From Pseudosulfitobacter pseudonitzschiae (lineage in GTDB: Bacteria; Pseudomonadota; Alphaproteobacteria; Rhodobacterales; Rhodobacteraceae), in contig NZ_CP022415.1 in assembly GCF_002222635.1 (NCBI RefSeq), positions 930,001 through 994,000 on the forward strand: a stretch of DNA of 64,000 nt. The letters are read 5' to 3'. The position numbers and the translations under genes were made by a program. The notes beneath the pieces were generated by a model, which was given only the letters and a program-made list of their open reading frames with translations, had not been told where the DNA came from and did no database searches. This document shows, piece by piece, positions 1 to 64,000 of this stretch. Each line of letters begins with the position of its first letter. Position 1 is the first letter of the stretch.

Positions 1-1317
1 GGCCAAGGGCCAGCGTGCTTTTCCGATGGCGGAAATGCCCGGCTCCAGTGGCAGGTCCAGAATGCCCGGCGGATGCGGAGGCTGCATTGACGCGATCACC
101 CCCAGCTCGGCAAAGCGCGGAATGTCATCCGGATGGATCACCTCGACGTGTTCGATCCGGTGGCGGCTGTCACGCTTGCCATTGGCCTTTTGCGCCGCCT
201 CATAGCCATCCAGTACGATGCGCACAGCGCCGTCCCCGATGGCATGAACGCTGATTTGCAACCCGCGCCGGTCAATTTCGACAGCCGCTTTGGCAAAGGT
301 GTCTGCGTCAAAGATCGGCTCGCCCTTCCAGCCGGGGCGGTTGGCGTAATCGTCGATCAGCACCGCCGTGCCGCTTTCCAGAACGCCATCGACAAAAACT
401 TTGACGCGTCCGGATTTCAGCATGTCGCTGTGGAAGTCCGCGCGCATCTGGCTGGCGTGATCCAGATCGGATAGCGGCTTTTCCGCAGTCAAGTGGAATG
501 GCACCTCGACGCGACAGGCCATTTCGCCTGCCTGTTCGATCTCATGCAGCAGTTCCAGCAAATAACGGTTGCCGTCCATGTTGTGCACGGCGGTGATGCC
601 CTGTGCCGCGCAATAACGCATACCTTCTTTCAGCACCTCAATGTCGGCGGCGCGTTCTTCGGGGGTGGGGGGCGTGGCCGGCTCAAGTCCCGACATGCCC
701 AGCATTTCCCGCCCGCCCGAGGTGCGCAGGTGCAGAACCGGCATCATGGCGTTCTTTTCCCGCAGCTCGCCCGTGGCCAGCCCGTCCTTGCCCAGAACAA
801 CCTCGTTGCCCGCACCTACGTCGCGCCCTTGCAGCAGGTCTGCGGCCTTTAGCGCGGCGGTGTTTGCCCACGCCGTGTGAAAATCAAAGGCCATTACGAT
901 CAACGGTCGGTCGGGCAGGATGTCATCAAGCACGTGTCGCGTCATCGGCCCTTTGTCGCCCAGAACATCATAGGGGGTGCCCTGACCGATCAGCAGACCT
1001 TCGTCGGGGTTTGCCGTGGCATAGTCCTGAATGGTTTCGGCCAGCGCATCAAAACCTGCCACCGTGGCAAGCTGCATCAAACGCCGCCCGTAGGCACCGC
1101 TAAACAGGTGGATGTGAGATTCAACAAAACCCGGCAACAGGCTGCCGTTTTCACCGTCAATGCGAACGGTTTCAGGGCCTGCGAAGCGTTCGACTTCGCG
1201 CAGCGTGCCAACCGCCAGAATTTTCCCACTGGCTATGGCAACGGCCTGTGCGCGCGGCGCCGCGGCGTCCATCGTCAGAACCCGTGCATTGTGAATAAGA
1301 ATCTCGGCAGTGGCCAT
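1..1317 (-). CDS. Amidohydrolase family 3 (YtcJ-like), partial, 3' end outside window
   Basis: Metal-dependent amidohydrolase, probably cytosolic; substrate unknown. Translating the minus strand from ATG 1317 gives an N terminus with ILIHNARVLTMD, then a gap to PGFVESHIHLFSG, whose HxH is the usual first metal-binding motif. Near the window edge comes RHRIEHVEV, a typical YtcJ-type metal-site histidine segment. At least 439 codons are present and the frame runs off the window, so the C terminus is missing. The start lies 3 bp beyond the stop of the tetR-like gene, so the two are probably co-transcribed, opposite a PotABCD-type importer. The neighbourhood suggests catabolism of an imported amide- or carbamate-like compound. 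That is inference; the fold assignment is firm. Confidence 0.85.
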   Translation of the reverse strand, partial: MATAEILIHNARVLTMDAAAPRAQAVAIASGKILAVGTLREVERFAGPETVRIDGENGSLLPGFVESHIHLFSGAYGRRLMQLATVAGFDALAETIQDYATANPDEGLLIGQGTPYDVLGDKGPMTRHVLDDILPDRPLIVMAFDFHTAWANTAALKAADLLQGRDVGAGNEVVLGKDGLATGELREKNAMMPVLHLRTSGGREMLGMSGLEPATPPTPEERAADIEVLKEGMRYCAAQGITAVHNMDGNRYLLELLHEIEQAGEMACRVEVPFHLTAEKPLSDLDHASQMRADFHSDMLKSGRVKVFVDGVLESGTAVLIDDYANRPGWKGEPIFDADTFAKAAVEIDRRGLQISVHAIGDGAVRIVLDGYEAAQKANGKRDSRHRIEHVEVIHPDDIPRFAELGVIASMQPPHPPGILDLPLEPGISAIGKARWPLA

Positions 1318-1320
1318 GTG

Positions 1321-2016
1321 TCAGCCCTCTTTGGTTTTGAGTACGGGATTGGCAACAAACGCATCGTCAAACAATAGTCTGACCAGCGGACGCAAACGCG
1401 CGGACAGGTGCGCATCGTGGGTGTCGAGGTCAAGCGCGTCGTCCTTGATCAGCTCGAAGAATGCGGCGTTCCAGATGTCGAAGATCAGTTCAGCCAGAAA
1501 ATCGGTGTCGGCGGGGTCTGCGCTTCGCAAAGTGAAGTCATAGCACCCGACAAAGGTTTTAAGCGCGTCCCGCAGATGGGCATCGACGCGTGCATATTCG
1601 CGGGCCAGCTCTGTGTTCGGGTGCCGGATGGCCGCCGCTTCGGAGTAGCGCCAGACCCGTTTGCCCGCGATGTTCAGCGTGCCCCGTGACACCGACGACA
1701 ACGTGTCCGTCAAAATCGTGGCAAAATCGGTGTCGACACGCGGAGTCATCGCCACGTCATGCGCAAAGGCATTGCGCGTTCCTTCGGTGATCAGAGCGAT
1801 CAGAATGCCGTCTTTGTTGCCGAAATAATTGAACACGGTTGGCGGCGAGACATCTGCCGCGTCCGCGATGTCGGCCATCGTCGTGGCATCAATACCCCGC
1901 TCGGTGAACAGGGTTTTTGCATGGCTCAGAATCGCGTCGTGACGAATTGCCTTCTTGCGATCACGCAAGCTGGTCGCGGTCGGATCATGCGGGTCTGGCG
2001 GGAGGGGCGTCGTCAT
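1321..2016 (-). CDS. TetR/AcrR family transcriptional regulator
   Basis: DNA-binding repressor of 231 residues. The N-terminal helix-turn-helix is clear (TLFTERGIDATTMADIADAA, then VSPPTVFNYFGNKDGI), which is the classical TetR pattern; the rest is a variable ligand-binding domain. ATG 2016 is preferred because it puts the HTH at the usual distance from the N terminus and follows a purine-rich AAGTTGAAGAA. A longer reading from TTG 2073 adds an unlikely IIIVNKKF stretch and would overlap the palindrome. It is divergent from the potABCD-like genes with a 26-bp near-perfect inverted repeat between, so it probably represses itself and the transporter. The ligand is unknown, probably the transported compound or a product. 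Confidence 0.9.
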   Translation of the reverse strand: MTTPLPPDPHDPTATSLRDRKKAIRHDAILSHAKTLFTERGIDATTMADIADAADVSPPTVFNYFGNKDGILIALITEGTRNAFAHDVAMTPRVDTDFATILTDTLSSVSRGTLNIAGKRVWRYSEAAAIRHPNTELAREYARVDAHLRDALKTFVGCYDFTLRSADPADTDFLAELIFDIWNAAFFELIKDDALDLDTHDAHLSARLRPLVRLLFDDAFVANPVLKTKEG

Positions 2017-2031
2017 TTCTTCAACTTTCTT

Positions 2032-2057
2032 TAGTCTATAAAATTTTTTATTGACTA
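2032..2057. promoter_or_regulatory. 26-bp near-perfect palindrome, candidate TetR operator
   Basis: Arms TAGTCTATAAAA (2032-2043) and TTTTATTGACTA (2046-2057) are inverted repeats with a single mismatch and a 2-bp centre. The site sits 15 bp upstream of the tetR-like start and upstream of the ABC transporter, and it overlaps a TTGACT hexamer (2051-2056) that could serve as a rightward -35 box. AT-rich palindromes between a TetR gene and its divergent target are typical operators. Binding itself is inferred. Confidence 0.65.
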
Positions 2058-2124
2058 TAATTATACACGTCAATACGAATTGTCGGAACAGGGAAAAGGG
2101 CCCTCGAGGTCTGTGGATAATAAT

Positions 2125-3204
2125 ATGATCGAACTAAGGACAGTGTCCAAAATCTATGGTGTTGGCGCGGCTGCGTATCAGGCGCTTCAACAAACCGACT
2201 TGCTGATCGGTGAAGGTGAATTCTTTACTCTTCTGGGGCCGTCAGGCTGCGGCAAAACCACGCTTTTGCGTATGATTGCGGGCTTTGAGGCACCAAGCAG
2301 CGGCGAGATTATCCTTGATGGCAAGGATATTACCGAACTGCCACCCAGCAAGCGTCCGGTGAACACGGTGTTCCAGAACTATGCGCTGTTTCCCCACATG
2401 ACTGTGGTGCAAAACATCGCGTTCGGCCTGGAAACGCTGGGCAAGCCGCGCAAGGAAATCAACGCGACTGTCGATAAGATGTTGGCGCTGGTGCAGATGG
2501 AGCATTTGCGCGACCGCCGTATCTCTGCGTTGTCGGGCGGCCAGCAGCAACGTGTGGCGCTGGCCCGTGCCTTGGCTCCGCGCCCGCGCATCCTGTTGCT
2601 GGACGAGCCGCTTTCGGCGCTGGATCTGAAGCTGCGCAAGGAAATGCAGATCGAATTGAAACGCCTGCAAAACCAGACCGGCATCACCTTTGTGTTCGTG
2701 ACACATGATCAGGAAGAGGCGCTGACAATGTCGGACCGCATCGCCGTGATCAACGCAGGGACCATTCGCCAGATTGCCAGCCCGCGCGAACTGTACGAAG
2801 CGCCTCAAGACCGGTTCGTTGCCGACTTTATCGGCGAAAGCAACTATCTGGACGCCCGCATTGTGACGCAGGTTGGCCAGCCCGATGAGGTGCTGATCGC
2901 AGGCAAGCATCTGTTCAAGAATGTGACCTCGCAGGCCGGTCAGGGTGCGTTGTCAGCTATGGTGCGTCCCGAGAAAATCTGTCTGGGCATACCGATCGAA
3001 GGGTCGGATTGCATGTGTTTCGAAGGCGTGGTCAGTGACATCGTCTATATTGGCACCGACACACAAGTGCATGTGATGCTGGACGAAGGCTTTGACCTAG
3101 TGGCCCGTTTGCAAAACGCAAACCCGTTGCTGACCAAGTTGGGGCAGGGCGATCGCACCCAACTGAGTATTCCGCGCGATGCAGTGCGGTTGGTTCACGG
3201 ATGA
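2125..3204 (+). CDS. potA: ABC transporter ATP-binding protein, spermidine/putrescine (PotA) type
   Basis: Cytoplasmic ATPase of a PotABCD-type importer, 359 residues from ATG 2125. Walker A GPSGCGKT lies at residues 38-45, the Q-loop at VFQNYALF, the signature LSGGQQQR at 136-143 and Walker B ILLLDEP at 156-162. The C-terminal third is a TOBE-like domain with the MVRPEK motif of this subfamily. TTG 2080 and GTG 2113 are possible upstream starts, but homology begins at [12 protein letters not shown]. The stop overlaps the start of the first permease (ATGA). First gene of a five-gene run that is probably controlled by the divergent TetR protein. Spermidine or putrescine as substrate is only the family default; the enzymes nearby suggest another amine or amide. 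Confidence 0.9.
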
Positions 3205-4160
3205 GCGGTCTTGCAAATATGACCGATGCACCGCACACCCTGCGCCGGTTGTCGCGTGCCGAAGCTGGCCAGAAGCGACTGGACCACCGCCGCCGCTGGT
3301 TTCTTTCAATCCCCGCGCTGGCCATCATCACCGCACTGTCACTGGTGCCGATGTTGATAGTTCTGGTGTTTTCGTTCCTTGAAAAAGACACCTATGGCGG
3401 CGTGGTCTGGAACTTTTCCACGGCCGCATGGGTCGAAGTTTTCGCACAGCGCGATATTTTTGATGGAACGCTCAAACTTGCCGACGCGCATTTTTCGATT
3501 TTCTGGCGGTCGATCAAATTGTCGATGATCACCACGGCGCTGACTTTGGCGATCGGGGTGCCCATCGCCTATTTCATTGCGACCCGCTCGCGCAAGGCGC
3601 GCAATATCTGGCTGTTTGCGATCACCATTCCGTTCTGGACCAGCCTGCTGATCCGCACGATCGCAATTATGGAAATCATCCGTAAAGACGGTATCCTGAA
3701 TGCGACCCTGCAAAAAGTCGGCGTGATTGACGCGCCTGTGCAGTTTCTGTTCTCGGATTTTGCGATCGGCCTTGGCATGACCTATGTGTACCTGCCGCTG
3801 ATGGTGTTGCCGGTCTATGCGTCGGTCGAACGGCTGGACTTCAACCTGCTCGAAGCCTGCTACGACCTGTATGCCAGCCGCTGGACGGCGTTTCGCCGCG
3901 TGGTTCTGCCGCTGATCAAACCCGGTGTGATTGCGGGGTCGATCCTCGTTTTTGTACCGTCGCTGGGCGACTACGTGACCCCGCGTATTCTGGGCGGCGG
4001 CGGCAATCTGATGATCGGCAACCTGATCGAGCTTCAGTTCGGTCAGGGCCGCAACTGGCCGCTGGGGGCCGCCCTGTCGCTGACACTGATGCTGATGATC
4101 GTGGGCATCCTGTTCTACTACGCCTCGGTGACCGGCAAAGAGGAGAGCGACAATGGCTAA
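3201..4160 (+). CDS. potB: ABC transporter permease, PotB type
   Basis: Inner-membrane permease of 319 residues. A cytoplasmic N terminus of about 35 residues is followed by TM1 ([20 protein letters not shown]) and a further five or so hydrophobic segments. The EAA loop region is visible as [27 protein letters not shown], cited here as the conserved ATPase contact site. ATG 3201 overlaps the ATPase stop by 4 bp; ATG 3219 is an alternative. Length and order (ATPase, PotB, PotC, binding protein) match spermidine/putrescine-type importers. Confidence 0.9.
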
Positions 4161-4962
4161 TTCTCGCGCCCGTTTCGATGTCAGCTATCTGCCGGGTATC
4201 ACACCAATCGCGTTGGCAGGTGTTCTGTTTCTCTACGCGCCCTTAGCCGTTCTGGTGTTCTATTCTTTCAGCGCAGGCGACGTTCTGGGCCATTGGGAGG
4301 GCTTTTCGTGGCGCTGGTATTCCAGTGCGCTGAACAACGACCTGATCCGCGACGCAGCGGGGCGGTCTTTGTTGGTGGCGTTTATCGCGGCCAGTGTCGG
4401 CACCGTTGTCGCCACGGCGGCGGGGCTGGCGACCACACGGTCGACCACATTCAAGGCCCGCAAGTGGATTTACCTGATCATCAGCCAACCGCTGATGGTG
4501 CCCGAAATCGTGCTGGCTGTGGCGCTGTTGATCCTGTTCGCGTTGATCCGCTCGGCCACGGGCATCAGCGGATTGGGCTATATGATCGCCGCGCACACGA
4601 CGTTCTGTATTCCCTTTGCTTATATGCCGATCCGCGCGCGGCTTGAGGGGATGAACACCAACATCGAAGCGGCGGCCGCCGATCTTTATGCCGGCCCCTT
4701 CGTTATCTTTCGCAGGGTCACGCTGCCACTGCTGCTGCCGGGAATTATCAGCGGCTTCATGCTGGCTTTTGTCATTTCGCTGGATGACGTGGTGATCTCG
4801 CAATTCGTGAAATCGGCAGGGCAGGAAACTCTGCCCACGTATATGCTCGGTCAGCTGCGCCGGGGCATTTCGCCGGAAGTCTATGCCGTCTCCAGCATGA
4901 TGCTGACGCTAAGCGTCGTGCTGGTCACAGGGTTCTTCCTGCTGAGCAACAAACGCGACTAA
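4153..4962 (+). CDS. potC: ABC transporter permease, PotC type
   Basis: Second permease subunit, 269 residues, about six membrane segments. The EAA loop is seen as IEAAAADLYAGPFVIFRRVTLPLL. It is followed by the FAFVISLDDVVIS-like stretch (here LAFVISLDDVVISQFV), which is characteristic of PotC/PotI proteins. A GAGGAG ribosome-binding site sits 7 bp before ATG 4153. The gene overlaps the potB-like gene by 8 bp, indicating translational coupling. Confidence 0.9.
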   Translation: MANSRARFDVSYLPGITPIALAGVLFLYAPLAVLVFYSFSAGDVLGHWEGFSWRWYSSALNNDLIRDAAGRSLLVAFIAASVGTVVATAAGLATTRSTTFKARKWIYLIISQPLMVPEIVLAVALLILFALIRSATGISGLGYMIAAHTTFCIPFAYMPIRARLEGMNTNIEAAAADLYAGPFVIFRRVTLPLLLPGIISGFMLAFVISLDDVVISQFVKSAGQETLPTYMLGQLRRGISPEVYAVSSMMLTLSVVLVTGFFLLSNKRD

Positions 4963-4995
4963 CAAATCCAAAAATGACCAACAGAGGATACGAAA

Positions 4996-6030
4996 ATGAC
5001 CTACGGAACACTTCTCAAGGCCAGTGTGGCGGCATTGGCACTGACCACCACAACGGCATTGGCCGAAGGTGAATTGAACATCTTTAGCTGGGGCAACTAC
5101 ACGCCGCCATATCTGATTGAAAAGTTCGAGCTGGCCTATGATGTCAAGGTTACGGTCACCGAATATGACAGCAGCGACGCGGCGATGGCCAAGGTTAAGG
5201 CGGGTGGTCACGGTTTCGACGTGGTTGTGCCGACGCACAGCTTTGTGCCGCTTTGGATCAGCGAAGGGCTGATTGAGGAATCCCGCCCCGACCAGATGGA
5301 GAATTTTGCCAACGTCGACCCGCAGTGGGTGGATGTCGACTGGGATCCGGGCCGTCGCTATACCGTGCCGTACCAATGGGGCACCACCGGTATTCTGGTT
5401 CACACCGGCACCTATGATGGCGACATCAACACCTCGTCGGTCATCTTTGACACGCCCGGCGCGCTCAAGGGGCAGATCAATGTTGTCCCCGAAATGCAGG
5501 ACGTGATGAACATTGCCATTTTCTATTATGGTGGCGAACAATGCACCGAGGATCTGGACCTGCTGCGCAAGGTGCGCGACGGCATGACACAAGCCAAGAA
5601 AGACTGGATCGGCATTGATTATCCGGCCTTCGAGAAGTTCATCAACGAAGACATCCTCGGGTCGATCTTCTGGAATGGTGCATCTATGCGCATCCGCACC
5701 GACAATGACAAATTCGCCTATGGCTATCCCAAAGAGGGCTATCCGGTCTGGCAGGATGTGGTTGCGGTTCTGGCCGATGCGCGCAACCCCGAGAATGCGC
5801 GTCTGTACCAGAACTTTATCATGGCCCCTGAAAACGCAGCGTTGATTTCGAATTTTGCCCGCTACTCCAACGGTATTCTCGGTTCGGAAGAGTTCATGGA
5901 CCCTGATCTGATTGGTGCACCCGAGTTGGTCATACCCGACGATCTGGTTTCGGCGGGACATTTCACCAAGCTGTGCGCGCCTGAAACGCAGGAACTCTAT
6001 ACCCGTATTTGGACTGAAATACAAAAGTAA
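4996..6030 (+). CDS. potD: Periplasmic substrate-binding protein, PotD type
   Basis: Solute receptor of 344 residues. The signal peptide is MTYGTLLKASVAALALTTTT, with likely cleavage after TALA. The mature protein starts EGELNIFSWGNYTPPYLIEKFE, broken here as ELNIFSWGNY then TPPYLIEKFE, a PotD-like N terminus; KAGGHGFDVVVPTHSFV and WGTTGILVHT are further family blocks. AGAGGA precedes the start by 6-7 bp. It follows the two permeases with a 33-bp gap, completing the importer. Ligand unknown; the polyamine assignment rests on family only. Confidence 0.88.
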   Translation: MTYGTLLKASVAALALTTTTALAEGELNIFSWGNYTPPYLIEKFELAYDVKVTVTEYDSSDAAMAKVKAGGHGFDVVVPTHSFVPLWISEGLIEESRPDQMENFANVDPQWVDVDWDPGRRYTVPYQWGTTGILVHTGTYDGDINTSSVIFDTPGALKGQINVVPEMQDVMNIAIFYYGGEQCTEDLDLLRKVRDGMTQAKKDWIGIDYPAFEKFINEDILGSIFWNGASMRIRTDNDKFAYGYPKEGYPVWQDVVAVLADARNPENARLYQNFIMAPENAALISNFARYSNGILGSEEFMDPDLIGAPELVIPDDLVSAGHFTKLCAPETQELYTRIWTEIQK

Positions 6031-6100
6031 CCCCGATCCGATCATTGGTCGGCTCCGACGGGAACCGGCCAGTATATTCCCAGAAAATCAAGGTGAAGAG

Positions 6101-7327
6101 ATGACACATAAATCAAGTTTTGCCACCGCCGCAGCCCTTGGCGTTGCCGTCGGACTGGCGGGCGCTGCCACGGCCGAAGAGAACACCAATCGCTGGCTGA
6201 CGCCCACGATGATCACAGCGCGCGCGCATATGTTTTCGCCGCAACTGAATTTCATGACGTTTCAACACATGGACCAGATGTTCGCCACGCGCACCGTCGC
6301 TGCGGGCGACAAAACATGGGAGTTGCCAGAGAAACCTGTGTCGCTCGAGGGTGCCTATACGATTCTGGGCGAGACATTGGATCTGGAAGGGGCGCTGGAA
6401 AAAACCAGCACCAACGCACTTCTTGTCATCAAGGACGGCGCGATCGTTTTCGAAAGATACCGCAACGGCAGCGGGCAGAACACGCAGTTTCTGACCTTTT
6501 CGGTGGCGAAATCCTATACCTCGACGTTGATCGGTCTGGCGCTGAATGACGGTCTGATTGACGATCTTGACGATCTGGTCACCAAATATCTGCCCGAGAT
6601 GGTCGATAGCGGATATGACGGCGCCACGATCCGAGATCTGCTGCGGATGCGATCGGGTGTCGCGTGGGAAGAGCGCTATGAATTCGGAAGCGAAACCCAA
6701 CTGACCAAGGTGCACGACAACGCGCTGGTCGCCTATCGCTATCGCTGGTGCGATTACGCAGCCAACGAGTCGGAAAAGGGGGCATCGGCGCCCGACGAAA
6801 AGTTCAACTATGCAACGTTGGACACCAGCGTTCTGGGCTGCATCGTTGAACGTGTGACCGGCCGTAACGGCGCGGATTATATGTCTGAAAAACTGTGGCA
6901 GCCGCTTGGAACGCAAAGCGATGCCTACTGGATCATGGACGGACCGGAAGACGTAGGCCGCGAGTTTTATGGCGCGGGTCTGGCTGTGACAGCGCGTGAC
7001 CACGCGCGATTTGGCCTGATGTTCCTGAATGGCGGCATAGCCAACGGCACACAGGTTTTGCCCGAAGACTGGGTGACCGAGGCCACAGTGCCCGACGAAG
7101 GCTATGAGCCGACCGAGCCCGGCTCACCTGTGGGCTATCAGTACCAATGGTGGACCGAGACCGGCACGGATGTTTATATGGCGCTGGGGCTTCACCACCA
7201 GTTCATTCGCGTTGATCCGACCAACAACACGGTCATTGTCAAGATCAGCTATACGGCAGAACCGGTCGGCCGCGATCAAGAAAACGCGGAACTGTTCGGT
7301 CAGATCACCGCGCGGCTGACGCAATAA
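6101..7327 (+). CDS. Exported serine hydrolase, beta-lactamase/class C-like fold
   Basis: 408 residues from ATG 6101, which has AGGTGAAGAG just upstream. An N-terminal signal peptide (FATAAALGVAVGLAGAATA) predicts export. The nucleophile motif SVAK is at residues 134-137 inside TFSVAKSYTST, the serine-x-x-lysine of class C beta-lactamases and esterases. KFNYATLDTSVLG is at the usual position of the YxN motif, with Tyr kept. DGAIVFERYRNG upstream is typical of this hydrolase group. It is the last gene of the transporter operon, so it may cleave an ester or amide in the periplasm before uptake. True beta-lactamase activity is unlikely. The function is inferred from context. Confidence 0.85.
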   Translation: MTHKSSFATAAALGVAVGLAGAATAEENTNRWLTPTMITARAHMFSPQLNFMTFQHMDQMFATRTVAAGDKTWELPEKPVSLEGAYTILGETLDLEGALEKTSTNALLVIKDGAIVFERYRNGSGQNTQFLTFSVAKSYTSTLIGLALNDGLIDDLDDLVTKYLPEMVDSGYDGATIRDLLRMRSGVAWEERYEFGSETQLTKVHDNALVAYRYRWCDYAANESEKGASAPDEKFNYATLDTSVLGCIVERVTGRNGADYMSEKLWQPLGTQSDAYWIMDGPEDVGREFYGAGLAVTARDHARFGLMFLNGGIANGTQVLPEDWVTEATVPDEGYEPTEPGSPVGYQYQWWTETGTDVYMALGLHHQFIRVDPTNNTVIVKISYTAEPVGRDQENAELFGQITARLTQ

Positions 7328-7334
7328 GCAATAA

Positions 7335-7363
7335 CGGGATGGGGTGCACGCTGCCCCATCCCG
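7335..7363. terminator. Strong GC hairpin between convergent genes
   Basis: Arms CGGGATGGGG (7335-7344) and CCCCATCCCG (7354-7363) are a perfect 10-bp stem with a 9-nt loop. It lies 8 bp after the serine hydrolase stop and about 30 bp beyond the stop of the convergent pqiC-like gene. There is no U-tract on either side, so it may act as a transcript 3'-end stabiliser or a bidirectional barrier rather than a classical intrinsic terminator. Confidence 0.6.
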
Positions 7364-7393
7364 AAGGTGCGTCACCGCCCCGCCCTGACCCGA

Positions 7394-7960
7394 TCAAAGG
7401 CCGCCCTGTGCGATTGTTTCGGCCAGTTTGGACACGGCCCGTCCACGTGCGGCGGCGATTGCAGCTGCTTCGGTCGGCTTGCCCACAATTGGTTCTTCGA
7501 TGGCAAAGGCTCCTGCGGTGGCGCGCCCATCTGCTTCGGGGGCAATGAAAAACTGACCTGACAGCCGGAAAGTGCCCTCGGCAGTGGCCAGCAATTCTTC
7601 GATGCGCACGTCCACCTTGGCGGCGGGAAAGGCGCGGAAGGGCCACGGATCAGGCGCAACGGTCACACCGGTGATCGCCCCCAGATCGCGCGCCAGTTGC
7701 AAGGTGATCGAACGGGAGGGCAGATCGGCCCAAAGTGTCCCTGTCGGAGAGATCGCGCCATCGGCGGCGCGGAAATAGATGTCTTCGGCGGCGGCGTAGC
7801 TGGGCAGGGTGACTTCGGTCACCTCAAGGCTGGAATAGCGTGATGCGATGCGGGTTTCCGGTGCGGTCTGGGGGGCCGCAACCCGCACTTCAGATGCGCA
7901 AGCCGCCAACAGTGTCACAAAGCAAAGCGCAGAGATTTTGCCAGTTTTGATCGTCATCAT
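7394..7960 (-). CDS. pqiC: PqiC-like outer-membrane lipoprotein (ABC-type transport auxiliary)
   Basis: 188-residue lipoprotein. The signal peptide MMTIKTGKISALCFVTLLAAC ends in the lipobox LLAAC, written here as two parts: MMTIKTGKISALCF and VTLLAAC. Acylation is expected at that Cys. The body (ASRYSSLEVTEVTLPSYA, FPAAKVDVRIEELLAT) matches the PqiC/DUF330 pattern. It starts 4 bp after the stop of the three-MCE-domain protein, so it is the last gene of the pqi operon. In E. coli, PqiC anchors the PqiB tunnel at the outer membrane; the same role is inferred here. ATG 7957 is an alternative start. Confidence 0.8.
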   Translation of the reverse strand: MMTIKTGKISALCFVTLLAACASEVRVAAPQTAPETRIASRYSSLEVTEVTLPSYAAAEDIYFRAADGAISPTGTLWADLPSRSITLQLARDLGAITGVTVAPDPWPFRAFPAAKVDVRIEELLATAEGTFRLSGQFFIAPEADGRATAGAFAIEEPIVGKPTEAAAIAAARGRAVSKLAETIAQGGL

Positions 7961-7964
7961 AGTA

Positions 7965-10064
7965 TTACCGTCCCAGAATAAGCGAGTTTGGATTGCGTTC
8001 GATGGCACGCGCCAGTCGTTCGATGGCCGAGGCAGCCGCCTCGATCTGGCGCAGCGCCGCACTGGTTTCGCGCGAGAATGCTGATTCGCGTCCGTAGTTG
8101 CTGAGAGTGGCGCCAGCCTGATTGGCCACGTTGCGCAGCTGTGTTGCAATGTCCGGCAGCAGTTTGGTGGCCTCTTCCACCGCCGAGGCCGCATCACGTG
8201 TGGAGGCAAGTGTGGCGTTGGCACTGTCCACAAGACCGCCCTCGCGCAACTCTTCCAGCGTCAGGGTCAACTGCTCTAGCGCGTCGTTCAGTTCTTGCGG
8301 CAGGGCGCGGGTCGAGGGTTGGTTGACCAGTGCATCCGCCGATGCCAGCAGGGCTGACGTGCGGTCTGCCAGCGTCTTCAGTGACACTTCGCCCGCGTCA
8401 TCCAGAATGGCGCTGGCCTGATCTACGATTTCGGGCAGACTGTTGGCCGCTGTCTCGACGCTGGCGATGGCGCCGATCAACTGGTCGACCACGCCTTCGC
8501 GCTCGATCTTGGTGACGATTGTGTTCAGCTTGGCCGAAATCTGTTCAAGGTCTTTCAACACGCCCGCGACCTGACCCGGCATTGCCTGAACATCGTCACT
8601 TTCTACCACACCGCGTGTCGCAGTCAGGATGCCGCGCAGTTCTTCGGGGGCCTCTTGCAGCGCTTGCGAACCGACAAGAGCCGTGGCGTTGTCAAGGAAG
8701 CTGATGGCCGATTGCATGACCTCTTCGACGGGCAGATCGTTGACCCGTTGCAGCACGCCCTGCGCCGAGGTCGCGACATCGGTGATGGCCGCCTCGGTCG
8801 TGGGCACGATGGGATAGGGGTCAGCCGTCCGGTCAAGTGTGCCTTCGGGTGCATCTGCCACGTCGATCAGACGGATTTTCAATGAGCCTGTGAGCAATGA
8901 GGCATTGGTCAGCTGCCCGCGCATCCCCCCCTCGACGCGCCGTGCGAGGAAGTCAAACAACTCGGCGCTTCCCGCGTCTTCACCCAGCCCGATCCGGCTG
9001 GGGTTGATGTGCATCGTGGTCAGCAGCCGCACGTTGTCGTCGCCAAAGCGTTCCGTATCAACCAGCCCCGTAAGTGACACCACTTCGCCCACGCGCAGCC
9101 CGCCCATTTCGACCGGTGCCCCGGAACTGAGGCCGGGCAGGTTTTCTTCAAAGATCATCGTCAGTGGCACACTTGCGCTTTCGCCGTCGCCGTCGACAAG
9201 GAAATCGTTGCGCGCGGCTTCTTCGCTGGCGAACAGTTCAAAGACCGCGTTTTCCGACAGTCCCTTGCCGCCCGAGCCCATGGTCTCGAAGGTGATCCCA
9301 CCCGAGATAAGCGAGGCGAAGCTGTCAAAGTTCAGCTGCGCACCGGCCGTGCCCAGCGTGAAGGAAAAGCCTGACACATCCCAAAAGCGCGTCCCGCTGG
9401 AAACCAGCGTGGTATAGGGTTCATAGATCACAGCCGAGGCCGTCACCCCTGTCCCGTCGGCGTTGATCTCGGCAGTGGCGACCTGACCCACCTGCAACCC
9501 TTTGTACAGGATGGGCGTGTCTGCCGTGGGCAGGCTGTCGGCCGAGCGCAGGGTGAATGTGATGCCTTCGTTGTCCATGCCCAGCAGCGGTTCTGTTGAA
9601 AGACCCTTGAATTCGGTTTGAAACCCGCCGGGTGTGCCATCCCATGACCCTTGGATATAAACACCCGACAGCACCGTATCGAGGCCCGTCACTCCCTGTG
9701 CCGTGACCTCGGGGCGCACGACCCAGAACACCGATTCCGCGTCCACAAAATCGGTCATCTCCTTGGCAATGCGAACGCCGACACGCACCTGTTTCAGGTC
9801 GTCGCTGAATCCCACCGTTTCGACCAAGCCCACGCGGATGTCGCGATACCGCAATTCGGTTTCGCCCGCCTTGACGCCCGCGGCATTCTCGAAGCTGATG
9901 GCGATCAGCGGACCCTGACTGTTGTAATTGTTCCACGCAGCCCCCAGCGCGACAACCAGCGCCATGACAGGGATCAGCCAGATCAACGAAATCCGTTCCC
10001 AGAAGGCGGGTTTGCCCTCATGGATGGGAACGGTGTCGGGGGTCTGTGGGGTCGGGTCGGACAT
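7965..10064 (-). CDS. pqiB: PqiB-type MCE-domain intermembrane transport protein
   Basis: 699 residues. A cytoplasmic N terminus is followed by one membrane helix at about residues 26-43 (SLIWLIPVMALVVALGAAW) and a long periplasmic part. Three MCE/MlaD domains can be seen starting near residues 52 (PLIAISFENAAGVKAGETEL), 170 (ITFTLRSADSLPTADTPILY) and 300 (PLTMIFEENLPGLSSGAPVE). After them comes a long Ala/Leu-rich helical region to the end, with typical coiled-coil content. In the known family it forms a tube carrying lipid between the membranes. It sits between the pqiA halves and pqiC. Confidence 0.9.
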   Translation of the reverse strand: MSDPTPQTPDTVPIHEGKPAFWERISLIWLIPVMALVVALGAAWNNYNSQGPLIAISFENAAGVKAGETELRYRDIRVGLVETVGFSDDLKQVRVGVRIAKEMTDFVDAESVFWVVRPEVTAQGVTGLDTVLSGVYIQGSWDGTPGGFQTEFKGLSTEPLLGMDNEGITFTLRSADSLPTADTPILYKGLQVGQVATAEINADGTGVTASAVIYEPYTTLVSSGTRFWDVSGFSFTLGTAGAQLNFDSFASLISGGITFETMGSGGKGLSENAVFELFASEEAARNDFLVDGDGESASVPLTMIFEENLPGLSSGAPVEMGGLRVGEVVSLTGLVDTERFGDDNVRLLTTMHINPSRIGLGEDAGSAELFDFLARRVEGGMRGQLTNASLLTGSLKIRLIDVADAPEGTLDRTADPYPIVPTTEAAITDVATSAQGVLQRVNDLPVEEVMQSAISFLDNATALVGSQALQEAPEELRGILTATRGVVESDDVQAMPGQVAGVLKDLEQISAKLNTIVTKIEREGVVDQLIGAIASVETAANSLPEIVDQASAILDDAGEVSLKTLADRTSALLASADALVNQPSTRALPQELNDALEQLTLTLEELREGGLVDSANATLASTRDAASAVEEATKLLPDIATQLRNVANQAGATLSNYGRESAFSRETSAALRQIEAAASAIERLARAIERNPNSLILGR

Positions 10065-10067
10065 GGA

Positions 10068-10712
10068 TCAGGGGGTCTTTCGGGGTTGGTTGCGGCGCAT
10101 GGCGTCCCAAATCAGTCGGGGATCAAAAGCTTGGGCTGAGAGCATGGTGCAAATGACAGACAATGCAAAGGTCATCGCCGCTGGGCCCGGACGGATCGAG
10201 GCTACGACAGATAGCTGAACAAGAGACGACAGGATCGCCACCACGAAGACGTCGATCATCGACCAGCGCCCGATGAATTCGACGATCTCGTACATATGTG
10301 TCCGCGCGCGCGGCGTCACTTGGGTGCCACGCTGTGCCGTGATGGCCAGAAAAGCGATGGCCAGAAATTTGCCCACTGGTATCAGAACACTTGCGATCAG
10401 GATGATTGCCGCCACACCATAGCTGCCGTGACGGGCAAGGTCGACCGCGCCGCCGACAATGGTGTTTTCGGTGTGCGAGACCAGCGTGTTGGTCTTGAGC
10501 ATCGGATAGATATTGGCAGGAATATAGGCGATCAGCCCCGCAATCCACCACGCCCAGACCTTTTGCAGGCTCTTGGTGTCGCGCGAAACAAGGCGGCTGC
10601 CACAACGCTCGCAGCGCGCCTGACCCATCGGCCAGACCCGCGCGCAGCGGCGGCAGGCCACAAGGCCTGCTTCGCGCGCCGTCAGTCTTCTTCCAACTCG
10701 AGCGATTTCCAT
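10068..10712 (-). CDS. pqiA2: PqiA family membrane protein, second half
   Basis: 214 residues from ATG 10712 (an upstream start at 10727 is also open). The N-terminal zinc-ribbon-like pair CRRC-CERC (ACRRCARVW, ARCERCGSRL) is followed by four membrane segments, including WWIAGLIAYIPANIYPML, where the PANxxPM motif is typical of PqiA. E. coli PqiA is one chain with two such halves; here they are separate overlapping ORFs. Its start lies 31 bp inside the upstream half gene, so the two are translationally coupled. It probably forms the inner-membrane part of the Pqi lipid transport system. Confidence 0.85.
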   Translation of the reverse strand: MEIARVGRRLTAREAGLVACRRCARVWPMGQARCERCGSRLVSRDTKSLQKVWAWWIAGLIAYIPANIYPMLKTNTLVSHTENTIVGGAVDLARHGSYGVAAIILIASVLIPVGKFLAIAFLAITAQRGTQVTPRARTHMYEIVEFIGRWSMIDVFVVAILSSLVQLSVVASIRPGPAAMTFALSVICTMLSAQAFDPRLIWDAMRRNQPRKTP

Positions 10713-11335
10713 ACAGACCACGTACACAAGTAGTTATCGTTAATAAGAACAAGGATGACCAAAACGGCAAACATCCAGAACGCGGGGCCAAAGCCGATAT
10801 GCGCAAGAGATTGAACCTTGACCAGCGCCACGGCGCAGCCGATGGCAAAAATTTCGGCCATAGCCCAGGGTTTGAGTTCCTGCGACCAGCGAAATGCGCG
10901 TCGGGCATGGGGCAGGGCGGGGCGGTCGCGCACGACGGGCACCAGCACATAGAGGATCAGTACGGTGCGCAACAGCGGCACAAAGATGATCGCAGACGCC
11001 ACCAGAAATGACAGAAAGACCATGTAACCCGACCGAAAGCTTGACGCCGCATCAAGGATCGAGGTCGAATTTCCAAAGCCGCTGGCATTGATGTCGAGAA
11101 ACGGAAAAAACAGGGCCGCTACCACAAGGATCATCACCGACAGTGTCAGCGCGATCATCTTTTTGCCCGCCTTTCGGCGCGGGGCAATCAGGACCGTGTG
11201 GCAAAAGGTGCAGATCGCCCGCCCGCCATGTTGCGGCATCTGCGCCAGATAAAGCGCATCGCAATGCGGGCAGGCAATCAAATCCTCGATCGCCGCAGCA
11301 GCGGGCGCGGTCTGTGCAATTGTGTCAGTCGACAT
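10682..11335 (-). CDS. pqiA1: PqiA family membrane protein, first half
   Basis: 217 residues from ATG 11335. Alternatively a GTG at 11377 gives 231. A zinc-ribbon CPHCDALY...ICTFC is followed by four hydrophobic segments, the first MIALTLSVMILVVAALFFPF with a PFLDINASG loop as in PqiA. It ends 31 bp inside the second PqiA-like gene. The pair corresponds to the duplicated halves of E. coli PqiA. First gene of the pqiA1-pqiA2-pqiB-pqiC operon. The start is uncertain because no strong ribosome-binding site is seen at either candidate. Confidence 0.82.
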   Translation of the reverse strand: MSTDTIAQTAPAAAAIEDLIACPHCDALYLAQMPQHGGRAICTFCHTVLIAPRRKAGKKMIALTLSVMILVVAALFFPFLDINASGFGNSTSILDAASSFRSGYMVFLSFLVASAIIFVPLLRTVLILYVLVPVVRDRPALPHARRAFRWSQELKPWAMAEIFAIGCAVALVKVQSLAHIGFGPAFWMFAVLVILVLINDNYLCTWSVWKSLELEED

Positions 11336-11377
11336 GGCCGGTTGGGCACTCCAAATTCGGGGCACATGCTCTGACAC

Positions 11378-11595
11378 TTTTATCGGGCGGGCAAGAGCAT
11401 CAGCTTGCTCAATATTATAGCGCGGTTGGTGCGCTCTGACAGGCCTTCTGTGTTCGCAATCCGGTGATTGGGGGTGGTTCGGCGTGTTTTACCCAGTCGA
11501 AACTAGCAAATTGATCCGTTTCAGGCGCAACTGCCGGATGCGGTTCTGACCATCGGTCGTACCGCTAGCGGATAGAAGTTTGCGTAAAAGTGCGG
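11378..11595. other. Intergenic stretch between the pqi and cio operons
   Basis: About 220-260 bp, depending on the pqiA1 start, without a supportable gene. It should hold the pqi promoter and the 3' end of the cio transcript. I see short imperfect inverted repeats (GCGCggttggtGCGC) but no convincing terminator with a U-tract and no recognisable regulator box. Confidence 0.5.
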
Positions 11596-11697
11596 CTAGA
11601 TCACCGACCGTATCAGCATCGCCACCACCGTCAGCGCCGCGACGCTGGCCAGCCAGATGACGATAAACCATGCGATGCGACGCAGGCGGGGCGGCAT
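11596..11697 (-). CDS. 33-residue DUF2474-like bd oxidase companion protein
   Basis: Very short membrane protein: MPPRLRRIAW then FIVIWLASVAALTVVAML and IRSVI. A basic N terminus (three Arg in the first seven residues) precedes one transmembrane helix of about 20 residues. Its ATG overlaps the TGA of the subunit II gene (TGATG), the arrangement expected for a translationally coupled small subunit. DUF2474 and CydX-type proteins of this size follow cydB/cioB genes and stabilise the oxidase. Similarity in size, topology and position is clear; the exact family needs a profile search. Confidence 0.75.
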   Translation of the reverse strand: MPPRLRRIAWFIVIWLASVAALTVVAMLIRSVI

Positions 11698-12698
11698 CAG
11701 TGATAGCCTTCGTCGGGATCGACCTTGCCGCGGAACACCCAATAGGCATAGGCGGTATAGATCAGGATCAGCGGCACCAGAACCACAGTGCCCACCAGTG
11801 CGAACCACAGGCTGGAATCGGGGGCTGCCGCTTCTGCGATTGTCAGGTTGGGGGGGACGATGTTGGGGTAAAAGCTGATGCCGATACCGACAAAGCACAG
11901 TACGAACAGCCCCAGCGCGGCCAGAAACGGTTGCACATCCTTTGCATCGCGCAGACCGGTGAACAGCGCCCATGCGCAAGCCAGAAGGGCTGCGGGCACA
12001 ATCACGCTGAACAGCACGCCCGGCATGTCGAACCAGCGGTGGAAATACTCGACGTCCTGAAAGGGGGTCAGCAGGCTGGCCAGCCCGATAAAGCCCAGCG
12101 TGGCCGCCGCCAACGGTTTGGCATAGCCGCGCATTTGCACTTGCAGGTCGCCAATGGTTTTCATGTTCAGCCAGCACGCGCCCAGCAACGCATAGCCCAC
12201 CACAACCGCCGCGCCAGTCAGCAGCGAGAACATGGTCAGCCAGTCCCACCATGCGCCGGAATAGGCGCGGCCTTCGACTTCGATGCCTTGAACCAATGCG
12301 CCCAATGCGATGCCCTGTGTGAACGCGGCGACAATCGAGCCGCCAAAGAAGGCGTGATCCCAGATGTGTTTCCACCGCTCGCCACGCCAGCGGTATTCAA
12401 ACGCCACACCGCGAAAGATCAGCGCCAGCAGCATCAGGATGATCGGCATGTAAAGGGCTGGCATCACGATCGCATAGGCCAGCGGAAACACCGCAAACAG
12501 CCCGCCACCGCCCAGCACCAGCCATGTTTCGTTGCCGTCCCAGATCGGGGCGATCGAATTCATCATGGTTGCGCGGTCCCGTTCCGACCGCGCGAAGGGA
12601 AACAGGATACCAACTCCAAGGTCAAAGCCGTCGAGGATGACATAGACCAATACCGCAAAGGCGATGATGCCCGCCCAGATGAAAGACAGCTCAAACAT
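11697..12698 (-). CDS. cioB: Cytochrome bd-type quinol oxidase subunit II (CioB/CydB)
   Basis: 333 residues, about eight or nine membrane segments. It opens FELSFIWAGIIAFAVLVYVI followed by LDGFDLGVGILFPF, the hallmark start of CydB. WDGNETWLVLGGGGLFAVFP and FRGVAFEYRWR are further conserved blocks. It shares 8 bp with the end of the subunit I gene and is followed by the DUF2474-like ORF. Together with subunit I it reduces O2 with quinol electrons. The cyanide-insensitive (CIO) assignment follows from subunit I. Confidence 0.93.
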   Translation of the reverse strand: MFELSFIWAGIIAFAVLVYVILDGFDLGVGILFPFARSERDRATMMNSIAPIWDGNETWLVLGGGGLFAVFPLAYAIVMPALYMPIILMLLALIFRGVAFEYRWRGERWKHIWDHAFFGGSIVAAFTQGIALGALVQGIEVEGRAYSGAWWDWLTMFSLLTGAAVVVGYALLGACWLNMKTIGDLQVQMRGYAKPLAAATLGFIGLASLLTPFQDVEYFHRWFDMPGVLFSVIVPAALLACAWALFTGLRDAKDVQPFLAALGLFVLCFVGIGISFYPNIVPPNLTIAEAAAPDSSLWFALVGTVVLVPLILIYTAYAYWVFRGKVDPDEGYH

Positions 12699-14115
12699 TG
12701 GTTTCGTCCTTCTGTGTCTCTATTTCGTCGTCCGCCTGTTGCGAGGGCGTAAGGCCTGCGGTGCGGATCGGGCCGCTTTGCAGGTCGTGGTTCACCACAT
12801 TGACGCCCTTGTTCATCATCGCCAGCAGGTACAATGTGCCCGCTCCGAAGATGAAGAAATAGACCATGATAAAGGCCACCAGAGAAGTCGCGACCGCAGG
12901 CGCGTCGACAGGTGACAGACTGTCGGAGGTGCGCAGAAGCCCGTAAACGGTAAAGGGTTGGCGGCCGACTTCGGTGGTGATCCAGCCCGCCAGCACGGCC
13001 ACAAAGCCCGCAGGCCCCATTGCGACCGCTGCGCGGTGCAGCCACGGCGCGTCATAAAGACGCCCGCGCACCCGCCGCCACAGGCTCCATATGCCCAGTC
13101 CCAACATGGCAAAGCCCAAGGCGACCATCACGCGAAAGCTCCAGAACACGATCCACACGGGCGGTTCGTCCTCGTCCGGGATTGTATCCAGACCATCCAG
13201 CGGTGCGTTCAGGTCGTGTTTCAGGATCAGGCTGGAAAGTTTTGGGATTTCAACGGCGTAATCAATGCGCTTTTCCGCAGCATTGGGAATGCCGAACAGG
13301 ATCAGCGGTGCGCCTTCGGGGTGGCTGTCATAGTGGCCTTCCATCGCCATCACCTTGGCTGGCTGGTGTTCCAGCGTGTTCAGCCCGTGGGCGTCACCTG
13401 CAAAGATTTGCAAGGGTGCAACCAGTGTCAGCATCCACATCGCCATCGAGAACATGCGCCGTGCGGCTTTGTCCTGACGGTCGCGCAGCAGATGCAGGGC
13501 ACCCGTGGCCCCCACAACCAGCGCCGTGGTCAGAAATGCCGCCAGCACCATATGCACCAGGCGATAGGGGAACGAGGGGTTAAAGACGATTTGCCACCAG
13601 TCCTCGGGCACGAATTGCCCCAGATCGTTCATGGCAAAGCCTGCGGGTGTCTGCATCCACGAGTTCACAGACAAAATCCATGTGGCCGAAATCAGCGTGC
13701 CAAAGGCCACCATACCGGTTGCGAGCATATGCAGGCTGTTGCCCACCCGTTTGCGGCCAAACAGCATGATGCCCAGAAAACCCGCTTCGAGGAAGAATGC
13801 CGAGAGCACCTCATAGGCCATAAGCGGCCCCAGCACCGGCCCGGTCTTGTCCGAGAACACCGCCCAGTTGGTGCCGAACTGATAGGACATGACGATTCCC
13901 GAGACGACGCCCATGCCGAATGCCACGGCAAAGATTTTTTTCCAGTAGTCGAACAGATGCAGATAGGTCCGGTCTCTGGTGCGCAGCCACAGGCCGTTCA
14001 GCACCGCCAGATAGCTGGCCAGTCCAATCGAAAAGGCCGGAAAAATGATATGGAACGAAACCGTGAATGCAAATTGCATCCGCGCAAGCGTTTCGGCTGT
14101 CAGTCCATCAAACAT
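12691..14115 (-). CDS. cioA: Cytochrome bd-type quinol oxidase subunit I, cyanide-insensitive type
   Basis: 474 residues in about nine membrane helices. LARMQFAFTVSFHIIFPAFS gives the N-terminal heme-ligand His region, and GRQPFTVYGLLRT is the conserved C-terminal GRQPW-like block (here GRQPF). The Q loop between helices VI and VII is short, with no long insertion as in E. coli CydA, which fits the CIO subgroup. CIO oxidases are often reported to lack a typical heme d spectrum and to resist cyanide. Runs into cioB and the small protein as one operon. Confidence 0.92.
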   Translation of the reverse strand: MFDGLTAETLARMQFAFTVSFHIIFPAFSIGLASYLAVLNGLWLRTRDRTYLHLFDYWKKIFAVAFGMGVVSGIVMSYQFGTNWAVFSDKTGPVLGPLMAYEVLSAFFLEAGFLGIMLFGRKRVGNSLHMLATGMVAFGTLISATWILSVNSWMQTPAGFAMNDLGQFVPEDWWQIVFNPSFPYRLVHMVLAAFLTTALVVGATGALHLLRDRQDKAARRMFSMAMWMLTLVAPLQIFAGDAHGLNTLEHQPAKVMAMEGHYDSHPEGAPLILFGIPNAAEKRIDYAVEIPKLSSLILKHDLNAPLDGLDTIPDEDEPPVWIVFWSFRVMVALGFAMLGLGIWSLWRRVRGRLYDAPWLHRAAVAMGPAGFVAVLAGWITTEVGRQPFTVYGLLRTSDSLSPVDAPAVATSLVAFIMVYFFIFGAGTLYLLAMMNKGVNVVNHDLQSGPIRTAGLTPSQQADDEIETQKDETNV

Positions 14116-14187
14116 GGGTCTGCCCTACTGTTTTGCTGTGCCGTCAGGCGTTAACCTAGGGTTTCAGCCCGCAGTGGTAAAGAAAAT

Positions 14188-14215
14188 GCGACATCTGTGC
14201 CGCAGGGGTGCGGCA
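14188..14215. promoter_or_regulatory. Candidate regulator site upstream of cioAB
   Basis: A perfect inverted repeat TGCCGCA-gggg-TGCGGCA spans 14198-14215, about 80 bp upstream of cioA. Overlapping it, GCGAC (14188-14192) and GCCGC (14199-14203), 6 bp apart, fit the loose GCGNC-Nx-GNCGC pattern recalled for the redox regulator RegA/PrrA, which controls oxidases in Rhodobacterales. Low-information motif; the assignment is tentative. Confidence 0.3.
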
Positions 14216-14327
14216 TGCGGTCCCTGTGCGGGAATGCGCAGGGGGGGGCGGGCAGGGTCGATTTCGCTTCAATTACCTAGTCGGTGACACCCGTGCCGGT
14301 AAATCCGCATTGTTCTACCATTTTTAG

Positions 14328-14795
14328 TCAGGCGGCGGTGAACCCGTCCAGATAGACGTGAAGGAACACCTTGCCATCCACGACCACATCGAACTGCGCG
14401 TTTGCACGCATCGCGCGCAGCACCCATTGGCTTTGCGCGTGCTCAAAGCCATCTTCGTTCACATATCCCGTAACGACGCCGTCCATCACGTCCTCGTTGT
14501 CGAAGCGGATATAGGCGCCTTACCTGTCCTGTAGCACGGTGTTGTGCCCTCTGGGGACGTGTTCATGGACAAAGACGCCGGGAAACACGGCGGGCGGACC
14601 CGCATCGCCGTTGCTGGCTGAGATGACCACACTTGGCTCTCCGTCACCGCCGGTGACCGCGCCGCATGTCCGGCGCAGATCCTCGCCGGTGTCGGCTTCT
14701 TCCATGATCACGCGCCACGATCCGTATTCCCAAAATCCCTCGGCAAGGGCGGGCGCTGCGATCAAGCTGAGCAGGCCAAAAATCAACAGCTTCAA
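14328..14795 (-). pseudogene. Small exported protein gene interrupted by an in-frame TAA
   Basis: The reading frame starts at ATG 14795 with a signal peptide (MKLLIFGLLSLIAAPALA) followed by EGFWEYGSWRVIMEEADT, and stops at TAA 14520-14522 after 91 residues. Without any shift the same frame continues for 63 more codons (GAYIRFDNEDVMDGVVTGYV, NEDGFEHAQSQWVLRAMRAN, FDVVVDGKVFLHVYLDGF) to TGA 14328-14330. Both parts have normal codon use for this genome. This looks like one 155-codon gene with a single nonsense change (for example CAA or AAA to TAA). Alternatives are a sequencing error or real readthrough. I do not recognise the family. Confidence 0.7.
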
Positions 14796-14921
14796 ATGCG
14801 TTTCTCCAAACGGGCCGCATGGCCACGCTGACAGCGAAGTGTGAATAAATCTTTGCCATAATCCGGTTTCAACCGGCTTGCGTATCCGGATGCCACGCGC
14901 GGCGCGCCACCATCAGACCCT

Positions 14922-15728
14922 TTATGCAGACCGCTTTGTCGGTGCCGCATCTGCACCGCCAGCCGATTGGGGCAACATGAACCAGCCGCCGTCGGTGGGC
15001 GCACTGCTGGTGCGGATGTCGCAGCCATAGGCGAGCGACACCTGCGCGTCGGTCAGTACCTCGGTGGGGGTGCCGTGGCCGATGATCCGCCCGCCCTGCA
15101 TCAGCACGACCTGATGGGCGAACATCGCGCTCAGGTTCAGATCGTGCATCACTGCCACCACGCCGCCGCCCGCTCGGGCGAAATCGCGGGCGATGTGCAT
15201 TACGGTCAGTTGGTGGCCGATATCAAGGCTGGATACAGGTTCGTCCAGAAACAGCCAGCGCGGGGTGCCGTCGACCACGGGCCGCCAGACCTGACACAGT
15301 ACGCGGGCCAGTTGCACCCGCTGCTGCTCGCCGCCCGAAAGCTCTTGGTAAAAGCGGTTGGCATAGCCGTCCAGCCCGACACGCGCTAAAGCAGTCAGCG
15401 CCAGATGATCGGCGGTTTCGATGCCGCCACGCAGGCCCAGACGGACAACTTCGACAGCTTGAAAGGGAAAGGCCAGCGGCGTCGCCTGTGGCAGCACCGC
15501 GCGCTGGGCGGCCAGATCATAGGGCTTGGCCGTGGCGATGTCGGTGTCGCCCAGCGTGATGGTACCCTTGTAGCCCGCCTCGCCGGTCAGCGCGCGCATC
15601 AGCGTGGTTTTACCCGACCCGTTGGGGCCGACGATGGCAGTCAGAGTGCCTGCCTGCGCGGTCAGGGTCAGCCCGTGCAGCACGTTTTGGGCACCATAGC
15701 TTACAAAGATGTCTTTCGCGTGCAGCAT
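14922..15728 (-). CDS. hmuV: Hemin ABC importer ATP-binding protein HmuV
   Basis: 268-residue ATPase. Walker A GPNGSGKTTLMRAL, signature LSGGEQQRVQLARVL, Walker B WLFLDEPVSSLDIGHQ and the H-loop MHDLNLS are all present. The signature and the VSSLD sequence are typical of FepC/BtuD/HmuV ATPases for iron-chelate or heme uptake. The start ATG 15728 overlaps the stop of hmuU (TGATG). Last gene of hmuSTUV. It powers transport of heme from periplasm to cytoplasm. Confidence 0.92.
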   Translation of the reverse strand: MLHAKDIFVSYGAQNVLHGLTLTAQAGTLTAIVGPNGSGKTTLMRALTGEAGYKGTITLGDTDIATAKPYDLAAQRAVLPQATPLAFPFQAVEVVRLGLRGGIETADHLALTALARVGLDGYANRFYQELSGGEQQRVQLARVLCQVWRPVVDGTPRWLFLDEPVSSLDIGHQLTVMHIARDFARAGGGVVAVMHDLNLSAMFAHQVVLMQGGRIIGHGTPTEVLTDAQVSLAYGCDIRTSSAPTDGGWFMLPQSAGGADAAPTKRSA

Positions 15729-16795
15729 CACATGTCCACCAATCCGCGTTTGCGCAGCAATATCCACAAGAAAACCGGCGATCCCAGCAGGGCGGTCAGA
15801 ATGCCGATGGGCAGTTCCGCAGGGGCCACAACCACCCGCGCCACCATATCCGCCACCAACAGCAGTGAAGCGCCCAAAAGGCCCGCGTTGACCAGCAATC
15901 CGCGATGGTCCGGCCCCGTGGCCAGCCGCAGCAGATGCGGCACCACGATGCCGATAAAACCGATCCCGCCCGAAATGGCGACGGCGGTGCCGGTTGCCGC
16001 CGAGACAGCCAGAATGGCCACCGCCTTGGTCCGTTCGACCGGAACACCCATGTGGTGCGCCGCAGCCTCGCCCAAGGCCAACGCGTTCAGCCCGCGCCCC
16101 AAGGTGCAGGCCAAGGCGACGGACACCAGTATCACGGGCCCCGCAACGCTCAGCTTCAGCCATGATGCACCCGCGAGCGAGCCGAGCGACCAAAAGGTCA
16201 ACTCGCGCAGTTGCATGTCATTGGCCAGAAAAATCAGCACACCGGAGAAGGCGGCGAACAGTGCGCCCAAAGCGATCCCTGCCAGCAGCATTGTCGCCAC
16301 CGACGTGCGCCCCGCGCGGGTCGAGACGCGGTACAGCAGCAACATCGACCCCCACGCGCCCAGAAATGCCGCCACCGGCAACAGCCCCGCACCCAGCGTG
16401 GTTTGCACCACTGCAGGCAGGGCTGCACCCAGAACGATGATCGTCACTGCCCCCAAAGACGCGCCGGAAGTGACACCCAGAATACCCGGATCGGCCAGTG
16501 GATTGCGAAACAATCCTTGCATCACAGCGCCCGACACCGCCAGCGCACTGCCCACGCAGATCCCCATGACCAGACGTGGCGCGCGAATGTCCCACAGGAC
16601 CACCCGTTCGGTCAGGGTCAGGGCCTCGCCTTGTGCCAGCTTCATCAAAGCTCCCCAAAGCGATGTGCCGGACGCGCCCACCGCAAGGCTGGCCAGCGAC
16701 ACCAGCACCAGAAGCGCGCCCAGCCAGATGTGGGCGCGCCGCGCAGTGTTGCGCCTGTCAACAAAGGGCAGGGCGGCGGTGTCGCTGGCCATCAT
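15728..16795 (-). CDS. hmuU: Hemin ABC importer permease HmuU (FecCD family)
   Basis: 355 residues with about ten membrane segments and the FecCD-type blocks LWDIRAPRLVMGICVGSALA, GAVMQGLFRNPLADPGILGV and GIGFIGIVVPHLLRL. These place it among the iron-siderophore/heme permeases. It overlaps hmuT by one base and hmuV by the TGATG junction. It should form the homodimeric channel with HmuV in the inner membrane. Confidence 0.93.
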   Translation of the reverse strand: MMASDTAALPFVDRRNTARRAHIWLGALLVLVSLASLAVGASGTSLWGALMKLAQGEALTLTERVVLWDIRAPRLVMGICVGSALAVSGAVMQGLFRNPLADPGILGVTSGASLGAVTIIVLGAALPAVVQTTLGAGLLPVAAFLGAWGSMLLLYRVSTRAGRTSVATMLLAGIALGALFAAFSGVLIFLANDMQLRELTFWSLGSLAGASWLKLSVAGPVILVSVALACTLGRGLNALALGEAAAHHMGVPVERTKAVAILAVSAATGTAVAISGGIGFIGIVVPHLLRLATGPDHRGLLVNAGLLGASLLLVADMVARVVVAPAELPIGILTALLGSPVFLWILLRKRGLVDM

Positions 16796-17661
16796 CAGCT
16801 TTGCTCCTGCAACACGTCATGCAGTGCCTGTGCCGCTTTCGGTGTGCGTGGACCAAAGCCCAGCAGCAACAGCCCGTCCATTTTGACCAGCGCGCCGGTT
16901 TGGGCGGCAGGTGTGGTGGACATTTCGGGCATCGTGAACAGCGTTTCGGCGGTGCTGGAATGATCGCCCTCGCGGTCCATCATCAGCACCACGTCGGGGG
17001 CCGCTGTCGAAATCGCCTCGGCGGTCAGTTGGCGGTATCCTTCGAACTGGTCGATGGCGTTGATCCCGCCCGCAAGCGTGATGATCCCATCCGCCGCAGT
17101 GTTTGTCCCCGATGCCATGATGCGCCCGCCTTGGGTGCTGAGAACAAATAGAACCCGTTTCGGCGCGTCAGTATCGTTGGCAACCTGTGCCGCCACATCA
17201 TCCAGCTCGGCGCGCACCTGATCGGCCAGCGTCTGTGCCTTGTCAGGCACCCCCAGCGCGTCACCGATGGCCGTGATCTTGGTCAGGATCCCTTCGGCAG
17301 AGTAGGGGGCGGGCACCACCACCAACGGCAGGGCCGCAGCTTCCAGCACCGATATGGTTTCGGGTGGGCCGGCACCCGGTTCGGTCAGGATCAGCGTGGG
17401 CTGAACGCTCAGCACGCCTTCGGCGGCCAAGGCGCGCATATAGCCGATATCTGGCAAATCCTGCGCGGCGGGCGGATGAAGAGAAGTGCTGTCACGCGCC
17501 ACCAACCGGTCAGCTTCACCCAAGGCAAAGACGATTTCGGTGGTCGCTCCGCCGATGGTCACGATGCGGCTGGTATCATAGGCTTGGGCCAGTGCCGCCA
17601 GCGGCAGCGCACAGGCCACCGCTGTTTTTGCCAGCCCTTGCATCAGGGTTCTGCGTTTCAT
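16795..17661 (-). CDS. hmuT: Periplasmic hemin-binding protein HmuT
   Basis: 288 residues. The signal peptide MKRRTLMQGLAKTAVACALP, then LAALAQA, has a twin Arg at residues 3-4; a Tat route is possible but weak. RIVTIGGATTEIVFALGEAD and VARDSTSLHPPAAQDLPDIG match periplasmic heme receptors. In the known ShuT/HmuT family the block IGYMRALAAEGVLSVQPTLI contains the heme-ligating tyrosine; that Tyr is present. It overlaps hmuS by 4 bp. It delivers heme to HmuUV. Confidence 0.92.
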   Translation of the reverse strand: MKRRTLMQGLAKTAVACALPLAALAQAYDTSRIVTIGGATTEIVFALGEADRLVARDSTSLHPPAAQDLPDIGYMRALAAEGVLSVQPTLILTEPGAGPPETISVLEAAALPLVVVPAPYSAEGILTKITAIGDALGVPDKAQTLADQVRAELDDVAAQVANDTDAPKRVLFVLSTQGGRIMASGTNTAADGIITLAGGINAIDQFEGYRQLTAEAISTAAPDVVLMMDREGDHSSTAETLFTMPEMSTTPAAQTGALVKMDGLLLLGFGPRTPKAAQALHDVLQEQS

Positions 17662-18713
17662 TTCGCTGCCTCCAACTCCAGCGCGGGCAGGTTGTCCACG
17701 ATGTCACGCCATGCGGGGCGGCTGTCATAGTCTTCTTTACGCACGCCAAAGACCTGAAGGATCAATGCGCCATCCGCGTCGAAGGCTTCAACCGATACGG
17801 CCTTGCCGCGCTGGGTGGGTTTGTCGACCGCATAAACTTCTGCAACGTGATCCAGACGCAGGTGCAAGTTGAATCCCGGGTCCAGCACATTCTGCCATGG
17901 ACCCATCGGTTTCAACTGTTCGATGGGTCCGGTGTGGATCTGGATGCAGCCACGGTTGCCGACAAAGACCATCACCTGAATGCCCGCCGCCTGAACATTG
18001 TTCAGCATCCGGTCAATCGCCGACGTCGCCAGAGGACGCACGAAGGGGGCACCAACGATGCGGTAGGCGCCCAAGCGGTTCATCCGCAGCTTTGACGTCA
18101 GGCGCATGAATTGGTGGGTGTCGGTCATCTTGGACCATTCCGATTGCAGCACCTCCAGCTTTTCGGGGTTGGGTTTGGCGGCTTCGGGGGGGGTGCGCTC
18201 GTCCAGTTTCAGATGGGTTGGCTGATCGGGCAGGGCGGCCGATGCTTTGGCGGCGTCCCAGTCGGAAATGTGGTTGTCGTCGCGCAGGAAAATCTTGTGA
18301 ACCGCGTCACCCGCTGCGTCAAACACTTGCAGACTGCGACGCAGCCCCGTGTCGGTTTCTTTTTCCACCATAAACGCATGACGCCAGTGCGCAGGGAACA
18401 TGCGCAGGTCAATCTTGTCATTCAGCACCATCGCGGCATGTGCGCCGGATTGGTAGTTGGCATAGCTGCCGACCTTTTCGTTCACGCAAGAGATATTGCG
18501 CGTCAGCGCCATAACTTCGCCCAACTGGCTGGCAATCTGCATGATGTTGTCGGGATGTGGCGCGATGTGGGTGACGCCCTGTCCTGTGTGTGCGGCGATC
18601 AGCTGTGCCTCGGTGATGCCCAGTTTGTCGGCAAGATCGCGTTCACGCAGATTGGCGTGCTCTATTCGTGCGGCACGGATGGTATCTGCGGATGGTATGG
18701 TGGTCTGGCCCAT
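17658..18713 (-). CDS. hmuS: Heme-degrading/hemin transport protein HmuS
   Basis: 351-residue cytoplasmic protein with the duplicated ChuX/HmuS-type fold. The first half is AARIEHANLRERDLADKLGI...LGEVMALTRNISCVNEKVG and the second LRMNRLGAYRIVGAPFVRPL...VMVFVGNRGCIQIHTGPIEQ, quoted only in parts. The motif GNRGCIQIHTG is typical of the heme-binding C-terminal half. Proteins of this family bind imported heme and in several bacteria degrade it to release iron. First gene of the minus-strand hmuSTUV operon, divergent from the receptor gene 240 bp away. Confidence 0.9.
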   Translation of the reverse strand: MGQTTIPSADTIRAARIEHANLRERDLADKLGITEAQLIAAHTGQGVTHIAPHPDNIMQIASQLGEVMALTRNISCVNEKVGSYANYQSGAHAAMVLNDKIDLRMFPAHWRHAFMVEKETDTGLRRSLQVFDAAGDAVHKIFLRDDNHISDWDAAKASAALPDQPTHLKLDERTPPEAAKPNPEKLEVLQSEWSKMTDTHQFMRLTSKLRMNRLGAYRIVGAPFVRPLATSAIDRMLNNVQAAGIQVMVFVGNRGCIQIHTGPIEQLKPMGPWQNVLDPGFNLHLRLDHVAEVYAVDKPTQRGKAVSVEAFDADGALILQVFGVRKEDYDSRPAWRDIVDNLPALELEAAK

Positions 18714-18953
18714 GATGTCCCTCGGGGTTTGGTCAATTTGTATGGGATGAACTGGCTGCGGCCCGACGCACGGGGGACGTGGCTGGACAGGGTATGAAAA
18801 CCTCCGCCTTTAATTCTTGACAGTTTTAGTCTGGTTAACTAGGGGACTGCAAGAGACAAGTTTGAACTTGCCGAAAAGTCAAAAATCAAGCGCCAAGCCA
18901 GCACTTTCGCAAGCCTAAGGCCACCGCCATGTATTGCGAAGGGACTCTCTGTC
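18714..18953. promoter_or_regulatory. Divergent promoter region of hmuS and the heme receptor
   Basis: 240 bp with no gene. A TTGACA hexamer at 18817-18822 points toward the receptor, but no good -10 box stands 16-18 bp away. No clear Fur, Irr or RirA box was recognised by eye, although iron control is expected for this locus. Confidence 0.4.
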
Positions 18954-20963
18954 ATGTCATTCCGAACCACCAAGGCAAAGCTTTCTGCCTCTACCGCCGC
19001 GCTGATCGCGATCAGCGCCGCCTCGGGCGCATTTGCCCAGGACGCCGCCGATGCTGACGGCTATCTCGGCACCATTGTTCTGGGCGAGGGTAAGCGCACG
19101 GTGCAAACTGACACCGCCGTGCCCGTCACCATCGTCGATCAGGCCGAGATCGAAGACCGTCAGGCCGGCACTATCGCCGAATTGATCGACACGGTGCCCG
19201 GTGTGACGCTGGTGAACGGCACCACGGCGGCCGGTTCGGGCATCAACATTCGTGGCTATGGTGCCAACAGCACTTATGGCACCGATGGCAAGGTTCTGGT
19301 GCAGATCGACGGTGCCACCAAGGGCAGCGAAGAACTCTATCGCATTGGTTCGCAGCTTTATACGGATCCGTTTTTGTACCGCGAGATCGAAGTGCTGCGC
19401 GGCACAATCGGGTCGTTCGAATACGGCTCGGGTGTGTTTGGCGGTGTGGTGCGGCTGGAAACCATCGACGCCAGCGATCTGACAGGAGGCGAGCTTGGCT
19501 TTGTCGGGCGGCAGACGCTGGAGTTTTCGACCAATGGCAACGGGCTGGCGTCTTCGACTACGCTGGCTTGGCAGCCTGATGAGCAGTTCGAGGTGCTGTT
19601 CAACTATAGCCGCCGTCAGTTGGGCGTGCGCACCGATGGGGATGGCAACCAGATCAACCCCAACGCGGGCGACATTGACGATCCTTCGGGGCTGCTCAAG
19701 GCGCGCTATACCTTTGGCGCGGGCAACGACCAGTTTGTCGAGTTCAGCTATACCAAGACCCAGCAGGAACAGTTCGACGTGCCCTATGACCAGTTCGGCA
19801 CAGCCGCTTTCGGCAACGTCGACCGCTATATCGAAAACGAAGTCGCCACCCTGCGCTACAACTACAACCCTGGTGACGTTTCTTGGCTGAATGTCACCGC
19901 CGAGATTCTGTATTCGGACGAGTTGGTTGAAAGCGAAGCCATCGTTGGCCCCAACCCCCTGCTGGACGCGGACAACCGCTATCGCACCACGACGCTGCGT
20001 GTGAAGAATGAGGCGCTGTTCAGCACCGGCGCTGTCGCGCACCAGCTGCGCACGGGTATCGAATACATCCAGCGTGAGCGTACCGATGCCACCGCAGGCT
20101 CGGCCCCCGGCGGGACCAAAGAGGCGCTGGCGTTCTATGCTGTGGATGAAATGCGGATCGGGGACCGTTGGACGATCACGCCCGCGCTGCGTTATGAAAA
20201 CCAGACCATCACCCAGGATCCGATCAACGGCAACGCGACCTATGATAAGGACGCGCTGATGGGCGGCGTGTCGGCACGCTATGCGTTTGGCAACGGCTGG
20301 GCTGTGTTCGGTTCGGCCGCCTACACCGAGAACCTGCCGATCATCGACGACATCGACGACTCTGTGTACATCGGCCAGTCGGAAAAGGGGCGCAGCTATG
20401 AAATCGGCGTGGCTTATGACGGGGTCGATGTGTTCCGTAGCGGCGACAGCCTTGCCTTTAAGATCAACTATTACAATGACCATCTGACCGATCTCACCAC
20501 CTATGTGGGCCGTCCAGAGACAGAAACCGTCACCGCAGTAGACCGCGAGGGCATCGAGCTTGAGGCCGCATATGCGATGGAAAATGGCTATTACATTGAC
20601 GCCAACGCGCATATCTCCAATGGCACAGCCTACAAAAAGAACTCGGTGTTTGCGCCTCGGGGCGACTGGATACAAAACCCGCAGGATAATCTGCGCCTGA
20701 CGGTGGGGCGCAAGTTCGGTGAAGAACTGGACCTGAGCTGGGAGACGGAACTGGCCAAACGCTATGACGAAGGCGGCTTCGTGTCGCCCGGTTTTGGCGT
20801 GCACAACCTGCGCGCAACCTATGTGCCGCAAAGCGGAATGCTGGAAGGAACGAACATGCGCTTTGGCGTCGAGAACCTGTTCGACAAGGCCTATCAGCCG
20901 CGACTTTCCACACGAAACGCAACTGGGCGGACGTTCAAAGTCACCCTGTCCAAAACGTTCTAA
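18954..20963 (+). CDS. hmuR: TonB-dependent heme receptor
   Basis: 669-residue outer-membrane receptor. The signal peptide ends near ASGAFA. The plug domain follows (VPVTIVDQAEIEDRQAGTIA, LIDTVPGVTLVNG, GSGINIRGYGANS) and then a beta-barrel ending in GVENLFDKAYQPRL and a C-terminal Phe (KVTLSKTF), the signal for barrel assembly. Context (hmuSTUV divergent; exbBD, tonB and hemP following) identifies heme as the likely ligand. The next gene starts 21 bp downstream. Gene name by context; HmuR or a related receptor family. Confidence 0.88.
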   Translation: MSFRTTKAKLSASTAALIAISAASGAFAQDAADADGYLGTIVLGEGKRTVQTDTAVPVTIVDQAEIEDRQAGTIAELIDTVPGVTLVNGTTAAGSGINIRGYGANSTYGTDGKVLVQIDGATKGSEELYRIGSQLYTDPFLYREIEVLRGTIGSFEYGSGVFGGVVRLETIDASDLTGGELGFVGRQTLEFSTNGNGLASSTTLAWQPDEQFEVLFNYSRRQLGVRTDGDGNQINPNAGDIDDPSGLLKARYTFGAGNDQFVEFSYTKTQQEQFDVPYDQFGTAAFGNVDRYIENEVATLRYNYNPGDVSWLNVTAEILYSDELVESEAIVGPNPLLDADNRYRTTTLRVKNEALFSTGAVAHQLRTGIEYIQRERTDATAGSAPGGTKEALAFYAVDEMRIGDRWTITPALRYENQTITQDPINGNATYDKDALMGGVSARYAFGNGWAVFGSAAYTENLPIIDDIDDSVYIGQSEKGRSYEIGVAYDGVDVFRSGDSLAFKINYYNDHLTDLTTYVGRPETETVTAVDREGIELEAAYAMENGYYIDANAHISNGTAYKKNSVFAPRGDWIQNPQDNLRLTVGRKFGEELDLSWETELAKRYDEGGFVSPGFGVHNLRATYVPQSGMLEGTNMRFGVENLFDKAYQPRLSTRNATGRTFKVTLSKTF

Positions 20964-20984
20964 GACAATAGCAAAGGAAACCCC

Positions 20985-21425
20985 ATGCAGCCATATCGCC
21001 ACATAGGCGCCTGTCTTGCCACAGCCGCCGCCGTGCTGTTTGGCACGGCGGCCCAAGCTCAAGAAGCCACGCCCCCCGCCGGTGTCGCACTGGAACTGAA
21101 CGCAGCGGATCTGGTGGGCGAGGCCTGCCGGATCACGTTTGTTGCCACCAACACCGGCACTGCGCCGATTGACCGCGCGGTCTATGAGACAGTGTTGTTC
21201 GGCGCGGATGGCGGTGTGATGATGCTGACGCTGTTCGATTTTGGTAGCCTGCCTGCGGGCGTGCCGCGCGTGCGGCAGTTCCAGATTGCCGACACAGCCT
21301 GCGGGCGCATCGGATCGCTGCTGATCAACGGGGCTGGCACATGCACCGTTGAGGGGGCAGACTCGGACGTCTGCGCCAAGGGGCTGGCCACATCCAGCCG
21401 CCTGAACATCGGATTGCAAGGATAG
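20985..21425 (+). CDS. Small exported protein of unknown function in the heme operon
   Basis: 146 residues. The signal peptide is cleaved near AQA (AAAVLFGTAAQAQEATPPAG). The mature domain (LVGEACRITFVATNTGTAPI, DRAVYETVLFGADGGVMMLT) looks like a beta-sandwich with three or four Cys that could form disulfides (EACRIT, DTACGRI, GTCTVEG, SDVCAKG). It sits between the receptor and exbB with gaps of 21 and 4 bp, so it is co-expressed with the energy-transducing complex. I do not know a function; a periplasmic accessory or chaperone of the TonB system is inference. Confidence 0.8.
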   Translation: MQPYRHIGACLATAAAVLFGTAAQAQEATPPAGVALELNAADLVGEACRITFVATNTGTAPIDRAVYETVLFGADGGVMMLTLFDFGSLPAGVPRVRQFQIADTACGRIGSLLINGAGTCTVEGADSDVCAKGLATSSRLNIGLQG

Positions 21426-21429
21426 CATT

Positions 21430-22071
21430 ATGTTTGATCTGTCACGGCTTCAGGGCCTTTATGAATTGGGCGGCCCCGTAGTTGCTGTTCTGGTGGGTGT
21501 CTCGGTTCTGACACTGGCTGTGGTTCTCTATAAACTCTGGCAGTTCCGTGCCGCTCGGGTGGGGCAACACGCTGCGATCCGCCGCGCGCTGGCGCATTGG
21601 GATGCCGGTGCGCGCGACGCCGCTGTGCAGGATCTGGACAGTTCGCGCAGCTATCTGGCACCGGTGATTGCCCGCGCCATTTCGGCCCCTGCAAGCCCCG
21701 ACCGCGCCGCACGGCTGATGGCCGAGTCCGAGGCGCGGTTTCTGGCGCTCGAGCGCGGCTTTCGACTGCTGGACAGTGTCGCGCAACTGGCCCCGCTTAT
21801 GGGTCTGTTCGGCACCGTTCTGGGCATGATCGAAGCCTTTCAGGCGCTGCAAAACGCTGGTTCCTCTGTGGACCCGTCGTTGCTGGCGGGCGGCATCTGG
21901 GTGGCGCTTCTGACGACAGCTGTCGGGTTGGCCGTGGCCATGCCCACCTCTATCGTGTTGTCGTGGTTCGAGGCGCGGATGACCGCCGAACGGGTCTTTG
22001 CCGAACAGGCGCTGACCACCATTCTGGCGCCAGCAAAAGGTTCGTTGGAACAGGTGCGCGATGCCGCTTAG
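21430..22071 (+). CDS. exbB: ExbB-like proton channel (MotA/TolQ/ExbB family)
   Basis: 213 residues with three membrane segments: GPVVAVLVGVSVLTLAVVLY near the N terminus and two near the C terminus (APLMGLFGTVLGMIEAF and GIWVALLTTAVGLAVAMPT). LFGTVLGMIEAFQ and the TTAVGLAVAMP block are the proton-channel signature of ExbB/TolQ. It overlaps the first exbD by 11 bp. Together with ExbD and TonB it energises the outer-membrane receptor by the proton gradient. Confidence 0.92.
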   Translation: MFDLSRLQGLYELGGPVVAVLVGVSVLTLAVVLYKLWQFRAARVGQHAAIRRALAHWDAGARDAAVQDLDSSRSYLAPVIARAISAPASPDRAARLMAESEARFLALERGFRLLDSVAQLAPLMGLFGTVLGMIEAFQALQNAGSSVDPSLLAGGIWVALLTTAVGLAVAMPTSIVLSWFEARMTAERVFAEQALTTILAPAKGSLEQVRDAA

Positions 22072-22447
22072 AGCCACACGACAGCGGCGGAAGTTGTCGA
22101 TGACGTCGCTGATCGACGTCATCTTTTTGCTGCTGTTGTTTTTTATGCTGTCCTCGACTTTTTCCAAATTCGCCGAGGTCGAAGTGCAGGCCGCATCCGG
22201 CGGGGCGTCGGCCTCTGGCGATCAGACAATGGCGTTTTTGCGCGCAACCCCCGATGGGCTGACACTGAACGGTGCAGCATTGGGCGTCGACGAACTGGCC
22301 CCGCGATTGCGGGATTTGCAAACGGGCAAGCCGTTGGTTTTGCTGGTGAACCTGATGTCGGATGTGGACGCGCAAACGATGACGGACATCCTGGTTGCGG
22401 TGCGCGGTGTCCCCGATCTGGCGGTCAGTGTAATGGGGGCGTCATGA
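22061..22447 (+). CDS. exbD: ExbD-like biopolymer transport protein (first copy)
   Basis: 128 residues: a basic N terminus, one membrane helix (SLIDVIFLLLLFFMLSSTF) and a periplasmic domain. The helix carries the conserved Asp of ExbD/TolR (LIDVIF), which takes part in proton conduction. Overlaps exbB by 11 bp and the second ExbD-like gene by 4 bp. Confidence 0.9.
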   Translation: MPLRATRQRRKLSMTSLIDVIFLLLLFFMLSSTFSKFAEVEVQAASGGASASGDQTMAFLRATPDGLTLNGAALGVDELAPRLRDLQTGKPLVLLVNLMSDVDAQTMTDILVAVRGVPDLAVSVMGAS

Positions 22448-22824
22448 GAGTGCGGCGTAAGAAATCCGAACGTGAACCGACGATTGCATTGATCAACATC
22501 GTGTTTCTGATGCTGGTGTTTTTCATGGTGGCGGGGACATTAGCAGCTCCCCTCGATCCCGAGCTTAAGCTGGTGGAGACCGCCAATCTTCAGGGCGAGG
22601 CACCTGCCGATGCGCTGGTGATCGGGGCAGATGGTACGCTGACGCATCGTGGTCAGCCGGTGGATGTCGCTGGCTTTTTTGCCGCAGTTCCGGCAGCCGC
22701 CGACACCGCGCGGATGATCCCCGACCGCGCCGCTTCGGCACATGTCGTTATCGAAACCGCGCGCGCCTTGCGTGCCGCAGGGGCCGCGCGTGTCGTCATC
22801 GTGACAGAAAAGGCGCTGCAATGA
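22444..22824 (+). CDS. ExbD-like protein (second copy) lacking the membrane Asp
   Basis: 126 residues with the same layout: basic start, helix ALINIVFLMLVFFMVAGTLA, periplasmic domain. At the position of the essential membrane Asp of ExbD/TolR (LIDVIF in the first copy) this protein has Asn (LINIVF). It is therefore an ExbD paralogue that probably cannot replace the first in proton conduction but may complete a heteromeric complex. Overlaps both neighbours by 4 bp. Confidence 0.87.
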   Translation: MRVRRKKSEREPTIALINIVFLMLVFFMVAGTLAAPLDPELKLVETANLQGEAPADALVIGADGTLTHRGQPVDVAGFFAAVPAAADTARMIPDRAASAHVVIETARALRAAGAARVVIVTEKALQ

Positions 22825-23747
22825 TTCGTCGGTCTTGGAAAATCGCCCTGTTGTTTCTGGGCTGTTCAGTTGCCGCACACGCTGCGATCTTCAGCCTTAC
22901 GGGCAAGGAAGAGATGGCGCAGGTCGAAGGTGGCGCACAGGCAACGGTGGCCGAACTGGGCAACAGCTTTGCCGATATGGCAGCGGGGGTGATGACACCC
23001 GAAGCAGTCGAGACGGTGCAAGAGGTGGCCGAGCCGGTCACGCAACAGGCCGACCCTGCGGAGCAACCGCCCGAACCTGCCACGCAACCGCCCGAGCCGC
23101 CGGTGCAACAGGCGCTTGCCGCGCCGGTCGAGGCCACGCCAGCGCCCGCGCAGCCGGATCTTGCGGTTCCCCTTGCGTCCGAACCCACATCGCCACTGCA
23201 AGCCACCGAAGCGCCGCAGACGGCGCCGCCCGTGACGCCGCAGGTTCAGCAACCCTTGCCTGACGAGGCCGCAACCCAAGTTTCGCGCCGCCCAGCGTTG
23301 CGCCCCAAATCGGTCGAGGCGATGGCACCCAAGCCGAAACCCGCAGCAAAGCCGGCACCAAGAAAACCACCGCCCAAAGGCAATGCAAAGACCGCCGCCA
23401 AAGCGGGTACGACGGACGGCCAAGCCAACGCCGAAGCCAAAGCGGCTGCCAATCGCAGGGCGTCCGAAGCCGCCAAAGCGGCAAATGCCGCCGCCAGCAA
23501 CTATCCCGGTCAGGTGATGGCGCGTATTGCCCGTCTCAGACGTCCCCGCACCAGCAGCCGCGGGTCGGCGACCATTGCCTTTACCGTTGCGGGCAATGGC
23601 GGGCTGACGGGGGCCCGTGTGTCGGCCAGTTCCGGTTCGGCCCAGCTGGATCAGGCGGCCCTGGATCTGGTGCGCCGCGCCGGTCCATTTCCGCCACCAC
23701 CGCAAGGCGCGCAGCGCAGCTTTTCGATCCGCATCAAGGGGCGCTAG
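22821..23747 (+). CDS. tonB: TonB-type energy transducer
   Basis: 308 residues. An N-terminal membrane anchor (SWKIALLFLGCSVAAHAAIF) with the His of the TonB SxxxH-type motif (SVAAH) is followed by a long Pro/Ala/Glu/Gln-rich spacer, about residues 70-220, that can span the periplasm. The C-terminal domain is TonB-like: SNYPGQVMARIARLRRPRTS, IAFTVAGNGGLTGARVSASS, LDQAALDLVRRAGPFPPPPQ. It overlaps the second exbD by 4 bp. It transmits proton-motive force to the heme receptor. Confidence 0.9.
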   Translation: MIRRSWKIALLFLGCSVAAHAAIFSLTGKEEMAQVEGGAQATVAELGNSFADMAAGVMTPEAVETVQEVAEPVTQQADPAEQPPEPATQPPEPPVQQALAAPVEATPAPAQPDLAVPLASEPTSPLQATEAPQTAPPVTPQVQQPLPDEAATQVSRRPALRPKSVEAMAPKPKPAAKPAPRKPPPKGNAKTAAKAGTTDGQANAEAKAAANRRASEAAKAANAAASNYPGQVMARIARLRRPRTSSRGSATIAFTVAGNGGLTGARVSASSGSAQLDQAALDLVRRAGPFPPPPQGAQRSFSIRIKGR

Positions 23748-24073
23748 GCACGCGGGCTTGCCGCTACGGTCAAAAGGGCGCGTTGCCTGCGGGCGAGACC
23801 GTTAGCCATATGGCAAAGGCGGCTTACCCCGACGCGCGTCTGAACACCCTCCACGCTCTGATTTGTCAAATACCGGCATTCTGGCGCCCGCTTGCTGTGG
23901 GGCGGTGCCCTATGCGCTGATACCTGCCTGTAGCAAAGCCAAAACAAACCTGTCGCCTTAATTTCTGTATTTGACAAATCCGATTAAATCACTCAGGTAT
24001 TGTGATAGAGGTCCAGCCACCCCGAGTCTCGCATCGGGCCAGCCCGACGGTTGAAAGACAAAGGGACAGAGCC
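23748..24073. other. 326-bp intergenic region before hemP
   Basis: No gene is supported. It contains two oppositely oriented copies of a 14-bp motif (listed separately), and a TTGACA (23971-23976) that could be the hemP -35 box with AGGTAT (23995-24000) as a weak -10 at 18 bp spacing. Otherwise no feature is recognised. A minus-strand ORF across the region has no homology features and is not accepted. Confidence 0.5.
23860..23980. repeat. Inverted pair of a 14-bp palindromic motif, candidate regulator sites
   Basis: GATTTGTCAAATAC at 23860-23873 is the exact reverse complement of GTATTTGACAAATC at 23967-23980; the copies are 93 bp apart. Each contains the self-complementary core ATTTG-W-CAAAT (11 bp). 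The right copy overlaps the putative TTGACA of the hemP promoter. Two identical palindromes around a heme-uptake promoter suggest a dimeric regulator, possibly iron- or heme-responsive. This is inference. Confidence 0.55.
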
Positions 24074-24295
24074 ATGCGCATGGAAAACAGAATCGACAGA
24101 ATGTACGACACCGCCGATCACCGCTCTGGCAAGCGGACGCTGACCACCACAACCAAGCCCGAGATGAACGACACCGCACCCACGCACGATGCGCGCACGT
24201 TGACTGACGGGGCAGATCAGGCACGCATCGTGCTGGATGGTCAGGTTTACACTCTGCGCATCACCCGCGCGGGTAAATTGATTTTGACAAAATGA
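24074..24295 (+). CDS. hemP: Hemin uptake protein HemP
   Basis: 73 residues from ATG 24074, preceded by AAAGGGA at a 7-bp spacing. A shorter version from ATG 24164 (43 residues) would have a poor ribosome-binding site. The C terminus RIVLDGQVYTLRITRAGKLI followed by LTK is the HemP signature: a small beta domain ending in GKLILTK. HemP/HmuP proteins are linked to heme uptake and in some Rhizobiales and Burkholderia act as activators of heme-receptor transcription. Its stop overlaps the next start (ATGA). Confidence 0.85.
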   Translation: MRMENRIDRMYDTADHRSGKRTLTTTTKPEMNDTAPTHDARTLTDGADQARIVLDGQVYTLRITRAGKLILTK

Positions 24296-24771
24296 GCGGG
24301 CGTGCAAACGGACGCGGGGGCGCTGCCGTCGGCCTTTTGATCGAACTGGACGGGGTTGAAGCCGCGAGCGTCATATATTTGCGCCTGTGGAGCGATGGAC
24401 CGGACGGGCAGGCGATGTTGTGGAGCGATCTCAGCCGGACATTGGGCCGGGATCGGGGCAGGCGGACGCTTCAGGCCTTTGAGCAGCTGTGCAATCTGTG
24501 CGCTCGCCATGGTCGCCGCCCGCTGATGCGCCATGCGGTCGAATGCAAATGTCTGGGCGCGGACGAAGCGTGTTTTGCCAATTTCATCGCCTGTGCCGCC
24601 ACCGGCGCGCAAGAGGATGCGATGCTGATTGCCACCCTGCTTGTACGCGCTGATATTGCGCCGCAGATTACGTCGCTGGCGACGGATTTCGGGCTGGGGC
24701 TGCGCTGCATGCACCCCGCAGCGCCTCGCGATCTGGAGATGTCCAGACCGGAGGCTGCGACCCTGCATTAA
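24292..24771 (+). CDS. Conserved-looking protein of unknown function coupled to hemP
   Basis: 159 residues, no signal peptide or membrane segment. It is Cys-rich for its size: LCNLCARHGR, ECKCLGADEACF, CAATGAQ and LRCMHP could make a metal or heme/iron-sulfur site. VECKCLGADEACFANFIACA is the densest stretch. It overlaps hemP by 4 bp, so co-translation is likely. Its last four bases overlap the convergent mannitol dehydrogenase stop. I do not recognise the family; a role in heme or iron handling is inferred only from position. Confidence 0.75.
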   Translation: MSGRANGRGGAAVGLLIELDGVEAASVIYLRLWSDGPDGQAMLWSDLSRTLGRDRGRRTLQAFEQLCNLCARHGRRPLMRHAVECKCLGADEACFANFIACAATGAQEDAMLIATLLVRADIAPQITSLATDFGLGLRCMHPAAPRDLEMSRPEAATLH

Positions 24772-26246
24772 CCTTTGACATAGGCGGTCAACGCCGCCAC
24801 GGCCCCGTCCTGCCAGACCATTCCCAGCCAGCGCCCAAAGGGCTGCGCAAAGGCAGGCGTGTCGGCAAGATCACCGTAAAACTGGCGCTGCGCCAACCAC
24901 GCGGCGGGGTCGTCTCGTGCGGCCTTGGCAGCGGTTTGCAGGGCGGTCCAATGCGGATCGTTGGGCGCAATTTCGGTGCCATCTTCGCGGGTGCCCTCGC
25001 ACATGCGCGCCCACAATGCTTCGGCCAGCGCCAGCCCTTCTACCGGCGTGCCAGTGGTCAACCCGTCTCGCAGGACCGGAAGCAAAAATCCGGTGTGTCG
25101 CGACGATCCGTCAAAGGCGACGCGGCGGGTGGTGTCGACAATCGCGGTGTTGGCAAAACGTTCGGAAATCAGCGCGGCGTAGTTGACAGGCGTCATGCCC
25201 GGAACAGCATGGACGTGCGGTGCAATCTCCTCATGCTCGACACGGGCAAAGAAACCCGCGATGGCAGGGTGTGCCATACAGTCCGAAATGGTCGGCACTG
25301 ACAGGATTTCACCCGCATTTGCCAGCAGTTGGTGGCCCGCGTTCAACATGCGAATTTTCATCGCTTCATAGACGTGTACCTGATCCGAAAAGGTTGCTCC
25401 TGCGCGGTCCCAGTCGGGACGACCTGCGCAAAAATCATCTTCGATCACCCATTGGCGAAAGTTCTCGTGGGTCACGGGGGCCGCGTCGTCGATACCTTGG
25501 GCGCGGGCCAGTGCCAGTTCGGCAGGGCCGGTGGCGGGCACGATGCAATCGACCATCGTGTTGGGAAAGCTGGCATTTTCGTCGATCCAGTCGGCCAGCG
25601 CCGGATCACCAAGCCGCGCCAGCGACACCACGGTTTGCCGCAGGATCGCGCCATTGCCTTGCAGGTTGTCACAGCTTTGTCCCGTAAACGGACCGGTGCC
25701 CGCATCGCGGCGCAGGCGCAGGGCCGCGATCATCGCGCCAAAGGCGGTGCGGGGCGTGTCAGGATAGGCGGCGTCATGCTGCATGTCGGAATGGGCCGCA
25801 TCAAAGCCCCCCGTGACCGGATCAATGTAATAACCGCCCTCGGTCACAGTCAGCGCAACGATACGGATCGCGGGATTGGCCATTTGGGCGATCAGTGCGG
25901 CGTTGTCATCCTCGATGGGCAGATAGCCGATCATTGGCCCCACGACTTCGGCAGAGACACCCGATGGGTCCAGTTCGATCAGCGTGGTCAGGCAATCCTG
26001 CGCCAGCAGCCTGTCGCGCTGGGGGGCGTCGGCCTTGCGCACGCTGGCACCGATGATGGCCCAGTCGTGGGCCAGCCCGTCCTGCATCAGACGGTGCAGA
26101 TACCACGCCTGATGCGCACGGTGAAAGTTGCCCAGCCCGATGTGTACGATCCCCGGCGTCAAATTTGCACGGTCGTAGGTAGGGACCGAGACAACCCCCG
26201 GCAGATCGGCCAGTGTTGCATCACGCAACGGCGTCAGTTCATCCAT
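24768..26246 (-). CDS. mtlK: Mannitol 2-dehydrogenase (polyol dehydrogenase)
   Basis: 492 residues, the usual length for long-chain mannitol dehydrogenases. The NAD-binding start is GIVHIGLGNFHRAHQAWYLH. The substrate domain carries KIRMLNAGHQLLANAGEILS, with the Lys and the NxxH motif used in catalysis by this family. It oxidises D-mannitol (and often D-arabitol) to the 2-keto sugar. Last gene of the smo operon; its start lies 13 bp inside smoS, as in the R. sphaeroides mtlK order. Confidence 0.93.
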   Translation of the reverse strand: MDELTPLRDATLADLPGVVSVPTYDRANLTPGIVHIGLGNFHRAHQAWYLHRLMQDGLAHDWAIIGASVRKADAPQRDRLLAQDCLTTLIELDPSGVSAEVVGPMIGYLPIEDDNAALIAQMANPAIRIVALTVTEGGYYIDPVTGGFDAAHSDMQHDAAYPDTPRTAFGAMIAALRLRRDAGTGPFTGQSCDNLQGNGAILRQTVVSLARLGDPALADWIDENASFPNTMVDCIVPATGPAELALARAQGIDDAAPVTHENFRQWVIEDDFCAGRPDWDRAGATFSDQVHVYEAMKIRMLNAGHQLLANAGEILSVPTISDCMAHPAIAGFFARVEHEEIAPHVHAVPGMTPVNYAALISERFANTAIVDTTRRVAFDGSSRHTGFLLPVLRDGLTTGTPVEGLALAEALWARMCEGTREDGTEIAPNDPHWTALQTAAKAARDDPAAWLAQRQFYGDLADTPAFAQPFGRWLGMVWQDGAVAALTAYVKG

Positions 26247-27007
26247 TGGCCACCGTCAACGTTGTAGGTCTGCGCGAGGATGTAATCGGCGTCGGAACTG
26301 GCCAGAAACACGGCCATGCCTGTCAGATCGGCGGCGGTGCCCATGCGACCGTGCGGCACGGCGGCGCCCACTTCACGTTTTTTCTGGCCCGGTGCTTTGC
26401 CCTCGTATTTGGCAAAGAACGCATCGACCCCGTCCCAATGTTCGCCGTCCACCACGCCGGGGGCGATGGCGTTGACGTTGATACCGTGTTCGATCAGGTT
26501 CAATGCTGCCGATTGGGTCAGGCTGATGACCGCCGCTTTGGTGGCGCAGTAGACCGCCACCAGCGGTTCGCCGCGGCGTCCTGCCTGACTGGCCATGTTG
26601 ATGATTTTGCCACCGCCGCCACGCGCGATCATGTGCTTCGCCACGGCTTGCAGCGTGAACAGGGTGCCTGCGACGTTGATGTCGAAAGTGCGGGCAAAAT
26701 CGGCGCGGGTGATTTCGGTGACGGGGGCGGCGCTGAAGATGGCCGCGTTGTTGATCAGGATGTCGATCTGGCCCAGCGTTGCGGTGGTTTCGGCCACAGC
26801 ACTGTCGATGCTGGCCTGATCGGTCACGTCCATATGCACAGCAATCGCCGCTGCGCCGATGTCGGCGGCGGCACGGCGCGCGCGGTCGATGTCGATGTCC
26901 GCAATCGCTACACGCGCGCCTTCGGCCACATAGGCCTGCGCAAAGGCAAGGCCGATGCCACGCGCTGCGCCCGTAATCAGGGCGCATTTTCCGTTTAGTC
27001 TGGTCAT
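26234..27007 (-). CDS. smoS: Sorbitol/galactitol dehydrogenase, SDR family
   Basis: 257 residues. The Rossmann motif [18 protein letters not shown], the catalytic Ser in [10 protein letters not shown] and Tyr-x-x-x-Lys in [11 protein letters not shown] are all present; [20 protein letters not shown] is characteristic of the R. sphaeroides SmoS-type polyol dehydrogenase. It oxidises sorbitol to fructose, and probably galactitol or L-iditol. It overlaps smoK by 4 bp (ATGA) and mtlK by 13 bp. Confidence 0.92.
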
Positions 27008-28008
27008 TGGATACGAAGGCCCTTGTCGTCAAAACGGTGGATTTGGTCCGCGCGCGGGGTCAGATGGATCGTATCCCCGTGGCGCAGGTTCACTTCGCCC
27101 GCCACGCGCACGGTTAGCATCTCGGCCAGTCCGGTGTCGTGGACGTGAAAGAATGTGTCCGAGCCAAGGTGTTCGGCCACGCCGACACGGCCCTGCCACA
27201 AGCCGTCCGCTTCGACCACGTCGATATGTTCGGGGCGCACGCCGATGGTCCGGGCGTCGTGTTTGGCGGCCTCTGGCCCGTCGATCAGGTTCATCTTGGG
27301 CGATCCGATAAAGCCCGCGACAAAGACATTGCGTGGCGTGCGGTACAGATCCAGCGGGCTGCCAACCTGTTCGATATGTCCGGCACGCAGCACCACGATC
27401 TTGTCGGCCATGGTCATCGCTTCGACCTGATCGTGTGTAACATAGATCATCGTGGTCTCAAGACGCTTGTGCAGTTCGGAGATTTCCAACCGCATGCCGA
27501 CCCGCAGGGCGGCATCAAGGTTCGATAGCGGCTCGTCAAACAGGAAGGCCGCAGGTTCGCGCACGATGGCACGGCCAATGGCAACCCGCTGACGCTGGCC
27601 GCCCGACAACTGGCCGGGACGGCGGTCAAGGTAGTCGGTCAGGTTCAGCGCCGTGGCTGCCTGTTCAATGCGGCGGTCCTGTTCGGCCTTGTCGACGCCC
27701 GCCATGCGCATGGGAAATGCGATGTTCTTGCGCACCGACATATGCGGATAAAGCGCATAGGACTGGAACACCATCGCCAGCCCGCGTTTGGCCGGCGAGA
27801 TCGCGGTGGCATCGTCCCCGTCGATCAGGATGGTGCCCGATGTGATATCCTCAAGCCCTGCGATCAGTCGCAGCAGCGTTGACTTGCCGCAGCCCGACGG
27901 GCCGACAAAGACGGTAAATTCGCCGTCCTCGATGGTCAGGTCCAGCGGCGGAATGACCTGCACGTCGCCGAATTTCTTGGTGACCTGTTGAAGCGTGATC
28001 TGTCCCAT
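27004..28008 (-). CDS. smoK: Polyol ABC importer ATP-binding protein
   Basis: 334 residues from ATG 28008. The open frame extends further upstream only as a shadow of smoG. Walker [18 protein letters not shown], signature [15 protein letters not shown], Walker [13 protein letters not shown] and the MalK-like C-terminal domain (GVRPEHI) identify a CUT1 sugar/polyol ATPase. It lies 11 bp after smoG. Energises uptake of sorbitol and mannitol with SmoEFG. Confidence 0.92.
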
Positions 28009-28019
28009 TGTTCTTTTCC

Positions 28020-28850
28020 TTATTTCACAGCGCCAAAGGTCAGGCCGCGCACCAGTTGTTTCTGGCTGAACCAGCCCAAAATCAGGATCGGTGCGATGGC
28101 CATTGTCGACGCGGCAGAGAGCTTGGCGTAAAATAGCCCCTCGGGGCTGGAGTAGCTGGCGATGAACGCGGTCAGCGGTGCGGCGTTGGCGGCGGTCAGG
28201 TTCAGCGTCCAAAACGCTTCGTTCCACGCCAGAATGATGTTCAGCAGCACGGTGGATGCGATGCCGGGGATGGCCATCGGCGTCAGTACATAGAGGATTT
28301 CCTCTTTCAGCGAGGCCCCGTCCATCCTTGCCGCTTCCAGAATTTCGCCGGGAATTTCGCGGAAATATGTGTACAGCATCCAGATGATGATCGGCAGGTT
28401 GATCAGCATCAATACAATCGTCAGGCCGACACGGCTGTCCAGCAGGCCCATCTTGATGAAAATCAGATAGATCGGGTACAAAACGCCCACCGCTGGCAGC
28501 ATCTTGGTCGACAGCATCCACAACAGGATGTCCTTGGTGCGCGCCGATGGCACAAAGGCCATCGACCACGCCGCAGGCACCGCCACAAGGATGCCCAGAA
28601 AGGTCGAACCGCCCGCGATAATGACCGAGTTCCACAGGAACCGCATGTAATCCGAGCGTTCCTGCACCACGCGGTAGTTGTCCAGCGTCCAGTCAAAGAA
28701 CAGGAACACCGGCGGATCGGCGATGGCCGTCGCTTCGGTTTTGAAGCTGGTCAGGATGGTCCACAGGATCGGAAAGAAGATCAGAAGACCCACCGCCCAT
28801 GCGGCGACGGTGTTGATGAGCTTGCGTTGGTTGGTGACGTTGCGTGCCAT
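28020..28850 (-). CDS. smoG: Polyol ABC importer permease SmoG
   Basis: 276 residues, about six membrane segments. The EAA loop is [20 protein letters not shown] followed by LTPMAIPGI, typical of CUT1 (MalG-like) permeases. The end [16 protein letters not shown] matches the MalG-type C terminus (QRYFVRGLTAGAVK-like). It is 8 bp from smoF and 11 bp from smoK. Confidence 0.92.
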
Positions 28851-28858
28851 GATCTACC

Positions 28859-29725
28859 TCATGCGTCCAGATTTTTGCCGACGATGCGCATCAGGAAGAT
28901 GGCGATGATATTGGCGAGAATGACGGCAAAGATGCCACCCGCCGAGCCCAGGCCGACATTCTGGCTTTCCAGCACGCGCTGGTACACCAGATAGGTCAGG
29001 GTTCTGGTGCCGAACGACCCTTGGGTGGTTACGAATATCTCGGCAAAGATCGACAGCAGGAAAATGGTTTGGATCAGCACCACCACCGTGATTGCACGGC
29101 TGAGGTGGGGCAAAGTGATATAGCCAAAGCGCGACAGGGCCGGGGCGCCGTCCATTTCGGCGGCCTCAAGCTGTTCGCTGTCCAGCGACTGGATTGCGGT
29201 CAGCAGGATCAGCGTGGCAAAGGGCAGCCACTGCCAAGCCACGATGATGATCAGCGACGTCATCGACGCCTGACTGAGCCATTCGACAGGCGTGGCGCCA
29301 AAGAATTTCCAAAGGTGGGCGAACAACCCGTTCACGGGGTCCATGAACATATTCTTCCACACCAGCGCCGACACGGTCGGCATCACAAAAAACGGGGCAA
29401 TGACCAGAATACGCACGATGCCCTGTCCCCACATCGGCTGATCCAGCAGGATCGCCAGCAGAATGCCAAAGACAACCGTAATGGCCAGCACACCGCCAAC
29501 AATCACCAGCGTGGCCTGCACCGAGGGCCAAAAGGCCGAAGAGCTGAAAAAGCGCACATAGTTGTCAAAGCCGACCCAGCCCAGATCACCGCCGCGCAGG
29601 GGCAGGTATTTCTTGAACGAAAAATACAAGGTCATGCACAGTGGCACCAACATCCAGCCCAAAAGCAGGACCACGGCGGGGGCCATCATCAGACGTGCGG
29701 CGGATCGGGATGCTTTGGTGGCCAT
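28859..29725 (-). CDS. smoF: Polyol ABC importer permease SmoF
   Basis: 288 residues from ATG 29725, which has an excellent AAGGAG 6 bp upstream; an upstream ATG at 29752 lacks one. About six membrane segments. The EAA loop is LEAAEMDGAPALSRFGYITL with PHL. MalF-like CUT1 permease that forms a heterodimer with SmoG. Confidence 0.92.
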   Translation of the reverse strand: MATKASRSAARLMMAPAVVLLLGWMLVPLCMTLYFSFKKYLPLRGGDLGWVGFDNYVRFFSSSAFWPSVQATLVIVGGVLAITVVFGILLAILLDQPMWGQGIVRILVIAPFFVMPTVSALVWKNMFMDPVNGLFAHLWKFFGATPVEWLSQASMTSLIIIVAWQWLPFATLILLTAIQSLDSEQLEAAEMDGAPALSRFGYITLPHLSRAITVVVLIQTIFLLSIFAEIFVTTQGSFGTRTLTYLVYQRVLESQNVGLGSAGGIFAVILANIIAIFLMRIVGKNLDA

Positions 29726-29792
29726 CGGGTTCTCCTTGCCAGTGTGTGCCATGAGGGAGTGGCAATACGGTCAGAGGGTGGGGGCGAAGGTT

Positions 29793-29818
29793 CGGGGGAC
29801 GGTCCAGACCGTCCCCCG
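29793..29818 (-). other. Perfect 11-bp intercistronic hairpin between smoE and smoF
   Basis: Arms CGGGGGACGGT (29793-29803) and ACCGTCCCCCG (29808-29818) with a 4-nt loop lie in the 111-bp gap between the binding protein and the first permease. There is no U-tract. Such hairpins commonly stabilise the upstream binding-protein mRNA or attenuate the downstream genes, giving more receptor than permease. Confidence 0.7.
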
Positions 29819-29836
29819 AGGTCTTGGAAGGGACGT

Positions 29837-31156
29837 TTAGTAGCCTGCGGCTTCCATTTCGTCCGTGGTCAGTGCCTGCGCTTTTTCCAGCGCTTCTTCG
29901 GCGGTTTGCTGACCCGCCAGAGCGGCCGAGAATTCCTGACCCACTTGTGTGGCGATGCCTGCAAATTCGGGAATCGCAACGAACTGGACACCTGTATAGG
30001 GCACGGGGTCCACGGCAGGATTTTTCGGGTCAGCCGAGTTGATCGAATTCAGCGTCATTTCGGCAAAAGGTGCGGCAGAGGTATAGGCTTCGTTCTCGTA
30101 CAGCGAGGTGCGCGTGCCCGGAGGGACGTTTGCCCAGCCTTCGTTTTCGGCAACCAGTGCGGTGTATTCCTTGCTGGTGGCCCAAGCGACGAACTTTTTG
30201 GCCGCATCAACCGAATCCGATCCTGCGGGGATCGCCAGCGACCATGCCCAAAGCCAGTTGCCGCGTTTGCCCAAACCGTTGTCAGGTGCCAGCGCGAAAC
30301 CGACCTGATCGGCCACGGTCGAATCTTGGGGGTTGGTCACAAAGGACGCCGCCACAGTGGCGTCGATCCACATGCCGCATTTGCCCTGTTGGAACAGCGA
30401 CAGGTTTTCGTTGAACCCGTTGGTGGACGCACCCGGAGGGCCGTAGTTGTTCATCAACTCCAGATAATCGGTCAGCGTCGCGTTCCATGCGTCGGTGTCA
30501 AATTGGGGTTTCCACTCTTCATCGAACCAGCGCGCGCCGTAGGAGTTGGCCATAGCACTCAGGAACGCCATGTTCTCGCCCCAGCCGGCTTTGCCGCGCA
30601 GGCAGATGCCATAGACTTCGGCATCCTTGTCGGTCATCGCTTCGGCTGCGGCTTTGATGTCGTCCCATGTGGGCGCGTCGGGCATTTCCATGCCCGCGGC
30701 TTCCATCAGGTCTTTGCGGTACATCACCATCGAGCTTTCGCCATAGAAGGGTGCGGCGTACAATTCGCCGTCGACGGTCAGACCGCCGCGCATGGCGGGC
30801 AGAATGTCATCTGCGTCCCATTCGGCGGGCAGGTCGTTCAGGGACACCAGCCAGTCTTGCGCGCCCCAGATCGGAACCTCGTAGGTGCCGATGGTCATCA
30901 CGTCGAACTGGCCCCCGTTGGCGGCGATGTCCTGGGTCACGCGCTGGCGCAGCACGTTTTCTTCCAGTGTGACCCATTCAAGAGCAATGTCGGGGTTTTT
31001 TGCAGTGAAATCTTCGGTCAGGCCTTGCATGCGGACCATGTCGCCGTTGTTCACTGTTGCAATGGTAAGGGTTGTGGTGTGGCTGTCGGCAAATGCGCCG
31101 CCTGCCGTGGCCAGCGCAAGCGCGCTCGCCGCACAAAATGCGGTTTTGATGGTCAT
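29837..31156 (-). CDS. smoE: Periplasmic polyol-binding protein SmoE
   Basis: 439 residues from ATG 31156, preceded by GGGAGGAAACCGG. The signal peptide MTIKTAFCAASALALATAGG ends near AFA, and the mature protein begins DSHTTTLTIATVNNGDMVRM, a CUT1-type extracellular solute-binding fold. QGLTEDFTAKNPDIALEWVT and YGICLRGKAGWGENMAFLSA are further family blocks. First gene of smoEFGKS-mtlK; a perfect palindromic operator lies 74 bp upstream. Confidence 0.92.
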   Translation of the reverse strand: MTIKTAFCAASALALATAGGAFADSHTTTLTIATVNNGDMVRMQGLTEDFTAKNPDIALEWVTLEENVLRQRVTQDIAANGGQFDVMTIGTYEVPIWGAQDWLVSLNDLPAEWDADDILPAMRGGLTVDGELYAAPFYGESSMVMYRKDLMEAAGMEMPDAPTWDDIKAAAEAMTDKDAEVYGICLRGKAGWGENMAFLSAMANSYGARWFDEEWKPQFDTDAWNATLTDYLELMNNYGPPGASTNGFNENLSLFQQGKCGMWIDATVAASFVTNPQDSTVADQVGFALAPDNGLGKRGNWLWAWSLAIPAGSDSVDAAKKFVAWATSKEYTALVAENEGWANVPPGTRTSLYENEAYTSAAPFAEMTLNSINSADPKNPAVDPVPYTGVQFVAIPEFAGIATQVGQEFSAALAGQQTAEEALEKAQALTTDEMEAAGY

Positions 31157-31229
31157 CCGGTTTCCTCCCTGGTGTTTGGATGCTTGCCGCAGAGTGAAGC
31201 AAACAACTGCGCGCGGAGTCAATAAAAAC

Positions 31230-31243
31230 TTTACGCGCGTAAA
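31230..31243. promoter_or_regulatory. Palindromic operator upstream of the smo operon
   Basis: TTTACGCGCGTAAA is a perfect 14-bp palindrome with the central CG pattern of LacI-family operators. It lies between the LacI gene stop and smoE. A related copy occurs upstream of the LacI-family gene itself (32336-32349). Binding by that regulator is inferred. Confidence 0.7.
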
Positions 31244-31268
31244 CAAAATTGAGAGATGCCCAAGCGCA

Positions 31269-32297
31269 TCACGCCGAGGCGCGCATGACCAGTTTCCCCT
31301 CAAAAAGGCTTTCAATTCGAGGCTCTGTGGTGCGTCCGCCCTCGATCAAATGGAACAATGCCTCGACGCTTCGCTCGGATATTTTTTCGTAATCCTGTGC
31401 GATGGTGGTCAGCGGCGGACAGCCGAATCGCGAGAACGGATGGTCGTCGTGGCCCGCCACCCGTAGGACGCAATCCTTGGTTCGGCCTACGCGCAGGCCG
31501 CGTTCATAGCAGGCGGCCAGAAAGCCGATAGCCAGACGGTCGTTGCTGCACAATACGGTGTCGGATGTCAGCAACCCGCGGTCGATCACATCCAGCCCGC
31601 CGCGATAACCGACCTGTTCAAAGCCCCAGCCCTCGCCGTCGACGCGGATCACTTGCGGCGCAAAGCCGTTTGCCTCCATTGCCTGAATATAGCCGTTGCG
31701 CCGTTTGTTGGCGTTCGGGTTCACCGGCGGCATTTCGAAAAAACACGGGGCATCGCCGGTGCGGCAAAGGTATTCCACGCTCAGCTTGACGAATTGCAGG
31801 TTGTCCGACCCGATAAAGGCATCGCCCACACCGTCGATGTTGCTGTCGAACAGAACCGTTGGCACGTCGTCGCAAAACTTTTCGATCGCGGCGCGGTCCG
31901 ATGCGCGGCCAAGCGGGGCTAGCAACACGCCTGCCGGTTTCAACGAACGCAGGCTGTCCAGAATTTCCACTTCCAGGGCGCTGTCACCGTGAGCACTGAA
32001 CAGGGTGGGCCAAAAACCGGCCTGCATGCACCGCTGTTCGATATTGCGCGCAATCTCGGCAAAGAACGGATCAGCCAGATAGGGCACCACGATCCCGATA
32101 TTCTTGGTCAGGCGGCGGTTCTGGTTTACCGCGAAAATGTTGGGTCGATAATCGTATTGTTCCAGCGCCTTTTCGATGCGGGTGCGTGTCTTGGGGCGCA
32201 CGCTGGCCGGATCGTTGAAATATTTCGACACCGTGGGGCGTGAAATGCCACTGACGCGGGCGAACTGCTCCATATTGCGGATTTTGCTGTTGTCCAT
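31269..32297 (-). CDS. LacI family repressor of the polyol operon
   Basis: 342 residues from ATG 32297. The HTH MEQFARVSGISRPTVSKYFN lies at the N terminus, followed by the hinge and periplasmic-binding-like domain (NIGIVVPYLADPFFAEIARN). C-terminal DCVLRVAGHDDHPFSRFGCP resembles the family effector domain. It stands directly upstream of smoE on the same strand and so could be co-regulated with it. The 14-bp palindromes on both sides fit auto- and operon control by sorbitol or mannitol. Starts further upstream are excluded by the position of the HTH. Confidence 0.88.
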   Translation of the reverse strand: MDNSKIRNMEQFARVSGISRPTVSKYFNDPASVRPKTRTRIEKALEQYDYRPNIFAVNQNRRLTKNIGIVVPYLADPFFAEIARNIEQRCMQAGFWPTLFSAHGDSALEVEILDSLRSLKPAGVLLAPLGRASDRAAIEKFCDDVPTVLFDSNIDGVGDAFIGSDNLQFVKLSVEYLCRTGDAPCFFEMPPVNPNANKRRNGYIQAMEANGFAPQVIRVDGEGWGFEQVGYRGGLDVIDRGLLTSDTVLCSNDRLAIGFLAACYERGLRVGRTKDCVLRVAGHDDHPFSRFGCPPLTTIAQDYEKISERSVEALFHLIEGGRTTEPRIESLFEGKLVMRASA

Positions 32298-32335
32298 GCA
32301 CTGGGCTCCTGGGTCAGTGGTGCGGTTGCCCGAAA

Positions 32336-32349
32336 TTATCGCGCGTAAA
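32336..32349. promoter_or_regulatory. Second LacI-type operator-like site
   Basis: TTATCGCGCGTAAA matches the palindrome upstream of smoE at 12 of 14 positions and lies 38 bp before the regulator's start. A further partial copy, TTTACACGAAAC, follows at about 32359. Suggests autoregulation. Confidence 0.5.
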
Positions 32350-32549
32350 GCGGATTTCTTTACACGAAACTTAAACGCGCGCGGGGGCACAGGGCAAGGG
32401 CAGGTGGGGAAATCATCGCGCCTGTGGTCCGATTTTACCCTGATCGCGGCCAGATATCGCAGCGTCACGCAGCCTTGAGGGCCTTTGCCCGTCTGGACAC
32501 TGCCGCCGCGATCAAGGCACCATGCGCCCGCTGGCAAGAGGAGCTTTGC

Positions 32550-33389
32550 ATGACCGATCCGTTAACTTCGACCTTTTTCGCCGTCTCGGTGGCGGATGGC
32601 GTGGCCCATATCGAAATGGACAACGCGGCCAAGGCCAACAGCATGACGCCCGCCTTTTGGGACGACCTGCCACGCATTGCCGCTGCACTGGACACCGATC
32701 CGGGCGTACGCTGTGTGGTGATCTCGGGGCGGGGCAAACACTTTACCGCAGGGATGGATCTGGCGGCGTTTCAGGGCATCATGGAACTGACAGGACAGGA
32801 ACCGGGGCGTGCGGCCTATGCAATGCGCAAGCTGGTGCTGAAACTACAAGCGTCTTTGAGTGCGCCGGAAGAGATGCGCGTCCCGGTGATTGCCGCAATC
32901 CACGGGGCATGCTTGGGCGGTGGTATTGATCTGATCACCGCTTGCGATGTGCGTCTGTGTACCGGCGATACGTCCTTTGGCATCGAAGAAATCAACATCG
33001 GGATGGCCGCAGACGTGGGCACGCTGCAACGTATGCCCAAGCTGATGGCCCCCGGTGTGGTGCGCGAACTGGCCTACACCGGACGGCGGTTCTCGGCGGA
33101 CGAGGCCAAGGGCTGGGGCATCGTCAATGCCATCCACGCCGACCGTGATGCGGTGATTGCTGCCGCACTGGACATGGCGCAGCTGATTGCAGCGCGGTCG
33201 CCGTTGGCTGTGGCCGGTATCAAACAGGCGGTGACCTATGCTCGCGACCATTCGGTAACCGACGGGTTGGACCAGATCGCCACATGGAACGCAGGCATGT
33301 TGCGCCCCGATGATCTGACCCGCGCAATGGGCGCCAAGATGAAACAGCAGCAGGCTTTGTTCGATGACCTGCTGGCAGACGCAGGATAG
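32550..33389 (+). CDS. Crotonase family: delta3,5-delta2,4-dienoyl-CoA isomerase type
   Basis: 279 residues from ATG 32550 with AAGAGGAG upstream. Oxyanion-hole blocks are HFTAGMDL and GACLGGGIDL. The three acidic residues of the mammalian ECH1 isomerase are all found: Asp127 (GGGIDLITACD), Glu147 (FGIEEINIG) and Asp155 in MAADVGTLQR, the last an ECH1 hallmark. It should shift double bonds in dienoyl-CoA during breakdown of unsaturated acids. It begins an operon with an iron alcohol dehydrogenase (4 bp later) and a thioesterase. Confidence 0.85.
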   Translation: MTDPLTSTFFAVSVADGVAHIEMDNAAKANSMTPAFWDDLPRIAAALDTDPGVRCVVISGRGKHFTAGMDLAAFQGIMELTGQEPGRAAYAMRKLVLKLQASLSAPEEMRVPVIAAIHGACLGGGIDLITACDVRLCTGDTSFGIEEINIGMAADVGTLQRMPKLMAPGVVRELAYTGRRFSADEAKGWGIVNAIHADRDAVIAAALDMAQLIAARSPLAVAGIKQAVTYARDHSVTDGLDQIATWNAGMLRPDDLTRAMGAKMKQQQALFDDLLADAG

Positions 33390-33393
33390 ACCA

Positions 33394-34545
33394 ATGACAC
33401 CATTCACATTCAACACCACCCCCAGCATCCGCATGGGCGATGGGCTGCTGGAGCAACTGGGCGACATGGCCCGCGCTACCTGTGGGGCAAGTGTTCTTTT
33501 GGTCACCGATCCGGGCATGATGGCCACTGGCATTGTCGATCGCGCACTGGCCTCGCTAAAGACGGCTGGCGTGACCGTGACCGTGTTTGCGGATGTCAAA
33601 GCCGACCCGCCCGAGGTGGTGATTTTGCAGGCCACCGAGGCAGCCAAGGGTATGAACGGTGTGATCGGGCTTGGCGGTGGATCGTCGATCGACGTGGCCA
33701 AGCTGGCCGCCCTTCTGGCCTGTTCGGGCGAGACGCTGGCCGATTGCTATGGTGTCGGCATGGCCAAGGGGCCGCGTCTGCCGTTGATTGCGGTGCCGAC
33801 CACCTCGGGCACCGGATCGGAAGTCACCCCGATCAGCATCGTGACCACAGGCGCCTCTGAAAAGATGGGCGTCGTCAGCCCGCTGATCATCCCCGATGTG
33901 GCCCTGCTGGACCCCGAACTGACCCGCGACCTGCCTGCCCATGTGACAGCCGCCACCGGCATCGACGCGATGGTGCACGCCATTGAAAGCTATGCCAGTG
34001 CGTCCCCGAACAACAACCCCGTCAGTCGCGCGCTGGCGGTCGAGGCGCTGCGCCTGATGGGCGGGGCGCTGGAGCGCGCGGTGAAAGAGCCGCACGACAT
34101 GGCCGCACGTGGCGACATGCTGCTGGGGTCGCTGCTGGCGGGGCAGGCTTTTGCCAACAGCCCGGTGGCGGCGGTGCACGCGCTGGCCTATCCCATCGGT
34201 GGCCATTTCAAGGTGCCGCACGGGCTGTCTAACGCGCTTGTGCTGCCGCATGTGCTGCGCTTCAACGCGGTGACGGCGCCCACGCTCTATGCCGAGCTGG
34301 CGGGCATTACCTTTCCCGATCTGGCGGGACTTGAGGGGCAGGCGGCGGCGACTGCCTTTGCCGATGCGCTGCAAGACCTGTCCACCCGCTGCGGTCTGCA
34401 AAAGGGCCTGCGTGACGTGGGTATCGGGCAGGATGACCTGCCGATGCTTGCCCGCGACGCGATGAATCAGACCCGCCTGCTGGTCAACAATCCGCGCCCG
34501 CTGGACGAGGCAGACGCCCAAGCCATCTACGAGGCCGCATGGTGA
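33394..34545 (+). CDS. Iron-containing alcohol dehydrogenase
   Basis: 383 residues of the group III (Fe-dependent) ADH family. GLGGGSSIDVAKLAAL binds NAD(P). VPTTSGTGSEVTPISIV is the family pattern, and the metal ligands lie in GIDAMVHAIESY, AVHALAYPIGGHFKVPHG and its His residues. It probably reduces or oxidises a short aldehyde/alcohol or hydroxyacid; the substrate is unknown. 4 bp after the isomerase gene and overlapping the thioesterase start by 7 bp. Confidence 0.9.
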   Translation: MTPFTFNTTPSIRMGDGLLEQLGDMARATCGASVLLVTDPGMMATGIVDRALASLKTAGVTVTVFADVKADPPEVVILQATEAAKGMNGVIGLGGGSSIDVAKLAALLACSGETLADCYGVGMAKGPRLPLIAVPTTSGTGSEVTPISIVTTGASEKMGVVSPLIIPDVALLDPELTRDLPAHVTAATGIDAMVHAIESYASASPNNNPVSRALAVEALRLMGGALERAVKEPHDMAARGDMLLGSLLAGQAFANSPVAAVHALAYPIGGHFKVPHGLSNALVLPHVLRFNAVTAPTLYAELAGITFPDLAGLEGQAAATAFADALQDLSTRCGLQKGLRDVGIGQDDLPMLARDAMNQTRLLVNNPRPLDEADAQAIYEAAW

Positions 34546-34982
34546 ACCGCCCGAAACCAGGCACGCGGGCCGATTACACCGCGTTTTCTGTCATCACCAC
34601 GCGCTGGCTGGACAATGACACCTATGGCCACATGAACAACGCCATGCACTATCAGCTGTTCGACACCGCCGTAAACGGCCACCTGATCGAACAGGGTGTG
34701 CTGGACCTGAAAACCAGCGAAACCGTGTTTCTGGTGGTTGAAACCGGATGCGTCTATCACGGCGAACTGGCCTTTCCCGATGTGATCCATGCAGGTATCC
34801 GTGTGGCGCGTCTGGGCGGGTCTTCGGTGCATTACGAGATCGGATTGTTCCGCAACGACGAAGACAGCCCCGCCGCCGAAGGGCGCTTTGTGCATGTGAA
34901 CGTGGACCGCATCAACCGCAGGCCGGTGCCAATTGCCGAACACGCGCGGGCGGTGCTGGGGGCGTTGATGGCGACGAAGTGA
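34539..34982 (+). CDS. Hotdog-fold acyl-CoA thioesterase (4HBT type)
   Basis: 147 residues, single hotdog domain. VITTRWLDNDTYGHMNNAMH carries the Asp-x-x-Gly-His-x-Asn-Asn active-site motif of 4-hydroxybenzoyl-CoA thioesterases. VETGCVYHGELAFPDVIHAG and GGSSVHYEIGLFRND follow the fold. It is the third gene of the isomerase-ADH-thioesterase run and should hydrolyse an acyl-CoA, perhaps the pathway end product. Substrate not determinable here. Confidence 0.88.
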   Translation: MVNRPKPGTRADYTAFSVITTRWLDNDTYGHMNNAMHYQLFDTAVNGHLIEQGVLDLKTSETVFLVVETGCVYHGELAFPDVIHAGIRVARLGGSSVHYEIGLFRNDEDSPAAEGRFVHVNVDRINRRPVPIAEHARAVLGALMATK

Positions 34983-35036
34983 GGGCGGTGTGCAGGGGGG
35001 GCCTGCGGCACCGGTCTGGTCTTTTAGCTCAATGCC

Positions 35037-36113
35037 TTACCATTTCTTTTTCTGCTGGGCGGATTTGGCTTTTTTGTGAAATGATCGGTCTTGCGCCTTG
35101 CGTTGGGCGAGCGTGGAGGTGTTGAACCGCTCTTCGGCGGCCAGCTTTCGCCACCGTGCAAGCCGTGGCGCGTCGATCACGCCATTTTCCAGCGCTTGCC
35201 TGACGGCACAGCCCGGTTCGGTCTCGTGGGCGCAGTCGTTGAAACGGCATTGGCTCGCCAATGTTACCAGATCATCAAAAACCTCGGCGATACCGTCCTC
35301 GACATCCGTCAATTGCAGTTCTCGCATCCCCGGCGTGTCCAGTACGGCACACCCGTGCGCGGTAAAGTGCAGCTGGCGATGGGTTGTGGTGTGGCGCCCC
35401 CTGTTGTCGTCTTCACGAACGGCGCCTGTGTCGGCCACTGCGTTTCGAAACAGGGCGTTGACCAGCGTCGATTTGCCCACGCCCGACGATCCCAAAAAGG
35501 CGACGGTCTGACCGGGTGTGCACCAGCTTGCAAGCCTTGCAATCGGCTCTTCGCTTTTGGCATTCAGCGCCTCGACCACGACGCGGTTGGAAATAGCGCG
35601 GGCCGCATCAAGGAATGGTGCGGTATCCTCGCTAAGGTCCGTCTTGGTCAGCAGAATCACAGGGGTCACCTGCGCCTCGAAGGCCAGTGCCACAAAGCGT
35701 TCCAGCCGCGCGACGTTGAAATCCCTGTTGCAGGACGTCACGATAAAAACCGTGTCGACGTTGGCCGCAATCATCTGCCGTTTGCGATCATGCCCTGCCG
35801 CGCGGCGCTCGAACAGGCTGATGCGGTCCAGCAGGGTGCTGTTTGCGGGGTTGGTCTGGTCCAGCAAGAACCAGTCGCCAACGGTCGCCTCTGGCCCCGG
35901 CGGGATTGTGGTGTCAATACCATCGCCCAGAACGCGCAGGCCCGAACGATGCACTTCGGTGACGCGCACGGGCGGCGTCGTGGCAAGGTCTTCGATGTTG
36001 GTTTGCTGGCTGAAAAATGGCTTCCACCCCAGCATCTCCAAAGGTGTCGGTGCGCGTTTGGTTGGGGTGGTCGATCCCGTAAGGGGCAGGAAGCCGGAAT
36101 AGTCTCGTGTCAT
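35037..36113 (-). CDS. rsgA: Ribosome small-subunit-dependent GTPase RsgA
   Basis: 358 residues from ATG 36113; the frame is open further upstream but without homology. An N-terminal OB-fold precedes a circularly permuted GTPase: LTKTDLSED (G4), then VAFLGSSGVGKSTLVNALF (G1), RHTTTHRQLHF (G2) and DTPGMREL (G3). A zinc knuckle follows, CRFNDCAHETEPGCAV. It helps mature the 30S subunit. It is convergent with the thioesterase gene and unrelated to the flanking catabolic operons. Confidence 0.93.
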   Translation of the reverse strand: MTRDYSGFLPLTGSTTPTKRAPTPLEMLGWKPFFSQQTNIEDLATTPPVRVTEVHRSGLRVLGDGIDTTIPPGPEATVGDWFLLDQTNPANSTLLDRISLFERRAAGHDRKRQMIAANVDTVFIVTSCNRDFNVARLERFVALAFEAQVTPVILLTKTDLSEDTAPFLDAARAISNRVVVEALNAKSEEPIARLASWCTPGQTVAFLGSSGVGKSTLVNALFRNAVADTGAVREDDNRGRHTTTHRQLHFTAHGCAVLDTPGMRELQLTDVEDGIAEVFDDLVTLASQCRFNDCAHETEPGCAVRQALENGVIDAPRLARWRKLAAEERFNTSTLAQRKAQDRSFHKKAKSAQQKKKW

Positions 36114-36296
36114 CGTGGTGAACTCTCGTGGTCTTGGACCGGATATGGCCCGCGCTGTGCATCCCCACTTTAACAGGTCATAAAGTCTCCATGAGCGTTG
36201 CAGATTGATAGGCCGGTGCGGGCATTTCAGCAAGTTTTTTCGGTTCTGCGGGCGATCGGATGCGGGTATCTTTTGTGCAATCGCGGCGGTTTGCAG

Positions 36297-36322
36297 AATA
36301 TATTTCATACCTAAAATATATT
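36297..36322. promoter_or_regulatory. AT-rich inverted repeat, candidate MarR operator of the anthraniloyl-CoA operon
   Basis: Arms AATATATTT (36297-36305) and AAATATATT (36314-36322) are perfect inverted repeats with an 8-bp spacer, about 60 bp upstream of the first gene of the 14-gene catabolic run. Aromatic-acid regulators of the MarR family bind AT-rich palindromes at such positions, and a MarR gene is the third gene of this run. The link is inference. Confidence 0.55.
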
Positions 36323-36382
36323 TGCTTGAAATAAAATAGAATCACCCCTAGCCTCATCCTTGCTTGGTTCAGGGAGAAACTT

Positions 36383-38671
36383 ATGCGCGCTATCTGCCTC
36401 GGGGGCGGTCCTGCCGGACTGTACTTTGCCATTTCGCTGAAACTGCGCGACCCGAACGCGCAGGTTACTGTGATCGAGCGGAACAAACCCGATGACACCT
36501 TTGGCTGGGGCGTGGTTCTGTCAGATGAAACGCTGGGCAATCTGGCCGCCAATGATCCGGTCAGCGCCGAAACCATCCGTCAGCATTTCGCCTATTGGGA
36601 CGACATCGCCCTGCACCACAAAGGCCAGCGGATCGTCAGCACTGGCCACGGTTTCTGCGGTATCGGACGCAAGACGCTGCTCAGCCTGCTGCAGACGCGC
36701 GCCCGCGATCTGGGTGTCGATCTACAGTTCGAAACCGAAGTGGCCAGTGCCAGCGCCTATATGGATGATTACGACCTTGTGGTTGCCTGCGACGGGCTGA
36801 ACTCAAAGACGCGGCTTGAATTTCAGGACACGTTCAAACCCGACATCGACGTGCGCCGTTGCCCCTTTGTCTGGCTGGGCACGCATCAGAAATTCGACGA
36901 CGCCTTCACCTTCATCTTCGAGAAGACGGAACATGGCTGGGTCTGGGCGCACGCCTATCAATTCGACCCCGACACCGCGACGTTCATCGTGGAATGTTCG
37001 CAGGCGACTTATGACGCCTTCGGCTTTGACAGCATGAGCAAAGAGGAGAGTATCGCGACCTGCGAGCGGATATTTGCAGACCATCTGGACGGCCATGCGC
37101 TGATGTCCAACGCCAATCATGTGCGTGGTTCGGCCTGGATCAAATTCCCGCGTGTGCTGTGCGAGACATGGCACCATGAAAATGTCGTCCTGCTGGGCGA
37201 CGCCTCGGCCACGGCGCATTTCTCGATCGGGTCGGGGACCAAGCTGGCGCTGGAATCCGCCGCGAAACTGGCCGAAGCGGTGGTGAACGAGCCGGACCTC
37301 GGCAAAGCATTCACCGACTATGAGGCCGCGCGGCGGCTGGAAGTGCTGCGCCTGCAATCGGCGGCCCGCAACTCATTGGAGTGGTTCGAGGATGTAGAGC
37401 GGTATCTGGACATGGACCCGGTGCAGTTGAATTACTCGATGCTGACAAGGTCACAACGTATCAGCCACGAAAACCTGCGTGAACGTGACCCGAAATGGCT
37501 GGCCGATGCCGAAGGCTGGTTTATGGAACAGGCGGGGGCTGCAAAGACCGCGCCCCGCGCGCCGATGTTCGCACCGCTGAAATTGCGCGACCTGATGCTG
37601 GCCAACCGGATCGTGGTTTCACCGATGGCGCAGTACAAGGCCGTGGATGGCTGCCCGACCGACTGGCACCTGATCCACTATGGCGAACGCGCCAAGGGCG
37701 GCGCGGGGCTGGTCTATACCGAAATGACATGCGTATCGGCACAGGGTCGGATCACACCGGGCTGTCCGGGGCTCTATGCGCCCGAACACGAGGCCGCGTG
37801 GAAGCGGCTGGTGGATTTTGTCCACACCGAAACCGGTGCCGCGATTTGCTGCCAGATTGGGCACGCGGGTCGCAAGGGGTCGACACAGGTGGGGTGGGAA
37901 ACCATGGACGCGCCGCTGCCTTCGGGCAACTGGCCGCTGATTTCGGCCAGCGCGCTACCGTGGTCTGACGGCAATGCAACGCCCCGCGCAATGACGCGCG
38001 AAGATATGGACACTGTGACGGCGCAATTCGTTGCAGCGGCCCGAATGGCCGAACGCGCAGGCTTTGACATGATCGAACTGCACGCAGCGCACGGATATCT
38101 GATCTCGTCCTTTATCTCGCCGCTGTCGAACACCCGCGACGATGCTTATGGCGGGACGCTGGACAACCGCCTGCGCTATCCTTTGGAAGTCTTCACCGCG
38201 ATGCGTGCGGTGTGGCCTGCACACAAACCGATGGCTGTGCGGATTTCGTCCACCGACTGGCACGACATGGGTGTGACGCCCGAGCAAGCCGTGGACATCG
38301 CCCGCGCCTTTACCGCAGCAGGCGCCGATATCATCGACGTCAGCGCAGGCCAGACCAGCACCGAAGGGCGCCCCGTCTATGGCCGCATGTTCCAGACACC
38401 GATGTCCGACCGTATTCGCAACGATGCAGGTGTAAAAACCATGGCGGTGGGCAATATCTTCGAGGCCGATCACGTCAATTCGATCCTGATGGCGGGCCGT
38501 GCCGATCTGGTCTGTCTTGCGCGGCCGCATCTGGCCGACCCCTATTGGACCCTGCGCGAAGCCGCGCGGATCGGTGACAGACAGGCCATTTGGCCACAAC
38601 CCTATGGCCCGGGCCGCGACCAGCTTTGGCGGCTGGCGGACCGTGCGGCAGAGACAGAGGAACGCGTATGA
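36383..38671 (+). CDS. 2-aminobenzoyl-CoA monooxygenase/reductase-type fusion (annotated also as salicylyl-CoA 5-hydroxylase/oxidoreductase)
   Basis: 762 residues made of two flavoenzymes. Residues 1 to about 375 are a PHBH-type FAD monooxygenase: [15 protein letters not shown] at 5-19 and [17 protein letters not shown] for the second FAD motif. From about residue 390 follows an Old Yellow Enzyme barrel: [47 protein letters not shown]. This fusion is known from Azoarcus evansii, where it hydroxylates and then dearomatises 2-aminobenzoyl-CoA; salicylyl-CoA hydroxylases are the related alternative. Neighbouring kynureninase and a CoA ligase favour anthraniloyl-CoA. First gene of the operon, overlapping the SDR by 4 bp. 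Confidence 0.88.
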
Positions 38672-39387
38672 GACAGGTTTTGATCACGGGTGGCGGGTCG
38701 GGCATCGGGCGCGGGATCGCGCGCGCTATGGCAGACGCGGGCGACGCGGTGACCATCGCGGGCCGCCGGATGGACGCATTGCAAGAGACGGATGGCGGGC
38801 GTGGCATGACCTGCCTGACCTGCGACGTGACCGACGAGGCATCGGTGGCGGCGCTGTTTTCCAAGCCTTACGATGTAGTGGTTGCCAACGCTGGTGCGGG
38901 TAAGTCGATGAAAATGCGCGACATGCCGCTGGATGTTTTCAAGGGCACTGTTGACGTGAACCTGACAGGCACTTTCCTGACCTTTCGCGCGGCCTTGCAG
39001 ACCATGACACGCGGCGGGCGGTTGATCGCCATCGCGTCGACTGCAGGCTTGCAGGGCGGGCCGAATATCTCGGCCTATGTGGCGGCGAAACACGGGGTGA
39101 TCGGGCTGGTGCGGGCGCTGGCCACCGAAGTTGCGCGCGACGGCATCACCTGCAACGCGGTCTGCCCCGGTTTCGTGGACACTCCGATGGGCGAAGCGGC
39201 TGTGCAAGGCGTCGCCGCACGGTTCAAAATCAGCGAAGAAGAGGCAACAGCGCGTATCACCTCGGGCAACCCGATGCGGCGCATGATCACTGTGGACGAA
39301 GTCGTGGCGGCAGTGACCTTCCTTGCCTCCGAAGGTGCGTCGATGGTCAATGGCCACACGCTGTCGGTTTCGGGCGGCGAGATATGA
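38668..39387 (+). CDS. Short-chain dehydrogenase/reductase in the anthraniloyl-CoA operon
   Basis: 239 residues from ATG 38668 (overlaps the preceding stop). Motifs: [23 protein letters not shown], catalytic Ser in [12 protein letters not shown], Tyr/Lys in [11 protein letters not shown], and an FVDTPM loop. NAD(P)-dependent oxidoreductase. In this context it may act on the 5-oxo or 5-hydroxy group of the dearomatised ring or on a 3-hydroxyacyl-CoA after ring opening. Substrate inferred only. Overlaps the marR gene by 4 bp. Confidence 0.88.
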
Positions 39388-39842
39388 CCACGGCCAAGGA
39401 CCGCTTGCGCCTGTGGTTGCGTCTGCTGAAAGTCACGCGCGGCATCGAGGCGCGCCTGCGCGAAGCGCTGCGCCGTGAATTCAAAACCACGCTGCCCCGC
39501 TTTGACATGATGGCTGCCCTGTCACGTCACCCCGAGGGACTGAAAATGAGCGCGCTGTCCGGCGTGCTGCGCGTGTCCAACGGCAATGTCACCGGCATCG
39601 TGGATCGGCTGGAAGAAGAAGGGCTGGCTGTGCGCGTGCCAGTTCCGAGGGACCGCCGCGCAATGATGGTTCGGATGACCGAAGACGGGCTGGCCGAATT
39701 CGCCCGTCAGGCACAGGCCCACGAGGGTTGGATCGACGAAATGTTGGGCGATTTTACCGCCGACGAGGCCCGAAGCCTTGCCACGCGCCTGATGCGTCTG
39801 GCCGAAACCCAAGACAAAGAGGAGATGACCCATGCGCTCTGA
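39384..39842 (+). CDS. MarR family transcriptional regulator
   Basis: 152 residues with a winged helix: [40 protein letters not shown] and the wing [18 protein letters not shown]. It is embedded inside the operon, overlapping the SDR stop by 4 bp and the crotonase start by 11 bp. MarR proteins in CoA-dependent aromatic pathways (BadR, HcaR, CouR types) bind the CoA thioester and release DNA. By analogy anthraniloyl-CoA is the likely effector, and the AT-rich repeat at 36297 the likely operator. Confidence 0.9.
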
Positions 39843-40632
39843 CGTAACCCATTTTGAATGCGAGATTGCTGATGGCATCGCCACCGTGCGGCTCAGCCGT
39901 CCCGACCGGAAGAACCCGCTGACCTTTGACAGCTACGCCGAATTGCGCGACTGGTTTCGCGATCTGCACTATGTCGACGACGTGCATGCGGTGGTGTTTG
40001 CGTCGAACGGTGGCAACTTCAGCTCTGGCGGGGATGTGCATGATATTATTGGCCCTTTAACCAAAATGAACATGAAGGAACTGCTGCGGTTCACGCGGAT
40101 GACCGGCGATCTGGTCAAGGCAATCCTGGGCTGCGGCAAACCGGTGATCGCGGCCATCGACGGCATCTGCGTCGGTGCCGGTGCGATCATCGCGATGGCC
40201 TCCGACCTGCGGATCGGTACGCCCGAAGCCAAGACCGCCTTTCTGTTCACGCGCGTTGGGCTGGCGGGCTGCGACATGGGCGCTTGCGCGATGTTGCCCC
40301 GCATCATCGGTCAGGGCCGCGCGGCGGAACTGCTTTATACCGGTCGGTCGATGAGCGCGGAAGAGGGTGAAAAGTGGGGATTTTTCAACCGTCTTGTCGC
40401 TGCTGACACGCTGGAGACGTCGGCACGCGAACTGGCGGTGCAAATCGCGGCGGGGCCGAATTTTGCCCATATGATGACCAAAACCATGTTGGCGCAGGAA
40501 TGGTCGATGTCGCTGGATCAGGCGATCGAGGCCGAAGCGCAGGCGCAGGCGATTTGTATGCAGACGGCTGATTTCGAGCGCGCCTACCGCGCCTTTGTCG
40601 CCAAAGACCGCCCCGTTTTCGAAGGAGATTGA
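39832..40632 (+). CDS. Crotonase-fold enzyme lacking the hydratase glutamates
   Basis: 266 residues of the enoyl-CoA hydratase superfamily. [11 protein letters not shown] (about 62-72) and [14 protein letters not shown] form the oxyanion hole. The two catalytic glutamates of classical hydratases are missing: the GGGCE position reads GAGAI (residue 119), and the FGQPE position reads FLFTR (about 137-141). [16 protein letters not shown] stretch with Asp148 follows. Hydration of a simple enoyl-CoA is therefore doubtful; C-C hydrolysis of a cyclic 1,3-dicarbonyl (BadI/MenB-like) or isomerisation is possible. In the aminobenzoyl-CoA operon a ring-cleaving role is an attractive inference. Confidence 0.85.
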
Positions 40633-40686
40633 GCATGGGAGCCACCAGCGTGACCGTGTTGAACCAGAAAAGAAAGGCCTGTTGAT

Positions 40687-41832
40687 ATGTCTGACCGATC
40701 GTTTCTGATCTGGCCGTTTTTTGAAGCGCGCCACAAGGCTTTGGCCGATGATCTTGATACATGGTGTGCCGCAAACCTGCCGGTGGATCATTCCGATGTC
40801 GACGTGGCCTGCCGCAGTCTGGTGGCCGCACTGGGCGATGCGGGCTGGTTACAGCACACCGGCGGCGATCTGGATGTGCGCACCTTATGTCTGATCCGCG
40901 AAACGCTGGCGCGCCATGACGGTTTGGCCGATTTTGCCTTTGCCATGCAAGGGCTGGGCACGGGTGCGATCTCGTTGTTCGGGACCGAGGCACAAAAGGC
41001 GGCTTGGCTGCCGCTGACACGCACGGGGCGGGCGATTTCGGCCTTTGCCCTGACAGAGCCGCAATCTGGTTCGGATGTGGCAAGTTCCACCATGACAGCG
41101 GTGATGGATGGGGATGAATATGTTCTGAATGGACAAAAAACATGGATCAGCAACGGCGGTATTGCAGACGTATATACCGTTTTTGCACGGTCCGAGGATG
41201 TGCCAGGCGCGCGTGGGTTGTCGGCCTTTGTGGTGCCCGCAGACACGCCGGGGTTAGAGATTACCGAACGGTTGCAAGTGATTGCGCCGCACCCGCTGGC
41301 GACACTGACGTTCAACGATTGCCGGGTGCCTGCCTCGGCGCTGCTGGGGGAACGGGGCAAGGGGTTCGGCATCGCGATGTCGGTGCTGGATGTGTTCCGG
41401 TCCACCGTGGCCGCGGCCGCCTTGGGCTTTGCCCGTCGCGCGCTGGACGAAGCATTGACGCGGGTCACGACGCGGCAGGTGCAGGGATCGGCATTGGCGA
41501 AATTGCAGTTGGTGCAAGGGCATATTGCGGAAATGGCCGTTGATATCGATGCCTCTGCGCTGTTGGTCTACCGCGCCGCATGGACCAAGGACAGCGGCGC
41601 ACCAAGGGTGACGCGCGAGGCTGCGATGGCAAAGCTGTTTGCAACGGATCAGGCGCAAAAGGTGATTGATGCGGCGGTGCAGTTGCATGGCGGTGACGGG
41701 GTGCGCAGCGGGCAGATGGTTGAAAGCCTTTACCGCGAAATCCGCGCTTTACGCATCTATGAGGGCGCGTCGGATGTGCAGAAGGTTGTGATTGCACGGC
41801 AAACTTTGGCAGATTTCGCAGGAGGCAAATGA
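40687..41832 (+). CDS. Acyl-CoA dehydrogenase
   Basis: 381 residues, normal ACAD length. [20 protein letters not shown] binds FAD, with [19 protein letters not shown] following. The C-terminal [20 protein letters not shown] holds the catalytic Glu in IYEGASDVQ. It oxidises an acyl-CoA to the 2,3-enoyl-CoA using FAD and ETF. Located between the crotonase (54 bp) and the CoA ligase (4-bp overlap), it likely acts on a ring-opened or reduced intermediate. Exact substrate unknown. Confidence 0.9.
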
Positions 41833-43451
41833 TGTTAGGTCCGTCAGCACATATTGATACGTTTTCGCGTCGGAACCTGCCGCCGCAAGACCAATGGCCC
41901 ACGTTTGCCATGTCAGGGTTCGACTATCCCGAGGTGCTGAATGTGGGTGTCGCTCTGACCGACGAGATGGTGGCCAAAGGTTTCGGCGACCACACGGCGT
42001 TGATTGGCAACGGGCGGCGACGGACCTACAAAGAGATGTCGGATTGGACCAACCGATTGGCTCATGTTTTGGTTGAAGATCTTGGCGTAAAGCCTGGTAA
42101 TCGCGTCCTTATCCGGTCAGCCAATAATCCTGCGATGGTGGCGTGCTGGCTGGCCGCGACCAAGGCGGGCGCGGTAGTGGTGAATACCATGCCGATGCTG
42201 CGCGCAGGTGAATTGCGTGCAATTGTGGACAAGGCGCAGATCAGCCACGCGCTGTGCGACACGCGCCTGATGGACGAGATGCTGGCCTGCGCCGAAGGGT
42301 CTGACTATCTGACCAGCGTCACCGGTTTCGACGGCACATCCAACCACGAGGCAGAGCTGGACCGGCTGGCTTTGGAAAAGCCGGTGAAATTCGACGCGGT
42401 GCAAACGGGGCGCGATGATGTGGCGCTGCTGGGGTTTACCAGCGGAACCACCGGAAGCCCCAAGGCGACGATGCATTTTCACCGCGACCTTTTGATGATT
42501 GCGGACGGTTATGCGCGCGAGGTTCTGGGCGTGGTGCCCGAGGATGTCTTTGTCGGCTCGCCGCCGCTGGCCTTTACCTTCGGGCTTGGCGGGCTGGCGA
42601 TTTTCCCGTTGCGGTTTGGCGCTGCGGCGACGTTGCTGGAAACTGCATCGCCGCCGAACATGATCGAGATCATCGAGAAATACCGCGCGACTGTGTGCTT
42701 CACTGCCCCCACAGCCTATCGCGCCATGTTGCGCGCAATGGACGAGGGCGCTGATCTGAGCAGCTTGCGGGCCGCCGTGTCGGCGGGTGAAACGCTGCCT
42801 GCACCGGTCTATGAGGAATGGATTGCGAAAACCGGCAAGCCGATGCTGGACGGGATTGGTGCAACCGAGATGCTGCATATCTTTATTTCGAACCGCTTTG
42901 ACGATCACCGGCCCGCCTGTACTGGCAAGCCGGTAACGGGGTATCGCGCCAAAGTTGTGGATGCCGACGGGGTTGAAGTGCCGCGTGGCACCGTCGGCAG
43001 GTTGGCGGTGCAGGGGCCGACGGGCTGCCGCTATCTGGCGGACGCGCGGCAGGCCGATTATGTGCAGGATGGCTGGAACATAACCGGCGACAGCTTCACG
43101 ATGGACGAAGACGGCTATCTGCATTTTGCCGCGCGCAATGACGATATGATCGTTAGTGCCGGCTATAACATTGCAGGCCCCGAGGTCGAGGCGGCGTTGC
43201 TGTCGCATCCGGATGTTGCGGAATGTGCGGTTGTGGCCAAGTCGGACGAGGCGCGGGGCCAGATCGTTCAGGCGCATGTCGTCGTCTCGGGTGATGTGCC
43301 AAAAGATGAAATTCTTATCAAAGCATTGCAGGATCATGTGAAAGCGACCATCGCACCCTATAAGTACCCCCGCGACATCCGTTTTGTGGATGCATTGCCC
43401 AAAACGGCCACGGGCAAAATCCAACGCTTTGCATTGAGAGAGACCGAATGA
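41829..43451 (+). CDS. 2-aminobenzoate (anthranilate)-CoA ligase candidate, benzoate-CoA ligase family
   Basis: 540 residues, ATG 41829 with AGGAGG 3 bp upstream. AMP-forming ligase motifs: [19 protein letters not shown] (A3), [20 protein letters not shown] (A5-like), [20 protein letters not shown] (A8) and [15 protein letters not shown] with the C-terminal catalytic Lys. The A5-like block is close to benzoate/aminobenzoate-CoA ligases. It would activate the anthranilate made by kynureninase (two genes downstream) to anthraniloyl-CoA, the substrate of the fusion monooxygenase. Specificity for anthranilate rests on context. Overlaps ACAD and TDO genes by 4 bp each. Confidence 0.88.
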
Positions 43452-44263
43452 CAGACCACCACGGCGCAAAACTCGATTTCAGCAAGGATATGTCCTATGG
43501 CGATTACCTGGGGCTGGACGCGATCCTGACCGCGCAGCACCCGCGATCGGATGCCCATGACGAGATGCTTTTTATCGTGCAGCACCAGACATCCGAATTG
43601 TGGATGCGCTTGGCAATTCACGAATTGCAAACCGCGCGCCTGCGCATCGCATCAGAAGAATTGCAGCCTGCTTTCAAGATGTTGACCCGCGTGGCGCGGA
43701 TTTTTGAACAGTTGAACGGTGCGTGGGACGTGCTGCGCACGATGACGCCCAGTGAATACACCGCGTTTCGCCCGTCTTTGGGCAATTCCTCGGGGTTTCA
43801 GTCACATCAATACCGGATGGTTGAATATCTGCTGGGCAATCGTCAGGTGGCGTTGAAAAAGGTACACGAACACCGGAGCGAGGCACATACCGCGCTGGAG
43901 GCCGAACTGGCACAGCCCAGCCTGTATCAGGTGGCTCTGGCGGTGGTGGCCGCACGACTGGATGTCAAAGCGCCCGATGCGGCCCCTTCGCAGGCGGCGT
44001 GGGCGGCTGATCCGACGGTGCAGGATATGTGGAAGACAGTTTACCAAGACCCCGCAACCCATTGGGAACTCTATGAACTGGCGGAAAAGCTGGTGGACCT
44101 CGAGGATTACTTTCGCCGTTGGCGGTTTAACCATGTGACCACGGTCGAGCGTATCATCGGATTCAAACGCGGCACGGGTGGGACTTCCGGCGTGGCGTAT
44201 CTGCGCAAGATGCTCGAAGTCGAGCTGTTTCCCGAACTTTGGCATGTCAGAGGAGAGTTGTAA
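43448..44263 (+). CDS. kynA: Tryptophan 2,3-dioxygenase
   Basis: 271 residues, the normal length of bacterial TDO. LDFSKDMSYGDYLGLDAILT, FIVQHQTSELWMRLAIHELQ (active-site His46 by position) and SGFQSHQYRMVEYLLGNRQ are the diagnostic blocks; NHVTTVERIIGFKRGTGGTS near the C terminus includes the heme-ligand His. It converts L-tryptophan and O2 to N-formylkynurenine. It overlaps the ligase by 4 bp and shares the TAATG junction with kynU, so co-translation is expected. Confidence 0.95.
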   Translation: MTDHHGAKLDFSKDMSYGDYLGLDAILTAQHPRSDAHDEMLFIVQHQTSELWMRLAIHELQTARLRIASEELQPAFKMLTRVARIFEQLNGAWDVLRTMTPSEYTAFRPSLGNSSGFQSHQYRMVEYLLGNRQVALKKVHEHRSEAHTALEAELAQPSLYQVALAVVAARLDVKAPDAAPSQAAWAADPTVQDMWKTVYQDPATHWELYELAEKLVDLEDYFRRWRFNHVTTVERIIGFKRGTGGTSGVAYLRKMLEVELFPELWHVRGEL

Positions 44264-45447
44264 TGGTGCTGCGCAAAGAGATGTTCGATCTGCCCCAAGG
44301 TGTCTTGTACCTTGACGGTAACTCGTTGGGGCCGTTGCCAAAAGCTGCACAAGCGCGGGTGTCTGGCATGATTGCCGACGAATGGGGCCAGATGCTGATC
44401 CGTGGCTGGAACGATGCCGGATGGATGGCACAGCCCGCACGGATCGGCGACAAGGTTGGCCGCCTGATCGGTGCGCCCGAAGGGTCGGTTGTGATGGGCG
44501 ACACGCTGTCGATCAAGGTCTATCAGGCGGTTGCCTCGGCCCTGAAAATGCGGCCCGGCCGCAAGGTTATTCTGAGTGATACCGGCAACTTCCCCACTGA
44601 TCTTTATATGGTGCAGGGGCTGATCAACACGCTGGATCAGGGGTTCGAATTGAAAACCGTTGCCCCCGAAGATGTGGGGGATGCCATCGACGACCAGATT
44701 GCCGCCGTGATGCTGACCGAAGTGGATTACCGCACGGGTCGCAAGCACGACATGAAGGCGATTACCGAGATTGCCCATGCCAACGGTGCGGTGATGATCT
44801 GGGATCTGGCCCATTCCACCGGTGCCGTGCCTGTCGATCTGGCGGCCAGCAATTGCGAAATGGCGGTGGGTTGCACGTATAAATACCTTAACGGCGGGCC
44901 CGGCGCACCTGCGTTCATCTATGTGCGGCCCGATCTGGCCGGTGATGTTCAGCCCGCGCTGGCCGGATGGCTGGGCCACGATGCGCCGTTTGATTTTGAC
45001 CCCGATTACCGCCCCGCTGGCGGGATCGAGCGGATGCGCGTGGGCACGCCGCCGATCATCCAGCTGGCCGCGCTTGAGGCCGCGATGGAGGTCTGGGAGG
45101 GCGTCGACATGGCCGATGTGCGCAAGGCCTCTGTCGCCTTGCAAGAGGTTTTCATCAGGGAAGTCGAGGCGCGCGTGCCCGCCCTGACGCTGGCCAGCCC
45201 GCGCGATGCGGCGCAGCGTGGCAGTCAGGTCTCGTTCAAGTTCGAACAAGGGTATGCCGCGATGCAGGCTCTGATCGCACGCGGGGTGATCGGTGATTTC
45301 CGTGCGCCCGACATCATGCGTTTTGGTTTTACGCCGCTTTACATCGACGAGGCCGACGTGATGGCCGCTGTGGAACATATCGAGACAGTGATGCGTGACA
45401 AATTGTGGGATGATCCGCAATATCGGACTCGCAGCAGGGTGACCTGA
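44263..45447 (+). CDS. kynU: Kynureninase
   Basis: 394 residues from ATG 44263, with AGAGGAGAG upstream. PLP enzyme: LYLDGNSLGPLPKAAQ at the N terminus, SDTGNFPTDLYM, MIWDLAHSTGAVPVDL and the PLP-binding Lys207 in GCTYKYLNGGPGAPAF. It cleaves L-kynurenine to anthranilate and alanine. Its start overlaps the TDO stop. No formamidase lies between the two enzymes, which is the usual partner in kynBAU operons. Confidence 0.95.
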   Translation: MVLRKEMFDLPQGVLYLDGNSLGPLPKAAQARVSGMIADEWGQMLIRGWNDAGWMAQPARIGDKVGRLIGAPEGSVVMGDTLSIKVYQAVASALKMRPGRKVILSDTGNFPTDLYMVQGLINTLDQGFELKTVAPEDVGDAIDDQIAAVMLTEVDYRTGRKHDMKAITEIAHANGAVMIWDLAHSTGAVPVDLAASNCEMAVGCTYKYLNGGPGAPAFIYVRPDLAGDVQPALAGWLGHDAPFDFDPDYRPAGGIERMRVGTPPIIQLAALEAAMEVWEGVDMADVRKASVALQEVFIREVEARVPALTLASPRDAAQRGSQVSFKFEQGYAAMQALIARGVIGDFRAPDIMRFGFTPLYIDEADVMAAVEHIETVMRDKLWDDPQYRTRSRVT

Positions 45448-45518
45448 AGATGGGACACCCTGCGACAAACGACAATAAAAGGGGCGCAATGACCCCATCA
45501 CCAAGGGAGAAGACAAAC

Positions 45519-46661
45519 ATGAAGATGAAATCACTGGTAGCAGCAGCCTGCATGGCGCTGGCAGGCACGGCGGCACAGGCCGACGGGCACGGCGGCAAGG
45601 TCAAGGTTGGCATGATCACCACGCTTTCGGGCGGCGGTGCCGGACTGGGCATCGACGTGCGCGACGGCTTTATGCTGGCGGCCAAGGGCAACGACATGCT
45701 CGAACTGATCATCGAAGACGACCAGCAAAAGCCCGATATCGCGGTGCAACTGGTCGATAAAATGATCCAGTCTGAAAATGTCGACGTTCTGACCGGCATC
45801 ATCTGGTCAAACCTTGCGATGGCCGTGGTTCCGTCGGCGACGGCGCAGGGCAAATTCTACCTGTCGCCCAATGCCGGTCCATCGGCGCTGGCAGGCAAGG
45901 GCTGTAGCCCGCTCTATTTCAACGTCGCATGGCAGAACGACGCCTTCTACGAGGCGAGTGGGCTTTGGGCCAACGACAACGGGATCAGCAAGGTGTTCCT
46001 GATGGCACCCAACTATCCGGCGGGCATCGACGGCATGACGGGCTTTAAGCGCACCTTCAAAGGCGAGGTCGTGAACGAGGTTTACACCAAGCTCGGCCAG
46101 ACCGATTACGCTGCCGAAATTGCGCAGATCCGCGCGTCTGACGCCGATACGGTCTATTTTTTCCTGCCGGGTGGCATGGGCATCTCGTTCATGAAGCAAT
46201 GGGCGGGTTCGGGTGTGGACAAGGCCGTGATGGGCCCTGCCTTCAGTTTTGATCAGGGCATTTTGGGCGCGATTGGCGAGGCCGCATTGGGCGTCAAGAA
46301 CACTTCGCATTGGTCCAAGGATCTGGATGTTCCGGGCAACGCCGAATTTGTGCAGGCGTTTCAGGACGAATACGGTCGTCTGCCGTCGCTTTATGCGGCT
46401 CAAGGCTATGACACCGCGCTTTTGCTGATGTCGGCAATGGGCAAAGCAGATGTGAACGACGCCGAGGCGTTTCAGGCCGCGCTGGAAGAGGCTGATTTCC
46501 AGTCGGTGCGCGGCAAGTTCTCGTTTGCGGAAAATCACCACCCGATCCACGACATCTATATGCGCGAAGTGGTCAAGGAGGGTGACGTCGTGACCAACAA
46601 GATCATCGGCGTTGCCGCGACCGATCACACAGATGTCTACGGTGCTGACTGCAAGATGTAA
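45519..46661 (+). CDS. ABC substrate-binding protein, branched-chain/aromatic (HAAT) type
   Basis: 380 residues from ATG 45519 with AAGGGAGAAG upstream. The signal peptide MKMKSLVAAACMALAGTAAQ ends near AQA. The mature domain KVKVGMITTLSGGGAGLGID and the type I periplasmic-binding fold (LIIEDDQQKPDIAVQLVDKM, NYPAGIDGMTGFKRTFKGEV) resemble LivK-like receptors for aromatic acids. It is 71 bp after kynU and begins the transporter part of the catabolic run. The ligand is probably tryptophan, kynurenine or anthranilate; context only. Confidence 0.9.
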   Translation: MKMKSLVAAACMALAGTAAQADGHGGKVKVGMITTLSGGGAGLGIDVRDGFMLAAKGNDMLELIIEDDQQKPDIAVQLVDKMIQSENVDVLTGIIWSNLAMAVVPSATAQGKFYLSPNAGPSALAGKGCSPLYFNVAWQNDAFYEASGLWANDNGISKVFLMAPNYPAGIDGMTGFKRTFKGEVVNEVYTKLGQTDYAAEIAQIRASDADTVYFFLPGGMGISFMKQWAGSGVDKAVMGPAFSFDQGILGAIGEAALGVKNTSHWSKDLDVPGNAEFVQAFQDEYGRLPSLYAAQGYDTALLLMSAMGKADVNDAEAFQAALEEADFQSVRGKFSFAENHHPIHDIYMREVVKEGDVVTNKIIGVAATDHTDVYGADCKM

Positions 46662-46668
46662 GATCAAT

Positions 46669-46695
46669 GGCTCTGGCAGGTCCGCTGCCAGAGCC
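46669..46695 (+). other. Perfect 11-bp intercistronic hairpin between receptor and permease genes
   Basis: Arms GGCTCTGGCAG (46669-46679) and CTGCCAGAGCC (46685-46695) with a 5-nt loop, directly after the binding-protein stop and without a U-tract. The same design occurs in the smo operon, where it also separates the receptor from the permeases. It probably tunes relative expression. Confidence 0.7.
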
Positions 46696-46758
46696 CGTTC
46701 CTGAAGCATAATAAATTTCAAAGGCTTGTCGCTGCGTCGCGCAGGGCAGGGTTGGCAG

Positions 46759-47676
46759 ATGACACCATTGTTGTTGATCGAACAGGTGCTGAACGGGCTG
46801 CAATCGGGGATTATGTTGTTCCTGATGGCCGCCGGTTTGACGCTGATTTTCGGGGTTATGGGGCTGATCAATCTCGCCCACGGCTCGCTTTATATGATCG
46901 GTGCCTTTGCGGCAGCGGCTGTGGCGGGCTGGACCGGATCGTTCGTGCTGGCCTTGGGGGCGGCGCTGGCTGCGGCGGCCGCGGCGGGCTGTGTGATCGA
47001 AATGGTTGTGATCCGCAGGCTGTATGACCGTGACCATCTGGATCAGGTTCTTGCGACCTTTGCGCTGATCCTGATCTTTTCCGAAGGCACGCGGTGGCTG
47101 TTCGGATCATTTCCGCTGTATCTGGATGTGCCTGCGGCGCTGTCCGGTCCGGTGACTTTGCCCGGTGGCATCCTTTATCCGTCCTATCGTTTGCTGATCA
47201 TCGTGATCGGGCTGCTGATCGCCGTGGGGCTGTTCCAGCTGATCGCGCGCACGCGGATCGGCATCCAGATCCGCGCGGGTGAAAGTGACCGCGAGATGAT
47301 CGGCGCCTTGGGCGTGGACATCAGCCGTCTTTATACCATCGTGTTCGCGCTGGGTGCGGCGCTGGCCGGACTGGCGGGCGCATTGGTGGGCGCGATCCAG
47401 TCGGTGCAGGTCGGCATGGGCGAGCCTGTGTTGATCCTTGCATTCGTGGTCATCGTGATCGGTGGCATCGGCTCGATCAAGGGCGCGCTGGTCGGCGCCC
47501 TTTTGGTGGGGATGACCGACACGCTGGGCGGCGTGCTGTTGCCGTTGCTGTTTGGTCTGTTCATGGACCCGTCGAGTGCGACAACCATCGGGTCGGCGCT
47601 GGCGTCGATGTCGATCTATATCCTGATGGCGCTGGTTCTGCTGTTCCGGCCCACCGGCCTGTACGGAGGGGCGTAA
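46759..47676 (+). CDS. livH: LivH-type ABC permease
   Basis: 305 residues from ATG 46759. Hydrophobic protein with about eight membrane segments. Family blocks: LLIEQVLNGLQSGIMLFLMA, AAGLTLIFGVMGLINLAHGS and IRAGESDREMIGALGVDIS; ALAGLAGALVGAIQSVQVGM is also typical. Branched-chain amino-acid (HAAT) importer permease, working with LivM. Located 97 bp after the receptor gene. Confidence 0.92.
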   Translation: MTPLLLIEQVLNGLQSGIMLFLMAAGLTLIFGVMGLINLAHGSLYMIGAFAAAAVAGWTGSFVLALGAALAAAAAAGCVIEMVVIRRLYDRDHLDQVLATFALILIFSEGTRWLFGSFPLYLDVPAALSGPVTLPGGILYPSYRLLIIVIGLLIAVGLFQLIARTRIGIQIRAGESDREMIGALGVDISRLYTIVFALGAALAGLAGALVGAIQSVQVGMGEPVLILAFVVIVIGGIGSIKGALVGALLVGMTDTLGGVLLPLLFGLFMDPSSATTIGSALASMSIYILMALVLLFRPTGLYGGA

Positions 47677-47677
47677 G

Positions 47678-48661
47678 ATGCGGCGCGAAACGATACTGAA
47701 TACACTGCTTTATCTGGCGATGCCCGTGGCCGCCGGTCTGGCCTTTGCGCTGGACGAGCCGTTTCTGATCACCCTCATCACCCGTGCGGCGATCTTTGCG
47801 CTGGCGGCTGTGGGGTTGAACCTTGCCTTGGGCTTGGGCGGTCTTGTCAGCCTTGGACATGCGGCGTTCTTTGGTATTGGCGGATATGCGATGGGTATTC
47901 TTGCGCATCATGCGCAGACCTTTACGCCGATCATGGACACATGGTTCGTGCTTGAGGGCACCAAGTCGATGCCGGTGATCTGGCTGGTGGCGATTGTCAG
48001 CTCTGCACTGGCGGCTTTGGCAATCGGGGCGCTGTCGCTGCGCACCTCGGGCGTCTATTTCATCATGATCACGCTCGCCTTCGGGCAGATGTTCTATTAC
48101 TTCGCGATCTCGTGGCCTGCCTATGGCGGTGAGGACGGCCTCAGCATCTATGTGCGCAATGATTTTCCGGGGCTGAACACGCTGGACCCGATGCAGTTCT
48201 TTGCGCTGGTTTTTGCGATCCTGTCGGCGGTGCTGTGGTGGATGGGCCGTCTGGCCCGCGCGCCCTTTGGTCTTGCGCTGAGTGCGGCCCGCCAGAACGC
48301 CGAGCGGGTCGAGACCGTGGGCCTTGGGCCGTTCCGGTTGCGGCTGGTGGCCTTCGTGATTTCGGGCGCTGTAACCGGGCTGGCGGGGGCGCTGTTTGCC
48401 GACCTTAACCGCTTTGTCAGCCCGACAATGTTCAGCTGGCAGATGTCGGGCGAATTTATCGTGTTTATTGTGCTGGGCGGTGTGGGCCGTCTGTTCGGGC
48501 CGGTGGCGGGGGCCATGCTGTTTGTGCTGCTGGAACACCTGCTGTCGCCGGTGTCGGATTTCTGGCTGATCTATGTGGGTGTGATCCTGTTGCTGGTGGT
48601 TTTGTTCGCACGCGGCGGTCTGATCGGGTCACTGGCCGGACGGGAGGTGGCTCATGACTGA
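47678..48661 (+). CDS. livM: LivM-type ABC permease
   Basis: 327 residues. About nine membrane segments, with AAVGLNLALGLGGLVSLGHA and AAFFGIGGYAMG near the N terminus, SLRTSGVYFIMITLAFGQMF, and LVAFVISGAVTGLAGALFAD at the C-terminal half, all LivM hallmarks. A CGGAGG lies 7 bp upstream; it is 1 bp after livH and overlaps livG by 8 bp. Confidence 0.92.
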   Translation: MRRETILNTLLYLAMPVAAGLAFALDEPFLITLITRAAIFALAAVGLNLALGLGGLVSLGHAAFFGIGGYAMGILAHHAQTFTPIMDTWFVLEGTKSMPVIWLVAIVSSALAALAIGALSLRTSGVYFIMITLAFGQMFYYFAISWPAYGGEDGLSIYVRNDFPGLNTLDPMQFFALVFAILSAVLWWMGRLARAPFGLALSAARQNAERVETVGLGPFRLRLVAFVISGAVTGLAGALFADLNRFVSPTMFSWQMSGEFIVFIVLGGVGRLFGPVAGAMLFVLLEHLLSPVSDFWLIYVGVILLLVVLFARGGLIGSLAGREVAHD

Positions 48662-49409
48662 ACCGCTGTTGCATGTGGACGGGCTGCACAAAGCCTTTGG
48701 GGCGTTGCAGGCCACGGACGGGGTGTCACTGACGCTGCGCGCGGGCGAAATTCACGCGCTGATCGGGCCGAACGGGGCCGGTAAATCAACGCTGATCAAA
48801 CAGATCGCGGGTGGGCTGGCCCCCGACGCGGGGCGCGTGTGGTTTGAAGGGCGCGATGTCACCGCGCTGAGCACTCAGGCGCGCGCGCGGGCCGGGCTGG
48901 GGCGCACGTTCCAGATATCGTCGCTGGCGATGGAGGCGACGGTGCTGCAAAATGCCGTACTAGGCGCGATGGGCCGGGCCGGATCGGTCTGGCGCTTCCT
49001 GCGTCCGGTGATGCGCGATGCGGAACTGGTGGAGCAGGCGCAGGCGGCATTGGCGCGGGTCGGCCTGACGGATCACGCCAGCACCCGCACGGCGGAACTC
49101 AGCCACGGCCAGCGGCGGTTGCTTGAGGTGGCTGTTGCCCTGACGTTGAAACCGCACGCCTTTGTCATGGACGAACCGATGGCGGGCCTTGGCGCGTCGG
49201 GGTCCAAGCGGATGACCACCTTCCTTGACGGGCTGCGCCGCGAGGCACCGATCCTGCTGGTCGAACACGACATGGACGCGGTCTTTGCGCTGGCCGACCG
49301 GATCAGCGTGCTGGTCTACGGCAAGATCATCGCCACCGGCACAGCCGACGAAATTCGCGCCGACCCGCAGGTGCGCACCGCCTATCTGGGCGAGGAGGAC
49401 GCGGCATGA
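48654..49409 (+). CDS. livG: LivG-type ABC ATPase
   Basis: 251 residues. Walker A GPNGAGKSTLIKQIAGG, signature LSHGQRRLLEVAVAL, Walker B AFVMDEPMAGLGASG, H-loop LVEHDMDAVF. The LSHGQ variant signature and the DMDAVFALADRISVL stretch are typical of LivG. It overlaps livM (8 bp) and livF (4 bp). Confidence 0.92.
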   Translation: MTEPLLHVDGLHKAFGALQATDGVSLTLRAGEIHALIGPNGAGKSTLIKQIAGGLAPDAGRVWFEGRDVTALSTQARARAGLGRTFQISSLAMEATVLQNAVLGAMGRAGSVWRFLRPVMRDAELVEQAQAALARVGLTDHASTRTAELSHGQRRLLEVAVALTLKPHAFVMDEPMAGLGASGSKRMTTFLDGLRREAPILLVEHDMDAVFALADRISVLVYGKIIATGTADEIRADPQVRTAYLGEEDAA

Positions 49410-50095
49410 GCTTGTTGAAACTGGAACAGGTTCAGGCGTCCTACGGCCCGTCGCAGGCGCTGTTCGGTGTTGATCTGGAAGTGGCCGAGGGCGAGGTGGT
49501 CGCCCTGATGGGCCGCAACGGTATGGGTAAATCGTCGACCATCAAGGTGATCAGCCGCCTGTTAAAGCATAAATCCGGCAGCGTGATACTGGACGGACGC
49601 GACATTGGTGGTTTGCCACCGCACAAAGCGGCGCAGGCTGGTCTGGGGCTCGTGCCCGAGGGGCGGCGGTGTTTTCGCAACCTGACAGTGCGCGAAAACC
49701 TGATTGCGGCAGCGCGGTCCGGGCATTGGGACATGGCGCGGGTCACTGCGTTGTTCCCGCGGCTACAAGAGCGGCAAGAGCAGCTTTCGGCGTCGCTGTC
49801 GGGAGGCGAGCAACAGATGCTGGCCATTGGCCGCGCGCTGATGACCAACCCGCGCCTGCTGATGCTGGACGAGGCCACCGAAGGTCTGGCCCCCGTGGTG
49901 CGTCAGGAAATCTGGGCTGCGGTGCGCACGCTGAAATCCGAAACCGGGCTGGCGCTGTTGGTGGTTGACAAATCGCTGGCCGAACTGCGCCAGATCGCGG
50001 ACCGCGCCGTTATTCTGGAACGCGGCACATCGGTGTGGCGTGGCGATATGGCGGCGCTGGATCGCGATATTGCAGATAAATTCTTGGGCGTCTGA
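49406..50095 (+). CDS. livF: LivF-type ABC ATPase
   Basis: 229 residues. Walker A GRNGMGKSSTIKVISRL, GLGLVPEGRRCFRNLTVREN (LivF-type Q-loop region), signature LSGGEQQMLAIGRALM, Walker B LLMLDEATEGLAP. Overlaps livG by 4 bp and completes the five-component importer. Confidence 0.92.
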   Translation: MSLLKLEQVQASYGPSQALFGVDLEVAEGEVVALMGRNGMGKSSTIKVISRLLKHKSGSVILDGRDIGGLPPHKAAQAGLGLVPEGRRCFRNLTVRENLIAAARSGHWDMARVTALFPRLQERQEQLSASLSGGEQQMLAIGRALMTNPRLLMLDEATEGLAPVVRQEIWAAVRTLKSETGLALLVVDKSLAELRQIADRAVILERGTSVWRGDMAALDRDIADKFLGV

Positions 50096-50119
50096 CGTCC
50101 CCGTAACAGGAGGTGGCTT

Positions 50120-50515
50120 ATGGCCCATCGTATTATTCAACCCGACGGCTGGAAACCCGCCAGGGGCTACGCCAACGGAGTTCTGACCAAATCCGGCACG
50201 CTTTATGTGGGCGGGCAGATCGGCTGGACTGCCGATCAGGTGTTCGAAGTGCATGATTTTATCGGCCAGATGCGTCAGGCTCTGTCCAATATCCGCACTG
50301 TGGTCGAGGCGGCGGGGGGCACCTGCGCCGACATCGTGCGGCTGACGTGGTATGTCACCGACAAGGCCGACTATCTGGCGCATCAGGCCGAGGTTGGCGC
50401 CGCCTATCGCGACGTGTTGGGCCGCAACTTTCCGGCGATGACAATGGTCGTGATCGACGCATTGGTCGAGGACGAAGCCCTGTTGGAAATCGAAGCTACC
50501 GCCGAGATCGGGTAA
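50120..50515 (+). CDS. ridA: RidA family enamine/imine deaminase in the anthraniloyl-CoA operon
   Basis: 131 residues. RidA/YjgF fold with GYANGVLTKSGTLYVGGQIG, FVEVHDFIGQMRQALSNIRT-like helix (here FEVHDFIGQMRQALSNIRTV), VRLTWYVTDKADY and NFPAMTMVVIDALVEDEALL, the last containing the Glu of the binding site. An AGGAGG ribosome-binding site precedes it, 25 bp after livF. Canonical RidA has an Arg in the C-terminal half (the R105 position); here the segment reads NFPAMTMVVIDAL, so Arg is not seen there and the subgroup may differ. A role hydrolysing the enamine of the dearomatised intermediate is inference. It overlaps znuB by 20 bp, tail to tail. Confidence 0.85.
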   Translation: MAHRIIQPDGWKPARGYANGVLTKSGTLYVGGQIGWTADQVFEVHDFIGQMRQALSNIRTVVEAAGGTCADIVRLTWYVTDKADYLAHQAEVGAAYRDVLGRNFPAMTMVVIDALVEDEALLEIEATAEIG

Positions 50516-51293
50516 GGCTGCGCAGCACCGATGTCAGCACAAAGGCACCTGCTGCCACGCTGACGATGCTGGGACCGGTGGGGGTATCCCATTGGAACGA
50601 CGCGGCCAAACCACCCAATGCGGCCAGTGCGCCGATGGCAGCGGCGATCGCGGCCATCGCCTCGGGTGTGCGGGCCAGCGGGCGTGATGCGGCCGCCGGA
50701 ATGATCAGCAGCGCGGCAATCAGCAGTGCGCCGACCACTTTGATCGCACAGGCCACAGTGATGGCCAGCGTCAGGGTCAGAACCAGCTGTTCGCGGCGCG
50801 GGTTGATGCCGCTGGCCTGTGCCAGATCGGGGTTCAGCGTCGCCGACAACAGCGCCGTCCAGCGCCAGACCAGCATGGCGATGACCAAGGCCGCTCCGCC
50901 CCAGATCAGTGCCAGATCGCCTTTGGTCACAGCCAGAATATCGCCAAAAAGATAGGCCATCAGGTCCACACGCACCCCGTGCAACAGGGACACCGCCACC
51001 AGCCCCAGCGCCAGTGCTGCATGTGCCATCACACCCAGCAGCGTGTCTTCGGCCAGACCGCGACCCGACAGGGTGCTGACAGCCAGTGCCATCAGCAGCG
51101 CAACCACCAGAACACCCAGCAAGACCGGCCCCTGAAAGGTCAGCGCCAGCGCCACGCCCAGCAGGGCGGCATGGGACGTCGCATCGCCGAAATAGGCCAT
51201 GCGCCGCCAGACAACAAAACACCCCAAAGGGGCAGCGGCCAGTGCGACACCGATGCCGGCAAGAGCGGCGCGCAGGGCGAAATCATCGAGCAT
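50496..51293 (-). CDS. znuB: High-affinity zinc ABC permease ZnuB
   Basis: 265 residues from ATG 51293, about eight membrane helices. LAAAPLGCFVVWRRMAYFGD, ATSHAALLGVALAL and VDLMAYLFGDILAVTKGDLA are the usual blocks of the ZnuB/MntB family. ATG overlaps the znuC 3' end by 11 bp. Its stop lies within the convergent ridA gene (20-bp overlap). Imports Zn(II) together with ZnuA and ZnuC. Confidence 0.92.
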   Translation of the reverse strand: MLDDFALRAALAGIGVALAAAPLGCFVVWRRMAYFGDATSHAALLGVALALTFQGPVLLGVLVVALLMALAVSTLSGRGLAEDTLLGVMAHAALALGLVAVSLLHGVRVDLMAYLFGDILAVTKGDLALIWGGAALVIAMLVWRWTALLSATLNPDLAQASGINPRREQLVLTLTLAITVACAIKVVGALLIAALLIIPAAASRPLARTPEAMAAIAAAIGALAALGGLAASFQWDTPTGPSIVSVAAGAFVLTSVLRSLTRSRR

Positions 51294-52038
51294 GGGAGTG
51301 GCCTTTGTGATCGTGGTCGTGATCATGCGCATGATCGTGGTTATGTTCGTGCCGGTACAGCGCCAGCGCGCCTTGGGTGCCAGAGCCGAACAGCGCGCGG
51401 TATTCGGGGGCGTCGCGCACCACGTCGGGGGTTCCTTCGCAGCAGATATGGCCGTTGACGCACAGAACCCGATCCGAGGCCGCCATAACCACATGCAAAT
51501 CATGGCTGACCATCAGCACAGCACAGCCCAATTCGGCCCGAACCTCTTCGATCTGGCGGTAAAAAGCGGCCGATCCGGGCTGGTCGAGACCTTGGGTCGC
51601 TTCGTCAAGGATCAGCAAATTGGGCCGCATCAACAATGCGCGGGCCAGCAACACGCGCTGGAACTGGCCGCCCGACAGCTCGGACATCTGCGCGCGGCCC
51701 AGATCGGGCAGCCCCGCATGGCGCAGCGCCTCTGCCAGGGCCTGCGGTTTACTGCGGCGGGGCAGGTTCATGAACCGCTGCACCGTCAGGGGCAGTGTCG
51801 GGTCGATGTGCAGGCTTTGCGGGACATAGCCGATGGACAGGTCGGGCGTGCGGGCGATGCTGCCGGACACTGGTTTCAGGGCGCCGATCAACCCCTTGAG
51901 AAGCGTAGACTTTCCCGAGCCATTGGGGCCGACAATGGTGACAATCTCGCCTGCGTTAATGTAAAAGTCCACGTCGCGTAGCACCGGGGCGCCGCCCTGC
52001 GCCAGCGTCATGGCCTTGGTCTGGATCAGCGGGTTCAT
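51283..52038 (-). CDS. znuC: Zinc ABC ATPase ZnuC with histidine-rich C terminus
   Basis: 251 residues. Walker A GPNGSGKSTLLKGLIGA, signature LSGGQFQRVLLARALL, Walker B LLILDEATQGLDQPG, H-loop MVSHDLHVVMAASDR. The last 20 or so residues are strongly His/Asp-rich (YRHEHNHDHAHDHDHDHKGH), a probable metal-binding or sensing tail. It overlaps zur by 4 bp and znuB by 11 bp. Confidence 0.92.
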   Translation of the reverse strand: MNPLIQTKAMTLAQGGAPVLRDVDFYINAGEIVTIVGPNGSGKSTLLKGLIGALKPVSGSIARTPDLSIGYVPQSLHIDPTLPLTVQRFMNLPRRSKPQALAEALRHAGLPDLGRAQMSELSGGQFQRVLLARALLMRPNLLILDEATQGLDQPGSAAFYRQIEEVRAELGCAVLMVSHDLHVVMAASDRVLCVNGHICCEGTPDVVRDAPEYRALFGSGTQGALALYRHEHNHDHAHDHDHDHKGHSHAR

Positions 52039-52514
52039 ACAGTGCTGCCCTGACAACTGGGGCACAGGCCTTCTGCTTCGATGACGGTGCGTTCGATCTT
52101 GAATCCTGTGTCGCGTGCAGCGTCGCCCAGACGGCCACGTGCCATTTCGGTGTCTGCCTCGGCCACGGACTTGCAGGCGCGACAGATCAAAAAGGCGGGC
52201 GCGTGCTCGGACCCCAGATGGGCGCAGGCGACATAGGCATTCAGACGCTCGATCTTGTGGGCGAAGCCTGCAGAGGTCAGAAAATCAAGCGCACGGTAGG
52301 CGACGGGGGGTTGCGACCCCAGCCCGTCGTCGGCCAGAAGGCTGAGCAGGTCATAGGCCCCGAGTGCGCGGTGTTCGCGCAGCAGGATTTCCAATGCGCG
52401 GCGGCGCACCGGCGTCAGTTTCAGCTTGTGATCGGCGCAATGGCGCTCGGCTGCTGCGATCGAGGCGTCGATGCAGGCGGCGTGATCATGGCGGTGAAAG
52501 CCGATGGCAGGCAT
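52035..52514 (-). CDS. zur: Zinc uptake regulator Zur (Fur family)
   Basis: 159 residues. The winged helix is LTPVRRRALEILLREHRALG with PVAYRALDFLTSAGFAHKIE. The dimer domain has the structural zinc Cys pairs: CRACK and CPSC near the C terminus, and CAHLGSEHAPAFLIC. It represses zinc uptake genes when zinc is sufficient. It is the first gene of zur-znuCB and is divergent from znuA with a palindrome between. Confidence 0.9.
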   Translation of the reverse strand: MPAIGFHRHDHAACIDASIAAAERHCADHKLKLTPVRRRALEILLREHRALGAYDLLSLLADDGLGSQPPVAYRALDFLTSAGFAHKIERLNAYVACAHLGSEHAPAFLICRACKSVAEADTEMARGRLGDAARDTGFKIERTVIEAEGLCPSCQGSTV

Positions 52515-52545
52515 GTGAAAGCTCTCCGTGTTTTGTGGGTTGATA

Positions 52546-52560
52546 TGTTATAGCATAACA
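52546..52560. promoter_or_regulatory. Zur box between zur and znuA
   Basis: TGTTAT-agc-ATAACA is a perfect palindrome with a 3-bp centre inside GATATGTTATAGCATAACA. It closely resembles the alphaproteobacterial Zur consensus (GATATGTTATAACATATC, from memory). It lies 31 bp from zur and 38 bp from znuA, placed to control both promoters. Confidence 0.8.
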
Positions 52561-52598
52561 ATTAGCAAGACCGCGAAATTCACACCGGAGAGAATATC

Positions 52599-53603
52599 AT
52601 GATCAGACATCTAGGATTGGCGCTTATCTGCAGCGCAACCGCTGCGGCGGCCGAGGCCCCGCGCGTGGCGGTAGACATCGCGCCCGTCCATGCGCTGGTG
52701 GCGCAGGTGATGAAGGGGGTGGGCACGCCCGAACTGATCGTACCGCCGGGGGCGTCGCCGCACGGCTATGCGATGCGCCCGTCGCAATCGCGCAGCCTGT
52801 CCGAGGCGGATGCGGTGGTTTGGGTCGGCCCCGATCTGACGCCCTGGCTGGATGGCCCGCTGGACGCGCTTGCAAGCGATGCATCGCAACTGGTGTTGCT
52901 GGACGTGCCGCAGGTGCTGAAGTTGCAAGTACGCGAAGGCGGCGGGTTCTTGGGGCACCATCATGGGGAAGAGGATCACGGGGATCACGAGGGGCACGAT
53001 GATCATGCGGGTCATGACGATCACGCGGATCACGAAGGCCACGCGGATCATGAGGGGCATGACGATCACGCAGAGCACATGACGCATGACGATCACACGC
53101 TTGATCCGCACGCATGGCTTGCACCCGAAAATGCCGCCCTCTGGATGTTGGAAATCTCGGTGGTGTTGGGGGCGCTTGATCCAGACAATGCGCTGACCTA
53201 TGAGGCGAATGCGCGTGAAGGAGCCGCCGGACTGGCGGCGCTGACGGCTGACATCAATTCCATCCTAGAGCCCGTGCGCGGGCGTCCCTTTGTGGTTTAC
53301 CACGATGCTTACCAGTATTTCGAGCACAGCTTTGCCATGCCCGCGACCGGCGCGCTCAGCGGCGGGGACGCACAGCCTGCAGGGGCTGCACGGGTGGCCG
53401 AGATTCGCGATATGATCAGTGCTGCGGGTGCCACTTGCGTGATGTCGGAACCGCAGTTCAATCCGGGACTGGTGGCGGCTGTGGGGGCTGCGCATACCGG
53501 CGTGGCCGATCCGTTGGGCGCGTCCTTTGAATCCGGACCTGCGCTTTATGCGGATGTGTTGCGTGGGTTGGCCACATCTTTGGCGGCCTGTCTGCAAGAG
53601 TGA
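52599..53603 (+). CDS. znuA: Periplasmic zinc-binding protein ZnuA
   Basis: 334 residues. Signal peptide MIRHLGLALICSATAAAAEA. Metal ligands fit the family: His55 region (GASPHGYAMRPSQ), His171 (LDPHAWLAPENA), His in FVVYHDAYQYFEHSF, and a C-terminal Asp region (GVADPLGASFE). Between the first two ligands is a charged His-rich loop (residues 120-166, 17 His) in which every third residue from 127 to 166 is His. It hands Zn(II) to ZnuBC. Regulated by the Zur box upstream. Confidence 0.93.
   Translation: MIRHLGLALICSATAAAAEAPRVAVDIAPVHALVAQVMKGVGTPELIVPPGASPHGYAMRPSQSRSLSEADAVVWVGPDLTPWLDGPLDALASDASQLVLLDVPQVLKLQVREGGGFLGHHHGEEDHGDHEGHDDHAGHDDHADHEGHADHEGHDDHAEHMTHDDHTLDPHAWLAPENAALWMLEISVVLGALDPDNALTYEANAREGAAGLAALTADINSILEPVRGRPFVVYHDAYQYFEHSFAMPATGALSGGDAQPAGAARVAEIRDMISAAGATCVMSEPQFNPGLVAAVGAAHTGVADPLGASFESGPALYADVLRGLATSLAACLQE
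52977..53096 (+). repeat. Coding tandem repeat: fourteen consecutive x-x-His triplets in ZnuA
   Basis: Codons for His127 through His166 place His at every third residue without exception (DHGDHEGHDDHAGH and on). At the DNA level this is a 9-bp-like minisatellite built from GATCACG/GAGGGC variants, which could change length by slippage while keeping frame. Confidence 0.85.
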
Positions 53604-53610
53604 TACGAGG

Positions 53611-53670
53611 ACTGGGGGCGCTGCCCCCGGCGCTGCGCGCCTCCCCCGGAGTTTATCTGGCAAGATGAAG
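53611..53670. repeat. REP-like intergenic element common in Rhodobacterales
   Basis: After the znuA stop comes GGGGGC-gct-GCCCCC (53614-53628), then CGGCGCTGCGCGCCT and CCCCCGGAGTTTATCT followed by GGCAAGATGAAG. From memory, very similar blocks (GC hairpin plus CCCCCGGAGTATTT and a CAAGATGAAG-like end) recur between genes in Rhodobacterales genomes. Only one copy is seen in this window, so repeat status rests on that memory. Confidence 0.45.
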
Positions 53671-53679
53671 CCGGAAATG

Positions 53680-53705
53680 AAAAAGACCCCGCCCTGTAAG
53701 GGGCG
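53680..53705 (-). terminator. Intrinsic terminator downstream of phoX
   Basis: On the minus strand, CGCCC-cttaca-GGGCG (stem at 53690-53705) is followed by GGGTCTTTTT, giving a stem with a U-tract about 40 bp after the phoX stop. It may also shield znuA from readthrough. Confidence 0.7.
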
Positions 53706-53744
53706 AGATCTGGAAAATGCTGAAAAAGACTGGTTATAAATCAG

Positions 53745-55769
53745 TCAGGTGGCGATTTTACCGCCGCCTTTTTTGGTAACCACCAGCACCGAGGGGCGCG
53801 GCGGCATGGTCGGGCTGAAATCGGGCCAGCGGGTGGCCGGGTCTTCAAAAGTCGAGTTCCGCTCGAAGCCCGGATAGTTCTTGGTGCCATCGGTGCCGGG
53901 GTGCTGGACGGCCAGAAACAGCGTGTCCATTTGCTCGGTGAAATAGGGTCCGCACAGTTCGCCGCCGACGGGGCAACGAAAGAACAGTTTGGACGTGCCG
54001 CGCGCTTCGCCTTCGGTTTCCAGCGCATACAGCCCGTCGGACTTGCCGGTTTTCGCCCAGCCCGAGCCTTGGTCGGTCGAGATCCACAGACGGCCATCTG
54101 CGTCGATGGCGGCGTTGTCGGGCGAGCCGAACCAGCCGTTCTCCGAGGTGTCGGGGTTCCACTGTGCGCCCACTTCGGTCACTGTGGGATCGCCGCATTT
54201 GACCAGAATAGACCACGTGCCTTTGGTGGCTGAATGCTGGCCGCCGTCTTCCTTGATCTCGATGATGTGGCCAAAGCTGCTGTCGGCGCGCGGGTTGGCG
54301 GCGTCGGTCTGGTCGGGTTTGCGTTTGGTGTTGTTGGTCAGCATGATGTAGGCGGTACCGTCGCCGCGCGGTTGCGCGTCTTCGGGGCGGTCCATCGGCG
54401 TGGCACCCACCGCATCGGCGGCAAGGCGGGTGTCGATCAACACGTCGGCCTGGCTGGCAAAACCGTTTTCCGCCGTCAGCGGGCCGGTGCCATAGACCAG
54501 CGGCAGCCATGTCACGGTGCCGTCTTCGTCAAAGCGCGCAACGTAGAGCGTGCCATCGGTCAACAGAGAGGAGCCGAAGGTTTCATCACCTGTCACAGTG
54601 CCGTTCGAGACATATTTGTATTGATAATCAAAGCGGTTGTCGTCGCCGGAATAGATCACCAGTTTACCATCTGCCGACACGCAGGTTTCCGCACCCTCGT
54701 GGCGGAAGCGGCCCAGAGCGGTGTGTTTGATCGGGGTCGCATCGGGGTTGCGCGGGTCAACTTCGACAATCCAGCCCCAGCGGTTCGGCTCTTGCGGTTC
54801 GAGGTCGATGTTCCAATGGTCGTGGAATTTGCCCCACGCGTACCAGCGGCCAGGCACGCCATAGCGTTTCATCTGCTTGGGTTCGGGATGGGCCGAAATG
54901 TCGGGGTTGCCGTCTGCGTCCAGCTTGTCGGACCAGAAGTAGCCGTGGAAGTTTTCCTCGGCCATCAGGTAGGTGCCCCAAGGGGTTATACCGCCAGCGC
55001 AGTTGTTGACGGTGCCCATCACGGTCATCCCTGCGGGATCGGCATTGGTTTGCATCCGCGGATGACCGGCGGCAGGACCGGCCAAGGTCATTTGCGTGTT
55101 CAGCGGCGTGATGCGGCGGTTGTACGGGCTGTCACGAACCAGTTCCCATTTACCATCCGCGTTGCGGGCGATCTCGACCACAGTGCCGCCGTGGGCGGCC
55201 ATTTCGATGTCGATCAATTCGGCTGTCATGCCTGCAAAATCAACTGCGTCCTGACGGCCAAGGCCGGGAAACATGACTTCTTCGTTGGTGTATTCATGGT
55301 TGATGCAAAGCAGCCCGCGATCGGGATTGCCGTCCAGCGGGGTAAAGCCGACATAGTCATTGTTGTAGCCGAATTGCTGCAACTGGGCGGCGGCGGTCTG
55401 GTTCATCACGTCGAACTCGGGCGCTTCGGCGGTGATCGGGTCACCCCAGCGCAGCAATATGTCCGCGTCATAGCCTTCGGCGATGTGGTGGGTGGTGTCG
55501 TTGCCCCATGACAGTTCGTCAAAAGCATAGCGCGAGGTGGTGGTGGCGTGGGCGGGCGGCGTCGCGATCATGGCGGCGGTGCCAAACAGGGCTGTGGTCG
55601 CGGTCACACCCAATGTGCCGCGCAGGATATCGCGGCGCGAATAGCGCGCAGCGATCACGTCGCCGATGGTGCGGCCGAGGTTGGGGTTGGTGGGGATGTC
55701 GTCGAAGGCCTCGTAGGCTTCTGCTTTGTTACCGATGTCGGGGGCGTTGATGATGCTGCGGCGATTCAT
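53745..55769 (-). CDS. phoX: PhoX family alkaline phosphatase (DUF839), Tat-exported
   Basis: 674 residues. An N-terminal cytoplasmic segment is followed by a Tat signal around residues 44-75: YSRRDILRGTLGVTATTALF with a twin Arg, ending near AHA. The mature domain is the calcium/iron-dependent PhoX fold (RGLLCINHEYTNEEVMFPGL, NCAGGITPWGTYLMAEENFH, VYSGDDNRFDYQYKYVSN-like, DGRLWISTDQGSGWAKTG). It releases phosphate from organic esters in the periplasm and is common in marine bacteria. A Pho-box-like direct repeat lies 55 bp upstream. Confidence 0.92.
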   Translation of the reverse strand: MNRRSIINAPDIGNKAEAYEAFDDIPTNPNLGRTIGDVIAARYSRRDILRGTLGVTATTALFGTAAMIATPPAHATTTSRYAFDELSWGNDTTHHIAEGYDADILLRWGDPITAEAPEFDVMNQTAAAQLQQFGYNNDYVGFTPLDGNPDRGLLCINHEYTNEEVMFPGLGRQDAVDFAGMTAELIDIEMAAHGGTVVEIARNADGKWELVRDSPYNRRITPLNTQMTLAGPAAGHPRMQTNADPAGMTVMGTVNNCAGGITPWGTYLMAEENFHGYFWSDKLDADGNPDISAHPEPKQMKRYGVPGRWYAWGKFHDHWNIDLEPQEPNRWGWIVEVDPRNPDATPIKHTALGRFRHEGAETCVSADGKLVIYSGDDNRFDYQYKYVSNGTVTGDETFGSSLLTDGTLYVARFDEDGTVTWLPLVYGTGPLTAENGFASQADVLIDTRLAADAVGATPMDRPEDAQPRGDGTAYIMLTNNTKRKPDQTDAANPRADSSFGHIIEIKEDGGQHSATKGTWSILVKCGDPTVTEVGAQWNPDTSENGWFGSPDNAAIDADGRLWISTDQGSGWAKTGKSDGLYALETEGEARGTSKLFFRCPVGGELCGPYFTEQMDTLFLAVQHPGTDGTKNYPGFERNSTFEDPATRWPDFSPTMPPRPSVLVVTKKGGGKIAT

Positions 55770-55823
55770 TTGGGTGTGTCCTCACAGGGGCATGGCGAAG
55801 TGCCCACCGGATGCCGCAAAAGT

Positions 55824-55841
55824 GTGACGACGACGTGACGA
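55824..55841 (-). promoter_or_regulatory. Candidate Pho box upstream of phoX
   Basis: On the minus strand TCGTCAC-GTCG-TCGTCAC gives two identical 7-bp direct repeats with an 11-bp period, the geometry of PhoB half-sites (CTGTCAT-N4-CTGTCAT type). The sequence match is only partial. It lies 55 bp upstream of the phoX start. Confidence 0.4.
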
Positions 55842-56026
55842 CAGGACGCACTGGATGGAATTTCGGGGAGCGTATCCGAATTTTTCAGGGGACCGTGGTG
55901 CCGTAGCGGGGTGGATTGGTGCAGGTTTCGGCCGGTCGCGGGGTTGCAGGTCGGAAATGGCGATACTAAGACTCAGGTAACACCTTTGCAGGTATGGTCC
56001 GGCAGAGGCTGACGAGGCAGGAACCC

Positions 56027-56668
56027 ATGCACGATCCCATCGACACATATATGAACACACTGGTCCCAATGGTTGTGGAGCAGACAAGCCGCGGCGAACG
56101 CGCCTATGATATTTTCTCGCGTCTGCTGAAAGAGCGGATCATTTTCCTTTCCGGTCCGGTGCATGACGGCATGTCATCGCTGATCGTGGCACAGTTGCTG
56201 CACCTCGAGGCGGAAAATCCCAGCAAGGAAATCAGCATGTATATCAACAGCCCCGGCGGCGTTGTGACATCTGGTTTGTCGATCTACGACACGATGCAAT
56301 ACATCAAACCCAAGGTCAGCACGCTGGTCATCGGGCAGGCGGCTTCGATGGGATCGTTGTTGTTGACGGCGGGCGCAGAAGGTATGCGTTTCTCGCTGCC
56401 CAACAGCCGTGTGATGGTGCACCAGCCCTCTGGTGGTTATCAGGGTCAGGCAACCGACATCATGATTCACGCGCAGGAAACGCAAAAGCTGAAAACGCGC
56501 CTGAACGAGATTTATGTGCGTCACACCGGCCAGACTTTGGAAAAAGTCGAAGCAGCGCTGGAGCGTGATAATTTCATGTCGCCCGACGAGGCCAAGGACT
56601 GGGGCCTGATCGACGAGATCGTCGAGAACCGCAGCAAGGCCGAAGAGGCCAAAGACGACGCCAAGTAA
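56027..56668 (+). CDS. clpP: ATP-dependent Clp protease proteolytic subunit ClpP
   Basis: 213 residues from ATG 56027; an upstream in-frame start at 55994 is not conserved. The catalytic triad is present: Ser107 ([10 protein letters not shown]), His132 (VMVHQPSGG) and Asp181 (LERDNFM). [20 protein letters not shown] is the usual N-terminal block. It forms a two-ring protease with ClpX, whose gene starts 154 bp downstream. Confidence 0.97.
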
Positions 56669-56822
56669 AGGGCGCAATGTCCGTGTGACGTCATTGGGCG
56701 ATCGGGCATTTTGACATTGTGGACGGTCTGGGGCTGGCCTAAACTGGCCCCGACATCCGCGAAACAGGCTGCTGCGGCATCGGGCGTGGCAGTGATAAAC
56801 GGCAAAACCTGAAAGGGTGGAC

Positions 56823-58088
56823 ATGGCGAACAATTCAGGCGGCGACAGCAAAAATACGCTTTATTGCAGTTTTTGCGGCAAAAGCCAGCACGAGGTCCGC
56901 AAGCTGATTGCAGGGCCCACGGTGTTCATCTGTGATGAATGCGTCGAGCTGTGCATGGACATCATCCGCGAAGAGACCAAGGCCAGCGGGCTGAAGTCGA
57001 CCGACGGTGTGCCGACGCCCAAGGACATCTGCGGCGTGCTCGACGATTATGTGATCGGTCAGGCGATGGCCAAGCGTGTGCTTTCGGTGGCCGTGCACAA
57101 CCACTATAAACGGTTGAACCACGCCCAAAAGGGCGGGGATATCGAACTTTCGAAATCGAACATCCTGCTGATCGGCCCCACCGGCTGCGGCAAGACGCTG
57201 CTTGCGCAAACGCTGGCGCGAATTCTGGATGTGCCGTTCACGATGGCAGATGCCACCACGCTGACCGAAGCCGGTTATGTGGGCGAGGATGTCGAGAACA
57301 TCATCCTCAAGCTGTTGCAATCCAGCGAATACAACGTTGAACGTGCGCAACGCGGCATCGTCTATATCGACGAAGTCGACAAGATCACCCGCAAGTCGGA
57401 AAACCCGTCGATCACCCGCGATGTCTCGGGCGAGGGCGTGCAGCAGGCGCTGTTGAAGCTAATGGAGGGCACAGTGGCATCTGTGCCACCGCAGGGCGGG
57501 CGCAAGCATCCGCAGCAGGAATTCCTGCAAGTGGATACCACGAACATCCTGTTCATCTGCGGCGGGGCTTTTGCGGGTCTTGACCGGATCATCGCAGCGC
57601 GCGGCAAAGGGTCGGCTATGGGCTTTGGTGCCGATGTGCGCGACAATGACGAACGCGGCGTGGGCGAGATATTTACCGATCTCGAGCCCGAGGATCTGTT
57701 GAAATTCGGTTTGATTCCTGAATTTGTCGGACGTCTGCCGGTTCTGGCAACGCTTGAAGATCTGGATGAAGATGCGCTGGTCACGATCCTGACCCAGCCC
57801 AAGAACGCGCTGGTCAAACAATATCAGCGTCTGTTCGAGCTGGAAGATACGGCGCTGACCTTTACCGATGATGCGCTGACCGCGATTGCAAAACGCGCGA
57901 TCCAACGCAAAACCGGTGCGCGGGGCCTGCGGTCGATTCTGGAAGATATTCTTCTGGACACCATGTTCGAACTGCCCGGCCTGGACAGCGTAACCGAAGT
58001 GGTTGTCAACGAAGAGGCGGTCAATTCTGACGCCGCCCCGCTGATGATCCACGCCGATGCGGAAAAAACACCTGCTACAGCGGGCTAA
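56823..58088 (+). CDS. clpX: ATP-dependent Clp protease ATPase subunit ClpX
   Basis: 421 residues from ATG 56823. The zinc domain has Cys15, Cys18, Cys37 and Cys40 ([25 protein letters not shown]). Walker [16 protein letters not shown] is at 118-132, Walker [10 protein letters not shown], and sensor/C-domain [20 protein letters not shown]. It unfolds tagged proteins for ClpP. Followed by a good intrinsic terminator. Confidence 0.97.
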
Positions 58089-58112
58089 GGCGGCTGCCTT
58101 GGATAATGTGAC

Positions 58113-58140
58113 AAAGGCGGTGCGCAAGCGCCGCCTTTTT
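58113..58140 (+). terminator. Intrinsic terminator of clpX
   Basis: AAAGGCGG-TGCGC-aa-GCGC-CGCC followed by TTTTT: a GC-rich stem with a U-tract about 25 bp after the clpX stop. Its A-rich 5' side lets it work weakly in the other direction too. Confidence 0.85.
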
Positions 58141-58163
58141 CGTGGCAACAGTGGAAATACGAC

Positions 58164-58526
58164 ATGACAATCAAACGGATACACTCAGGCGGCGCATTCG
58201 AGGCCAAGATTGGCTATTGCCGCGCCGTGGTTGCGGGCGGCTTTGTCCATGTGGCGGGCACCGTGGGGCAGGGCGACACCGTCGAGGCGCAATGTGCCGA
58301 TGCTCTGGCGATCATTGGCAAGGTGCTGACCGAGGCAGGCAGCGGATTCGAAAACGCAGTGCGCGTGACCTATATGCTGCCCAACGCGGCCGATTTCGAA
58401 GCCTGTTGGCCCAAGCTGCAAGAGACATTTGGCGCCAACCCGCCCGTTGCCACGATGATCGAATGTGGTCTGATCGACCCCAAATACCTGATCGAGATCG
58501 AAGTGACGGCGCTGGCGGGCGCGTAA
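58164..58526 (+). CDS. RidA family protein
   Basis: 120 residues of the YjgF/RidA fold: [60 protein letters not shown] with a C-terminal Glu. It lacks the canonical NYPARSTVEV-like Arg block (reads [11 protein letters not shown]), so it is probably of a RidA side family (Rid3-7-like) and not a proven 2-aminoacrylate deaminase. Separate from the neighbouring clpX unit because of the terminator. Role unknown. Confidence 0.82.
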
Positions 58527-58614
58527 CCGCCCGAATAGCCGTCCGTGCGCACCTGTCCACTGGACCTTGGGCGCGGTATGCGGCATAGACATGACAAAGC
58601 TTTCGGAGGCCGAA

Positions 58615-58998
58615 ATGGGTATTCTCAAATCAATGTTGCGCGCGGTGACGTGGTGGAACGGGCAAACCCTGAACACCCAACTGTTCACATGGCGCAAGGG
58701 CAACAAAGTGGGCGAAGATGCCGAGGGCAATATTTTCTACCGCAATGCCGACGACAGTAAACGCTGGGTGATCTTCAACGGCGAGGCGGAAGCAACGCGC
58801 GTTGATCCCAACTGGCACGGCTGGCTGCACCACACATGGGACGAGCCGCCCACGGACAAGCCGTTGGTTCATAAGCCGTGGGAAAAACCGCATCAGGAAA
58901 ACCTGACCGGCACCCCGTCGGCCTATGCGCCTGCGGGTTCGATCCGCCGCGTGCAGCCTGCGGACCGCACCGATTACGAGGCGTGGAGCCCCGAGTAA
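58615..58998 (+). CDS. NADH:ubiquinone oxidoreductase subunit NDUFA12
   Basis: 127 residues from ATG 58615 with TCGGAGG upstream; a longer open frame starts at 58567 but is not needed. [40 protein letters not shown] and [10 protein letters not shown] match the alphaproteobacterial/mitochondrial NDUFA12 (B17.2) accessory subunit of complex I. Stands at the head of the block followed directly by mlaD. Confidence 0.92.
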
Positions 58999-59457
58999 AT
59001 GTCTGAAAACACAACAGAAGTTTTGGTGGGCGGTGTTGTGCTGGCTGCTGCTGTGGCCTTTGGCATCTATGCGGCACAAGTGGCAGGTCTGAAAACAGGC
59101 GGTGACAGCTACCCGTTGCAAGCCAGCTTTCGCAGCCTTGAGGGTGTAAGCGTCGGCACCGATGTGCGGTTGGCGGGCGTCAAGGTGGGCACCGTGTCTG
59201 GTGTTTCGCTGAACCCTGAAACTTTTCGCGCAGATACCACTGTGGCGGTGTCCAAATCTATCGAAATTCCTGACGACAGCGCCATCGTGATCAGCTCCGA
59301 AGGGTTGCTGGGCGGCAATTTTGTCGAGATATTCCCCGGTGGATCGCCCTTTTACTTCGAGCCGGGCGATGTGATCGCCGACACCCAAGGGGCCGTGTCC
59401 CTGATTTCACTGTTGTTGAAATTCGTCAGCGGCGGCAGTGAAGAGGCGGCACAGTGA
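58999..59457 (+). CDS. mlaD: MlaD-type MCE-domain lipid transport protein
   Basis: 152 residues: an N-terminal membrane anchor (VLVGGVVLAAAVAFGIYAAQ) and one MCE domain (YPLQASFRSLEGVSVGTDVR, LAGVKVGTVSGVSLNPE, SSEGLLGGNFVEIFPG). This fits MlaD, which binds phospholipid between the membranes. No mlaE or mlaF gene lies beside it. The gene follows NDUFA12 with no gap and overlaps the DUF2155 gene by 4 bp. Confidence 0.9.
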   Translation: MSENTTEVLVGGVVLAAAVAFGIYAAQVAGLKTGGDSYPLQASFRSLEGVSVGTDVRLAGVKVGTVSGVSLNPETFRADTTVAVSKSIEIPDDSAIVISSEGLLGGNFVEIFPGGSPFYFEPGDVIADTQGAVSLISLLLKFVSGGSEEAAQ

Positions 59458-59813
59458 AACGCCTTTTGATGGCTTTGGGGCTGATGGCCCTTGCGGTGCC
59501 TGTGGCCGCGCAAGAAACCGCAACTGCGGACGGCGCGGTTTTGCGTGGGTTGGACACGTTCAACGGCCACGTCACCGATATGGAAATTGCTGCAGGCCAA
59601 AGCTTTAAGTTCGGACATCTGAACATCGTGCTGCGCGAATGCCGCTATCCTGCGGGCAACCCTGCGGGCGATGCATTTGCTTCGATTGAAGTTAGTCAGC
59701 AGGGCCGTGAAGGGGTGATTTTTTCCGGCTGGATGATCGCCTCGTCTCCGGCGCTAAGTGCTATGGAACACCCGCGCTACGACGTTTGGGTGCTGCGCTG
59801 CACCACCTCCTGA
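59454..59813 (+). CDS. DUF2155 domain exported protein
   Basis: 119 residues. Signal peptide MKRLLMALGLMALAVPVAAQ. The mature part LDTFNGHVTDMEIAAGQSFK and LRECRYPAGNPAGDAFASIE, FSGWMIASSPALSAMEHPRY match DUF2155, which occurs in Rhodobacterales next to mlaD and aat. Two Cys (LRECRY, LRCTTS) may form a disulfide. Function unknown; a periplasmic or envelope role is likely. It overlaps the convergent aat gene by 37 bp. Confidence 0.88.
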   Translation: MKRLLMALGLMALAVPVAAQETATADGAVLRGLDTFNGHVTDMEIAAGQSFKFGHLNIVLRECRYPAGNPAGDAFASIEVSQQGREGVIFSGWMIASSPALSAMEHPRYDVWVLRCTTS

Positions 59814-60409
59814 AGGGTGGCGGGGGGCAGCGTGGTAAAGCTGGCCTTGCCGTTTAACGCACGCTCCAACATCTTGTGATAGGCCGCGCGTGACACTTCG
59901 ATACCACCCAGCGATGCCAGATGGTCGGTCAGAAACTGCGTGTCGAACAGGGTAAAACCGCAACGTCGCAGATGATCAACACAGGCCCCCAGTGCCATTT
60001 TGGATGCATTTGTGCGCCGTGAAAACATGCTTTCGCCAAAGAACGCAGTGCCCAAGGTCACCCCGTAAACTCCGCCTACCAGTTCCCGCCCTTCGTGAAT
60101 CTCGAAGGAATGAGCGTGTCCCAGATTGTGCAGGGCATTGTAAAGGCTGCGAATCTCGGCATTGATCCAGGTTTCGGCGCGGTCGGCACAGGCTTCGACG
60201 GTGCCGTCGAAGTCTGCGTTGATCGCCACCCGCCAAGTACTGCGCCGCATGGCGCGGGCAAGGCTGCGGGACATGTGGAACCCGTCCAGCGGCATGACCC
60301 CGCGCCTGCGCGGATCGACCCAGAAAATTTCCGGATCGTCGCGGTGTTCTGCCATCGGGAAAATCCCGATGCTGTAGCCGTGCAGCAGAATCTCTGGCGT
60401 GAGATCCAT
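59777..60409 (-). CDS. aat: Leucyl/phenylalanyl-tRNA-protein transferase
   Basis: 210 residues. LLHGYSIGIFPMAEHRDDPE, FWVDPRRRGVMPLDGFHMSR, GGVYGVTLGTAFFGESMFS and FTLFDTQFLTDHLASLGG are the Aat blocks. It adds Leu or Phe to proteins with basic N termini, feeding the N-end-rule/ClpAP pathway. Its start coincides with the accC stop (1-bp overlap), so it is part of the accBC-aat operon. Confidence 0.95.
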   Translation of the reverse strand: MDLTPEILLHGYSIGIFPMAEHRDDPEIFWVDPRRRGVMPLDGFHMSRSLARAMRRSTWRVAINADFDGTVEACADRAETWINAEIRSLYNALHNLGHAHSFEIHEGRELVGGVYGVTLGTAFFGESMFSRRTNASKMALGACVDHLRRCGFTLFDTQFLTDHLASLGGIEVSRAAYHKMLERALNGKASFTTLPPATLQEVVQRSTQTS

Positions 60410-61761
60410 TATGCAGGCTGCAGATGCGTCTCCAGCCAGTGTTCCAGCCAGTGAATGTTGTAGTTGCCCGAATGGATGTCAGGCTCTTGCAGCAGCGCAT
60501 CAAACAGCGGGATGGTGGTGTCCACCCCGTCCACGATCAGTTCGCCCAAGGCACGGTGCAGACGCGCCAGTGCTTCGGGCCGGTCACGACCATGAACGAT
60601 CAGCTTGCCGATCAGGCTGTCGTAATAGGGCGGGATCGAATAGCCGTCATAGAGGGCTGAATCCATCCGAACGCCCAGACCGCCAGGCGCATGATATTGC
60701 GTGATCCGGCCGGGGCAGGGCGCAAAATTGGGCAAACGCTCGGCGTTGATGCGGACTTCGATAGCGTGGCCGTTGATCTTCAGATCGTCCTGCGTGAACG
60801 ACATCGGCAGGCCAGCGGCCACACGGATTTGTTCACGCACCAGATCGACGCCGAAAACCCCTTCGGTTACAGGGTGCTCCACCTGAAGACGGGTGTTCAT
60901 TTCGATAAAATAGAACTCGCCGTTTTCATACAGAAATTCGATCGTGCCCGCACCGATATAGTTGATGTTGGCGCAGGCGTCGGCGCAGATTTTGCCAATG
61001 CGGTCGCGTTCTTCTTGGGTGATCGTGGGGCCGGGTGCCTCTTCGAACACTTTCTGGTGACGCCGTTGCAGCGAACAGTCCCGCTCGCCCAGATGCACCG
61101 CGTTGCCCTTGCCGTCGCCAAAGACCTGAATTTCGATGTGGCGCGGCGTGGTTAGATATTTCTCGATATAGACTTCGTCGTTGCCGAAGTTCGATTTGCC
61201 CTCGGCGCGGGCGGTCATAAACGCCTTTTCCATCTCGGCGGCGGATTGGGCGACTTTCATGCCCTTGCCCCCACCACCGGCCGTTGCCTTGATGATGACG
61301 GGATAGCCCATTTCGACGCCAATACGCTTGGCGTCTTCCAGCGTGTCCACGCCGCCATCGGATCCGGGCACACAGGGCACGCCCAGCTTTTTCATCGTAT
61401 CCTTGGCAGTGATCTTGTCGCCCATGACTCGGATGTGGTCGGCGGTCGGGCCGATAAAGGTCAGGTCATGATCCTGAATAATCTGCACAAAGCTGGCATT
61501 TTCGGACAGGAAACCATAGCCGGGGTGAATCGCCTCGGCTCCAGTGATTTCGCAGGCTGCGATGATCGATGGGATCGACAGATAGGACTGTGCGGATGCG
61601 GGCGGGCCGATGCAGACGCTTTCGTCTGCCATGCGCACGTGCATTGCATCACTATCGGCGGTCGAATGGACCGCAACACTGCCGATTCCCATTTCGCGGG
61701 CCGCGCGGATGACGCGCAGGGCAATCTCTCCACGGTTGGCAATCAGGATTTTATTAAACAT
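60409..61761 (-). CDS. accC: Acetyl-CoA carboxylase biotin carboxylase AccC
   Basis: 450 residues. ILIANRGEIALRVIRAAREM at the N terminus, ATP-grasp loop ATAGGGGKGMKVAQSAAEME, EMNTRLQVEHPVTEGVFGVD and RINAERLPNFAPCPGRITQY. It carboxylates the biotin on AccB in fatty-acid synthesis. It follows accB by 10 bp and overlaps aat by 1 bp. Confidence 0.96.
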   Translation of the reverse strand: MFNKILIANRGEIALRVIRAAREMGIGSVAVHSTADSDAMHVRMADESVCIGPPASAQSYLSIPSIIAACEITGAEAIHPGYGFLSENASFVQIIQDHDLTFIGPTADHIRVMGDKITAKDTMKKLGVPCVPGSDGGVDTLEDAKRIGVEMGYPVIIKATAGGGGKGMKVAQSAAEMEKAFMTARAEGKSNFGNDEVYIEKYLTTPRHIEIQVFGDGKGNAVHLGERDCSLQRRHQKVFEEAPGPTITQEERDRIGKICADACANINYIGAGTIEFLYENGEFYFIEMNTRLQVEHPVTEGVFGVDLVREQIRVAAGLPMSFTQDDLKINGHAIEVRINAERLPNFAPCPGRITQYHAPGGLGVRMDSALYDGYSIPPYYDSLIGKLIVHGRDRPEALARLHRALGELIVDGVDTTIPLFDALLQEPDIHSGNYNIHWLEHWLETHLQPA

Positions 61762-61771
61762 TGTCAGATCC

Positions 61772-62266
61772 TTATTCCAGGATCACAAGCGGAGCGCCAA
61801 ATTCGACCGCCGCGCCATCATCCACAAGGATACGCTTGACGGTGCCAGCACGCGGGGCTGGAATGTGGTTCATGGTTTTCATCGCTTCGACGATCAGCAG
61901 CGTGTCGCCTTCGGTAACGGTGGTCCCGACCGAGATGAACGAGGGCGCACCGGGCTCGGCTTGCATGTAAACGGTGCCAACCATCGGCGAGGTCACTGCA
62001 CCGGGATGGTCTGCGGGGTCTTCGTTTGCAGCGGGTGCCGCAACGGCGGCGGCGGAAGGGGCAGCAGCGGCAGGGGCTGCGGAAGTCTGGGCCGGGGCGG
62101 GGGCATAGCCGGCCACGGGCGGGTGTTCGCGTGTGACGCGCACGTTCAGACTGTCATCTTCGGCATAGTCGCGTTTGACCTGAAGCTCTGTCAGATCGTT
62201 TTCGCGCAGCAGCTCGGCCAGCGCCTTGATAAAGGCCACGTCGTCGTCGTGTTTGTTCTTTGTCAT
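61772..62266 (-). CDS. accB: Biotin carboxyl carrier protein AccB
   Basis: 164 residues from ATG 62266. The N-terminal domain is followed by an Ala/Pro-rich linker (about residues 53-80) and a biotinyl domain with SPMVGTVY and the biotinylated Lys130 in VEAMKTMN. First gene of the accBC-aat unit. A perfect GC-rich palindrome lies in its leader. Confidence 0.96.
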   Translation of the reverse strand: MTKNKHDDDVAFIKALAELLRENDLTELQVKRDYAEDDSLNVRVTREHPPVAGYAPAPAQTSAAPAAAAPSAAAVAAPAANEDPADHPGAVTSPMVGTVYMQAEPGAPSFISVGTTVTEGDTLLIVEAMKTMNHIPAPRAGTVKRILVDDGAAVEFGAPLVILE

Positions 62267-62288
62267 TGTCGTCCTCGACCTCTTGTCA

Positions 62289-62305
62289 GGGGCGTTGAAC
62301 GCCCC
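62289..62305 (-). promoter_or_regulatory. Palindrome in the accB leader
   Basis: Arms GGGGCGTT (62289-62296) and AACGCCCC (62298-62305) around one base, 23 bp upstream of accB. It could be an mRNA hairpin in the leader or an operator. AccB levels are known to be autoregulated in E. coli; a link here is inference. Confidence 0.4.
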
Positions 62306-62423
62306 CTGTTCTGGGGTCAGGTTATAGGCCAGAAGTGCTGCATTGGAAAGCATGGCTTTGGCAGATTGAAGCAGGTGCCTGCCCAAGCCATAATGCGGGC
62401 AATAGGCGTGCGGGGGGCAGGGG

Positions 62424-63887
62424 ATGAATCTGGCAACATGGCTTGAGCGGTCGGCGGCAGCAGACCCGCGTGCGCAGGCGTTGTATCTGGGCACCGAAGC
62501 GGTGGCCGATTATGGCACATTCGATCGGCTGGCGCGCGAACTGGCAGGTTGGTTGGGCGCACAGGGTGTGGTGCCCGGTGACCGGGTGGCCATATTCATG
62601 GCGAATGTGCCCGATTTCCTTGTGGTTATGTGGGGCTGTTGGTACGCGGGCGTTTGTGTTGTGCCGGTTAACGCCAAGCTGCACGGGCGCGAGGCGGCAT
62701 TCATTCTGGAGGATTCCGGCGCAAAGGTGGTTTTTGCCACGACAGCGCAGGCGGGCGCTTTGCGCGCCGCCAAGGTGACTGTCCGAATTGTCGAGGATCT
62801 GCCCCAAGCCACACCGGTCATCCGCCCTGTGGACCGCGCTGAATTTGATCTGGCGTGGCTGTTTTACACCTCGGGTACCACGGGCAAACCCAAGGGGGTT
62901 ATGCTGTCGCATGGCAATCTGATGGCCATGGCGCTCAGCTTCTTTGCCGATGTGGATCAGGTTAAAGGCAGCGATGCAGCACTTTATGCGGCACCAATGA
63001 GCCACGGTGCGGGTTTGTATAACCTGATGCACGTGCGCGTGGGCGCGCGCCATGTCTGCCCCGCTTCTGGTGGCTTTGATCCGGCGGAAATCCTTGACCT
63101 GGCAGCATATTTTGGCGACGTTCATATGTTCGCAGCGCCCACGATGGTCTCCCGTTTGACGTCCTATGCGACTGCATCTGCCCGGTCCGGCCAAGGATTG
63201 CGCACGGTGGTTTACGCGGGTGGGCCGATGTATTTGGCTGATATTCTGGCCGCGCGCGCCGCTTTGGGGGATGTGTTCGTGCAGATATATGGGCAGGGCG
63301 AATGTCCGATGGCGATCACGGCCCTGTCACGGGCGGATGTGGCGGGCGATGATATGGCGCGGGTGGCCTCGGTGGGGCGGGCGCAGTCTTGCGTCGAAGT
63401 GGGGATTTGCGACAGCCACGGGGCGTTTCTGCCCGCTGGCCAACCGGGCGAGATTATGGTGCGTGGCGCGCCCGTTATGCTGGGCTATTGGAACAATCCG
63501 CGCGCCACGGCAGACGCCCTGCGTAACGGCTGGCTGATGACCGGCGACATCGGAATGCTGGACGCCCACGGCTATCTGACGCTTCAGGACCGATCAAAGG
63601 ATGTGATTATTTCAGGTGGAAGCAACATCTATCCGCGCGAAGTTGAAGAAGTGCTGCAAAGCCATCCTGATGTGCGCGAAGTGTCGGTTGTCGGGCGGCC
63701 ACATGCGGATTGGGGCGAGGAGGTCGTGGCCTTTGTGGTTGGCACAGCCACCAAAGCCGAACTGGACGCGCTTTGCCGCGACCGCATCGCGCGGTTCAAG
63801 GCACCCAAAGTCTATGTCCACGTCGATGCCCTGCCCAAGAACAACTACGGCAAGGTGTTGAAGACGGAATTGCGGGCGCTGCTCTGA
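62424..63887 (+). CDS. AMP-dependent acyl-CoA ligase
   Basis: 487 residues. The AMP motif is LFYTSGTTGKPKGVMLSHGN, with A5-like QIYGQGECPMAITALSRADV, A8-type DRSKDVIISGGSNIYPREVE and the C-terminal catalytic Lys in LPKNNYGKVLKTELRALL. It activates a carboxylic acid to the CoA thioester; the substrate cannot be told. Divergent from accB with a 157-bp gap. Transcription ends before the minus-strand RTX-like gene. Confidence 0.9.
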   Translation: MNLATWLERSAAADPRAQALYLGTEAVADYGTFDRLARELAGWLGAQGVVPGDRVAIFMANVPDFLVVMWGCWYAGVCVVPVNAKLHGREAAFILEDSGAKVVFATTAQAGALRAAKVTVRIVEDLPQATPVIRPVDRAEFDLAWLFYTSGTTGKPKGVMLSHGNLMAMALSFFADVDQVKGSDAALYAAPMSHGAGLYNLMHVRVGARHVCPASGGFDPAEILDLAAYFGDVHMFAAPTMVSRLTSYATASARSGQGLRTVVYAGGPMYLADILAARAALGDVFVQIYGQGECPMAITALSRADVAGDDMARVASVGRAQSCVEVGICDSHGAFLPAGQPGEIMVRGAPVMLGYWNNPRATADALRNGWLMTGDIGMLDAHGYLTLQDRSKDVIISGGSNIYPREVEEVLQSHPDVREVSVVGRPHADWGEEVVAFVVGTATKAELDALCRDRIARFKAPKVYVHVDALPKNNYGKVLKTELRALL

Positions 63888-63911
63888 CACACAGCCCGCA
63901 ATTCCAATGGC

Positions 63912-64000
63912 TTAGGCCGTGATCAACGCATCGTCCGGCGCCACAAAGTTGTCACCGGTCAACGCACCGTCGCCACCGTGGCCGTTCAACACGTCGTGGC
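63912..64000 (-). CDS. C-terminal end of an RTX-like calcium-binding protein (partial)
   Basis: The minus strand reads DVLNGHGGDGALTGDNFVAP followed by DDALITA and TAA. GGxGxD-like DVLNGHGGDGALTG is typical of hemolysin-type calcium-binding nonapeptide repeats, though degenerate here. Only about 28 residues lie in the window, so the identity is tentative. Such proteins are usually secreted by type I systems. Confidence 0.55.
   Translation of the reverse strand, partial: HDVLNGHGGDGALTGDNFVAPDDALITA

Follow-up and report, generated by a model that had tools for sequence, protein, structure and literature searches.

Fourteen genes of Pseudosulfitobacter pseudonitzschiae form a tight unit that, as judged from sequence, rather likely serves growth on tryptophan or anthranilate via an aerobic CoA-thioester route, in which a Rid protein would deaminate an enamine and a crotonase, an SDR oxidoreductase and an acyl-CoA dehydrogenase would follow. 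Within this route we propose, as a tentative reading, that the cluster Rid belongs to a group with Met in place of a conserved Arg, may act as a catabolic enamine hydrolase for 2-amino-5-oxocyclohex-1-ene-carboxyl-CoA and has the fusion flavoprotein as its obligate partner throughout the phylum, and that the Asp-type crotonase may be the ring-opening hydrolase. The co-occurrence evidence for these two downstream proteins is the new part; the route itself is of a known kind, and the novelty of the locus, a 2-aminobenzoyl-CoA cluster of the known Azoarcus type that also contains tryptophan genes, is smaller than the initial annotation stated.

All fourteen genes are open and lie on the + strand at 36383-50515 of the window, the whole stretch of 64,000 nucleotides that was analysed, in the order given in Table 1. 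Eight of the 13 junctions are overlaps (of 4 bases in five cases and of 1, 8 and 11 bases once each), and five are gaps of 1, 24, 54, 71 and about 97 bases, the longest separating LivK from LivH, whose ATG is at 46759; these figures depend on the starts chosen for the SDR (38668), KynU (44263) and LivK (45519). The one-strand arrangement of mostly overlapping or closely spaced genes, in this order, that had been described initially is thus borne out, and the unit is probably an operon controlled by its MarR protein. In all, 177 of 198 fusion genes have CTTGAA within the 200 bases that precede them, compared with a mean of 8.35 in 20 single-base shuffles, and it is this element alone that we claim for the window. 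A dyad resembling TTTCAAGCTTGAAA precedes some fusion genes, with TTCAANNTTGAA in 47/198; the 18-base dyad form was not found in the window with up to three mismatches allowed, for which reason a shared operator is not claimed there, and dyad searches gave three places with 3 mismatches each in the window's own genome and none in L157.

Table 1. Window positions of the upstream element and the fourteen genes, with the models matched
Feature	Position	Strand	Basis
Candidate promoter: TTGAAA, 17-base spacer, TAGCCT	36326..36354	+	Hexamers picked by eye; includes conserved CTTGAA
Fusion flavoprotein, FAD monooxygenase + old yellow enzyme (OYE) domain (2-aminobenzoyl-CoA monooxygenase/reductase type)	36383..38671	+	NF006101 1304 bits (cut-off 1078), PF01494, PF00724
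SDR oxidoreductase, ATG start overlapping fusion stop	38668..39387	+	PF13561/PF00106; Y-x-x-x-K present
MarR-family regulator	39384..39842	+	PF12802
Crotonase, PRK08258 family, invariant Asp148	39832..40632	+	NF006107 480 bits (cut-off 330)
Acyl-CoA dehydrogenase	40687..41832	+	PF00441, PF02770, PF02771
Aryl-CoA ligase, predicted 2-aminobenzoate-CoA ligase	41829..43451	+	TIGR02262 (benzoate-CoA ligase) 354 bits, below cut-off 375; PF00501
Tryptophan 2,3-dioxygenase (TDO, KynA)	43448..44263	+	PF03301 245 bits; TIGR03036 386 bits, slightly below cut-off 391
Kynureninase (KynU)	44263..45447	+	TIGR01814 279 bits (cut-off 246)
LivK-type periplasmic binding protein	45519..46661	+	PF13458 253 bits
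LivH-type permease	46759..47676	+	TIGR03409 182 bits, NF008011 70 bits, both below cut-off
LivM-type permease	47678..48661	+	TIGR03408 136 bits, NF008450 87 bits, both below cut-off
LivG-type ATPase	48654..49409	+	TIGR03411 205 bits, NF008449 181 bits, both below cut-off
LivF-type ATPase	49406..50095	+	TIGR03410 211 bits, NF008626 171 bits, both below cut-off
Rid-family protein, Met107 at conserved-Arg position, predicted enamine hydrolase	50120..50515	+	PF01042

We surveyed 120 loci from the window organism's family, taking about 20 kb around each fusion gene. In 37 of them TDO accompanies the fusion gene, and 20 of those 37 also have KynU, the association for which the initial annotation had recommended a neighbourhood survey; all 14 genes recur in identical order and strand in two loci (L052 and L061), and the MarR and SDR genes are on the fusion gene's strand in 112/120 and 114/120, respectively. 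Relatives carry these genes around their fusion genes as well, so their grouping is more than chance. Genome-wide, TDO occurs in 114/119 fusion genomes and in 61/173 genomes without the fusion gene, and the single TDO found in the window organism's genome is the unit's copy. Indeed, the fact that 2-aminobenzoyl-CoA clusters repeatedly house TDO and KynU, together with this distribution of TDO, upholds the initial view of a unit leading from tryptophan through anthranilate to anthraniloyl-CoA.

The further claim that the unit encodes the whole route fails at the formamidase step, for which none of its 14 genes codes. Of the kynurenine pathway (kynA, kynB, kynU), TDO and kynureninase are matched in the unit, and no KynB arylformamidase was found genome-wide, the best match reaching 42.5 bits against a cut-off of 223. 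Three PF04199 proteins of the genome were rejected as formamidases, none coming near the KynB cut-off and none being linked to the unit. A candidate for this step is an alpha/beta hydrolase encoded at G000:C1:3433353-3434141, about 2.45 Mb from the unit. In relatives, a PF07859-kind hydrolase shares the locus with TDO in 8 of the 37 TDO loci, lying within about 150 bases of it in L038, L039, L058 and L071, and the window genome's protein shares 41-51% identity with 31 of 33 of them. Among solved structures it is matched best by the putative esterase 2pbl (E 4.5e-95) and also by 4e11, a kynurenine formamidase (E 4.6e-14); NCBIfam gives the window genome's protein the name hormone-sensitive lipase, as it does the proteins from L058 and L038, and the L064 hydrolase scores below the cut-off of that model.

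The branched-chain-amino-acid-type ABC importer is complete, with a binding protein, two permeases and two ATPases, the permeases and ATPases all scoring below cut-off with their named NCBIfam models. Tryptophan, the cargo implied when the unit was credited with its own importer, was rejected as the default reading: the presence of importer genes shows no association with that of TDO, which is found in 10 of the 39 same-family loci with LivH and in 27 of the 81 without it. Given this lack of association, the cargo is more likely to be anthranilate or an acid related to it, whose uptake is probably what the importer would serve.

In gene content the unit is of the abm type, carrying the fusion monooxygenase/OYE gene with a linked ligase, beta-oxidation-type genes, MarR, binding protein and Rid. 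The aerobic 2-aminobenzoate (abm) clusters of Azoarcus evansii, in the account of Schuhle et al. 2001, reportedly comprised three beta-oxidation genes in addition to the fusion gene and a ligase gene, along with genes for a MarR-type regulator and an ABC binding protein, and are said to have held also a 'putative translation inhibitor', which is the Rid family. On this reported gene content the two systems have these genes in common, whereas the window unit has TDO, KynU and the full set of five importer genes as well; no Azoarcus record occurs among the 80 named loci. Phaeobacter inhibens, of the same bacterial group, is said by Drueppel et al. 2014 to degrade tryptophan by the same route, via kynurenine and 2-aminobenzoate, but with genes reportedly scattered over the chromosome, in contrast to what is probably one operon in the window. 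Tryptophan-grown P. inhibens cells were used in that work (cited in PMC5653290). The anthraniloyl-CoA lower pathway of Arthrobacter sp. Rue61a offers assayed ligases, a fusion gene and a possible dione-CoA in cells (PMC3534580); unlike the window unit it is fed from quinaldine, and the word stem 'kynurenin' was not found in the main text of that paper.

With a Rid profile threshold of E<=1e-22, Rid matches occur in 119 of 292 same-family genomes, and these coincide exactly with the fusion genomes (116 exceed the cut-off and three, full-length, fall slightly under it), that is, 119/119 with the fusion gene and 0/173 without. In a phylum sample of 269, 14 of which were same-family genomes already counted, the fusion gene is found in 37 (34 over the cut-off, three under) and Rid in the same 37; outside the family the figures are 31/31 and 0/224. 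The crotonase follows nearly as closely, with 115/119 against 0/173 in the family and, in the phylum sample, 35 of the 37 fusion genomes and no other genome; it was not found in the fusion genomes G319 and G342 of that sample or in four family fusion genomes, which nevertheless retain Rid. Since just the best first-look candidates were scored per genome (at most 3 for the fusion enzyme, 8 for the crotonase and 14-15 for Rid), these absences are not absolute, and the Fisher tests on co-occurrence ignore shared ancestry. Co-occurrence of Rid with the fusion enzyme shows a shared pathway, not a shared step; it is as members of the route that Rid and the crotonase, both initially named as candidates for the downstream steps, are supported.

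The cluster Rid resembles archetypal RidA, an enamine/imine deaminase, in its PF01042 family and its fold (the fold match is RutC, Foldseek E 7.7e-14; the structure model has a pLDDT of 95.5, which supports the fold alone), but it differs in its genome set, which is that of the fusion enzyme, and in having Met107 where archetypal RidA has the Arg essential for imine hydrolysis. Met replaces this Arg in 138/138 aligned Rid rows, in a column that aligns with the Arg of 1j7h, and also in all 59 further Rid loci, many of which are the same genes refetched. According to Niehaus et al. 2015 (PMC4433059), imine hydrolysis depends on the Arg, and Rid4-7, which lack it, seem not to carry out this reaction, so that loss of the Arg here could equally mean a loss of that activity. 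Rid-type proteins deaminate 2-aminomuconate (PMC6449761). The main text of Niehaus et al. was found to contain no anthranil- or aminobenzo- wording, and no link of Rid to 2-amino-5-oxocyclohex-1-ene-carboxyl-CoA was found in the open-licence literature, subscription journals lying outside that scope. If Rid were instead a guard against stray imines and enamines, with the pathway's deamination spontaneous or due to the crotonase or another enzyme, its role would accord with the usual one of RidA; hydrolase activity is not demonstrated for Arg-less Rid proteins (PMC4433059), and the intermediate is acid-labile, the amino-oxo compound being unstable below pH 5 (PMC3534580). We consider this rather doubtful, given that Rid is paired with the fusion enzyme in each genome examined, including the 5/119 where TDO was not found, that a generic RidA could manage PLP-derived imines, and that Met is fixed in all Rid members read.

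Among solved structures the crotonase is closest to 3g64 (44% identity), which bears the title putative enoyl-CoA hydratase. A classical enoyl-CoA hydratase has two catalytic Glu, whereas the unit's crotonase has Ile119 and Arg141 at what we take to be these sites, located by motif. Its Asp148 is invariant in 183/183 crotonase rows and aligns with Asp136 of the ring isomerase PaaG (D136N mutant entry 6sla), a member of the same superfamily with about 31-32% identity that serves a different pathway. The crotonase model (mean pLDDT 82.9) has two weak stretches, one at residues 140-143 near Asp148, and we therefore relied on sequence alignment around this residue.

From the gene content, order, conservation and co-occurrence observed here, we infer each reaction in P. 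pseudonitzschiae, and the order of steps after the fusion enzyme, as follows. TDO would convert tryptophan to N-formylkynurenine, a formamidase encoded elsewhere (possibly the candidate hydrolase) would yield kynurenine, KynU would release anthranilate and alanine, and the ligase would form 2-aminobenzoyl-CoA, which the fusion flavoprotein would oxygenate and reduce to 2-amino-5-oxocyclohex-1-ene-1-carboxyl-CoA. Rid may then hydrolyse this enamine, releasing ammonia and giving 2,5-dioxocyclohexane-1-carboxyl-CoA, and Met in place of a carboxylate-binding Arg would suit such a thioester substrate. The Asp-type crotonase would cut the beta-keto ring bond, or isomerise the ring, and the SDR and acyl-CoA dehydrogenase would act on the oxo-pimeloyl-CoA chain so formed.

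Ring reduction might also precede deamination, with the SDR reducing the 5-oxo group, the dehydrogenase and crotonase beta-oxidising the amino ring, and Rid acting late; the conserved strand of the SDR gene and a review giving the subsequent steps as beta-oxidation (PMC4539516) agree with this. Such an order appears improbable in view of the clusters L148, L149, L151 and L152, which keep the fusion, SDR and Rid genes but lack the crotonase (genome-wide) and the dehydrogenase (at the locus only), and of a CoA ester, C7H8O4, found just in anthranilate-grown Arthrobacter, which according to its authors might be cyclohexanedione-carboxyl-CoA, with both oxo groups and no amine (PMC3534580). Formic acid was used to quench the Arthrobacter samples, so that, the amino-oxo compound being acid-labile, this dione ester may be a work-up artefact. 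That salicylate is the substrate of the ligase and fusion enzyme, through salicylyl-CoA 5-hydroxylation, with TDO and KynU as mere neighbours, is highly unlikely: NF006101, matched far above its cut-off, is named bifunctional salicylyl-CoA 5-hydroxylase/oxidoreductase, and the ligase, below the benzoate-CoA ligase cut-off, could have a different substrate, but TDO is concentrated in the fusion genomes, relatives carry TDO and KynU inside the operon, a constant Rid partner most simply fits an amino substrate, and two Arthrobacter ligases adjoining such fusion genes have anthranilate-CoA ligase activity (PMC3534580).

For the first non-aromatic intermediate in the aerobic breakdown of anthranilate we found no defined onward reaction. 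Rid and the crotonase have strict and near-strict genomic ties, respectively, to the enzyme that makes this intermediate; both proteins are assayable. If Rid does hydrolyse the enamine, a widespread family viewed mainly as damage control would include a dedicated pathway enzyme, Rid proteins without the Arg could no longer be assumed to lack hydrolase activity, an Arg-less Rid would have a first function, and the step left open since the A. evansii work would be filled. Through a locus of this kind, tryptophan may go towards central metabolism in these bacteria via one operon.

The fourteen genes that the initial annotation had placed in one run on the plus strand (encoding the monooxygenase/old yellow enzyme fusion, SDR, MarR, crotonase, dehydrogenase, ligase, TDO, KynU, the importer proteins LivK, LivH, LivM, LivG and LivF, and a Rid protein) are confirmed in that order, and their co-transcription is likely because, with the starts chosen in this analysis, neighboring genes overlap at eight of the 13 junctions and are separated by less than 100 bases at the remaining five. 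The upstream neighbor, on the opposite strand, encodes an RsgA-type GTPase, and zinc-uptake genes lie downstream. Of 198 fusion genes, 177 have the CTTGAA of the candidate promoter within the 200 bases upstream; 20 single-base shuffles gave a mean of 8.35. A TTTCAAGCTTGAAA-like dyad upstream of fusion genes overlaps the -35-like element and is a candidate MarR operator; TTCAANNTTGAA occurs in 47 of the 198 upstream stretches and in none of the shuffles. The dyad was looked for in the window and was not found there.

Coordinates of features in and around the unit and of two proteins encoded elsewhere
Feature	Coordinates	Location	Remark
Candidate sigma70-like promoter (TTGAAA, 17 bases, TAGCCT)	36326-36354	Window, upstream of unit	Read by eye
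ABC ATPase, ZnuA-type zinc-binding protein, PhoX alkaline phosphatase	51283-55769	Window, downstream of unit	
Homologue of the HGG(Y/F)W-motif hydrolases of relatives	G000:C1:3433353-3434141	Window's genome, outside unit (L157)	One homologue in this genome
Thioesterase-like protein	L114:17035-17451	Relative's fusion locus	138 residues; Pfam scores just under cut-off

A search of 292 same-family genomes for full-length fusion genes, with up to 20 kb taken around each, gave 120 loci for assessing conservation, the window's own included (117 fusion genes over the cut-off, from 116 genomes, and three just under); gene presence in these loci was scored by tblastn with the window proteins under identity limits set in this analysis. 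Same-strand copies were found for SDR in 114 loci, MarR in 112, crotonase in 112, dehydrogenase in 111, ligase in 99, Rid in 92, LivH in 33, TDO in 26 and KynU in 12, and all counts over these loci are lower bounds, because contig ends or the 20-kb limit cut some of them. On either strand, TDO is present in 37 loci and KynU in 20, KynU never without TDO. All 14 genes occur in six loci (L052, L053, which is the window, L058, L061, L071 and L114), with identical order and strand in L052, L053 and L061. Among 80 named loci, which share some contigs with the 120, TDO is present in 26 (read from the printout), including Sulfitobacter, Thalassospira, Ahrensia, Mesorhizobium and Maricaulis; the closest named fusion gene, at 84% identity, belongs to Sulfitobacter sp. 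HGT1 (L158). The thioesterase-like protein of L114 has a homologue in 71 of the 120 loci and none in the window's unit.

A profile built from 18 cluster Rid proteins (A2, limit E ≤ 1e-22) matches 119 of the 292 same-family genomes, a set identical to the 119 fusion genomes; the weakest per-genome best match is 3.9e-56, so that the limit is uncritical. In the phylum sample (n = 269), the fusion is present in 37 genomes (34 over the cut-off, three under) and Rid in the same 37, the sets being compared by eye. With the 14 same-family genomes already counted (six with the fusion gene) set aside, Rid is found in 31/31 genomes with the fusion and 0/224 without, absences that are not absolute, as scoring in each genome was confined to the top first-look candidates (three for the fusion, eight for the crotonase and at most 14-15 for Rid). 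In 28 of these 31 genomes, no more than 15 kb separates Rid from the fusion gene; in G342, G480 and G484, Rid is on another contig. Five genomes of family f8 (G326, G399, G445, G484, G499) have additional, more divergent Rid copies (E 1e-37 to 1e-39) beside the closer copy. Residue 107 is Met in 138/138 aligned Rid rows, which comprise the window and 137 loci after a 42% identity limit excluded one of 138; the window's locus is represented twice among these rows, as are some genomes. Met is likewise found at this position in 59 additional Rid loci, L238 among them, many of which hold genes already counted. HI0719 (1j7h), in contrast, has Arg at this column. According to Niehaus et al. (PMC4433059), the Rid Arg binds the substrate carboxylate and is required for imine hydrolysis, and the Arg-less Rid4-7 are called mysterious. 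On our own reading, an enamine hydrolase acting on a CoA thioester would not need the Arg, because such a substrate lacks a free carboxylate at this position.

The crotonase follows a similar distribution: its model NF006107 is over the cut-off in 115 of the 292 family genomes, all fusion-bearing (112 of 116, plus three borderline), and, in the phylum sample of 269, in 35 of the 37 fusion genomes and no others, while Rid is kept in the four same-family fusion genomes without the crotonase. These co-occurrence counts take no account of shared ancestry; co-occurrence indicates membership of one pathway and gives no order of steps. Asp148 of the crotonase is found in 183/183 aligned rows. BadI, MenB and 4-chlorobenzoyl-CoA dehalogenase carry Asp at the same position. 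A classical hydratase is unlikely, because this invariant Asp aligns with PaaG Asp136, the residue mutated in entry 6sla according to its title, and we favor ring opening of a beta-keto thioester over ring isomerization.

We propose that the fusion product, an enamine, would be converted by Rid to 2,5-dioxocyclohexane-carboxyl-CoA, which the crotonase would open to 4-oxopimeloyl-CoA, and that SDR and the dehydrogenase would lead this into central metabolism, the last steps being guesses. An ester of C7H8O4 reported from anthranilate-grown Arthrobacter, which might, per its authors, be cyclohexanedione-carboxyl-CoA (PMC3534580), is consistent with the first two steps. Formic acid was, however, used to quench those samples, and below pH 5 the amino-oxo compound is not stable, so that the ester may have a non-enzymatic origin.

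The family name of the fusion model NF006101 refers to salicylyl-CoA. Gene content nevertheless favors anthranilate as the substrate, because TDO tracks the fusion (114 of 119 fusion genomes versus 61 of 173 without it in the same family; Fisher p-values ignore ancestry and were not relied on) and TDO and KynU lie inside the operon. The importer would serve the part of the route that the loci have in common, the simplest reading being uptake of anthranilate, because its genes are unlinked to TDO (of the 39 loci with LivH, 10 have TDO, as do 27 of the 81 lacking LivH).

The initial annotation's claim that the unit encodes the whole route from tryptophan is not supported, as the formamidase step is absent from the unit. 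KynB was sought in the window's genome and not found (best score 42.5 bits, cut-off 223). In relatives, a hydrolase with the HGG(Y/F)W motif shares the locus in 8 of 37 TDO loci, within about 150 bases of TDO in four, and its gene is divergent from the fusion gene in L168, L172, L185, L224, L187 and L188 (Thalassospira, Aquamicrobium, Mesorhizobium). Among solved structures, the homologue in the window's genome is matched by a kynurenine formamidase (E 4.6e-14) and, better, by an uncharacterized esterase (4.5e-95). NCBIfam labels this homologue and relatives near TDO hormone-sensitive lipase (NF058665), a name that may be misleading here, given the relatives' position near TDO and the formamidase match.

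Six clusters (L148, L149, L151, and also L043, L067, L072) combine a divergent fusion gene, at 65-66% identity in the first three, with SDR, Rid and MarR and lack the ligase. They carry a PF04199 cyclase resembling isatin hydrolase and two proteins resembling, by eye, indolepyruvate ferredoxin oxidoreductase subunits; perhaps these encode a route from indole compounds into 2-aminobenzoyl-CoA.

No open-licence paper was found that reports the strict co-occurrence of Rid with the fusion, the invariant Met or the assignment of the enzymes. Use of tryptophan by this route was reportedly described in a published roseobacter study. Because the pathway type was also already described for Azoarcus evansii (as reviewed in PMC4539516), the operon is a variation on an already known pathway type.
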